The notes under the pieces: generated by a model
Told to the model about the DNA's origin: nothing
The model's database searches: none
The model's input: the letters and a program-made list of their open reading frames with translations, nothing else
NCBI GenBank assembly: GCA_028356795.1
Contig: JAOMVH010000012.1
Span: 1 to 32,889, forward strand
Reading direction: 5' to 3'
DNA from: Aliiglaciecola sp.
GTDB taxonomy: Bacteria > Pseudomonadota > Gammaproteobacteria > Enterobacterales > Alteromonadaceae
Length of the DNA stretch: 32,889 nt
Made by a program: the position numbers and the translations under genes
Shown here: positions 1 through 32,889 of the stretch, in pieces
Position numbering within the stretch: position 1 is the first letter of the stretch
How the letters are laid out: each line of letters opens with the position of its first letter

Positions 1-230
1 GACTTCACTTTAACCTTGTTTTGTCTATTCTGCTCTGTCTCTAGGGGCTGAACTATCCAAATGCACCAATGGGCAATTGTGCAGTAATATTTTGTGTTAT
101 CTATCTGGCGACACCGCTCAATCATTTTTTCTGTATTAGTTTCAGCGCAGCCATAGGCACAAGGTTGGCCTTTGGTATAAAATGTCGTAGCAAGTTTAGA
201 CAGTTGGTTTTGAAGATTTTGGTCTGACAT
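1..230 (-). CDS. Unrecognised small protein, 3' part cut by window edge
   Basis: An uninterrupted minus-strand frame starts at ATG 230-228, preceded on that strand by a GGAG ribosome site, and runs off the left window edge after 76 codons. The visible protein begins MSDQNLQNQLSKLA and is cysteine-rich in the middle (QPCAYGC, IERC, KYYC, HWC). I do not recognise the family. A degraded relative lies at 10450-10691 and shares the CAET..EKMI / CSES..EMVI and KYYC / KHYC positions plus about 100 bp of upstream DNA. The preserved frame and good ribosome site argue that this copy is a real gene. Confidence 0.6.
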   Translation of the reverse strand, partial: MSDQNLQNQLSKLATTFYTKGQPCAYGCAETNTEKMIERCRQIDNTKYYCTIAHWCIWIVQPLETEQNRQNKVKVK

Positions 231-603
231 AGGTTGCTCCATAATACGTTAGCGAATAGAACGCGAAGGGCAAAAAATGACCCATTCGCAACAACCTAAT
301 TTTAGTATAGCCCAATGCTCGCGAATCACCAGTAACCCGTATTGTATGCCTCGGACTCTCTAGTCAAGATGACGCAAGCAGCTTGCTTATCGAGTAAATA
401 CATTTATCGTTTCTTGTACTTTCATCTCTTACTAAGTGTATTCCGCGCACCCCAACTTTATTGGGTCCATGCACATCTGCCTTGAAACTGTCACCAACGA
501 ATACGGTTTGCCGTTGTCAGTTGATAAGATTAATTGCAGTAACTAATGCGCTTTTCTGAAAAAAACCATATAACCCAAACGAGATTTCTAAAAAGATATT
601 GAT
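231..603. other. Left-flank intergenic region
   Basis: Apart from the HAD remnant at 364-507 I see no gene here. The stretch 232-330 resembles 10693-10790 (for example TCGCAACAACCTAATTTTAG against TCGCAAAAACTTAATTCTAA), upstream of a related degraded gene. A TTTTCTGAAAA box at about 552-561 sits roughly 50 bp before the first arm-type repeat. A similar box lies roughly 50 bp before the repeats at 21072. Confidence 0.4.
364..507 (-). pseudogene. HAD-superfamily phosphatase, C-terminal remnant
   Basis: On the minus strand about 48 codons read VFVGDSFKADVHGPNKVG and then GIHLVRDES before a TGA at 364-366. The motif GDS..DV..(P/A)...G is the fourth HAD motif and tail of HAD-IA phosphatases. Upstream of 507 the frame meets a stop within a few codons and no start or motifs I-III are found, so only the 3' end survives. 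The break lies about 95 bp left of the first GGTCCA-type site at 604. It may mark where foreign DNA joined a host gene, but the missing 5' part was not found elsewhere in the window. Confidence 0.55.
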
Positions 604-676
604 GTTCCAAAAATACGAATTTGCTGTTCCAGTGAAAATTAGCATTGGCGGTCCAAATGTGAGGAATAGTGGTCCA
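604..676 (+). repeat. Four direct GGTCCA-type arm sites, locus 1
   Basis: The hexamers GTTCCA (604), GTTCCA (626), GGTCCA (650) and GGTCCA (671) lie in the same orientation at steps of 22, 24 and 21 bp, about two helical turns. The same four-site array occurs at 15876-15946 and 21072-21140. This looks like an array of binding sites for a transposase or recombinase, comparable to the repeated TnsB sites in Tn7 ends. Which protein binds is not known. Confidence 0.65.
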
Positions 677-682
677 GATTGG

Positions 683-708
683 TCGGAATATACACCTATA
701 TATTCCGA
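683..708. repeat. Palindromic core, candidate recombination crossover site, locus 1
   Basis: Perfect 10-bp inverted arms (TCGGAATATA at 683-692 and TATATTCCGA at 699-708) flank a 6-bp centre CACCTA. The centre starts exactly 22 bp after the last direct site at 671. Arms of about 10 bp around a 6-8 bp spacer are the usual form of a tyrosine-recombinase core site. Related cores occur at 15953-15978 and 21147-21172. Confidence 0.55.
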
Positions 709-736
709 TAGAATTTACCACATAGCAGCGGTTAAA

Positions 737-786
737 CCGGACGCGATTCCATTTATTTTGGAACACGTATCGCGTTACTTTGGACC
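737..786 (-). repeat. Three inverted GGTCCA-type arm sites, locus 1
   Basis: CCGGAC (737), TGGAAC (759) and TGGACC (781) are inverted copies of the GGTCCA-type site at exact 22-bp steps, beginning 44 bp after the core centre at 693. The equivalent trio at 21201-21247 has the same 44-bp offset. The last site ends 48 bp before the stop codon of the divergent gene, so this is probably the left end of element 1. Confidence 0.6.
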
Positions 787-833
787 ACTCTGCATTTTAG
801 AAATCACTCACACATGATTTAAGTGCAATGATT

Positions 834-1778
834 TTAGAAATTTTTTAAACTCACAAGATGTTTTAGAAGTTCGTCATTCATGTTCAATCGCGTGAGCGAT
901 TCTTCGTCATAGTTAGCAAGCTGATTTGCGATTTGCTTAAGACTAAAATGTTTCAATAGAGCTAGAAATGCTAATTGGTTTTGCTCGTTTACAAAAGTTG
1001 GAAATTTCAGTTTCGCTGCATCTAATATTTGTTTGTAGCATGAACATGTAATTGAGAATACATCGAGTGAGAAGAGTTGTTGTATGTAGATAGGCAGGAT
1101 AACTGTTGACTCTAGACTCGTGCTTTTTCCAAGGCTTAAAGGCACTACTGTAAGATAATGTCCATTGGATTTATTACTAGTAAAAAAACGTGAAACACTA
1201 TTGATCAATCGAAATCCATACGGTAATGCTTTGGGATAAGTGACAGCGAACATACGCAAAATTAGCTTGGTTGCAGCCATATCAAATACGCTATCATTTA
1301 ACGCATGTAATTTTATTTCCTCGACTCGTCGTTTGATGAGTAGAGCACATAGTCCATCGACATCGCTTTTTGCCAGCAGCTTGAAGTCATCTTTGGGTTT
1401 AAAGTCATTGTGCTTTTTGTCTAACAACCGTTCTTGATAAGCAAATGGCAAACGACTGGTCAATGACAATAGCTCACTCATATTTAGCTGCGGGTTATCA
1501 AGTAACTCCCATAAAGGGTGAACCAGCAGTTTAGCAGTACCAGGATAGATGTCTTCTAACAATTTTACTTTCGATAGTTGCTTAATTGGTTCTCCCTTCA
1601 ACTTTTGCCTCATCATTCGAGGCTTCAATCCCGCTCTTGGATGAGTTATTCCAAGCTGCTTGCAAAACATTTCTGGGCTTGACTGACCAGAAATCCTCAT
1701 AATTTGGAGCGCCCAAAGATTGGCACTCAACCCCTTACATTCTGAACTCAGCGATAAATAACGACGTAAATCGTACAT
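834..1778 (-). CDS. Divergent accessory protein of the mobility module
   Basis: A 314-aa protein read away from the transposition genes. The start is ATG 1778-1776 because AGGAGG lies just upstream on that strand. The upstream in-frame ATG at 1817 has no such site. I do not recognise a domain. It is mostly helical and basic in appearance, with no obvious membrane segment. Its first ~100 residues align loosely with the 226-aa product of 21255-21935 in element 2 (RRYLSLSSECKGLSANLW against ERYSLVASDIQGMATSGL, then LSKVKLLEDIYPGT against LDKLKRIEQLFPQS). Both genes sit between the inverted arm sites and the small gene, in the same divergent orientation, so it is a genuine part of the module. A regulatory or target-choice role is possible, but this is a guess from position only. 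Confidence 0.7.
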   Translation of the reverse strand: MYDLRRYLSLSSECKGLSANLWALQIMRISGQSSPEMFCKQLGITHPRAGLKPRMMRQKLKGEPIKQLSKVKLLEDIYPGTAKLLVHPLWELLDNPQLNMSELLSLTSRLPFAYQERLLDKKHNDFKPKDDFKLLAKSDVDGLCALLIKRRVEEIKLHALNDSVFDMAATKLILRMFAVTYPKALPYGFRLINSVSRFFTSNKSNGHYLTVVPLSLGKSTSLESTVILPIYIQQLFSLDVFSITCSCYKQILDAAKLKFPTFVNEQNQLAFLALLKHFSLKQIANQLANYDEESLTRLNMNDELLKHLVSLKNF

Positions 1779-1973
1779 TTTGCCTCCTGATAAGTGATAT
1801 TTAAAACCGAGTACCACTTATTCAATCAATATCATCTGGTTAAAAAACATACAGTTAGCAAGGTTGCATTCCTTAAAACCTCGCATTTTGGCTACTTCAC
1901 TATTCAATTTAGTGAGCAATATTTGTACCGATAGAAAGGTTAGTCGCAATAAGTACCAAACTAAGGAGGACAA
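1779..1973. promoter_or_regulatory. Divergent intergenic region of the mobility module
   Basis: This ~195-bp gap separates the divergent gene from the small gene and must hold promoters for both directions. It is AT-rich. I could not define a confident -35/-10 pair. The AAGGAGG ribosome site of the small gene lies at about 1962-1968. The equivalent gap in element 2 is 21936-22100. Confidence 0.35.
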
Positions 1974-2225
1974 ATGAGCGATGAAGAGGTGCAACTATTA
2001 GCAAAGCAACTTGAGTCAGATCTATTGAAATTGTATGGCTCACCTGTGATCAGCGGTGGTGAATTACAAAGAGCGTTGGGATACAGAACAAAAGACGGGT
2101 TACGTCAAGCGATACTCAGAAATACGCTACCAGTAAAAGTATTCCAAATTCCAAAGCGACGCGGTTACTTTGCTCTAATTAAAGACGTCGCCAATTACTT
2201 AGCGCAGCGTGCACGAGATAAGTGA
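1974..2225 (+). CDS. Small basic protein at the head of the transposition operon
   Basis: An 83-aa protein with a strong AAGGAGG ribosome site 5-11 bases before the ATG. The middle (GELQRALGYRTKDGLRQAI) looks like a helix-turn-helix for DNA binding, and the end reads RRGYFALIKDVANYLAQ. The homologue in element 2 (22101-22383) keeps ESDL..LY.SP..SG..LQ.ALG and RRG..AL.KDVA. The conserved place, just before the transposase, suggests a regulator or DNA-bending cofactor. I do not recognise a named family. It is intact here, while the element 2 copy is frameshifted. Confidence 0.75.
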   Translation: MSDEEVQLLAKQLESDLLKLYGSPVISGGELQRALGYRTKDGLRQAILRNTLPVKVFQIPKRRGYFALIKDVANYLAQRARDK

Positions 2226-2277
2226 AGTGGATTGCTTGAAAGCATAAACAAACATTGGTTTATAAAATTGAGGAAAA

Positions 2278-3825
2278 ATGATGATACAACCTGAGAAAAT
2301 TCGAGAGATTATCCGAATCGATACAATATACCCAGACATGTCCAATCGACAGCTAGGAAAACTAACCAATTGCTCACACCAATCCGTTGGACGGGTGCTT
2401 AAGCGAGTCAAACTAAATGGAATTAGTCACGCTATTGCAATACAGCTTAAGAACAAAGAGCTTATAGAAAGCCTATACCCATGTATCCATATTTCAGATA
2501 AAAAATATCGTGAGCCTGACTACGACGAGCACGTAAAACAATCTTTGCTGAAAAAAGGCAAATCACGAACCCTTTTGTATTTGGAGTATAGAGCCAAAGC
2601 CCCCTCCACGGCATTAAGTAAGAGTCAGTATTTTTCGAAAGTACGTAAATTTTTGAAGACAACCAGATTAGCTATGCGACAAACTCATGTTGCAGGAGAT
2701 GTCGTGTACATCGATTACGCCGGAACAAAAGTTTTTTACAGCAAAGATGGGCAGAAGATTAGCGCTAAAGTATTTGTTGCAGTGCTCGGTGCTTCAAAAA
2801 AACTATTTGCATTTGCGACACCTGGTGAACGGACGAAAGATTGGATTAATGGGATTGTTGCAATGTTTAAAGCATTCGGTGGTGTCACAAGTATTGTTTC
2901 CATTGACAACGCAACAGCACTAGTAAGCAAACCAGGTCTCATTCCCGTTTTGGTTAAAAATATAGTGTTATTGGGTGAATTCTATCATTGTATTTTTGAC
3001 TCTTGTCGGGTCGCTTCACCACAGGATAAATCGTTGGCTGAGCTGGGGGTTAAGTGGGTAAAACAGCGAATACTAATACCAATGAATCACGATATGACAT
3101 TTTTTTCATTGGATGAGGTGAATGCTCACCTTTCAAAAAAAGTTGAAGAATTAAACAATTTGCCGCTACAAAAACTAAAAATTTCACGCAACGAATTGTT
3201 TGAACAGACGGACGGAAAACACTTGCGACCCTTGCCTAAAAAGCCTTTTGAAGCGGTTGATGTATTTAAAATGTTAATTGTGCCTGCGGATTATCACATT
3301 GAACACAATAAACACTTTTACTCTGTGCCGTATAAGCTGGCGCATGAAGAAGTGGAAGTGGTTGTAACAAACACAAATCTAAAAGTATTTCATCAACATC
3401 AACTCGAAGCTATACATAAGTTGAGCGAAGAGCTTAATGGATCAACAACCGTTCATGAGCATTTATCACCTGAGCACTCGGCTGAAGCGTTAAAAACAAA
3501 GGACGAATACATGAAATGGGCTAAGGGCGTTGGTCCTCTCACTCAAGTATTTGTGGAGAAACAATACGAGGTCGTCCGCAACCCCAAATCACGGGCTATT
3601 GGTAAACGCGTTCAAAACTTAATGCGCTTATGTCTAAATAAACCTCAAGAGCATATTGAGCAAGCATGTGAATATGCAATTGAAAACAACATGCCACCCA
3701 GTGAATTAGGTATGGTTTTTAAGATGTTAGAGCATTTAGAGACTAAGGCATCCGTATTAATGCCGCCCACTGCTCACAAAAATATTCGTGGCAAAAATTC
3801 ATTTGGAGGCAATTATGCTCATTAA
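2278..3825 (+). CDS. IS21/IstA-like DDE transposase, element 1
   Basis: A 515-aa protein with an N-terminal helix-turn-helix (MSNRQLGKLTNCSHQSVGRV, residues 21-40) and an RNase-H-fold catalytic core. The likely DDE triad is D146 (VYIDYAG), D210 (VSIDNAT) and E255 (PQDKSLAELGVKWV), matching IstA order and spacing. The downstream beta-barrel part contains HFYSVPYKL, the usual Mu/IstA C-terminal motif. It would cut and join element ends, helped by the ATPase encoded next. GAGGA precedes the ATG at 2278; an ATG at 2281 is equally possible. The 3' end overlaps the ATPase gene by 11 bp. It is strongly diverged from the element 2 copy, so the two elements are not recent duplicates. Confidence 0.9.
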   Translation: MMIQPEKIREIIRIDTIYPDMSNRQLGKLTNCSHQSVGRVLKRVKLNGISHAIAIQLKNKELIESLYPCIHISDKKYREPDYDEHVKQSLLKKGKSRTLLYLEYRAKAPSTALSKSQYFSKVRKFLKTTRLAMRQTHVAGDVVYIDYAGTKVFYSKDGQKISAKVFVAVLGASKKLFAFATPGERTKDWINGIVAMFKAFGGVTSIVSIDNATALVSKPGLIPVLVKNIVLLGEFYHCIFDSCRVASPQDKSLAELGVKWVKQRILIPMNHDMTFFSLDEVNAHLSKKVEELNNLPLQKLKISRNELFEQTDGKHLRPLPKKPFEAVDVFKMLIVPADYHIEHNKHFYSVPYKLAHEEVEVVVTNTNLKVFHQHQLEAIHKLSEELNGSTTVHEHLSPEHSAEALKTKDEYMKWAKGVGPLTQVFVEKQYEVVRNPKSRAIGKRVQNLMRLCLNKPQEHIEQACEYAIENNMPPSELGMVFKMLEHLETKASVLMPPTAHKNIRGKNSFGGNYAH

Positions 3826-4570
3826 TGAAAGTATTGAAAATAGACTTAAAGAGTTAAAGCTGGGCGGTATTCAAGCTGCACTTATGCAACAAAATGCGAG
3901 CGGTGCATTTTGTGAAATGTCTTTTTTGGAGCGTCTTGAACACTTGCTACGCGCACAAGTTGTCATGAATAAAAACAGGCGGATTACAACGTTGCAAAAA
4001 CAAGCAAACCTCCGTTGGCCGCAAGCTAATTTAGGTGACTTAGACTATTCACTTCAACCAAGCCTCAAAAAGCAAGTCATTGCTGAGCTTTTAGAGCTAA
4101 ATTGGGTGAGGAACGCGAATCATCTAATTTTAACTGGAGCTACCGGTACTGGAAAGACACACCTTGCGTGTGCATTTGCTAACGCAGCTATTCTTTGTGG
4201 GTTTCCAGTTAAGTTTTACAAATTCCAACATCTGTTGGCTGAGTTAATTGCAGCGGATCAAGAAAACGAGTTAGCAAAGCTTCGCAAAAGACTAGCTAGA
4301 TTTAAGGTACTTGTCATAGATGACTGGGGTATTTCCATGCTAGGTTCCGCGCAACGTCACATGCTTTTTGACTTAGTGGAGTCTCGTGATAAGCAAGCAT
4401 CCATGATCATTACGTCTCAGTACCCAAAAGAAGATTGGTACGACGCATTTGGTGATGCAACGATTGCAGAGTCAGTGCTAGATCGCATCGTGCATTCGTC
4501 TCATACATTAAATTTAGCTGGAATATCAATGCGCAAAGTAAATGGGTTGGGAGGAGAGTGCAATGAGTAA
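3815..4570 (+). CDS. IstB-like AAA+ transposition ATPase, element 1
   Basis: A 251-aa protein with Walker A GATGTGKTH, Walker B VLVIDDWG and the sensor stretch MIITSQYP, in IstB/DnaC order. IstB-type proteins form ATP-dependent filaments on target DNA and activate the DDE transposase. The start at 3815 is chosen for the GGAGG just upstream, inside the end of the transposase gene. The stop overlaps the next gene's start by 8 bp, which implies translational coupling. The element 2 homologue is exactly the same length (251 aa). Confidence 0.9.
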   Translation: MLINESIENRLKELKLGGIQAALMQQNASGAFCEMSFLERLEHLLRAQVVMNKNRRITTLQKQANLRWPQANLGDLDYSLQPSLKKQVIAELLELNWVRNANHLILTGATGTGKTHLACAFANAAILCGFPVKFYKFQHLLAELIAADQENELAKLRKRLARFKVLVIDDWGISMLGSAQRHMLFDLVESRDKQASMIITSQYPKEDWYDAFGDATIAESVLDRIVHSSHTLNLAGISMRKVNGLGGECNE

Positions 4571-5312
4571 TAAATCAAACCCCATTACCAATATGACTTC
4601 GATACTTGATGTGAGCGGATTCACTGAGTTTGATGTGCAAGTTCGCGATCAATTTATGCCCATCACACAAGGACTCTATCATCAGACTCTGCTGCTTGAA
4701 GATACGCCACAGCATTATTTGCAACAACACTATGATATTGACATTGAGAAGATTCAAAAATATAAGCTTGGCTTTTGCAATCGGTCACTGGTCACTAAAA
4801 TGCCACACCATCGATCTCAAGATGGTGTAAAAATTCGTAGCGCTTTATCTCGCTTTAAAATACTTCGCCCTAGCGGACATGAAAACTATCGCGGTTGCAT
4901 TACTGTTCCTATTTTTCACAAAGGGGAGATCGTTGCCTATTATGGAGAAAGAATTAGTCGTGTTCGCAGAGGTTCTTCGCAAAGTTATTGGCACCCTTTT
5001 GATAAACCAGCCATTTTTAACGTCGAGGGCGTTCCAGAGACAAAGACGCTTTTTATGTGCCAAAGCCCGTTATTGGCAATAAAAATGATGGAAGCTTTTG
5101 ACGACAAGGTTATTGCCACAGATTCAAATTTTAACATGTGTAGTAAAGACATTTCCTGTCTTGTAGACAAAGGTGTTGAAACATTGATTGTGGTAAAAAG
5201 TGTCGAACCTTCCAAATCGTGCATCGCAAGCTTGTCCAAATCGCTAGCAAAGTTCGGAATAACTTATCAGTCTTTCTCGTACACGCATGGTGGGCAATAT
5301 GGGCGAGCATAA
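4563..5312 (+). CDS. Degenerate DnaG-core/TOPRIM-like protein, element 1
   Basis: A 249-aa protein with start ATG 4563 behind GGAGGAG, overlapping the ATPase gene by 8 bp. Residues ~45-160 follow the N-terminal part of the DnaG catalytic core: a YL..HYDI....I.KYKLGF segment, then YRGCITVPIFHKGEIVAYYGERI, like the primase RI.FPI....G.V..FGGR motif. The TOPRIM strand that should read vvEG..DAL is MCQSPLLAI, so the catalytic glutamate is missing. The acidic motif is replaced by IVVKSVE. The element 2 homologue has lost the same glutamate. I infer a non-catalytic DNA-binding or adaptor protein specific to these elements; there is no zinc finger and no helicase domain. Confidence 0.7.
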   Translation: MSNKSNPITNMTSILDVSGFTEFDVQVRDQFMPITQGLYHQTLLLEDTPQHYLQQHYDIDIEKIQKYKLGFCNRSLVTKMPHHRSQDGVKIRSALSRFKILRPSGHENYRGCITVPIFHKGEIVAYYGERISRVRRGSSQSYWHPFDKPAIFNVEGVPETKTLFMCQSPLLAIKMMEAFDDKVIATDSNFNMCSKDISCLVDKGVETLIVVKSVEPSKSCIASLSKSLAKFGITYQSFSYTHGGQYGRA

Positions 5313-6267
5313 TTTCTTTAGTTTTTTCAACATTTATGAAAAACATTGTTTAGCAGAAGGGCAGTCGCCACGCACAGTTAAAACGAAACTGAGCAATCTG
5401 AAAATGTTCGTTAAATGGTGTATTGCTAACAATATCGATGAGATAAGAGAAGTCACAAAATCAATCGTTGAACAGTACAAAGCAGATTTAGCTGAGACAG
5501 TTAACCCGCGTAATAATCAACCTTTACGAAAAAACACGAAAAGACGACGTGTTACAGATGTCAGGACGTTCTTTAAAGAGTTAACTTATCTTGACTACTT
5601 TGAAGTCAACCCACTTGAAAACTTACGTTTACCCAAGCCGCAAAGAACGTTACCTACGGCATTTCTTACATTTGAAGATATTGAACAGGTTTTCCAAGCA
5701 ACAGTGCCTTATGGTGATACTGGCAAGCGAGACAGAGCAATACTGGAAACGTTTTACAGTACCGGCGCACGCAGAATGGAAGTGGCTAATTTGGATGTAA
5801 TGGACGTCAATTTCAAACAAAAGCAGATTTTTGTTACCGGCAAAGGCGATAAAGAACGTTTTATTCCTATTGCTGATAGAGCCTGTGATTGGATAAAGCA
5901 CTACGTAAACCATGTTCGCCCAAAACTTGTAGATAAAAAGTCAGGTTTTACATTATTTTTGGATAACCGAGGCATGAAGTACAGAGAAACGCAAATGAGT
6001 GACTTAGCAAAGAAGTATATCCTCAAAGCAGGTTTTGACGTTAACGCAGCATGTAATGTGTTCAGACATAGTGCAGCAACCCATATGCTTGAAAATGGCG
6101 CTGACATTCGTGAAATCCAACAATACCTGGGGCATTCTGATCTTTCAACGACGCAGGTTTATACTCATGTCACCAACGTGCAATTAAAGAAAACCTACCA
6201 AAAGTCACACCCCGCTGCGAGACAAACTAAAAGGCTGATCGCCACAGAGTTTGGTCGCTACAGGTAA
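5299..6267 (+). CDS. Tyrosine recombinase, element 1
   Basis: A 322-aa XerC/integrase-type protein. Residues ~1-100 form a SAM-like core-binding domain (GQSPRTVKTKLSNLKMFVKW). The catalytic residues are R158 (GARRMEV), K182 (GKGDKERF), R256, H279 (LGHSDLSTTQ) and nucleophile Y288 (VYTHV). The position that is His in the usual HxxR box is Asn253 (NVFRHSAATHML), and the element 2 copy has the same change. ATG 5299 is preferred to 5287 because GGTGGG lies before it. It overlaps the previous gene's end. It probably resolves cointegrates or integrates the element at the core sites at 683, 15953 and 21147. Confidence 0.88.
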   Translation: MGEHNFFSFFNIYEKHCLAEGQSPRTVKTKLSNLKMFVKWCIANNIDEIREVTKSIVEQYKADLAETVNPRNNQPLRKNTKRRRVTDVRTFFKELTYLDYFEVNPLENLRLPKPQRTLPTAFLTFEDIEQVFQATVPYGDTGKRDRAILETFYSTGARRMEVANLDVMDVNFKQKQIFVTGKGDKERFIPIADRACDWIKHYVNHVRPKLVDKKSGFTLFLDNRGMKYRETQMSDLAKKYILKAGFDVNAACNVFRHSAATHMLENGADIREIQQYLGHSDLSTTQVYTHVTNVQLKKTYQKSHPAARQTKRLIATEFGRYR

Positions 6268-6314
6268 AATCGAAAGCAAAATATGTGTATGAAAAGTAAA
6301 AGGATAGGAGTATC

Positions 6315-6380
6315 TTGAAAAAAAGTATGCCTAATCAAAAGCTCATGGATAAAACAATAACCTTTTCTATTTTAGGTTAA
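6315..6380 (+). CDS. Possible 21-aa leader peptide before gajA
   Basis: A TTG codon at 6315 follows AGGAG at 6306-6310 with ideal spacing and opens a 21-codon frame (MKKSMPNQKLMDK...), ending at TAA 6378-6380, 22 bp before GajA. The ribosome site is better than that of gajA itself. It could be a translated leader, or only a chance frame in the promoter region. No conservation data are available. Confidence 0.25.
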   Translation: MKKSMPNQKLMDKTITFSILG

Positions 6381-6402
6381 TCGACCGACTCAAGGAAGAA
6401 CA

Positions 6403-8520
6403 ATGCAGCTATGCAAATTAGAAATCGAAAATTTCCGTCTTTTAAAATCATTTGAACTAAAGCTTGAAGATGAATTATCGCTAGTGATAGGCAAAAACAA
6501 CACTGGCAAAACGTCAATTCTATCGGCTCTCGAAAAATTGGTTGTTCAAACAGAGCGGTCGACAATTCACTACGAAGATTTCAACGTCGACACTAGAAGT
6601 TTTCTCGAAGATTATTTAAATGACAACTTATCCATTGTGCCTGAAGCTATATATATTCCTATAGGTATAAGTGCCAAACTATTTATGGAATATAACGAAG
6701 AAGACAATCTTGCTCAAATCAGTCCTTTAATTATGAATCTCGATCCGCAAGACAATAATATCGTGCTGATATTTGAATACAAGGCAACGTATGAAGACTT
6801 GGTGAATCTAAAAAAAGACTACATTGCGGAAGCTGAAAAATTTGACAACAATCCAAGACTTTTCCTCAAAGAGAATCATCGCGACTACTTTGGAACGATT
6901 TCACGTAAAAGTGTTTTGTACGGCGATGAGACACAATTTATTGATCTCAATAAAGAAAAAATAAACCTTCGGGACGTCTTATCGATACAGTTTATTAATG
7001 CCAAACGAAGCGTAACCAATAAACAGAACGACAAAGCGCTGTCCAACCAAACATCGACACTTTACAAGCAGCAAGATGAATCGGATGAGCATGAAGAAGC
7101 CTCTGGTGAATTCAAAAAGGCGCTCCGTGATACCGACGGTGTCTTGAGCGATGTGTACGCCAAGATGTTTGATGGTGTCATCAAGAAAGTGAATCAATTC
7201 GGCGGTGTTACACCATTGGAGACAGAGATCAAAATTTCATCATCTTTGCAGCACAGAGAGTTGTTGGATGGGAACACAACAGTTATGTATTCGCATGATT
7301 CACATGAGTTACCAGAGCATTACAATGGTCTAGGCTATATGAATTTGATTAGCATGATATTTGATATAGAAATGCTAATGAGTCGACTAAGACGTTCGGT
7401 ATTAGAAAAGCCAGCCGCGATAAATATTTTATTTATTGAAGAGCCAGAAGCTCATACCCACCCACAAATGCAGTACGTGTTCATCAAAAATATAAAACAG
7501 TTACTGCGTGAAAATAGGAACAGAGATGATGGCATCACTATTCATTTGCAGACCATAATAACGACGCACTCATCACATATCGTCGCTGAAAGTGACTTCA
7601 ACGATATTAAGTATCTTAAAAAGTCAGAAAGTCGTACTAACGTCACTGCCAAAAGCTTGCGCGATCTACAGTCTTCATATTCAAACCAAGAAGAACAACG
7701 TGATACACAGTTAAAGCAGGATTTTAAGTTTTTGAAGCAGTATTTGACTTTGAATAGGGCTGAATTATTTTTTGCTGATAAAGCTATTTTTATCGAAGGT
7801 GATACCGAGCGGGTAATTCTGCCAGCAATGATGAAGAAAATTGACCAAGATATAGCGTGCGACGACGCAGAACAGCCTCTTTTATCACAGAATATTTCAA
7901 TCGTTGAAGTCGGTGCTCATTCACAGATATTTGAAAAATTTATTGATTTCATAGGTATTAATTCGCTAATCATTACGGATATTGACAGTTTCAAACTAGT
8001 ACCAAAGAAAGATGAGCCTGAAAAAACTGAAAGAGAGAAGTGCCCTCCAAACGATGCTAATGCAAGGGATACCTCCAATGCATCATTAAAGTATTTTTTT
8101 GGCACTGATGCGGATTTAGCTTTTTTTAAGTCACTTGCGTTTGAGGGCAAAACGCTTTCAAAAACCACGAATGGTGAAGAGTGGAGACAAAATGAATGTG
8201 GCAATTTAAAAATAGTCTATCAGACTGAAGAAGAGGGGTTTTATGCCAGAAGCTACGAGGATGCATTTTTCCACATAAACAAATCATTGTTGAACACCGG
8301 TATTTCAGGGTTTCCATCGCTTACTAACAAGCATCTTGAAAAATATATGAGTAATGAAATTGATGCTTATGAATTTGCTGAAAAAGCAGTTGGAAGTAAG
8401 CCATCCCTTGCAATCGAGGTTTTGCTCAATAGCGAAAAAGACGAAAACAACCTGGAGTTTTCAAATTGGAAAGTGCCTGCTTATATCAAGGAAGGACTAT
8501 TATGGCTTCGCAGAAAATAG
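6403..8520 (+). CDS. gajA: Gabija GajA: OLD-family ATPase-TOPRIM endonuclease
   Basis: A 705-aa protein. The ABC-type ATPase has Walker A GKNNTGKTS (residues 30-38), a split signature region, and Walker B LFIEEPEAHTHP near residues 342-353. An OLD-family TOPRIM follows (FIEGDTERVILPA near 460 and ITDIDSF near 523). Gabija GajA is a nucleotide-sensing DNA nickase that forms a large complex with GajB. Depletion of nucleotides during phage infection releases its nuclease activity. It is longer than Bacillus GajA (about 580 aa), with extra C-terminal sequence. The gene overlaps gajB by 19 bp, the classic two-gene arrangement. Gabija identity rests on the OLD plus UvrD pair. It is the first cargo after the recombinase. 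Confidence 0.88.
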   Translation: MQLCKLEIENFRLLKSFELKLEDELSLVIGKNNTGKTSILSALEKLVVQTERSTIHYEDFNVDTRSFLEDYLNDNLSIVPEAIYIPIGISAKLFMEYNEEDNLAQISPLIMNLDPQDNNIVLIFEYKATYEDLVNLKKDYIAEAEKFDNNPRLFLKENHRDYFGTISRKSVLYGDETQFIDLNKEKINLRDVLSIQFINAKRSVTNKQNDKALSNQTSTLYKQQDESDEHEEASGEFKKALRDTDGVLSDVYAKMFDGVIKKVNQFGGVTPLETEIKISSSLQHRELLDGNTTVMYSHDSHELPEHYNGLGYMNLISMIFDIEMLMSRLRRSVLEKPAAINILFIEEPEAHTHPQMQYVFIKNIKQLLRENRNRDDGITIHLQTIITTHSSHIVAESDFNDIKYLKKSESRTNVTAKSLRDLQSSYSNQEEQRDTQLKQDFKFLKQYLTLNRAELFFADKAIFIEGDTERVILPAMMKKIDQDIACDDAEQPLLSQNISIVEVGAHSQIFEKFIDFIGINSLIITDIDSFKLVPKKDEPEKTEREKCPPNDANARDTSNASLKYFFGTDADLAFFKSLAFEGKTLSKTTNGEEWRQNECGNLKIVYQTEEEGFYARSYEDAFFHINKSLLNTGISGFPSLTNKHLEKYMSNEIDAYEFAEKAVGSKPSLAIEVLLNSEKDENNLEFSNWKVPAYIKEGLLWLRRK

Positions 8521-10400
8521 ATATTGATTCCATTTCGGTTGAATCCAAGGCGGTTGTCAAGCTGGCTCGTCAGGGCGCGAACTTTTTGTTGAGCGGCGGT
8601 GCAGGTAGCGGAAAGACATACTCTTTGGTTGAAGTTTTAGGTGTCGTCCTGGCAGACTATCCTACTTTATCAGTCGCTTGTATCACATACACTAACGCCG
8701 CCGTCGACGAGATTGAAAGGAGAATTCATGGCGATAACCTCTCTATTTCAACAATACATGATTTTCTTTGGAGCAATATTAAGCATTATCAAAATGAGCT
8801 AAAAGAAACGCTGGTTGAGTTGATCAATGACGAAGAGCAAACAAAATTAAAGTCTGTGGATGGAAAGCAAATCAATGAAGATTACTTCAATAACTGTGAA
8901 AAGATACGCTACAAAGAATATTTGAAATTAGCCGAAGGTATTATTTCTCACGACGAAGTGATTGTAGTCGCTGCCAAGATGTATGAGAAATATGAAAAAC
9001 TCTGCGACATTACAAAAGATAAATATCCGTTCATATTTGTGGATGAGTACCAAGATACAGATCCTCTCGTGGTTGATATTTTTCTTGAGTCGTTCGAAAA
9101 ATCGAATAAAAGATGCGTCATTGGCTTTTTTGGTGATTCCATGCAATCTATCTATGAGAATAGCGTCGGTGACTTAGGGAAGTACCTTGAAACAGAACCT
9201 CTCAAAGTTCATGAAGTGCTCAAACGGCAAAATCGTAGAAATCCGCTAAATGTGATTGATCTGGCGAATAAGCTGAGAAACGACAATCTAGAGCAGCAAC
9301 CATCAGATGATATTAGCGCTCCTAACATGGACCCTACAGGAAGGGTGAAGTTGGGGGAGGCAAAGTTTTTGTATTCTAGAAACGCAGATTTAATATCTAC
9401 TAGGAGTTATCTAAACTGGGATTTTAGCGATACCAATACAGTAAAAGAACTCAACCTTACTCATAATCTCATTGCAAGTAAGGCCAATTTCCCTGAGTTA
9501 ATGCGGGTATATGACGGGGACAAAATTCGCGAATACGTAAAAAATAAAATTCGTAAGCCTTTAAAGAATGAGCAACCAGAGTTTGACTGTGAAGGTTTGA
9601 CATTAGACCAAGTTATTAGGCATTTAGGCAATCCAGCCGCAACCCCAATGCAGCGCAAATATATCGAAAAATATCCCCGCTATTTTGAACTAGCGAAATC
9701 ATTGCCTTATAAATCTATAGCTGACAATTATGTGGAAAAAGAACAGCTTCTGGATGACAAAAAAAATGTTGCAGGTGCAGATGATAAGCCAAGCTCTAAC
9801 CGTGACGATTTGATAAAGCATCTGTTCAAAATTGAACATCTAATTAGGCTCTACGCAAAAAAACAGTTCAATCAGTTTATCCAGTTAACCGATTTTTCCG
9901 TATCATCAGTTGAGCGTAAACAAGAACTCTATAATGCGATTTCATCTTTTTCTATTGACGAAACGACAACAATTGGCGAAGCCATTGTTATTGCTAATGA
10001 ATTGGGACTTGTTATCAAAGATGAGAAATTGCAGCGTTTTTCTGATAGAAATCCTTATTTGTTTCAGCAAGTGTGCGACATACCTTACGCAGAAGTGACG
10101 AATTTGTTCGATTATTTGGAAGGTTACTCACCGTTCTCTACTCAACATAAAACAAAAGGTGCAGAATTCCCTAATGTGTTGGTTGTGCTAGATAATGGTC
10201 GATGGAATTCGTATAACTTTGAGTATTTATTTGAACAAATGGGTAACCAAAGTGTAATAGCACGCTCAGAAAAACTATTTTATGTTTGCTGCACGAGAGC
10301 GATGGAAAAACTCGCGGTTTTTTTCCCAAATCCAAGTGATAAAGCGCTCGTTACTGCGAAAAGCTGGTTTGGACCAGATAATGTGATAAATCTAGATTAA
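8502..10400 (+). CDS. gajB: Gabija GajB: UvrD/Rep-like helicase
   Basis: A 632-aa superfamily 1 helicase-like protein. Visible motifs are Walker A SGGAGSGKTY (31-40), Ia (CITYTNAAVDEIERRI), II (FVDEYQDTDPL near 177), III (GFFGDSMQSIYEN), IV-like KRQNRRNP, V (QHKTKGAEFPNVLVV) and VI (FYVCCTRAMEKLAVF). The start is ATG 8502, with AAGGA upstream inside the gajA end. GajB is thought to sense DNA ends or ssDNA and activate GajA. A terminal (LTADAIN-like) region is not evident. Confidence 0.88.
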   Translation: MASQKIDIDSISVESKAVVKLARQGANFLLSGGAGSGKTYSLVEVLGVVLADYPTLSVACITYTNAAVDEIERRIHGDNLSISTIHDFLWSNIKHYQNELKETLVELINDEEQTKLKSVDGKQINEDYFNNCEKIRYKEYLKLAEGIISHDEVIVVAAKMYEKYEKLCDITKDKYPFIFVDEYQDTDPLVVDIFLESFEKSNKRCVIGFFGDSMQSIYENSVGDLGKYLETEPLKVHEVLKRQNRRNPLNVIDLANKLRNDNLEQQPSDDISAPNMDPTGRVKLGEAKFLYSRNADLISTRSYLNWDFSDTNTVKELNLTHNLIASKANFPELMRVYDGDKIREYVKNKIRKPLKNEQPEFDCEGLTLDQVIRHLGNPAATPMQRKYIEKYPRYFELAKSLPYKSIADNYVEKEQLLDDKKNVAGADDKPSSNRDDLIKHLFKIEHLIRLYAKKQFNQFIQLTDFSVSSVERKQELYNAISSFSIDETTTIGEAIVIANELGLVIKDEKLQRFSDRNPYLFQQVCDIPYAEVTNLFDYLEGYSPFSTQHKTKGAEFPNVLVVLDNGRWNSYNFEYLFEQMGNQSVIARSEKLFYVCCTRAMEKLAVFFPNPSDKALVTAKSWFGPDNVINLD

Positions 10401-10449
10401 AAAAAGCAAATTAATGGTGTCTTTGATTCATAGACTCTTTGACCGTTTA

Positions 10450-10691
10450 TCAAAAAAACTGCGTAGTTCCGACATAAACCGCATATTGTAAATTCCTAAA
10501 GCGATGGCTTTGTCTGGGCTTGATGAATTGTGGATCAAATACAGAGCAATAGTGCTTTCTGTAATCGATTTTATGGCTCATATTTATTACCATCTCGATA
10601 TCACTTTCACTACAGCTAAATAGATTGTTTGCCTTCAACATAAAGATTCGAGTTAATAAGAACGTTGATTTTGAAGATGTATGTTAGTCAT
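10450..10691 (-). pseudogene. Degraded relative of the gene at 1-230
   Basis: On the minus strand ATG 10691 follows GGAG and opens MTNIHLQNQRSY before a stop. After a frame change, residues FSCSESDIEMVINMSHKIDYRKHYCSV match AYGCAETNTEKMIERCRQIDNTKYYCTI of the gene at the window start, residue by residue in spacing. The frame then reaches a stop at 10450. The upstream 100 bp also resemble 232-330. At least one stop and one frameshift break it. It shows that this family occurs twice here. Confidence 0.55.
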
Positions 10692-10910
10692 AAATTGCTC
10701 CTAAACATTGGCAAACAGGAAGCGAAATGGTTGGACAAATCATCCAATCGCAAAAACTTAATTCTAATGAAGTGCAATACTTAAAGAACGCAATACAGGA
10801 CACTTAAGTGGCAAGTGATTCTACATAGACTAAACTATTATTAGGTTGCTGCGAGCGACTATAAATTTAAGTGTCTCGCCCTTATATAGCCAATGATTTC
10901 GGAGCAACCT
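10692..10910. other. Intergenic region between gajB tail and small orphan genes
   Basis: No gene is supported here. The first ~100 bp are related to 232-330. A perfect palindrome CACTTAAGTG lies at 10801-10810 and a degenerate copy (TTTAAGTGTC) at about 10866-10875. The right end is GGAGCAACCTATG, the same ribosome-site-plus-start sequence that precedes the gene at 230 on the other strand. Confidence 0.35.
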
Positions 10911-11072
10911 ATGCCTACTACTCTCCCCATGAAACAGTACAGCGATCTTATAGTCGTTGAGTATTTTCCCGCGTGGAAACTGATTCTTCATAAATCATCA
11001 AGATACATTCTTAGGAAAAATCGTGTCATTGATGGTAATCACATAAAATTGGAGAGCTACCATAATGGATAA
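10911..11072 (+). CDS. Small unrecognised protein (53 aa)
   Basis: ATG 10911 follows GGAG at 10901-10904 with suitable spacing and opens 53 codons (MPTTLPMKQYSDLIVVEYFPAW...). The end overlaps the next small gene's start by 8 bp, which suggests coupling. No family is recognised. Its translation start region is nearly identical to that of the unrelated-looking gene at 230, which slightly favours real expression. Confidence 0.35.
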   Translation: MPTTLPMKQYSDLIVVEYFPAWKLILHKSSRYILRKNRVIDGNHIKLESYHNG

Positions 11073-11196
11073 AATTGATTTATTGATTATTTATTGTTTA
11101 ACAGGATTAGCAGGTTTTTCGATTATTGGTTTTTTGTCTTATCATTTTTTGTTTAAAGATATTTTAGAGAGAGGTAAGAACAAAGAGGACGATTGA
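11065..11196 (+). CDS. Small single-pass membrane protein (43 aa)
   Basis: GGAGAG at 11051-11056 precedes ATG 11065. The product MDKIDLLIIYCLTGLAGFSI... is hydrophobic from residue 5 to about 31 and ends in a charged tail (FKDILERGKNKEDD), as in one-helix inner-membrane peptides. Function unknown. It could be a small toxin or an accessory of a neighbouring module. Confidence 0.45.
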   Translation: MDKIDLLIIYCLTGLAGFSIIGFLSYHFLFKDILERGKNKEDD

Positions 11197-11236
11197 GATT
11201 AAACCACCGTGTTCTATGTCGCACACAGGATTTATC

Positions 11237-11392
11237 CTAGCGTTGGCTAAGGCAATGCTTTCTTGCTAAGGCAATGCTTTCTTGCTGAGGCAAGGTGCTG
11301 GGAGAGTTGATTCTCTTAAAATGAATGTGAAGTAGATAAAGCGTGCCTAGGATGAGAACACACAGCGGTAGCAGAAACCATAATATTGCCAT
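11237..11392 (-). CDS. Small membrane peptide downstream of the zeta-like cluster (51 aa)
   Basis: A minus-strand frame from ATG 11392 encodes MAILWFLLPLCVLILGTLYL... with one hydrophobic segment (residues 2-21) and a charged tail. Its 3' end spans the 19-bp repeats. It starts 11 bp after the stop of the 58-aa gene, so it may be the last gene of that minus-strand cluster. The upstream ribosome site (AGAGG) is fair. No family recognised. Confidence 0.4.
   Translation of the reverse strand: MAILWFLLPLCVLILGTLYLLHIHFKRINSPSTLPQQESIALARKHCLSQR
11246..11302 (+). repeat. 19-bp tandem repeat, two perfect units plus a degenerate third
   Basis: GCTAAGGCAATGCTTTCTT occurs at 11246-11264 and again at 11265-11283, followed by GCTGAGGCAAGGTGCTGG. 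It lies over the 3' end of the minus-strand small membrane gene. Slippage-type expansion is the simplest explanation. Confidence 0.7.
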
Positions 11393-11403
11393 CTGTAGAA
11401 CCT

Positions 11404-11580
11404 CTAAGCGCGCTTAAACTCACTACATTCTTTTGGGGTTATCTCGATGACTTTGCCATCGCGCACGACAACAACTGGTGTACCGTATAGCAAAGCGGTG
11501 GCGTCGATATCTTGAGCAACCTTATTACAAGCGGCTTCAGATATATCATCGAGTCGCTGGGATTCAGTTAGTGACATCAT
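11404..11580 (-). CDS. Small acidic/mixed protein coupled to the zeta-like kinase (58 aa)
   Basis: The ATG at 11580-11578 overlaps the kinase stop TGA 11579-11577 as ATGA, so translation is coupled. The product MMSLTESQRLDDISEAACNK... has a helical N-terminus and a C-terminal GTPVVVVRDGKVIEITP segment that looks like a short beta hairpin. This order (kinase, then small protein) fits a toxin-antitoxin pair with the antitoxin second. I do not recognise it as the classical epsilon antitoxin, so the role is inference. Confidence 0.6.
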   Translation of the reverse strand: MMSLTESQRLDDISEAACNKVAQDIDATALLYGTPVVVVRDGKVIEITPKECSEFKRA

Positions 11581-12089
11581 GTTGATTTCTCCACAATTCT
11601 GGGCGGCCTATCATTAGCGTCGACCAAGTACCATTTGTCCACGAGGGTCTTATAGGTATTGTCGAAATTCACTCTGCTGCGATTATGACGCCGCATGACG
11701 GTCTCATCGGGTATGTGATGACCGCCTTGCATGACCCGATAACGAATACGGGATAGGCACACTTCAACAAAATCGACGAACAGATAGTACATAACCACAG
11801 TATAACCTGCCTGTTGCCAGCGGGGTATCTTCTTCGCATACGTAAGACCACTTAGCGTGGTCTCTAAGACAAAGGACTCGTCATTACTCAGGCATTTTTC
11901 AATGCGTGCGAGCATCTCTTTTCCTGCCGATACCGCTGCTTTTTCGGGATTCCTGGGGTTAGCTTGCATCGCAATTACATCGGCATTCAAGAATGACACG
12001 TTGCCTTCCAGTTCCGGCAGCATGAGCTTGGCAAATGAGGTTTTCCCGACTCCATTCACACCAGCAAATATATAAATGGTTTTTGCCAT
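11577..12089 (-). CDS. Zeta-toxin-like P-loop kinase
   Basis: A 170-aa protein from ATG 12089 (MAKTIYIFAG); an upstream ATG at 12113 is possible and has GAGGA placed between the two. Walker A is GVNGVGKTS at residues 10-18. NADVIA and FVLETTLSG follow, as in zeta/PezT-like kinases that phosphorylate UDP-N-acetylglucosamine, and H-IPDETVMRRHNRSR resembles the (I)P.E.V.RR...S stretch of bacterial zeta-like proteins. It is shorter than Firmicute zeta (about 270-290 aa) and belongs to the small proteobacterial family, whose substrate is not firmly known. It is coupled to the 58-aa gene downstream. Confidence 0.75.
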   Translation of the reverse strand: MAKTIYIFAGVNGVGKTSFAKLMLPELEGNVSFLNADVIAMQANPRNPEKAAVSAGKEMLARIEKCLSNDESFVLETTLSGLTYAKKIPRWQQAGYTVVMYYLFVDFVEVCLSRIRYRVMQGGHHIPDETVMRRHNRSRVNFDNTYKTLVDKWYLVDANDRPPRIVEKST

Positions 12090-12154
12090 GCTTCTACTAT
12101 CATCCTCATACATTGCTATTAGCTATTGTGTATCGGCGTAGACCTATATTCAGC

Positions 12155-12592
12155 TTATTGTAATGCGTTAAGCTGATGAATAACCTTTTGCAACTCTCGA
12201 TCGTTATCCACACCTTCACCCACGAATTCATAAGGCTCAATAGTAATCCAGTTATTAATTTGACTGTCACACACATACTCGCGCCTATCATCCAACAGAT
12301 AGCAGCGTTTAACATTCGCATCGGGGATAAGACGTAAATCCTTTTTGCCACGTCTGTCCCATGTTATGTATTCCAAATCACCAAACCAAGGTGGAACTTC
12401 GTTCAGTGCCATAAGTTGTTGTGCCACACGTTGAAATGTGGCCTCAGAAACGGTCGTAAAGATTACCAATCGCTCAAATGTATTTTGGCAAAACAATAGA
12501 AACTCATGCAGCCCTGGCCTAGAAAAACACAACGTTGCGCTGCTGATTAGTGTGTATTCCAAGTCCAGGGCCAGAACGATGTCTTTTTTCAT
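12155..12592 (-). CDS. HAD/NIF (FCP1-like) phosphatase domain protein
   Basis: A 145-aa protein. The start LALDLEYTLIS corresponds to HAD motif I, but the second acidic residue of DxDx(T/V) is Glu. RPGLHEFLLFCQNTFERLVIFTT is the NIF-family motif II context, and CYLLDDRREY is motif III/IV. Such short NIF-like proteins act on phosphoproteins or small molecules. The target here is unknown. It lies 66 bp upstream of the kinase start on the same strand and may be cotranscribed with it. Confidence 0.7.
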   Translation of the reverse strand: MKKDIVLALDLEYTLISSATLCFSRPGLHEFLLFCQNTFERLVIFTTVSEATFQRVAQQLMALNEVPPWFGDLEYITWDRRGKKDLRLIPDANVKRCYLLDDRREYVCDSQINNWITIEPYEFVGEGVDNDRELQKVIHQLNALQ

Positions 12593-12800
12593 TTTTGGTT
12601 GCTTTTACCGCTTTCTTTGTTGCTCAACTTTTTTATAGACTAGCAAAAAACAAGCCTTCCTACCTTAACCTTGCTTAATTTTGTACAGACATTTTTCGCA
12701 CAGTTATCAGACGAAGAGTATCCTGATATCAATTGGTCAATCGTGATCAAGTTGCACTTCCCGCTAAAGCTAGATGGTTTAGCTATTACTGCAAATTAAT
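12593..12800. other. Intergenic, with a possible short gene remnant
   Basis: No complete gene is supported. On the plus strand an open stretch 12671-12799 reads FVQTFFAQLSDEEYPD and INWSIVIKLHFPLKLDG and stops at TAA. It has no ATG and no ribosome site, so it may be the tail of a lost gene. Confidence 0.25.
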
Positions 12801-13165
12801 TTAGTTTTCCACGGCTTTCACATGCACCGTAAAGTATTCCATGAAGTACGGTTGCTCTCGGCTCCAAGGGGCTTTCGCATCAACTATGAAATTGAAAAAG
12901 ACTTCAGTAGTTTTCATCATAGATTCGGTGAATGGCACAGGAAACTTTTTTCAAGATTTCTGTGGGCCGAATAGCTATCTTTAAAATTAACAACACATTG
13001 GCGATAGTCCGCCCAGGACGTCTCATTGCCATCAAACACATCTATTATTAGTGGCCGAACAGTATTAATTTGCCTGCCACCGCTAACCGCTTTCTTCCAA
13101 TGTACTTCGTTGCTAACAGTACCAAAAATTTTGCACCATTTAACACATGCTTCATTGATCGCCAT
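12801..13165 (-). pseudogene. HEPN-like hypothetical protein, frameshifted
   Basis: ATG 13165 opens MAINEACVKWCKIFGTVSNEVHWKK, and the frame continues to WADYRQCVVNFKDSYSAHR. This is a pattern seen in small HEPN-like proteins, where FR...Y.AHR carries the Rx5H motif; the Arg is Lys here. The frame stops at 12917, but the next frame continues with VPFTESMMKTTEVFFNFIVD to TAA at 12801-12803. One missing A in the A-run near 12951 would restore a single ~121-aa protein, so this is either a recent inactivation or a sequencing error. The family assignment is from memory of the pattern. Confidence 0.5.
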
Positions 13166-13364
13166 ATTGTTCAGGTTAACCTAAAACGCTTGGTTGTGAA
13201 TTTCCCTTTGCACAAATGGGTTAACGACTTTAAAAAAAGCCAAGCTTTGCGCAATATCGATCATCAATCTCATTTGCGTGCTGCAAATCAGGTCATCTAA
13301 ATCAAAGTCTTTCAAAAACTAATCTGTATATCAGAATTTGTTACCTATAGTGTGAAGACTTTTG

Positions 13365-13416
13365 GATATCAGGCAATAGTATTTTGACGAATTTTATTAT
13401 GCTAACCTGATATAAT
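13365..13416 (+). promoter_or_regulatory. Extended -10 promoter with inverted repeat, upstream of the GHKL-Shedu gene
   Basis: TGATATAAT at 13408-13416 is a perfect extended -10 (TGnTATAAT). A TTGACG at 13384-13389 is 21 bp upstream, too far for a normal -35. ATATCAGG at 13366-13373 and CCTGATAT at 13406-13413 form an 8-bp inverted repeat whose right arm overlaps the -10, so it could be an operator. A further ATATCAG occurs at 13328-13334. The start codon is 122 bp downstream of the -10. Confidence 0.5.
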
Positions 13417-13537
13417 GTGCGACAAAAATACTAACTGTGTAAGATGCTAATGATATTAGTTCAGTTGGTGCGCTATAAGATCAATTGTCTTATGGTTAAG
13501 TTGACCATCAGAAACGATATGGATTCTAAGGAAAAAT

Positions 13538-15508
13538 ATGGACTTTAGTGGCTCAGCAGCAATAACTGACAATGGTATTAAAAAACATTTCAAGAACATT
13601 GACCCGTGGAAGGCGATATTTGAACTAGCCTGGAATGGTCTCGATGCAAATGCGACAAAAGTCAGCGTAAATATCGCAACAAATGAAATGGAAGGTACTG
13701 AAGCGGTTGATGTATTCGACAATGGTGACGGTATTGATTTTTGGAATATTAAGGATAATTTTGCCAAGTTTAACGATTCTTCTAAATCAGACGTCGATCA
13801 GCATGGTAGCCACGGGCGTGGGAGATTATCTTTTTTTAGAATTGCTGAGAACGCGACTTGGTTTACAAAGCACAATGGCGAAAATGCTAGAATCAAGATT
13901 TGCGCTTCTGCCATAAAGAAATTTGATGGAACTTCAATAGATGACTCCTTGCAACATGCTGCGTTGGTAAAAGAATCCAAAGGTACTATTGTACTTTTGA
14001 ACAACTGTGAAACTAATTTACCACCCACAGAAAATTTAATGCCGAAATTTACCACAGAGTTTGGCTGGTATTTGGCATTAAACAGTCGAAAATCCTTACT
14101 TTTAAATGGCAATCAAGTTCCTGTACCAAAGCATGACTTACATGAATTTACCGTTAGCATCGACGACCACAACTTCAGCTTAAAAATTATTAGGTGGCAT
14201 GAGAAACCTACCTCGGAGAAGTCATATTATTATTTGCTGAGTTGCGACAGTAAAATTCTTCATAAAAAGCTGAGTAGCTTCAACAACAAAGGGGATTTTT
14301 GGGTCAGCGTATATGTAGAATCGACTTGGAATGATGATTTTGTTGAAGAACAGCCTGATATGTTCAACACGGACAAAAATACCTGCGAGTCACCCACATA
14401 CAAAAACTTGGTGTCGCAGATCCAATCCCTTGTTCAAAATGTCTATGATGAATTTTTGAGACGGTTCGCTGAAGAGCAGATAGATAAGTTTGAAGAAGAA
14501 GGTGTATTTCCGAACTATCAACATGAAACTAAAGAATATGCAGACTGGAGGCTGAATAATACCAAGAGACTTGTCACTGAAATCTACATAGCTGATCCGC
14601 AGGTATTCAAAAAACTAAATCTGAAACAAAAGAAAATAATTGTTAGACTACTGGATAAAATAACAGTATCAGACCATAATGATAGTCTGTTTGAAGTCTT
14701 AAATGAAGTGCTTGATTTAGAACCTGAAGAAATGATGACCTTTGCAGAGCAAATAAAAAAATCACAACTAGAGCACATCATAAATACGATTGAGGTGTTG
14801 CATCGTCGTGAGGCTTCAGTGCATTGCATACGAGAAGTAATGCGTAATCACTATAAAGACGTGCTAGAAACGCCTGATCTACAGCTGGTCATTGAAAACA
14901 ATACATGGTTGTTTGGTGCTAAATACGAAACGCTTGGTGCAGAAGAAAATGACTTCCAGTCAATTGCCAAAAATCTAAGAGACACGCTCCCTAAAATTAA
15001 TGATGTAAATGAAGAAGATCTAGAAGACGCGTCTCAAATAGACGGTGTCAGAAAGCAGGTAGATTTGTTTCTGGCAAGGAAAGTGCCGAGAGTTAACAGC
15101 TTAGGTAAACGCTGTTTTCATTGTGTAGTCGTTGAAATCAAGCGACCTGGTATTGCGTTAAATAAAAGGCATCTCGAACAATTACAAGAGTATGCTGATA
15201 TTTTGACCGTACACCCAGAATTTAGCAGCCAGCATATGACTATCGATTTGGTCCTCGTTGGCAGAAAAATTTCTGGGCAAGATGCACGTATTCCAAGGGA
15301 GCTAAAAACCAGTGCTGATAAAGGTGAGCCAGGTTTGGTCAGTGATGATGGCAGGGTAAAATGTTTTGTTAAGACTTGGGAAACGATACTCGATGAATTC
15401 GACTTGGCTAATGATTATCTTCTTTCTAACTTAAACTCCAAGAAACAGGACTTATCTGGTTATTCAACTTCAGAGCTTGTGAAGAAGCTTCAGAGGCCGA
15501 GCCATTAA
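13538..15508 (+). CDS. GHKL ATPase fused to a Shedu-like PD-(D/E)XK nuclease, copy 1
   Basis: A 656-aa protein with GAGGTT-poor but AAGGA-containing leader before ATG 13538. The N-terminal Bergerat-fold ATPase has ELAWNGLDANA (E29, N33, D36), DNGDGI (61-66) and the lid HGSHGRGRLSFF (89-100), most like MORC/Hsp90-type ATPases. Helical middle parts follow (QKKIIVRLLDKITVSDHN near 364-381). The C-terminal part has VIENNTWLFG (451-460), QVDLFL with D509, and VVEIKRPG with E533 and K535, as in the Shedu (DUF4263) nuclease of the PD-(D/E)XK fold. No membrane segment. A second copy at 28185-30170 is about 60-65% identical by eye. An ATP-gated DNA-cleaving defence protein is the likely role; this is inference from the domains and the island. 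Confidence 0.75.
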   Translation: MDFSGSAAITDNGIKKHFKNIDPWKAIFELAWNGLDANATKVSVNIATNEMEGTEAVDVFDNGDGIDFWNIKDNFAKFNDSSKSDVDQHGSHGRGRLSFFRIAENATWFTKHNGENARIKICASAIKKFDGTSIDDSLQHAALVKESKGTIVLLNNCETNLPPTENLMPKFTTEFGWYLALNSRKSLLLNGNQVPVPKHDLHEFTVSIDDHNFSLKIIRWHEKPTSEKSYYYLLSCDSKILHKKLSSFNNKGDFWVSVYVESTWNDDFVEEQPDMFNTDKNTCESPTYKNLVSQIQSLVQNVYDEFLRRFAEEQIDKFEEEGVFPNYQHETKEYADWRLNNTKRLVTEIYIADPQVFKKLNLKQKKIIVRLLDKITVSDHNDSLFEVLNEVLDLEPEEMMTFAEQIKKSQLEHIINTIEVLHRREASVHCIREVMRNHYKDVLETPDLQLVIENNTWLFGAKYETLGAEENDFQSIAKNLRDTLPKINDVNEEDLEDASQIDGVRKQVDLFLARKVPRVNSLGKRCFHCVVVEIKRPGIALNKRHLEQLQEYADILTVHPEFSSQHMTIDLVLVGRKISGQDARIPRELKTSADKGEPGLVSDDGRVKCFVKTWETILDEFDLANDYLLSNLNSKKQDLSGYSTSELVKKLQRPSH

Positions 15509-15870
15509 TCAATACTCACCGAGATTGTTTCGCCTGAAGCGTTTAACTAGAAACTATCTACCCATACTGCATGGATAGTTTCGCTTAAAGGTCAACACTA
15601 TAGAGATCTAAAGGTATACAAAAAGTAAGGACAAGCAGCTAAATAGAATCGTCTCACCCGTATTTTGATTATCTCGTGACCACAGTGAGTTGAGTCTAAC
15701 ACTTAACATAACACCGCATCATTACCACCAGCCTTCCCATTCTTGGCGCGCAATATGTGGACCCTCATCATCATACGTCAATCATTTTTTACCTAGCGGG
15801 GTTCACTATTCAAAAGATTCTGGAATGGAGGTCAAGTGTCAAAAGAAAATGTATTCAATTGAGTAATGTT
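15509..15870. other. Intergenic region before the right end of element 1
   Basis: No gene is supported. An inverted repeat GAAACTATC (15550-15558) / GATAGTTTC (15574-15582) lies 42 bp after the nuclease gene and may be its terminator, though no T-run follows. Isolated arm-like hexamers TGGACC (15758) and GGTCAA (15830) are present but out of phase with the main array. Confidence 0.4.
15550..15582 (+). terminator. Hairpin after copy 1 of the GHKL-Shedu gene
   Basis: A 9-bp perfect stem with a 15-base loop. The absence of a T-run makes intrinsic termination uncertain. Confidence 0.3.
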
Positions 15871-15875
15871 CTAGT

Positions 15876-15946
15876 GGTCGCGCAAAGCTGTAAACTGGCC
15901 GGTCAAATTGCGTCGGCTGGTCCATTCAAATAGTTTAGGCGGTTCA
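15876..15946 (+). repeat. Four direct GGTCCA-type arm sites at the right end of element 1
   Basis: GGTCGC (15876), a weak site at 15897 (GGCCGG, or GGTCAA at 15901), GGTCCA (15919) and GGTTCA (15941), spaced 21-22 bp. The array has the same orientation and step as those at 604 and 21072. No inverted trio follows on the right. Confidence 0.55.
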
Positions 15947-15952
15947 ATGAGA

Positions 15953-15978
15953 CCGGACTATGCACCATTTAATAACAG
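15953..15978. repeat. Half-conserved core at the right end of element 1
   Basis: CCGGACTATG followed by CACCAT at 15963, exactly 22 bp after the last direct site. The left arm matches the locus 1 core at 7 of 10 positions and CACC is identical. The right arm (TTAATAACAG) is not conserved. This is what an attR-like junction would look like: element arm plus core on the left, foreign DNA on the right. Confidence 0.5.
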
Positions 15979-16031
15979 AAAAATGTAGCTATCTGAAAAA
16001 TATAGTATTTCTTGTTTTACTTGTTTCGTAA

Positions 16032-17222
16032 GTGGCTTGCACACATATGAATGGTAGGATCTACGATCCAAACTTGGGTCGATTCCTTCAGGCTGATCCG
16101 CATATTCAAGCACCGAAGAATAGCCAGAACTATAACCGTTATAGCTATGTGTTGAATAACCCGTTGAGTTATACCGATCCGAGTGGGTATTTTTTCAAGA
16201 AACTATGGCAGGCGACAACCGGAAATATTCTTAGAGCAATCGCAAAAGTACCGATTTTAAACACAGCAATAAATGTAGGGTTGAATTTTATTCCTGGTTG
16301 CCAAGTTTGGTGTAGTGCTGCATTTAGTGCTGCTACTACTTATGCAGTAACAGGAAGTTTAAAGGCGGCGTTTACTTCAGGAGCAATTACTGCCGCTACA
16401 GCATATGCATTTTCTCAAATTGGCTCTCATTTTGATGGTCTCGATGGTGTGAATGGCGGAACGTATAACTTTGGCGGAAATATGCTAACTGGAGGAGAGG
16501 TAGCTCAACAAATAGCGGCACATGCGGTTGTCGGTGGTATTTCATCTGATCTTCAAGGTGGTAAATTTGGTCATGGTTTCTTTAGTGCGGGTGTCACTAA
16601 AGGAATTGGCGGAGCATTTCTTCCGGGCGGCGATAACTTAACTACAGGTGAAATCGCTCAAGGTACGGTTGTATCGGCAATTATTGGTGGTACTGCATCT
16701 AAAATATCAGGTGGTAAATTTGCCAATGGTGCTCAGACGGGAGCTTTCCAGTTTCTGTTTAATCAAGCGGGTAGAGCTTTAGCTGAAAGACGAGCAAGGC
16801 GAGGTCCAATCGGGCCTGCTGCCGCTAGGTCTCCTGAGGAGCAAGCTGCAATATTTGCCAACTTAGGTATTACTGCTGGAGGTGTCGTGATCTGTGTAGC
16901 AACCGGATGCACTGGCTTACCAGCTTACCTGATGGCAACCGCAACCGTATTATCTGCTGATCAGATTTTAAGTATTACCGACGGGTCAAGCCCAGTTACT
17001 TTTACCCTTCAGGAATTGGGGATATCAGAGGGAAATGCGGTAATTGTGCGTGATTCGGCTGTTCTTGCCTTGGATGTTGTTTATGTTCCTAGACGAATAA
17101 ATGCGGCTTTCAGATCAACTAGTAATGTTACGCCTTTAACTGATAAGCTTTCAGACTTTCTGGCAGTCGGCAGCAGTGCAAACTCGATCAACTCCTTATC
17201 ACAAAGTGCAGGATCTAATTAA
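16032..17222 (+). CDS. Orphan Rhs C-terminal tip with variable toxin domain, copy 1
   Basis: The frame opens with GTG 16032 and contains the Rhs core end HMNGRIYDPNLGRFLQADPH and NYNRYSYVLNNPLSYTDPSG, then a glycine/alanine-rich hydrophobic stretch with two GGxxSDLQGGKFGHGF / ASKISGGKFANGA repeats. A variable C-terminus (about residues 250-396) follows. Complete Rhs proteins are over 1,300 aa; here everything before HMNG is missing and there is no ribosome site, so it is probably silent until recombined with a full rhs gene. The C-terminal toxin is not recognised. The membrane gene just downstream is the likely immunity gene. The break point is the same residue as in the tip at 30218. Confidence 0.75.
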   Translation: MACTHMNGRIYDPNLGRFLQADPHIQAPKNSQNYNRYSYVLNNPLSYTDPSGYFFKKLWQATTGNILRAIAKVPILNTAINVGLNFIPGCQVWCSAAFSAATTYAVTGSLKAAFTSGAITAATAYAFSQIGSHFDGLDGVNGGTYNFGGNMLTGGEVAQQIAAHAVVGGISSDLQGGKFGHGFFSAGVTKGIGGAFLPGGDNLTTGEIAQGTVVSAIIGGTASKISGGKFANGAQTGAFQFLFNQAGRALAERRARRGPIGPAAARSPEEQAAIFANLGITAGGVVICVATGCTGLPAYLMATATVLSADQILSITDGSSPVTFTLQELGISEGNAVIVRDSAVLALDVVYVPRRINAAFRSTSNVTPLTDKLSDFLAVGSSANSINSLSQSAGSN

Positions 17223-17232
17223 TGGTGCCAAT

Positions 17233-17667
17233 ATGAAAAGGTTGATCTTCCTAGTTTGTTTAGTTTTTGTGCCAATTTATTCAATTTTTAAATACGTTTC
17301 TCTACCTAGTATTAGTGATGTTGTTTTTGAAGAGATTAAAGGGGAGTTAATTTGTTCGTCAAAGAATAATCACTATCAATTTTTACTTAAAGGAATTGAG
17401 CAGACGTACATAGTAAGGGTAAAGGAATCATGTGATGACAAAACGCTTCCTCTTAGGGATAAGTATTATGCGGGCATTGTCGGTGATAAGGTATGGATTT
17501 TGAGTGTTAACCAAATTGAAATCGTCAACTACGAAACATCACTGGAACTTGCAAAAAAAGACATACTATACTTTCTGTTTTTTTGGTTTTCTTGCGGTGT
17601 GATTTTTTATTGCATAATAGCCATTAAAGGAAAGTTCACTAGCAAAGAAAAAATCAAAAATATTTAA
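17233..17667 (+). CDS. Candidate immunity protein, two-helix membrane protein
   Basis: A 144-aa protein starting at ATG 17233, 10 bp after the rhs stop. An N-terminal hydrophobic segment (LIFLVCLVFVPIYSIF) and a C-terminal one (ILYFLFFWFSCGVIFYCIIAI) flank a ~90-residue extracytoplasmic part with paired cysteines. A membrane protein right after an Rhs toxin tip is the usual place of its immunity gene, so a membrane- or periplasm-acting toxin is plausible. It is followed by a clear terminator. No family recognised. Confidence 0.55.
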   Translation: MKRLIFLVCLVFVPIYSIFKYVSLPSISDVVFEEIKGELICSSKNNHYQFLLKGIEQTYIVRVKESCDDKTLPLRDKYYAGIVGDKVWILSVNQIEIVNYETSLELAKKDILYFLFFWFSCGVIFYCIIAIKGKFTSKEKIKNI

Positions 17668-17682
17668 CTCCTATTTGAAACC

Positions 17683-17708
17683 AAACCCGCTACGGCGGGT
17701 TTTGTATT
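17683..17708 (+). terminator. Intrinsic terminator after rhs module 1
   Basis: AAACCCGC / GCGGGTTT stem (17683-17690 and 17695-17702) with a TACG loop, followed by a short T-rich tail. A near copy with the same lead sequence GAAACCAAACCCGCT occurs at 32268-32282 after the second rhs module. Confidence 0.75.
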
Positions 17709-17804
17709 TACTTCGTTTGATATCTCGGATTAAGGCCCCACCTCTGAATTAGGCTGGGAAAGAAAACGCTTGGTCGAATTTTATTTGTGAATGTAGGGAG
17801 TTCA

Positions 17805-19007
17805 ATGTTCGAGTTTAACGGAAAGAAAATATATGCCACGGACTTAACATCAAGGTTCCTAGACAGTGCGACTCAGCAGGTTAAGCAAGAATTTGGTGAA
17901 CGATTTCGTTCCATTCGTCATCCAAAGTCCGGCGAGTTTCCCACAGTAGTGGCACACGGTAATTCCTTATCTGACCTATCGCTAAAAATTGAAGGCTCTG
18001 AAGAACTTATCGAACATATCAAAAGTAAGTTGCCCGAAGAAGAAACTACCCATGTAAATTTTGTCGCAAGGAGAAAGATTTTGACGCCCAAAGTATTTTT
18101 AAGTTTTGGTTGGGAGGACCATGACCTTGCAGGCAAAATTGCAAATGAACTTATGAGACAAGGGATAGATACCTGGTGGGCCGACTGGGAAATTAAAGCT
18201 GGAGATAGTATTAGGCGACGTATCGACGAAGGCTTGGGCAGATGCACGCATTTTCTTGTTTTGATGTCACCCAATTCAATTGATAAGCCTTGGGTAAAAG
18301 AGGAGATGGACGCTGGCTTTAGTAGGATGCTTGATGATGCATGTACCTTCTTGCCACTTCGTTACAACCTTTCGCATGAACAGTTACCACCACTGCTCAA
18401 AGGCCGCCTAAGTCCTGAAGTATCAGACGATTTAAAGTTAACTCAACTTATTAACGACATCCACGGCATATCGCGGAAGCCTCCATTAGGGAAGTCGCCA
18501 ATAGATCAAAATCTTCCAGACACGGGCTTTAGCGTTGCGGCAACGACGATCGCAAAAGTATTTTGTGCTGAATCCGAGCATGGCTCAAGCAATGATCCCA
18601 GTTTCTCTATGGAAGAACTGATGGAAAAGACGGGATTAAGTAAAGATGATGCGGTAGATGCCTTATATGAGCTGAGAAATTTTATCACAGATGAACATTA
18701 CAGCGTTATCCCTGACAAAGAGCTTTTCGTTGAGTTCGACAAAGCCTTTATGGAATGGGACCCGGAAAAGGATGCACTTCGAATTGCATCCTCGCTAATT
18801 AATGACACAAGCTTTCCAACGAGTGTACCTCAAATGGCCGAAAAATTTGGATGGTCAAGTAGACGAATGAATCCCGCTTTGAATTACCTAACAGGCCGCG
18901 AGATATGCCGAGACACTGAAATCTGCGGTTGTTACCCTTGGGAACAACCTTATCTTCAGGAAAGTAAAGCGGGAAGTATTCGCCGATTTGTGAAGAGTCG
19001 CTCCTAA
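17805..19007 (+). CDS. TIR-domain protein, putative NADase effector
   Basis: A 400-aa protein with start ATG 17805, chosen because AGGGAG lies 8 bases upstream; an ATG at 17787 lacks such a site. Residues ~1-92 are unassigned. The TIR domain runs about 95-215: VFLSFGWEDHDLAGKIANEL, then DTWWADWEIKAGDS with the likely catalytic Glu129, and FLVLMSPNSIDKPWVKEE. The C-terminal ~180 residues look like winged-helix repeats (SMEELMEKTGLSKDDAVDAL and VPQMAEKFGWSSRRMNPAL). Bacterial TIR proteins hydrolyse NAD+ or make cyclic ADP-ribose signals in abortive infection. It is in an operon with the next gene (32-bp gap). Confidence 0.8.
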   Translation: MFEFNGKKIYATDLTSRFLDSATQQVKQEFGERFRSIRHPKSGEFPTVVAHGNSLSDLSLKIEGSEELIEHIKSKLPEEETTHVNFVARRKILTPKVFLSFGWEDHDLAGKIANELMRQGIDTWWADWEIKAGDSIRRRIDEGLGRCTHFLVLMSPNSIDKPWVKEEMDAGFSRMLDDACTFLPLRYNLSHEQLPPLLKGRLSPEVSDDLKLTQLINDIHGISRKPPLGKSPIDQNLPDTGFSVAATTIAKVFCAESEHGSSNDPSFSMEELMEKTGLSKDDAVDALYELRNFITDEHYSVIPDKELFVEFDKAFMEWDPEKDALRIASSLINDTSFPTSVPQMAEKFGWSSRRMNPALNYLTGREICRDTEICGCYPWEQPYLQESKAGSIRRFVKSRS

Positions 19008-19039
19008 CGAATTGATCAACATGCCAGGGAGAAAATAAA

Positions 19040-19858
19040 ATGTCTGAACTAAGTGACGCAGGCGATAAAAAAATGCCAGAGAGCGGCAAGGTAGCAAAAA
19101 TATCGCGCGGCGCTTTGCAGGCAGTTGGCGGTGCAGTGCCCTTTGCCGGAGGTGTTTTTTCCGCTATCGCTGGTGCTTGGTCGGAAGGCGAACAAGACAA
19201 AGTTAATCGCTTTTTTGATGAATGGGTACGAATGCTCCAAGACGAGCTAAAAGAGAAAGAGCAGACCATCATTGAAATCATGGCGCGCCTCGACCTTCAG
19301 GATGAGGCTATTTCAGAAAGAATTACCAGCGCAGAGTACCAATCTTTAGTTAAGAAAACGTTTAGGGAATGGTCTGGTGCGGAGAGTGAATCGAAACGTG
19401 TATACATTCGAAACATTTTATCAAACGCTGCTGCTTCAAAGGTTTCCAGCGATGATGTCATACGCATGTACATTGACTGGATTAATCAATATTCAGAACT
19501 GCATTTCCAAGTCATTGGTGCCATTTACAATGCTGATGGTATCTCTAGAGGTGAAGTTTGGCGTAAAATCGGCAAAGGAGCAGTTAGAGAAGACTCCGCA
19601 GATGCAGACTTGTACAAACTTCTGTTCAGGGATTTAAGCACTGGCGGCATTATCCGACAACATCGAGAAATTGACCGTTTTGGTAATTTCAGGCCGAAGC
19701 AAACTTCTCGACGCCCAAAAGGGAGTGGACCAAAGCAGCCGGTTTCTGCGTTTGATGAAAACGAAGGGTATGATTTAACGGAGCTAGGTAAACAATTTGT
19801 GCATTACGCCATGTCAGAATTACCGCTCAAAATTGAATTTCAAGAAGAGAGTCAGTGA
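19040..19858 (+). CDS. TIR-associated protein with glycine-rich hydrophobic segment
   Basis: A 272-aa protein with GGGAG before ATG 19040. Residues ~24-48 (ALQAVGGAVPFAGGVFSAIA) form a glycine-rich hydrophobic segment, followed by a long charged helix (EWVRMLQDELKEKEQTIIEI) and a helical domain (SESKRVYIRNILSNAAA). The C-terminal part seems winged-helix-like. The arrangement suggests a sensor or membrane-active partner for the TIR protein. No named family is recognised, and the pair does not look like Thoeris ThsA/ThsB because no SIR2 domain or membrane NAD enzyme is present. Confidence 0.6.
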   Translation: MSELSDAGDKKMPESGKVAKISRGALQAVGGAVPFAGGVFSAIAGAWSEGEQDKVNRFFDEWVRMLQDELKEKEQTIIEIMARLDLQDEAISERITSAEYQSLVKKTFREWSGAESESKRVYIRNILSNAAASKVSSDDVIRMYIDWINQYSELHFQVIGAIYNADGISRGEVWRKIGKGAVREDSADADLYKLLFRDLSTGGIIRQHREIDRFGNFRPKQTSRRPKGSGPKQPVSAFDENEGYDLTELGKQFVHYAMSELPLKIEFQEESQ

Positions 19859-19881
19859 TTTTGAAGGAGTCTCTCCAACTA

Positions 19882-19930
19882 CGAGTGATATCAACAGTAA
19901 CGCCCACTAATGAAGTATCACTCGTTTATT
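19882..19930 (+). terminator. Possible terminator after the TIR pair
   Basis: CGAGTGATA (19882-19890) and TATCACTCG (19916-19924) form a perfect 9-bp stem with a 25-base loop, followed by TTTATT. The long loop lowers confidence. Confidence 0.4.
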
Positions 19931-19990
19931 AAATATGACTGAAAATGCGCTAAACTTTCAGAGCAATTTCATATTCGGGAGGAGAGAAAT

Positions 19991-20438
19991 TTGCGTCTGA
20001 GTCATCAAAGCGATATTGGAAACCCTGCTATAGCATTGTGCTATCGAGCGATAGAAGAGCCTGAGTTTTCTCCACAAAGTTTGGCTATCGCCTTGGCTTT
20101 GAAAAACGAGCTTACCAATGATTTCCTGCATGAGTTAAGTACATCATATACCAATCGGGCTGATCTTACCTGTCACTGAGGTAAAAAAGTCGTGGGTGAC
20201 TTCCTCGGTTAGAAAGACATTGAGACTTACTCAAGCCGAAAGCGTTTACGGACTTTGCAGAGTTTGGGGCATGTTGATGCAGCAGTTCGGACAGCGCGAC
20301 GATTTAGCTGAACGATGGCTGGTAACACCCAAGTTACCTCTGTGCGGTGAAAAACCGATTACGCTTATGCGTAGTGGAGCCGGAAAAGAAGCGGTGATCG
20401 GTATGCTCGAACGCATGCTAACGGGTGATTTTTCATAA
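19991..20438 (+). pseudogene. MbcA/ParS-type antitoxin, frameshifted
   Basis: TTG 19991 follows GGGAGGAGAG and opens 62 codons (MRLSHQSDIGNPAIALCYRA...) ending at TGA 20177-20179. The frame one base over continues IPIGLILPVTEVKKSWVTSS, then LTQAESVYGLCRVWG and DDLAERWLVTPKLPLCGEKP, to TAA 20438. The latter is the MbcA/ParS/Xre antitoxin C-terminal domain (AxxWL.TP...L.G..P..L). A single frameshift near 20145 would join them into a ~148-aa antitoxin. Alternatively a short second protein starts at GTG 20196. Confidence 0.6.
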
Positions 20439-20517
20439 CAGAGAAATAGTAATCAGACTCAACATATTTGTGTTTTCACTTCTTTTTACTAAAATAAAAA
20501 ACTGTATAAACTGCTGT

Positions 20518-20961
20518 ATGAACAATATGAACGCACTTATCCCTGTAGCACCTCAAAGCGTCGATCCATTTGGCGGCTTAGTCTTAATCGATCCCCGTTA
20601 TGAATCTGAACGCATAGGTGAATATGCGGGATATGTCACCAAAATCAATATTGTGTTTGAAACACAAGGCCCCTGGCGACTGTGTATAGCGCCTCGGCAT
20701 TCAATCGATAGAGTGCAGTTACTTAACTCGGATGATGTTAAAGATAATGATAACAACGTAGTCGATTTGATTGATTTGCTTGGCCATCCGCTTTATCTGC
20801 CTATGTCTGATGTGTTAATTCTTGAAACACGCGAACAAATGTCTCGTTGTATAACCTATCTGTCGAGGGAGTCTGATATTCAACATGCGTTATCGCAGGA
20901 AGCATTTATCAATTGGAAAAAGGAGCATCAAGAAAAAATCCGTTCTTCTCACGTCGCCTGA
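20518..20961 (+). CDS. Unrecognised protein following the MbcA/ParS-like antitoxin
   Basis: A 147-aa frame from ATG 20518 (or ATG 20527, MNALIPVAPQ). Neither start has a good ribosome site. An upstream in-frame ATG at 20425 would add a hydrophobic, lysine- and cysteine-rich stretch that overlaps the antitoxin and looks non-coding. The protein contains VDPFGGLVLIDPRYESERIG, GPWRLCIAPRHS and DLLGHPLYLPMSDVLILE. The expected partner would be a RES-domain toxin, and I do not see RES motifs. It could be a different toxin or an unrelated gene. Confidence 0.5.
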   Translation: MNNMNALIPVAPQSVDPFGGLVLIDPRYESERIGEYAGYVTKINIVFETQGPWRLCIAPRHSIDRVQLLNSDDVKDNDNNVVDLIDLLGHPLYLPMSDVLILETREQMSRCITYLSRESDIQHALSQEAFINWKKEHQEKIRSSHVA

Positions 20962-21071
20962 ACACATATGTATTTTTCAAAATCACCCCATCTGAAATAG
21001 CTCTAGTATCAATTTCCCTTTCTGAAAATTGTCGATAGTTCAGCGCAGTATTCCGCCCATACTACATGTAT
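20962..21071. other. Leader of the second arm-site locus
   Basis: Noncoding. CCTTTCTGAAAATT at 21017-21030 lies about 50 bp before the first arm site, as CTTTTCTGAAAAAA does at locus 1. A weak ATTCCG at 21050, 22 bp before the first strong site, may be a fifth, degenerate arm site. Confidence 0.35.
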
Positions 21072-21140
21072 GGTCCATTTTTCATAACCGTGGTCCGCAC
21101 TAATCAGAATTTTGTCCTCGATTTTCAGGATCGCGGTCCA
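21072..21140 (+). repeat. Four direct GGTCCA-type arm sites, locus 3
   Basis: GGTCCA (21072), GGTCCG (21092), TGTCCT (21113) and GGTCCA (21135), steps 20, 21 and 22 bp, the same orientation and number as at 604 and 15876. Confidence 0.65.
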
Positions 21141-21146
21141 AATTCA

Positions 21147-21172
21147 ACGTAATTTGCAGGTGCATATTATGT
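21147..21172. repeat. Core, candidate recombination crossover site, locus 3
   Basis: ACGTAATTTG - CAGGTG - CATATTATGT. The centre begins at 21157, exactly 22 bp after the last direct site. TAATTTGCA/TGCATATTA gives a near-perfect palindrome. Aligned with the reverse complement of the locus 1 core, 15 of 22 central positions match, including AGGTG. Confidence 0.5.
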
Positions 21173-21200
21173 CAAAATCATCCATTCATTCTGAATGTTT

Positions 21201-21247
21201 GGGACCGAATTCTAAAAAGCATGGACCAGCATTATGTCGCTTGGACC
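21201..21247 (-). repeat. Three inverted GGTCCA-type arm sites, left end of element 2
   Basis: GGGACC (21201), TGGACC (21222) and TGGACC (21242), at steps of 21 and 20 bp, starting 44 bp after the core centre as at locus 1. The last one ends 7 bp before the stop codon of the divergent gene. Confidence 0.65.
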
Positions 21248-21254
21248 ATAAATG

Positions 21255-21935
21255 CTAGTGTAAAATCGAGTTGTTAATTATTGAGTGAACAGTTTTCATC
21301 AACTGAGACTTGATATAAGAAGGCCTCATATCCTTTTCGATATCAGCGGACGTTTTTAAGAGCAGGTTTTCTAGGAATGTGTGTAAGGAAATACCGCCCG
21401 GGAAATGCAAAACTGAGCAGGTCTGAATCGTGTAGTAATAATAAAGAAGACATGCAAGTGCCTCATAACTGCCTTCCGTACTTACTTGGCTGAGCATTTT
21501 TGCCGTTTTCCAATAGCTCGATTTTCTTATTTTTTCGGGTGGCAGTATCTTAAGATTGAAGTTCACCAAAAAGTCTGGCTGATGAATGCACATTACCTTC
21601 CAAGCAAAGTCATTCGGTCCAGCATCTCTACCCACCGATATCAATTCAAAGAGTACGTGATCTAATTGTTTAAGCGATTGAGGGAAGAGTTGCTCAATTC
21701 GCTTTAATTTATCAAGCCTGCGTAACGGTTGACCTTGGTTTTTTAGATACCAAAAATGCGATATCTCCTCACCAACAACGGCTACATTTTCGCCTTGTTT
21801 CTTTATCACTTTTATTAATTGCGCAATAGATGACACCTTGGATTGTTTCATCAAATACTGAATCAAGCCCGAGGTAGCCATTCCTTGTATGTCTGACGCT
21901 ACTAGCGAGTAACGTTCTAGTCGCAATTCACGCAT
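21255..21935 (-). CDS. Divergent accessory protein of the mobility module, element 2
   Basis: A 226-aa protein, shorter than its 314-aa counterpart in element 1. It shows the same loose N-terminal pattern (ERYSLVASDIQGMATSGLIQ; LRRLDKLKRIEQLFPQSLKQ) and the same divergent place next to the inverted arm sites. Its stop TAG at 21255-21257 almost touches the last arm site. The C-terminal third of the element 1 protein has no equivalent. Ribosome site weak (GGGGAAG, somewhat distant). Function not recognised; the conserved position indicates a module-specific role. Confidence 0.65.
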   Translation of the reverse strand: MRELRLERYSLVASDIQGMATSGLIQYLMKQSKVSSIAQLIKVIKKQGENVAVVGEEISHFWYLKNQGQPLRRLDKLKRIEQLFPQSLKQLDHVLFELISVGRDAGPNDFAWKVMCIHQPDFLVNFNLKILPPEKIRKSSYWKTAKMLSQVSTEGSYEALACLLYYYYTIQTCSVLHFPGGISLHTFLENLLLKTSADIEKDMRPSYIKSQLMKTVHSIINNSILH

Positions 21936-22100
21936 TAGTCACTCTAACTTCCCCATTTTGCCCCACATTAGTGCAAAAATGCTAAACAACAGCCTCTTTT
22001 AACAAAATTGTTGTTAAATATCAGTGGGATAGTGCCATTGATTACTGGTTAGTTCAGTCTAGTCTTAGACAGTGCAGTTCACAAACTAATGGGAGGAAGA
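21936..22100. promoter_or_regulatory. Divergent intergenic region with inverted repeat, element 2
   Basis: TAACAA-AATTG-TTGTTA at about 22000-22017 is a perfect 6-bp inverted repeat with a 5-bp spacer and could be an operator for the divergent pair. The ribosome site GGGAGGA of the small gene lies at 22091-22097. I see no equally clear repeat in the element 1 gap. Confidence 0.35.
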
Positions 22101-22383
22101 ATGCATGAAGAAGTAGACAGACAAGTTAAAGCGTTAGCGCAGGATTTAGAAAGCGATCTTTATCGCTTGTATCAAAGTCCAATGCTGTCGGGTGATAACC
22201 TGCAAAAAGCGTTGGGGTTTTCATCTATTGACGCTTACAGACGCGCTCTGGCGCGAAAAAAGCTACCGATACCGGTATTCCAATTAGATGACAGACGGGG
22301 CACTTGCACTGGTTAAAGATGTCGCGCTTTGGTTGGCCACCCAATCGGTAACGGCAAAACACAAAAGAGACAAAGAAATATGA
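22101..22383 (+). pseudogene. Small basic protein of the mobility module, frameshifted
   Basis: The start is ATG 22101 behind GGGAGGA. The first ~64 residues match the intact 83-aa protein of element 1 (ESDLYRLYQSPMLSGDNLQKALG, read in two parts), but the frame ends at 22316. Reading one base over from the GGGG run at about 22299 gives RRG.LALVKDVALWLATQ and ends at TGA 22383, matching RRGYFALIKDVANYLAQ of element 1. One missing G would restore a ~94-aa protein. It may be decay, a sequencing error in the G-run or, less likely, programmed frameshifting. Confidence 0.65.
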
Positions 22384-22404
22384 ATTAATCTTGGCGTATA
22401 AAGC

Positions 22405-22440
22405 AAAAAACCTCGCGATTGGTACTCGCAAGGTTTCTTA
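22405..22440 (+). terminator. Hairpin between the small gene and the transposase
   Basis: AAACCTCGCGA (22408-22418) and TCGCAAGGTTT (22426-22436) form an 11-bp stem with one mismatch and a 7-base loop, with an A-run before it. It lies 25 bp after the small gene and about 150 bp before the transposase start, so it could attenuate transposase expression. Element 1 has only a 52-bp gap without such a hairpin. Confidence 0.45.
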
Positions 22441-22505
22441 ACAGTGTCTTGGTTTGAGCTTCAGACATTGAAAGCTTAGTTGATATCTCAGCTAAGTCAA
22501 ATTTT

Positions 22506-22553
22506 GGTGACTTGTCGCCAGGGTGACTTGTCGCCAGGGTGGCTTTGTGCGCC
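22506..22553 (+). repeat. 16-bp tandem repeat before the transposase
   Basis: GGTGACTTGTCGCCAG occurs at 22506-22521 and 22522-22537, followed by a degenerate unit GGTGGCTTTGTGCGCC. The third unit ends 31 bp before the transposase ATG. It is absent from element 1. Confidence 0.7.
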
Positions 22554-22584
22554 TGTTTTTCAAGTGATTAACAGGAGAACAAAC

Positions 22585-24123
22585 ATGAATTGTGTCGCAA
22601 GAGTGCGTGAATTATCGCGCATCAGATCCATCACAAATTTCAGCAATCGCAAAATCGCTGAGACCCTTGGCTGTTCACACCAGACCGTGGGGCGAGATTT
22701 AAAGTTGCTTAAGGAGCAAAAGTTAGACTGTGTGCAAATCAGTCAGTTCGATGACGAAGAGCTTTCAGCGCTATTGTTCCCAATAAAATCACTAGCAGTC
22801 TTTAATAAACGTTTGCCGAATTTCGATGATTGGGTAAACGAGCTAACGAAGAAACATCAGACGATTCGCAATCTGTGGTTTATCTACTACAAGCAAGATC
22901 CTGAAACCGCATACGAACTTAGCACGATTTATCAAAAGTTCGAGCAATACCGCACAGAAAACAAGCTAGAAGCCTGTTTTGATCACAAACCAGGGGATGA
23001 GGCTCAATACGATTATTGTGGAAAGCAGATAAAAGTGACTTTTCTAGGCGAAACAGAACCTCAGACACTGTCTGTTTTTGTTGGCGTGCTTTGCTATTCG
23101 CATTACTTCCTTGCCTATGCAACTAAAGGGCAAACGTCACAAGGCTGGTGCATTGGGACTAGAGCTTTTTTGGAATACATCGGTGGTGTTCCTAAGGTTG
23201 GTGTGCCGGACAATCCCAAAGCGGTTGTGATAACACCCAGACCTAATTTAAAGCTCAACCCTAAATATGAGTACTTTAGCAAATACTACGATTTTATTCC
23301 TATACCGGCACGTCCGGGAAAGCCGCAAGATAAAGCTATCGCAGAAAAAACAGTTCAGTTCGTCAGCCAGCGAATTTTGATGAATATTGAATCGATGCGT
23401 TTTAAAGACATTGACGAGCTAAATGCCTTTCTTCGTAGTGAGTGCGACAAGCTCAATGCTGCGCCATTTCAAAAGCGCAGCACCTCACGTTTAGCGGCTT
23501 TTCAGCTGGATGAAAAGCCATTATTAACAGATTTGCCTGACCGACCTCTAGCGCCCATAGAGCGCGCAACGTGTATCACAATTCCGAGTAACTATCGCGT
23601 CGTTTACGATGAGCATAGGTATTCTGTTCCTTGGCGTTGGCGAAACAAACCCGCTGAGCTAATTGTAACCAAAGACGAGATAAGGATTACCTATGCCAAT
23701 AAAGCACCTATTGTGCATCAACGCTCCTACGAAAAAGGCAAAGAATCGGTCGTCAAGAGTCACCTTCATCCAAGACATCAGGCAATGGTGTTATTGCCTA
23801 TGCAGGCCTTTGTAGATTGGGCGCAAGATTATGGTGAAAACACTGTACAGCTCATTGAAAAAATCTTTGAAGGTAAACCAGAAGCCGATATTCGTGCCAA
23901 CCACGCATGCAAATCCGTTCAATCCATTGCAAAAAAATACTCTGATATTGAAGTTGAGGCCGCAGTTGGATTTTGTTTGCAACTCAACAAATACACACCG
24001 ACGGCGCTGAAGCATGCGCTCGCGTCTAAAGTTTATGAGGATGAAGAAACGGAAATCCCCATTGTTGGAATGCATGAAAATGTGAGAGGTGCTAATCACT
24101 ACGAGTGGATGGGGAGACAATAA
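22585..24123 (+). CDS. IS21/IstA-like DDE transposase, element 2
   Basis: A 512-aa protein with start ATG 22585 behind AGGAG; an in-frame ATG at 22480 lies in the repeat leader and lacks a ribosome site. N-terminal helix-turn-helix NRKIAETLGCSHQTVGRDLK (21-40). The triad is D143 (EAQYDYCG), D209 (GVPDNPKAVV) and E254 (PGKPQDKAIAEKTVQFV), which matches IstA motifs more closely than the element 1 copy does. HRYSVPWRW is the C-terminal barrel motif. The stop TAA and the ATPase ATG share one base (TAATG). Confidence 0.92.
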   Translation: MNCVARVRELSRIRSITNFSNRKIAETLGCSHQTVGRDLKLLKEQKLDCVQISQFDDEELSALLFPIKSLAVFNKRLPNFDDWVNELTKKHQTIRNLWFIYYKQDPETAYELSTIYQKFEQYRTENKLEACFDHKPGDEAQYDYCGKQIKVTFLGETEPQTLSVFVGVLCYSHYFLAYATKGQTSQGWCIGTRAFLEYIGGVPKVGVPDNPKAVVITPRPNLKLNPKYEYFSKYYDFIPIPARPGKPQDKAIAEKTVQFVSQRILMNIESMRFKDIDELNAFLRSECDKLNAAPFQKRSTSRLAAFQLDEKPLLTDLPDRPLAPIERATCITIPSNYRVVYDEHRYSVPWRWRNKPAELIVTKDEIRITYANKAPIVHQRSYEKGKESVVKSHLHPRHQAMVLLPMQAFVDWAQDYGENTVQLIEKIFEGKPEADIRANHACKSVQSIAKKYSDIEVEAAVGFCLQLNKYTPTALKHALASKVYEDEETEIPIVGMHENVRGANHYEWMGRQ

Positions 24124-24878
24124 TGGATAAAGTAACCATCGCGAAAAAATTCGCCGAATTGAAATGGCTTGGAGCCGCGCACTTTATTGAGCATCTTGAG
24201 ATTGACCAGTACGACTCTTCACATCAGCTTTTAACTCTGTTGAATGATTTAGCAATTAGTCAGCAGTCGTATTTTGCCGTTAACAGACAGCAACGCCTTA
24301 AGAAGGCCGCGAAACTGAGATGGCCAGATGCAATGATTAATGATTTCAGCTATCGCTGCGAAACGAAGGCCGTTCAAGAGAGTATTGCAAAGGCCTGTGA
24401 CGACGCTTGGGTGGAATACCACTCGCACAAGGTTCTAACGGGTGCCGCTGGAACAGGCAAGACAACGTTAGCGTGCGCTATTGCTAATAAGCTGCTGATG
24501 AAAGGCTACAGCGTGCGAATGATGCGATTCAATGATTTGATATTTGATTTAGCAACCCATGAAAAGGAAGGGACTTACCAGAGTTATATCCAGCGCTTGT
24601 GTAAATTCAACGTATTGGTTATTGATGATTGGGCACTTTTCCCGCTTAACACCAAGCAACGTCAAATGCTGTACGAGCTGATTGAGCGTCGTGAACAAGT
24701 TGGGTCACTGATCATAACCAGTCAATATTCCTTTGATAAATGGCATGAGGCAATTGGCGAGGTCACCATTGCAGATGCGGTTATCGATCGCATTGCTTCG
24801 ATGTCTGATGTAATAGCTCTGCGTGGCGATCCAAAAAGAAAATCGCACCGGGTATCAGGAGGTCAACGAAATGGCTAA
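24123..24878 (+). CDS. IstB-like AAA+ transposition ATPase, element 2
   Basis: A 251-aa protein with Walker A GAAGTGKTT, Walker B VLVIDDWA and LIITSQYSFDKWHEAIGE, as in IstB. It is translationally coupled to the transposase (TAATG) and overlaps the next gene by 8 bp, the same overlap length as in element 1. It would form the ATP-dependent target-DNA filament that licenses the transposase. Confidence 0.92.
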   Translation: MDKVTIAKKFAELKWLGAAHFIEHLEIDQYDSSHQLLTLLNDLAISQQSYFAVNRQQRLKKAAKLRWPDAMINDFSYRCETKAVQESIAKACDDAWVEYHSHKVLTGAAGTGKTTLACAIANKLLMKGYSVRMMRFNDLIFDLATHEKEGTYQSYIQRLCKFNVLVIDDWALFPLNTKQRQMLYELIERREQVGSLIITSQYSFDKWHEAIGEVTIADAVIDRIASMSDVIALRGDPKRKSHRVSGGQRNG

Positions 24879-25692
24879 GTTTAATGCTGTTCCTCATGCT
24901 TCTTATCTGTTTGCGCCACCTGTTGTTGAGTTTGACCGTCACATTGTCGAGCGGCATGTTCCTAAAATGTTGGAACATTATCATCAATGCTTAAAACGCC
25001 ATCTGAAGCCATTGGCTTTTGCAATGAATGTACTAGGTCTTTCTAGAGACACCATTAATGCCAGTAAGATTGGTTTTGTTGACCGGTCCTTACCTTTGCA
25101 GTTTCCATATCACAAAACGGTTGAAGGCAGAAAGCTGCGGGGTGCGCTCATTCGACTGAGGTTTTTAGCCGGTACAGGCCACGAAATCATGCGTGGTTGC
25201 TTAACGCTTCCTTTATTTAGTGAAGATAATCAGGTGGGCATGTGCGGTCTTCGCTATGACAGGCCAAGACGTGACAAGGTATCGTTTAAATGCACAACAT
25301 TTTGCGACCTGCCGATATTTGGACCGTCACTTTCTGGCAGTGTTGCGATGTTGTGTAATACGCCGTTCACAGTTTTAGCGTTAGCCGAACGAGGCTACAA
25401 GAATGGATTTGCGGTACTGGGCACTGATGTAACTGCATTTACCTTGGCTGAGCTTGTCAAAAAAGGCGTGACTTCTGTGGTGGTATTTACCGATGCAACT
25501 TCTGATGAAACCGAAACGACTGAATTACGCACAACGTTGAGAGCGTTTGGATTGACGTTGTGTGAAGTCCCCTTGCCATTTGTCGTAGAAAATCTGGGTA
25601 AATGGGAAGAATACCAATGGCAGCTTTTCGACAAACGGTTAACTCGGGTGCTAAAAGAAAAAGGGCTTCGTAATGAGCGATACCAGGCCTGA
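24871..25692 (+). CDS. Degenerate DnaG-core/TOPRIM-like protein, element 2
   Basis: A 273-aa protein with start ATG 24871 behind AGGAGG. It shares IGFVDRSLPLQFPYHKTVEG and RGCLTLPLFSEDNQVGMCGLRY with the DnaG-like core pattern of the element 1 protein (LGFCNRSLVTKMPHH; YRGCITVPIFHKGEIVAYYG). The strand expected to carry the TOPRIM Glu reads MLCNTPFTVLAL, so the Glu is missing here too, and VVVFTDAT stands where the DxD motif would be. Similar loss in two diverged copies means the protein is maintained without primase or topoisomerase chemistry. It overlaps the recombinase by 20 bp. Confidence 0.7.
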   Translation: MAKFNAVPHASYLFAPPVVEFDRHIVERHVPKMLEHYHQCLKRHLKPLAFAMNVLGLSRDTINASKIGFVDRSLPLQFPYHKTVEGRKLRGALIRLRFLAGTGHEIMRGCLTLPLFSEDNQVGMCGLRYDRPRRDKVSFKCTTFCDLPIFGPSLSGSVAMLCNTPFTVLALAERGYKNGFAVLGTDVTAFTLAELVKKGVTSVVVFTDATSDETETTELRTTLRAFGLTLCEVPLPFVVENLGKWEEYQWQLFDKRLTRVLKEKGLRNERYQA

Positions 25693-26632
25693 ATCGTTTA
25701 TTGATTGTTTTGAGCTGTACTTTGAGGATTGCCACTCAAGCGGGCAGTCTTTATCAACTGTCCGTATTAAAGAGTGCAATCTAAACTTGTTCCTGAAATG
25801 GAGTGTGGGTGAAGCGATTGCTTCTCCTTACGATCTTACAAAGAAAGACCTAGAGCGGTATAAGCGCTACCTCAATACCTATATCAACCCTCGAACCAAT
25901 GAGTTGCTTTCGCTAGCGACGCGTAAAAAGCGACTGGAAGCCGTCAAAACTTTCTATTCCCGTTTGGCCTATCTGGAAATTATTGAGCAAAGTCCATTGG
26001 ACAAATTTGAGCTACCAAAAGTACCAAAGTCGTTGCCGACTGCTTTTCTGACATTCAAGGATTTAGAGCGGGTATTTCAACAATGTGATTATGCCGGACT
26101 AAAAGGCATTCGAGACCGAGCTATTATGGAAACATTTTATGCAACAGCTATAAGGCGCATGGAGCTTGGAAGACTGAAGCTTTGGAATATTGAACGCTCT
26201 GAAACTGGACTTGCACAAGTGCGTGTAAACAAGGGAAAAGGTGCTAAAGATCGATATGTTCCCATATCCAATCGCGCGCTGAAGTATGTAGATAAATATT
26301 TGAAAGAATGTCGGCCAATATTAGAGACGTTTCATTCAGACACTACTTTATTCCTTAATAACCAAGGAAAGGCATTTACGGAAACCCAATTATCAGAGTT
26401 GGTTAAAAAGTACTTGTTGAAGGCCGGTTTTGAAGTCAATGCTTCATGCAATGTTTTTCGTCATTCTGCGGCGACTCACATGCTTGAGAATGGTGCGAAC
26501 CTACGCCAGATACAGGAGTTTTTAGGGCATTCAGATTTGTCTACTACGCAGGTGTACACTCATGTCGTACGAAATGAGTTAAACAATGCATATATTCAGT
26601 GTCATCCGTCAGCCAGAGAAGATTCTTTGTAA
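25673..26632 (+). CDS. Tyrosine recombinase, element 2
   Basis: A 319-aa protein. N-terminal SAM-like domain (GQSLSTVRIKECNLNLFLKW). Catalytic residues are R161 (AIRRMEL), K189 (NKGKGAKDRY), R263, H286 (LGHSDLSTTQ) and Y295 (VYTHV), with Asn260 in place of the usual first His (NVFRHSAATHML). The C-terminal 150 residues are clearly closer to the element 1 recombinase than the N-terminal domain is. ATG 25673 lies inside the previous gene, behind AAAGGG. Probable resolvase or integrase acting at the core site 21147-21172. Confidence 0.9.
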   Translation: MSDTRPESFIDCFELYFEDCHSSGQSLSTVRIKECNLNLFLKWSVGEAIASPYDLTKKDLERYKRYLNTYINPRTNELLSLATRKKRLEAVKTFYSRLAYLEIIEQSPLDKFELPKVPKSLPTAFLTFKDLERVFQQCDYAGLKGIRDRAIMETFYATAIRRMELGRLKLWNIERSETGLAQVRVNKGKGAKDRYVPISNRALKYVDKYLKECRPILETFHSDTTLFLNNQGKAFTETQLSELVKKYLLKAGFEVNASCNVFRHSAATHMLENGANLRQIQEFLGHSDLSTTQVYTHVVRNELNNAYIQCHPSAREDSL

Positions 26633-26686
26633 TTATTGTTAGGCATTCTTAAGCTTATGAATCACAGAACTTAATCATTAATACAG

Positions 26687-26760
26687 TGTCGTATGTTTGC
26701 AGTTTTATGTTGTCGTATTTTTGCAATTGACAAATGTCGTATTTTTGCGCATTATTTGCA
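26687..26760 (+). promoter_or_regulatory. AbiE promoter with three 24-bp-phased operator repeats
   Basis: TGTCGTATGTTTGCA (26687), TGTCGTATTTTTGCA (26711) and TGTCGTATTTTTGCG (26735) are direct repeats exactly 24 bp apart. A perfect -35 TTGACA lies at 26727-26732 and a fair -10 CATTAT at 26750-26755 with 17-bp spacing. The third repeat fills the spacer, so a bound protein would block RNA polymerase. AbiEi-type antitoxins are known to repress their own operon by binding promoter repeats. Confidence 0.7.
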
Positions 26761-26782
26761 CTGTGTTTATAGGAGAATTAAC

Positions 26783-27184
26783 ATGACAATTCAAAGCAGA
26801 ATACAAACGAGAGTAAAGCGCTCGAAGCGTTCTGTTTTCTTGCGCTCAGACTTTAAAGACATTGCCGATTATGACCAAGTAGGCAGAGGGCTGAGAAATC
26901 TTGTCAGTGACGGTCTACTGATGAAAATTGGTTATGGGCTGTATGTGCGTGCCAGAGTCAATCGCATTACTGGAAAATTAATGCCTGATAACGCAGCAGG
27001 CGCGGACGGCGTGGTGATTGAAGCGATGGAAAAGTTAGGTGTCGATTACCAGTTTGATGATTTATCAAATCTGAACTTCTCAGGCAACAGCACACAAATC
27101 CCCGCCAAGGTAAAAATCACGCCTAAGAGTGCGCGTTTTACACGTAAAATTGCTGTAGGGACGCAGCTTGTCAACGCAGGTTGA
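26783..27184 (+). CDS. abiEi: AbiEi-type antitoxin (DUF6088 winged helix)
   Basis: A 133-aa protein with start ATG 26783 behind AGGAG. The N-terminal winged-helix part reads RVKRSKRSVFLRSDFKDIADYDQ and VGRGLRNLVSDGLLMKIGYGLY. The C-terminal part ends PKSARFTRKIAVGTQLVNAG. It is shorter than lactococcal AbiEi and matches the DUF6088 type. It should neutralise the AbiEii nucleotidyltransferase (type IV pair) and repress the promoter just upstream. It overlaps abiEii by 17 bp. Confidence 0.8.
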   Translation: MTIQSRIQTRVKRSKRSVFLRSDFKDIADYDQVGRGLRNLVSDGLLMKIGYGLYVRARVNRITGKLMPDNAAGADGVVIEAMEKLGVDYQFDDLSNLNFSGNSTQIPAKVKITPKSARFTRKIAVGTQLVNAG

Positions 27185-28151
27185 TAGTTCCCTTTTTGTT
27201 GATGTTGCCGATGCCATAGGGCTAGGCAACCCCGCTATCGTTGAAAAAGACTATTATGTTGTTCAACTATTAAAGCTCTTATCTGCAATCGAATTCGAAT
27301 ACCACCAGTTGGTATTTACTGGCGGGACTGCACTTGCCAAGTCTGCTATCAAAACGTATCGCATGTCAGAAGATATCGATATAAAGCTGGTTCCGAATCA
27401 GGTATTTCGTGGTCTAACATCACGAAGCATCAAGCGAAAGGCTCGTAAAGCGGTTAAGCAGCATATTGAGTCATTGATAGCAGAGAACGGCACCTTTTCC
27501 ATTGAAGAGCAGACAACTGTAAAAGATGAATACCGCTACTTCAGTTTCGATATCCGTTATCCCCAAGCACACCAACAAGCACCTTGCCTGCGCCCCTATA
27601 TCAAATTGGAATTCATCGAATCAGAACTTTTAGACGAACCTGAATCTAAAAGCATTCAATCTATTTATGCCGAAGTTCTCAAATCTGATACAGAAGTAAA
27701 CAACATGGCATGTGCCGCCATCCTAGAAACACAAGCCGAAAAACTGTTATCGATGATGCGCAGAACTTCGAGTGTCGCCAGAAATCATGAACGTGATGAT
27801 GACGAGACCCTGATCCGGCACATCTACGACACATACCATATCCAGCAGGCTCAACCAGCAAATATAGAATCACTTGGCAAATTAGTGGCAACCGCTATTG
27901 CGCTAGATATTGAACGCTTCGGTAATCAGCATCCGAAAATGGTTGAATCGCCCATCGATGAATTGCGCTTCGGATTACAGCTACTGACTGATGATTCTAA
28001 GTTCGAGGAAAGATACAACAGCTATGTGAGTCCAATGGTATATGCAGAAAGCCCGGTGAATTGGGAAAATGCGTTAGCGGTATTCACCAAATTGGCCAAT
28101 GAAGTATTGGATTATGTTGGGCAAAAAGTTAGCCTGAGTACAGTAATATGA
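27168..28151 (+). CDS. abiEii: AbiEii-type nucleotidyltransferase toxin
   Basis: A 327-aa protein. The start is taken as TTG 27168, behind AGGGA and inside the antitoxin end; no ATG fits better. Motifs VEKDYYVVQ (25-33), FTGGTALAKS (50-59) and MSEDIDIKL (66-74) are the DUF1814/AbiEii nucleotidyltransferase signature, with the catalytic acidic pair D69 and D71. Such toxins modify tRNA 3' ends (MenT) or act as GTP-binding nucleotidyltransferases, arresting growth during phage attack. The GHKL-Shedu gene starts 33 bp after its stop. Confidence 0.85.
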   Translation: MSTQVDSSLFVDVADAIGLGNPAIVEKDYYVVQLLKLLSAIEFEYHQLVFTGGTALAKSAIKTYRMSEDIDIKLVPNQVFRGLTSRSIKRKARKAVKQHIESLIAENGTFSIEEQTTVKDEYRYFSFDIRYPQAHQQAPCLRPYIKLEFIESELLDEPESKSIQSIYAEVLKSDTEVNNMACAAILETQAEKLLSMMRRTSSVARNHERDDDETLIRHIYDTYHIQQAQPANIESLGKLVATAIALDIERFGNQHPKMVESPIDELRFGLQLLTDDSKFEERYNSYVSPMVYAESPVNWENALAVFTKLANEVLDYVGQKVSLSTVI

Positions 28152-28184
28152 TTGTCAAAAGAATAAAAGTATAAGGAAATTCAA

Positions 28185-30170
28185 ATGCCTCGCTCCGCTT
28201 TTAAAGGTACGGCGAATATAACTGACCAAGGGATAAAAAAGCATTTCAAAAATTATGAGCCGTGGCAGGCTTTATTTGAATTGGTTTGGAATGGTCTTGA
28301 CGCAAAAGCAACACGCATTGACATCAATATCGAAAGTAACAATATGGATGGCGTGGAACTCATTCACGTTATCGACAATGGAGATGGTATTGATTTCCAC
28401 AACTTGTCAGACAATTTTGACAGATTTAACGAATCCCTGAAAAAAGGCGCAAGTCAGCATGGTAGTCACGGGAGAGGACGTTTATCTTTCTACAAACTAT
28501 GCCAAGATGCGTCTTGGTACACTCGATTTGACAGTTCGGATGTTTGTATATCAATCAATAGTGGAAACGTAAAAGACTATAATGGCGAAAACTTATCGAC
28601 TAACGAGCAAGTTGAGTGCGTACGTAAGTTAGAAAGCGGCACCTGTGTAGAGCTTAAAAACTTCACAGAAAACTTGCCAGAGATCGATGATTTACTTCAC
28701 AGATTTTCTATCGAGTTTGGCTGGTATCTAGCATTAAATAAAGAACGTGAGATCTTCTTCAATAACGGTCAACACAAAGTATCTATACCTGCTCATGATT
28801 TTAAAGAAGTCGAATTAGTTATTGAGGAAACCCCGTTCAAACTTACCTTCTTAAGGTGGCACGACAAACCGTCATCTGAGCAGTCACATTACTATCTTTT
28901 GAATAGTGCAGGCCGTACTGTTTACAAGCAATATAGCAGTTATAACAAAAAGAGCCTGTTTTGGCTGAGCGCGTATGCACAGTCTGAATGGGCGGATGGT
29001 TTTACTGAGCAAAAGCCGGATATGTTTGTAGCTGAAAACCGAACAACATCTTCTCGAACATACAAAAAGCTGTTAGAAATTCTCAATGGTTACTCAAAAG
29101 AAATTTATGACGATTACTTACGTCGGTTCGTAGATGACGAAATAGAAAAGTTTAAGGATGAGGGGGCTTTTCCAACCTACTCCCATCAAGATGCAAGTTA
29201 TGCCGAGTGGAGACTCGAAAACACTCTTGCACTGGTTAGACAGATATATATCAGCGAACCCGCCCTCTTCAAAAAGTCTAATAAGAAGCAGCGAAAAATC
29301 ATTATTAGACTACTGGATAAAATTACAGTGTCGGACCATAATGAAGATCTTTTTGAAGTGTTGGAAAGTGTGTTGGATTTAGAACCTGAAAAAATGAAGC
29401 TATTCTCTGAGCAGGTGCAGAGGTCAAAGCTTGAACACATTATAAGTACAATTGATGTCCTTCATAGAAGGGAACACGCTGTGCGCATGATCAGGGAAAT
29501 AATGAGAAATCATTATCAAAACGTATTAGAAACACCTGATATGCAGATCGTAATAGAAAACAATACATGGCTGTTTGGGCCACAGTACGAAACGATTGGT
29601 GCAGAAGAAGACGACTTTATTTCCATTACTAAAAAAATGCGTAATGAAATTAAGGGTATTGATGACATTGAAGAAGATGATGTTGAAGATATATCTCATA
29701 TTGACGGTGTAAGAGGTCAGGTGGATCTTTTCCTTGCTGGGCGTATTCCAAAAACTGATTATGATGGCACAAAGTATTTCCATTGCGTTGTTATTGAAAT
29801 AAAGCGCCCCGGTATAGCTTTGAATTACAAACATCTAAGTCAGCTTGATAGGTACGCTTCAATTTTGGCAAAAAACCCAGAGTTTAATGGCGACAATACA
29901 AGAATCGACTTAATCTTGGTTGGCAGAAAAATTTCTGGAAGCGACACGTCAATCAAGGCAAGACTCGAAACATGCAGAGACAAGCAAGATCCCGGCTTGG
30001 TAACGGCGGGTAAAATTAAATCCTATGTTAAAACGTGGGAAACGATATGCGAAGAGTTCGAGCTATCGAACGATTTCTTGCTTAGTACCTTAGAGACCAA
30101 GAAAGCTAGCCTTTCTGATTATAGCGCCTCAAAGTTATTGGAAAGCTTGCACTCCAATAAAACCCAGTAA
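28185..30170 (+). CDS. GHKL ATPase fused to a Shedu-like PD-(D/E)XK nuclease, copy 2
   Basis: A 661-aa protein with AAGGAAATT before ATG 28185. ATPase motifs: FELVWNGLDAKA (E32, N36, D39), DNGDGI (64-69) and HGSHGRGRLSFY. Nuclease motifs: VIENNTWLFG, GQVDLFL, and VVIEIKRPG with E538 and K540. Similarity to copy 1 extends over the full length and is highest around KIIIRLLDKITVSDHN and the nuclease core. Here it sits in the AbiE operon with no visible promoter of its own, unlike copy 1. This gives two backgrounds for one protein family and argues that it can work as a single-gene system. No terminator is seen before the rhs tip. Confidence 0.75.
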   Translation: MPRSAFKGTANITDQGIKKHFKNYEPWQALFELVWNGLDAKATRIDINIESNNMDGVELIHVIDNGDGIDFHNLSDNFDRFNESLKKGASQHGSHGRGRLSFYKLCQDASWYTRFDSSDVCISINSGNVKDYNGENLSTNEQVECVRKLESGTCVELKNFTENLPEIDDLLHRFSIEFGWYLALNKEREIFFNNGQHKVSIPAHDFKEVELVIEETPFKLTFLRWHDKPSSEQSHYYLLNSAGRTVYKQYSSYNKKSLFWLSAYAQSEWADGFTEQKPDMFVAENRTTSSRTYKKLLEILNGYSKEIYDDYLRRFVDDEIEKFKDEGAFPTYSHQDASYAEWRLENTLALVRQIYISEPALFKKSNKKQRKIIIRLLDKITVSDHNEDLFEVLESVLDLEPEKMKLFSEQVQRSKLEHIISTIDVLHRREHAVRMIREIMRNHYQNVLETPDMQIVIENNTWLFGPQYETIGAEEDDFISITKKMRNEIKGIDDIEEDDVEDISHIDGVRGQVDLFLAGRIPKTDYDGTKYFHCVVIEIKRPGIALNYKHLSQLDRYASILAKNPEFNGDNTRIDLILVGRKISGSDTSIKARLETCRDKQDPGLVTAGKIKSYVKTWETICEEFELSNDFLLSTLETKKASLSDYSASKLLESLHSNKTQ

Positions 30171-30217
30171 TTTCCTAACCAACATCCTGATAAAGATCAT
30201 AGGTCCACCGTATCCAT

Positions 30218-31384
30218 ATGAATGGTCGGATCTACGATCCAACCCTTGGAAGATTCTTGCAGGCTGATCCGCATATTCAGGCTCCAAAGAATTCGCAAAG
30301 TTACAACCGTTATAGCTATGTACTTAATAATCCATTGAGTTATACCGATCCCAGTGGTTACTTCTTCAAGGCCCTCGGAAAGTTTGTCAAAAAGCACTGG
30401 CGTACCATTGTCGCAGTTGGTTTAGCTGCTGTCGGAGGCTATTACGCTCTTACGGCACTTAAAGCTGGAGCAATAGGAACCGCATATGGCATTGCTGCTG
30501 CTACTGGATTTGCATCAGGTTATGTAAGTACAGGGAGCTTGAAAGGAGCACTAACGGGCGCATTTACGTCGATGGCATTTTTGGGAGTTGGACAAGCTAC
30601 TATGGGGATGCATGGTGCCGTGAAAGCTTTAGCGCATGGTGTAACAGGTGGAATTATATCTGACCTTCAAGGAGGAAAGTTTGGTCATGGCTTTATCAGC
30701 GCTGGTCTTACAAAGGGTGCGCAAGTAGCCGGACTTATCTCCGACAAGCTAATACAGGGAATTATAGGCTCAGCACTGGTAGGTGGCACTATTTCAAAAA
30801 TCACAGGTAATAAATTCGCTAATGGAGCTATAACCGCTGCTTTCCAATTTGCAATGAACAGGTTTGTGACCAAAGGCCTACAGTCTCTTCAACCCACAAA
30901 GGTTGTAGTTGAAGCTGCTGGTAAGAAATATGTTTTGGATGCAAGAACCAGAGACCAATTGTGTAGTGGTGCTAGGGCTTGTGAAGCGACTTTAGCTTCT
31001 ACTCCGTCTCACATGGGAATGGCTAGAGTCAGCGGTAATTTATTTACAGACGCAACGACCGAACAATACAAGGCTCTCATGAATGCAATAAAAGTTGATA
31101 TGGCTGATTTTGTTTCAAACTCAGCGAATGCGGTTACTTTGATTGTTCCGGCTTTTGCTGGGCCTGCTCAAGCCATCGGTACTATTGCCGACGGTGTTAA
31201 ACTAATGTACGCAGAGGATACGAATGCTGCGATGTTTGACATACTTACTGGCAAAGCGATGGGAGGAGCCACCAAAGGATTGGGGGAAATGGGGTTCGAT
31301 GGTGTCAACAGAGTAATGTCTAATGATGCGGCAGAAAGATTTTCTGCCGCTGGTGAGCTATTGTACGAGGGAGCAAAGCAGTAA
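30218..31384 (+). CDS. Orphan Rhs C-terminal tip with variable toxin domain, copy 2
   Basis: A 388-aa frame. It starts within the Rhs core end at MNGRIYDPTLGRFLQADPH, followed by SYNRYSYVLNNPLSYTDPSG, hydrophobic Gly/Ala-rich stretches with DLQGGKFGHGF and SKITGNKFANGA, and a variable C-terminus from about residue 225 (KYVLDARTRDQLCSGARACE). About 150 bp at the 5' end are roughly 80% identical to the tip at 16032, and the C-termini are unrelated. The break is again just before HMNG. The toxin type is not recognised. Two downstream genes are immunity candidates. Confidence 0.75.
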   Translation: MNGRIYDPTLGRFLQADPHIQAPKNSQSYNRYSYVLNNPLSYTDPSGYFFKALGKFVKKHWRTIVAVGLAAVGGYYALTALKAGAIGTAYGIAAATGFASGYVSTGSLKGALTGAFTSMAFLGVGQATMGMHGAVKALAHGVTGGIISDLQGGKFGHGFISAGLTKGAQVAGLISDKLIQGIIGSALVGGTISKITGNKFANGAITAAFQFAMNRFVTKGLQSLQPTKVVVEAAGKKYVLDARTRDQLCSGARACEATLASTPSHMGMARVSGNLFTDATTEQYKALMNAIKVDMADFVSNSANAVTLIVPAFAGPAQAIGTIADGVKLMYAEDTNAAMFDILTGKAMGGATKGLGEMGFDGVNRVMSNDAAERFSAAGELLYEGAKQ

Positions 31385-31438
31385 TGGCAACGCTGTATAA
31401 AGCGTGTCTTTAAAAGCGGTGCACCAGCAGGATTGTAA

Positions 31439-31888
31439 ATGAAAACGATATTGTTAGTTTTAACTCTTTTAAGTGTCACTGCTCAATCGAGTGAAAACAG
31501 TGTAAGAGTGAAGGTTTTATTAGAAGAACTAATAATGAGCTTAAATGAAGAGTCTATTGCTCCGCTTGTGGATCTAATGGTCAATGATGAAAGTTTGGAT
31601 TTGGTTAAGGATCTCTTAAGTGAACATGGTAACGTTGTATCTGCAAATTGCTTTATTTCACATACATCAGAAGTTTTCTTTGGATATTTGTGCCACGTGA
31701 CTTACAAAAAACATAGAAGCGGAAACAATATGGTGTTCTATGTATTTAAAGATGAAGAAAAGTATATAGGTACAAGATTGGGAGTGTCTGAAATGCATGG
31801 TGATAAAGACCACTGTTTAAAAAATATCACGGTGGAGGAAGGCTTGTCAGGGCAAATGACGTTCGAACTTGAAAAATGCAATGACTAA
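31439..31888 (+). CDS. Candidate periplasmic immunity protein
   Basis: A 149-aa protein with a short signal peptide (MKTILLVLTLLSVTAQS, cleavage near residue 16-18) and four cysteines in the mature part (ANCFIS, YLCHV, HCLKN, EKCND) that could form disulfides. It starts 54 bp after the rhs tip. A weak ribosome site (CAGGA) precedes it. Exported proteins next to Rhs toxin tips are often cognate immunity proteins. Family not recognised. Confidence 0.55.
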   Translation: MKTILLVLTLLSVTAQSSENSVRVKVLLEELIMSLNEESIAPLVDLMVNDESLDLVKDLLSEHGNVVSANCFISHTSEVFFGYLCHVTYKKHRSGNNMVFYVFKDEEKYIGTRLGVSEMHGDKDHCLKNITVEEGLSGQMTFELEKCND

Positions 31889-31903
31889 TCACTAAAGAGA
31901 CAA

Positions 31904-32257
31904 ATGATGGTCAATGAAAGAGAAAATTATGTTCCTAACCAAGTTTCCAGAAGCAAAAGGTTATTTAATTTGCTCTGGGCGTTTTTGCTGTCCATCTGGG
32001 GTGGGCATGGTTATCTTACAGGGACTCTATGGCTACCTAGTCTCAGGGGGGCTAGTGGATTGCAATATACCAACACTAGTTTAAGTTTAATGATGGTAGC
32101 TATAGTTTTAGGGTGTCTAAATCTGATTGTTCCGATTGTTGACCACTATGATAAAAGGGACAATGAACATGTATATACTAATATTGAGAAAATTTTATCA
32201 ATTAGCAGTGTAATACTAATTGTTACAGCCACAGCGATGGCCCATGGATACATGTAA
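31904..32257 (+). CDS. Small integral membrane protein in rhs module 2
   Basis: A 117-aa protein with AAAGAGA before ATG 31904 (an ATG at 31907 also fits). It has three hydrophobic segments: LLWAFLLSIWGGHGYLTG, LMMVAIVLGCLNLIVPIV and ILSISSVILIVTATAMA. It is only 15 bp after the exported protein and before a terminator, so it belongs to the rhs immunity unit. Function unknown. Confidence 0.5.
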   Translation: MMVNERENYVPNQVSRSKRLFNLLWAFLLSIWGGHGYLTGTLWLPSLRGASGLQYTNTSLSLMMVAIVLGCLNLIVPIVDHYDKRDNEHVYTNIEKILSISSVILIVTATAMAHGYM

Positions 32258-32267
32258 GCCACCTTTC

Positions 32268-32300
32268 GAAACCAAACCCGCTCCGGCGGGATTCGCATTT
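32268..32300 (+). terminator. Terminator-like hairpin after rhs module 2
   Basis: CCCGC (32277-32281) pairs with GCGGG (32286-32290) around TCCG, flanked by A/T pairs with one mismatch and followed by CGCATTT. It is a diverged copy of the terminator at 17683, with the shared lead GAAACCAAACCCGCT, so rhs module units end with the same sequence. Confidence 0.6.
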
Positions 32301-32382
32301 ATGGTGACGATGTGACTTCATATTACGGGAGCGTAGTTAAACAATATGGCAAATTTTTCATCGAATGATTTCCTAGACTCAA

Positions 32383-32814
32383 TTACTTGTTACTGCTTTG
32401 GTCCTTTTTGAAATCCGACTTTACTAAATCCCACATACTTGTGTTTTTTACTTTAAGCCACTCTTCGTATCCTAAAACTTTGATTATTTTGTGCCGCATA
32501 AATCTACTTCTTACCCAAGAGCCAAAGAGGATGTTAATGGCTATTATGAGCAAGGAGATTAAAAGAACAGGAATATAAAGAGACGGTGAAGCTTCGGAGG
32601 TTATATTTTCGTAGTCTTTCAACGCAACAACAAGGTGAGACTGCAAAGTGCTGGTTTCTGAACTCATGTACAACACTAACATAGTCATGATTCCTATTAC
32701 CAAAAGCGTGAAGACAGTAGACGCCCCTTTTCGTATTTTTACTTCAGCGAAAAGTATTCCTATAAAAAAAGACTGTAATAGTCTTTTGAGTTTTTGAAAG
32801 TTAGCCCGGTCCAT
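32383..32814 (-). CDS. Membrane protein of unknown function
   Basis: A 143-aa protein with two hydrophobic segments (VFTLLVIGIMTMLVLYM and LYIPVLLISLLIIAINILFG) and charged ends. It is read opposite to the rhs module. The ribosome site before ATG 32814 is weak. No family recognised. It may be the first gene of the right flank rather than part of the element. Confidence 0.5.
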   Translation of the reverse strand: MDRANFQKLKRLLQSFFIGILFAEVKIRKGASTVFTLLVIGIMTMLVLYMSSETSTLQSHLVVALKDYENITSEASPSLYIPVLLISLLIIAINILFGSWVRSRFMRHKIIKVLGYEEWLKVKNTSMWDLVKSDFKKDQSSNK

Positions 32815-32889
32815 TATTCTCGTCGAGTATAAAACAAATTCAGCTTACGAATATTTCAGCATATTCTCTATTGAAACCCAATCCTAGTT

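What the first reader, a model, noticed from the sequence alone, without database searches (positions are those of the whole stretch)
834..6267. Hybrid mobility module joining an IS21-like DDE/AAA pair to a tyrosine recombinase
Six genes in fixed order (divergent gene; small protein, IstA-like, IstB-like, TOPRIM-like, tyrosine recombinase) occur twice, here and at 21255-26632, with matching overlaps of 8 bp between ATPase and TOPRIM-like genes. The copies are strongly diverged, so the order is under selection and not a recent duplication. By analogy with Tn402/Tn5053 (DDE, ATPase, TniQ, resolvase), the recombinase could resolve cointegrates; alternatively it integrates the element and the DDE pair has another task. 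IS21 itself has no such partners.
Basis: partly seen in the sequence, partly recalled or inferred. Interest (0 to 1): 0.85.

Follow-up and report, generated by a model that had tools for sequence, protein, structure and literature searches.

The report
Mobile elements that swap Rhs toxin-tips
The twice-seen six-gene block is the engine of a mobile DNA element that appears to insert inside a bacterial weapon gene (rhs), give it a new toxin end plus immunity and anti-phage genes, push the old toxin end aside, and also jump to unrelated places with a second enzyme system.

Summary
In detail: the six genes occur twice in one order, strongly diverged, with 8-bp ATPase/TOPRIM overlaps. In 33 of 35 modules with enough downstream DNA, module and cargo end at an rhs 3' fragment (toxin tip) starting near one conserved codon site; in 12 module-bearing genomes this holds for 14 of 15 module integrases and 2 of 93 others. 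A sister class (primase-like protein plus XerC-like recombinase, no IstA/IstB) shows the event in E. coli: a 7,928-bp insertion inside full-length rhs brings a new tip and immunity gene and displaces the old pair. IstA/IstB use other ends: in a Pseudomonas plasmid and one chromosome the element sits outside rhs with inverted ends and a short target duplication, while in rhs loci, both window copies included, these ends lie abutted with a 2-nt spacer. Best reading: one circle, two ways to be cut; the recombinase opens it at att inside rhs (tip swap), IstA/IstB at the abutted ends. A base-level empty rhs site for the IstA/IstB class is missing; TOPRIM's role and the order of steps are inferred; no activity was tested.

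The parts
650..790 (.). IS21-type right end / left end junction of element 1: RE ends 694, 2-nt spacer CC (695-696), LE starts 697; GGTCC repeats at 650+, 671+, 782-
   Evidence: 12 of 16 inverted match, 0 of 60 shuffles; repeats; coordinates
834..1817 (-). divergent gene 1, function unknown; partly confident helical model
   Evidence: no Pfam; no PDB match at E <= 0.001
1974..2225 (+). PrtN-like small protein 1 (candidate directionality factor or regulator; inferred)
   Evidence: Pfam PyocinActivator below its cut-off
2278..3825 (+). IstA-like DDE transposase 1; D146, D210, E255 invariant in 14 members
   Evidence: matches IS5376 transposase in PDB, E 1.8e-8
3788..4570 (+). IstB-like AAA+ ATPase 1
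4563..5312 (+). DnaG_N/TOPRIM-like protein 1 (partner of the recombinase by co-variation)
5287..6267 (+). tyrosine recombinase 1 (XerD-like)
6403..10400 (+). cargo: Gabija pair GajA (6403-8520), GajB (8466-10400)
   Evidence: PADLOC 1.2e-295 and 3.1e-225
13538..15508 (+). cargo: HATPase-fold protein next to att; homologue at 28185-30170
   Evidence: 53.6% identical to the second
16044..16069 (+). att junction A (CATATGAATGGTAGGATCTACGATCC): element end joined to rhs codons HMNGR-YDP
16044..17222 (+). displaced rhs 3' fragment A (toxin tip)
17176..17667 (+). candidate immunity gene A (by position only)
17787..20961 (+). cargo: TIR protein 17787-19007 and further ORFs
21072..21248 (.). IS21-type RE/LE junction of element 2: three GGTCC (+) then three GGACC (-); RE ends 21158, spacer GG, LE starts 21161
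   Evidence: 12 of 16, 0 of 60 shuffles
21255..21935 (-). divergent gene 2
22089..22316 (+). PrtN-like 2 (C-terminus lost to a change of frame)
22480..24123 (+). IstA-like 2 (DDE residues kept)
24105..24878 (+). IstB-like 2
24871..25692 (+). TOPRIM-like 2
25673..26632 (+). tyrosine recombinase 2
26693..28151 (+). cargo: AbiEi/AbiEii
28185..30170 (+). cargo: HATPase-fold protein 2
30215..30240 (+). att junction B
30215..31384 (+). displaced rhs 3' fragment B (toxin tip)
31439..31888 (+). candidate immunity gene B (by position only)

Best explanation
The block is the mobility core of a mobile element whose single circular form can be opened at two places. (1) The tyrosine recombinase, with the primase-like TOPRIM protein as partner (inferred), recombines the att of the circle with the same short conserved sequence inside a full-length rhs gene, at the start of the Rhs core end motif. 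The circle enters in the order att - new tip - immunity - divergent gene/module - defence cargo - att, so the rhs core is now followed in frame by the new tip, and the old tip plus its immunity gene become an orphan downstream. Repeated entry builds tandem arrays, as in this window. (2) IstA/IstB recognise a separate pair of IS21-type ends that lie abutted in the rhs-integrated form and, by inference, in the circle; when they act there, the element linearises between these ends and inserts at unrelated sites, such as plasmids, with a short target duplication. Shown by comparison of natural alleles: tip-swapping insertion for the sister class in E. coli; linear insertion outside rhs for the IstA/IstB class, at base level in one plasmid and at locus level in one chromosome. 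Shown by sequence: att-start tips and abutted ends in the window. Inferred: that the recombinase does step 1 in the IstA/IstB class, the circle as intermediate, the order of the steps, the role of TOPRIM, PrtN-like and divergent proteins, and the benefit to the host.
For: Tip boundary: 33 of 35 unique IstA/IstB modules with more than 1.1 kb downstream are followed on the same strand, within 13 kb, by an rhs-end fragment that starts 1-21 aa after a stop. Nine att-start tips: best identity to other rhs copies of the same genus 0.47-0.53 in the 150 bp left of the site, 0.81-0.93 in the 150 bp from the site on. Control: 14 of 15 module integrases against 2 of 93 other integrases in the same 12 genomes, Fisher p 1.3e-14; 0 of 10 viral-contig recombinases. 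Specificity: nearest recombinase neighbour has the same att class in 34 of 34; on the 29 complete modules recombinase 28, TOPRIM 26, IstA 22, IstB 18 of 29. Event seen: E. coli JNE120442 against 21F61 and JNEC-KY177: 7,928-bp net insertion inside rhs, aligned flanks 99.7-100% (one 174-bp stretch near the 5' end of rhs does not align), overlap of 15 bp with one mismatch, old tip + WP_001558831.1 + SymE WP_097759259.1 now downstream of xerC. IstA/IstB ends: pPUV-9 against pPUV-4, 24.7-kb insert, target repeat of 6-8 bp, inverted ends TGTAGGG, target not rhs; L054 (G347), 7,869 bp, TSD CAAGC, ends TGGCGGC, flanks 215 bp apart in G233. Abutted ends: 2-nt spacer in 21 of 30 regions against 0.29 in shuffles, p 3.8e-6; both window junctions 12 of 16, 0 of 60 shuffles. 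DDE residues invariant in 14.
Against: No nucleotide-level empty rhs site was found for the IstA/IstB class itself; the precise empty/occupied pair is from the sister class without IstA/IstB, and there the occupied allele has a frameshifted primase gene and the insert also carries a second, orphan tip-immunity pair. For L054 the empty relative is 88-89% identical and does not align right at the ends, so its target duplication rests on the occupied copy alone. In G053 the attached tip start is closer (0.91) to the rhs of a relative than the orphan is (0.85), so 'orphan = native, attached = foreign' was not supported there. One att-start tip (L114) has no recombinase hit in the stretch read and one (L106) only a 194-aa piece. 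Inverted-arm symmetry of att is weak overall: 5 of 34 above the 95% null. Two of 35 modules (L138, L174) have no tip. Most abutted-end junctions are not individually significant: 10 of 30 score 11 or more of 16; in the blind terminal-repeat scan spurious scores reached that of L054. No right end was found for L014. The two circular records could be collapsed tandem repeats. No activity data exist.
Confidence: 0.8

Rival explanations
1. Orphan tips come from homologous recombination between rhs genes (the published view for Rhs); the module is only a passenger in a hotspot of the genome.
For: Long shared core between full-length and orphan rhs is the proposed substrate in Salmonella (PMC3967940, passages; likewise PMC10539506, passages). 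Many orphan tips without a module keep core sequence upstream of the site (L103, L107, L111, L113, L115, L116, L123). SCU-111 and R12 differ by one unit with about 1 kb of overlap. L114 is an att-start tip without a recombinase hit.
Against: Module-linked tips start at the site without core homology to the left; 14 of 15 against 2 of 93; the E. coli insertion has only a 15-bp overlap.
Confidence: 0.1
2. Tn402-like replicative transposon: IstA/IstB transpose and form cointegrates, and the tyrosine recombinase resolves them at att.
For: In the two linear insertions att lies inside the element like a resolution site. IS21 IstA acts on single and tandem elements (PMC10122671, passages).
Against: It does not explain why att coincides with the rhs tip boundary, nor the sister class that has the recombinase and TOPRIM but no IstA/IstB and inserts into rhs. 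Resolution could still be a side job.
Confidence: 0.07
3. IstA/IstB alone move the element and target rhs loci; the recombinase only excises or is a relic.
For: Two linear insertions with target duplication.
Against: Both lie outside rhs; rhs copies show abutted ends and an att boundary instead; recombinase type, more than IstA type, tracks the att class.
Confidence: 0.03

Closest known systems
Displaced cdiA-CT/cdiI and rhs-CT orphan modules (PMC3150448; PMC4927057; passages read)
   Same: Tandem orphan toxin/immunity pairs downstream of a full-length gene. PMC4927057 proposed that new modules integrate into cdiA and push the old ones downstream, and noted integrase and transposase genes between them.
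   Different: In the passages seen, no element, recombinase, att site, terminal repeats or occupied/empty pair is given; IstA/IstB and the second way to move are absent.
IS21 family (IstA/IstB; PMC10122671, passages)
   Same: IstA DDE and IstB AAA+ homologues; terminal inverted repeats with subterminal repeats; short target duplication; abutted ends resemble IS21 tandems.
   Different: Four further core genes, kb-scale cargo, an rhs tip and att inside the element.
Tn402/Tn5053 transposons (recalled)
   Same: DDE transposase plus AAA ATPase plus a recombinase.
   Different: Tyrosine, not serine, recombinase; no TniQ recognised; site is in rhs.
Integrons (recalled)
   Same: Works like one in that a tyrosine recombinase adds new units next to a fixed 5' part and older ones are pushed downstream.
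   Different: Each unit carries its own recombinase and fuses a new protein end in frame.
Rhs-associated integrases of bee gut bacteria (PMC5727410, passages)
   Same: Integrase-like genes near rhs genes, suggested to help capture Rhs sequences.
   Different: Role left open there; not compared here by sequence.
Recombinase-associated immunity arrays (rAID) of Bacteroidales (PMC12247911, passages)
   Same: A tyrosine recombinase beside arrays of orphan immunity genes against T6SS toxins.
   Different: Immunity genes only in the passages seen; no toxin tips fused to a gene, no IstA/IstB.

Membership tests
IS21 family | IstA DDE transposase with IstB ATPase | tested here: met
IS21 family | terminal inverted repeats with subterminal repeats and short target duplication | tested here: met
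   pPUV-9 at base level; L054 from the occupied copy, empty site at locus level; in the window only abutted ends are seen
IS21 family | only istA and istB between the ends | tested here: not met
Tn402/Tn5053 | TniQ and serine resolvase | tested here: not met
   recombinase is Phage_integrase; divergent gene has no Pfam match and no PDB match at E <= 0.001
Tyrosine-recombinase integrative element | own tyrosine recombinase and a short shared site at both junctions with an empty allele | tested here: met
   for the sister class in E. coli
Tyrosine-recombinase integrative element | same, for the IstA/IstB class | tested here: inconclusive
   site and boundary found; L050 against L097 shows a module-free rhs locus only at locus level
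Tyrosine-recombinase integrative element | excised circle | tested here: inconclusive
   NZ_CP072857.1 and NZ_CP055112.1, sister class; assembly collapse possible
Integron | fixed integrase outside the units | tested here: not met
   each unit has its own recombinase; attC sites were not searched for
GInt / RIT (several tyrosine recombinases in a row; recalled) | three adjacent tyrosine recombinases | tested here: not met
   one recombinase per module

The most novel reading that the evidence does not exclude
A new class of mobile element in which two unrelated recombination systems work on one circle with two different sets of ends: a tyrosine recombinase that fuses new toxin tips in frame into rhs genes and an IS21-type transposase that carries the same circle, cut elsewhere, onto plasmids. 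Together with its primase-type sister class (also found beside a cdiA-like gene in L063) it would be a general engine that diversifies polymorphic toxins and spreads anti-phage defence genes with them.
Probability: 0.65. Interest if true: 0.93.

Novelty: categorically new. Interest (0 to 1): 0.88.

Why it matters
How Rhs and CDI weapons keep gaining new toxin ends is a long-standing question, in the papers seen here mostly answered by homologous recombination. Here is a dedicated machine with a definable site, natural empty/occupied allele pairs in E. coli for its sister class, and a second transposition mode that can load the same package onto plasmids. The packages couple attack (tip), self-protection (immunity) and, in this window, anti-phage defence (Gabija, AbiE, TIR). 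The sites are short and can be tested with a reporter.

Tried and rejected
Cointegrate resolution as the main role: rejected because the likely recombinase site is the rhs boundary. Native/foreign test of tips in one genus: did not support the model. Inverted arms of att as a signature: striking by eye in L013, L014, L045, but only 5 of 34 beat the null. Blind search for terminal repeats plus target duplication: too noisy; only L054 and L162, which have outside support, are used. Right end of L014: not found. Empty site for L047: the relatives found did not align. Viral contigs: 10 recombinases, none in a module and none near rhs ends in the stretches held. Fold of the divergent protein: mean pLDDT 65.8, no PDB match at E <= 0.001. 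The common start codon of the tips is partly built in, because the rhs-end profile was cut to start there; the independent support is and the stop within 21 aa upstream.

Rows dropped before counts: of 47 IstA/IstB rows, 10 repeats of the same module and 2 with under 1.1 kb downstream (L172, L185) were dropped, leaving 35; L048 was counted as positive because its tip lies in the adjoining locus L060. Of 36 att rows, L141 (sister class) and L169 (profile start shifted) were left out, leaving 34. One search used the 29 modules with all four genes; its count for the recombinase (28 of 29) differs (34 of 34) because of that subset. Rows with TOPRIM and recombinase but no IstB in the stretch: L053, L059, L183 with a tip, L186 without, L189 a repeat of L053. 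Sister-class rows: 22, of which 14 have at least 1.2 kb downstream; the profile finds an rhs end in 8 of the 14 (two of them share one hit in L140), and misses tips that can be read by eye in L057.
Full report
WHAT IS IN THE WINDOW. The six-gene block is there twice, as described, and diverged (21-49% protein identity). IstB and TOPRIM overlap by 8 bp in both copies with the internal start codons. A partial third copy is on contig C21 of the same genome, which is incomplete (59.6%); the window is the whole of contig C24. The blocks are followed by defence genes: Gabija (GajA 1.2e-295, GajB 3.1e-225) after copy 1, AbiEi/AbiEii after copy 2; a TIR protein lies between.

THE RHS BOUNDARY. After each block and its cargo comes an ORF that begins at the conserved end motif of Rhs proteins (HMNGRIYDPxLGRF; window 16044 and 30215) although no rhs core precedes it. 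The same holds in Pseudoalteromonas arctica (L013) and Alteromonas halophila (L014). In L013, L050 and L052 a full-length rhs gene with its own tip lies upstream of the block, so the order is: rhs core - tip 1 - immunity - divergent gene - block - cargo - tip 2 (L050 has no divergent gene or PrtN-like hit).

SURVEY. A TOPRIM profile hit 48 of 394 genomes of the order, 102 of 369 of the class and 25 of 295 of the family at a stricter limit; many hits in the first two are ordinary DnaG-length proteins. I asked for 90 stretches around such and related hits, one of them twice, and annotated them, with earlier loci, by profiles of the six genes. Of 37 unique IstA/IstB modules, 35 had more than 1.1 kb downstream; 33 of the 35 have an rhs-end fragment on the same strand within 13 kb. 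The two without are L138 and L174. The upstream stop lies 1-21 aa before the fragment. For nine att-start tips the best identity to other rhs copies of the same genus is 0.47-0.53 in the 150 bp left of the site and 0.81-0.93 to the right; seven of the nine belong to a module, L106 has only a piece of a recombinase and L114 none. As a control, in 12 genomes chosen because they carry modules, 14 of 15 module integrases and 2 of 93 other integrases have an rhs end downstream.

WHO RECOGNISES WHAT. The tips fall into four att classes by their first codons (HMN 20, YMQ 7, YNY 5, YYK 2). The nearest recombinase relative has the same class in 34 of 34. On the 29 complete modules the nearest relative by recombinase, TOPRIM, IstA and IstB has the same class in 28, 26, 22 and 18 (permuted mean about 10.7). 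Distances of recombinase and TOPRIM correlate at 0.89, IstA and IstB at 0.92, cross pairs at 0.47-0.52. Shared descent of genomes contributes to all of these numbers. I read them as two functional pairs.

THE EVENT ITSELF, IN THE SISTER CLASS. Other loci have a related arrangement without IstA/IstB: a protein of about 1,000 aa with CHC2 zinc finger and TOPRIM (DnaG_N hit in two of the three tested), a recombinase of the same family, and often HTH and SymE genes. It sits beside rhs ends in L056-L058 and, in L063, beside a CdiA-like gene (CdiA named by recall). In one search the rhs-end profile finds a downstream end in 8 of the 14 sister rows with at least 1.2 kb of DNA; it misses some that can be read by eye. 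In E. coli 53 of 5,426 genomes carry a close relative of its recombinase, median 4 places per genome; strain R12, not in that list, also has one, so 53 is a lower bound. I read four E. coli carriers, all at the same rhs locus. Strain JNE120442 carries one such element; strains 21F61 and JNEC-KY177 have the same locus without it. The aligned flanks match at 99.7-100%, apart from a 174-bp stretch near the 5' end of rhs that does not align; the net insertion is 7,928 bp inside the full-length rhs gene, and the two matches overlap by 15 bp at codons DPIGL (one mismatch on the left copy). The old tip, its immunity gene WP_001558831.1 and the SymE gene WP_097759259.1 lie behind xerC in the occupied allele; the insert brings the newly fused tip with a gene behind it, plus a second orphan tip-immunity pair, and its primase gene is annotated as frameshifted. 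This is a direct view of a tip swap by insertion. SCU-113 has two such recombinase units in the 41 kb read.

CIRCLES. PLSDB holds two small circular records made of sister-class units: Lonsdalea populi 11,289 bp (two tip-immunity pairs) and Shigella flexneri SWHIN_104 8,758 bp. The latter is 99.0% identical over 8.7 kb to SCU-113. They fit excised circles, but tandem repeats collapsed by an assembler would look the same.

WHAT ISTA/ISTB DO. IncP-2 plasmid pPUV-9 of P. aeruginosa has a 24.7-kb insert that is missing from pPUV-4, with flanks 100% and 99.97% identical. It contains the block, an ABC-three-component cluster, a Fic gene, and an rhs tip with a DUF4279 gene, and it lies in a hypothetical gene, not in rhs. 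Target repeat: CAAGGGGG (8 bp at most; AGGGGG if the ends are TG/CA). Ends TGTAGGG in inverted orientation, with shared subterminal repeats. The only transposase annotated in it is IstA (the gene table is incomplete). Three plasmid records, pPUV-9 included, match the 20.9-kb query around it at 100%, which I count as one event. A second case is L054: 7,869 bp, ends TGGCGGC, target repeat CAAGC in the occupied copy; the flanks lie 215 bp apart in G233 at 88-89% identity, so the empty site is shown at locus level only.

ABUTTED ENDS. If one circle serves both systems, the IS21-type ends must lie back to back in the rhs-integrated form. L109, L110, L052 and the module-free rhs locus L117 show right end - 2 nt - left end behind the immunity gene. 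In the window the junctions are at 694/697 and 21158/21161, each 12 of 16 matching, 0 of 60 shuffles; the second sits between three forward and three reverse GGTCC repeats. Over 30 regions the best junction has a 2-nt spacer in 21, against 0.29 expected (p 3.8e-6), though only 10 of 30 score 11 or more. At the two linear insertions the left end borders flanking DNA instead. In IS21 tandems such back-to-back ends form a strong promoter (PMC10122671, passages).

MECHANISM AND LIMITS. One circle, opened at att by the recombinase (into rhs, tip swap) or at the abutted ends by IstA/IstB (elsewhere). Shown by alleles: tip-swapping insertion in the sister class, linear insertion in the IstA/IstB class. 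Inferred: circle, order of steps, TOPRIM as partner, PrtN-like protein as switch, divergent protein unknown. A base-level empty rhs site for the IstA/IstB class is missing; L050 against L097 shows only that a relative has the rhs locus, with the same neighbouring gene, without the block.

LITERATURE. Ten full-text searches (PMC open-licence library only, ranked listings often capped) listed no title or abstract start that names such an element. PMC4927057 (passages) proposed integration of CT/immunity modules into cdiA with displacement and noted integrases and transposases in the arrays; the general idea is theirs. PMC5727410 (passages) saw integrases near rhs. PMC3967940, PMC10539506 and PMC6336857, all passages, explain swaps by homologous or illegitimate recombination; PMC11278526 (passages) describes displaced cdiA ends in Proteus. 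PMC3482391 (passages) noted recombinases beside polyimmunity loci, PMC12247911 (passages) recombinase-linked immunity arrays. PMC10293859 was seen in listings only. Most subscription papers are not in the library. I rate it categorically new because no known family passes its membership test whole, while the displacement idea itself is prior.

Noticed in passing
   Followed up: partly
L136 (NZ_CP072857.1) and L137 (NZ_CP055112.1): Small circular 'plasmids' that are tip-immunity-SymE-HTH-primase-XerC units.
   Followed up: partly
L117 12208-12436; also L118, L100: IS21-type end sequences behind immunity genes of rhs loci in which no module was found: possible scars of earlier elements.
   Followed up: partly
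window 13538-15508 and 28185-30170: Homologous HATPase-fold proteins directly before att in both units, no PADLOC hit; possible new defence gene.
   Followed up: no
window 22089-22316: PrtN-like gene of copy 2 is cut short by a change of frame.
   Followed up: no
G862:C1:3216431-3240049: A run of eight rhs-end fragments on one strand over 24 kb, apparently an orphan tip array.
   Followed up: no
L160 (NZ_CP098773.1) 12918-16547: A second rhs locus on the Alteromonas plasmid: orphan tip start beside a short recombinase fragment.
   Followed up: no
L157 and other Leptospira plasmids: Recombinase and CHC2 relatives on Leptospira plasmids, outside Pseudomonadota.
   Followed up: no
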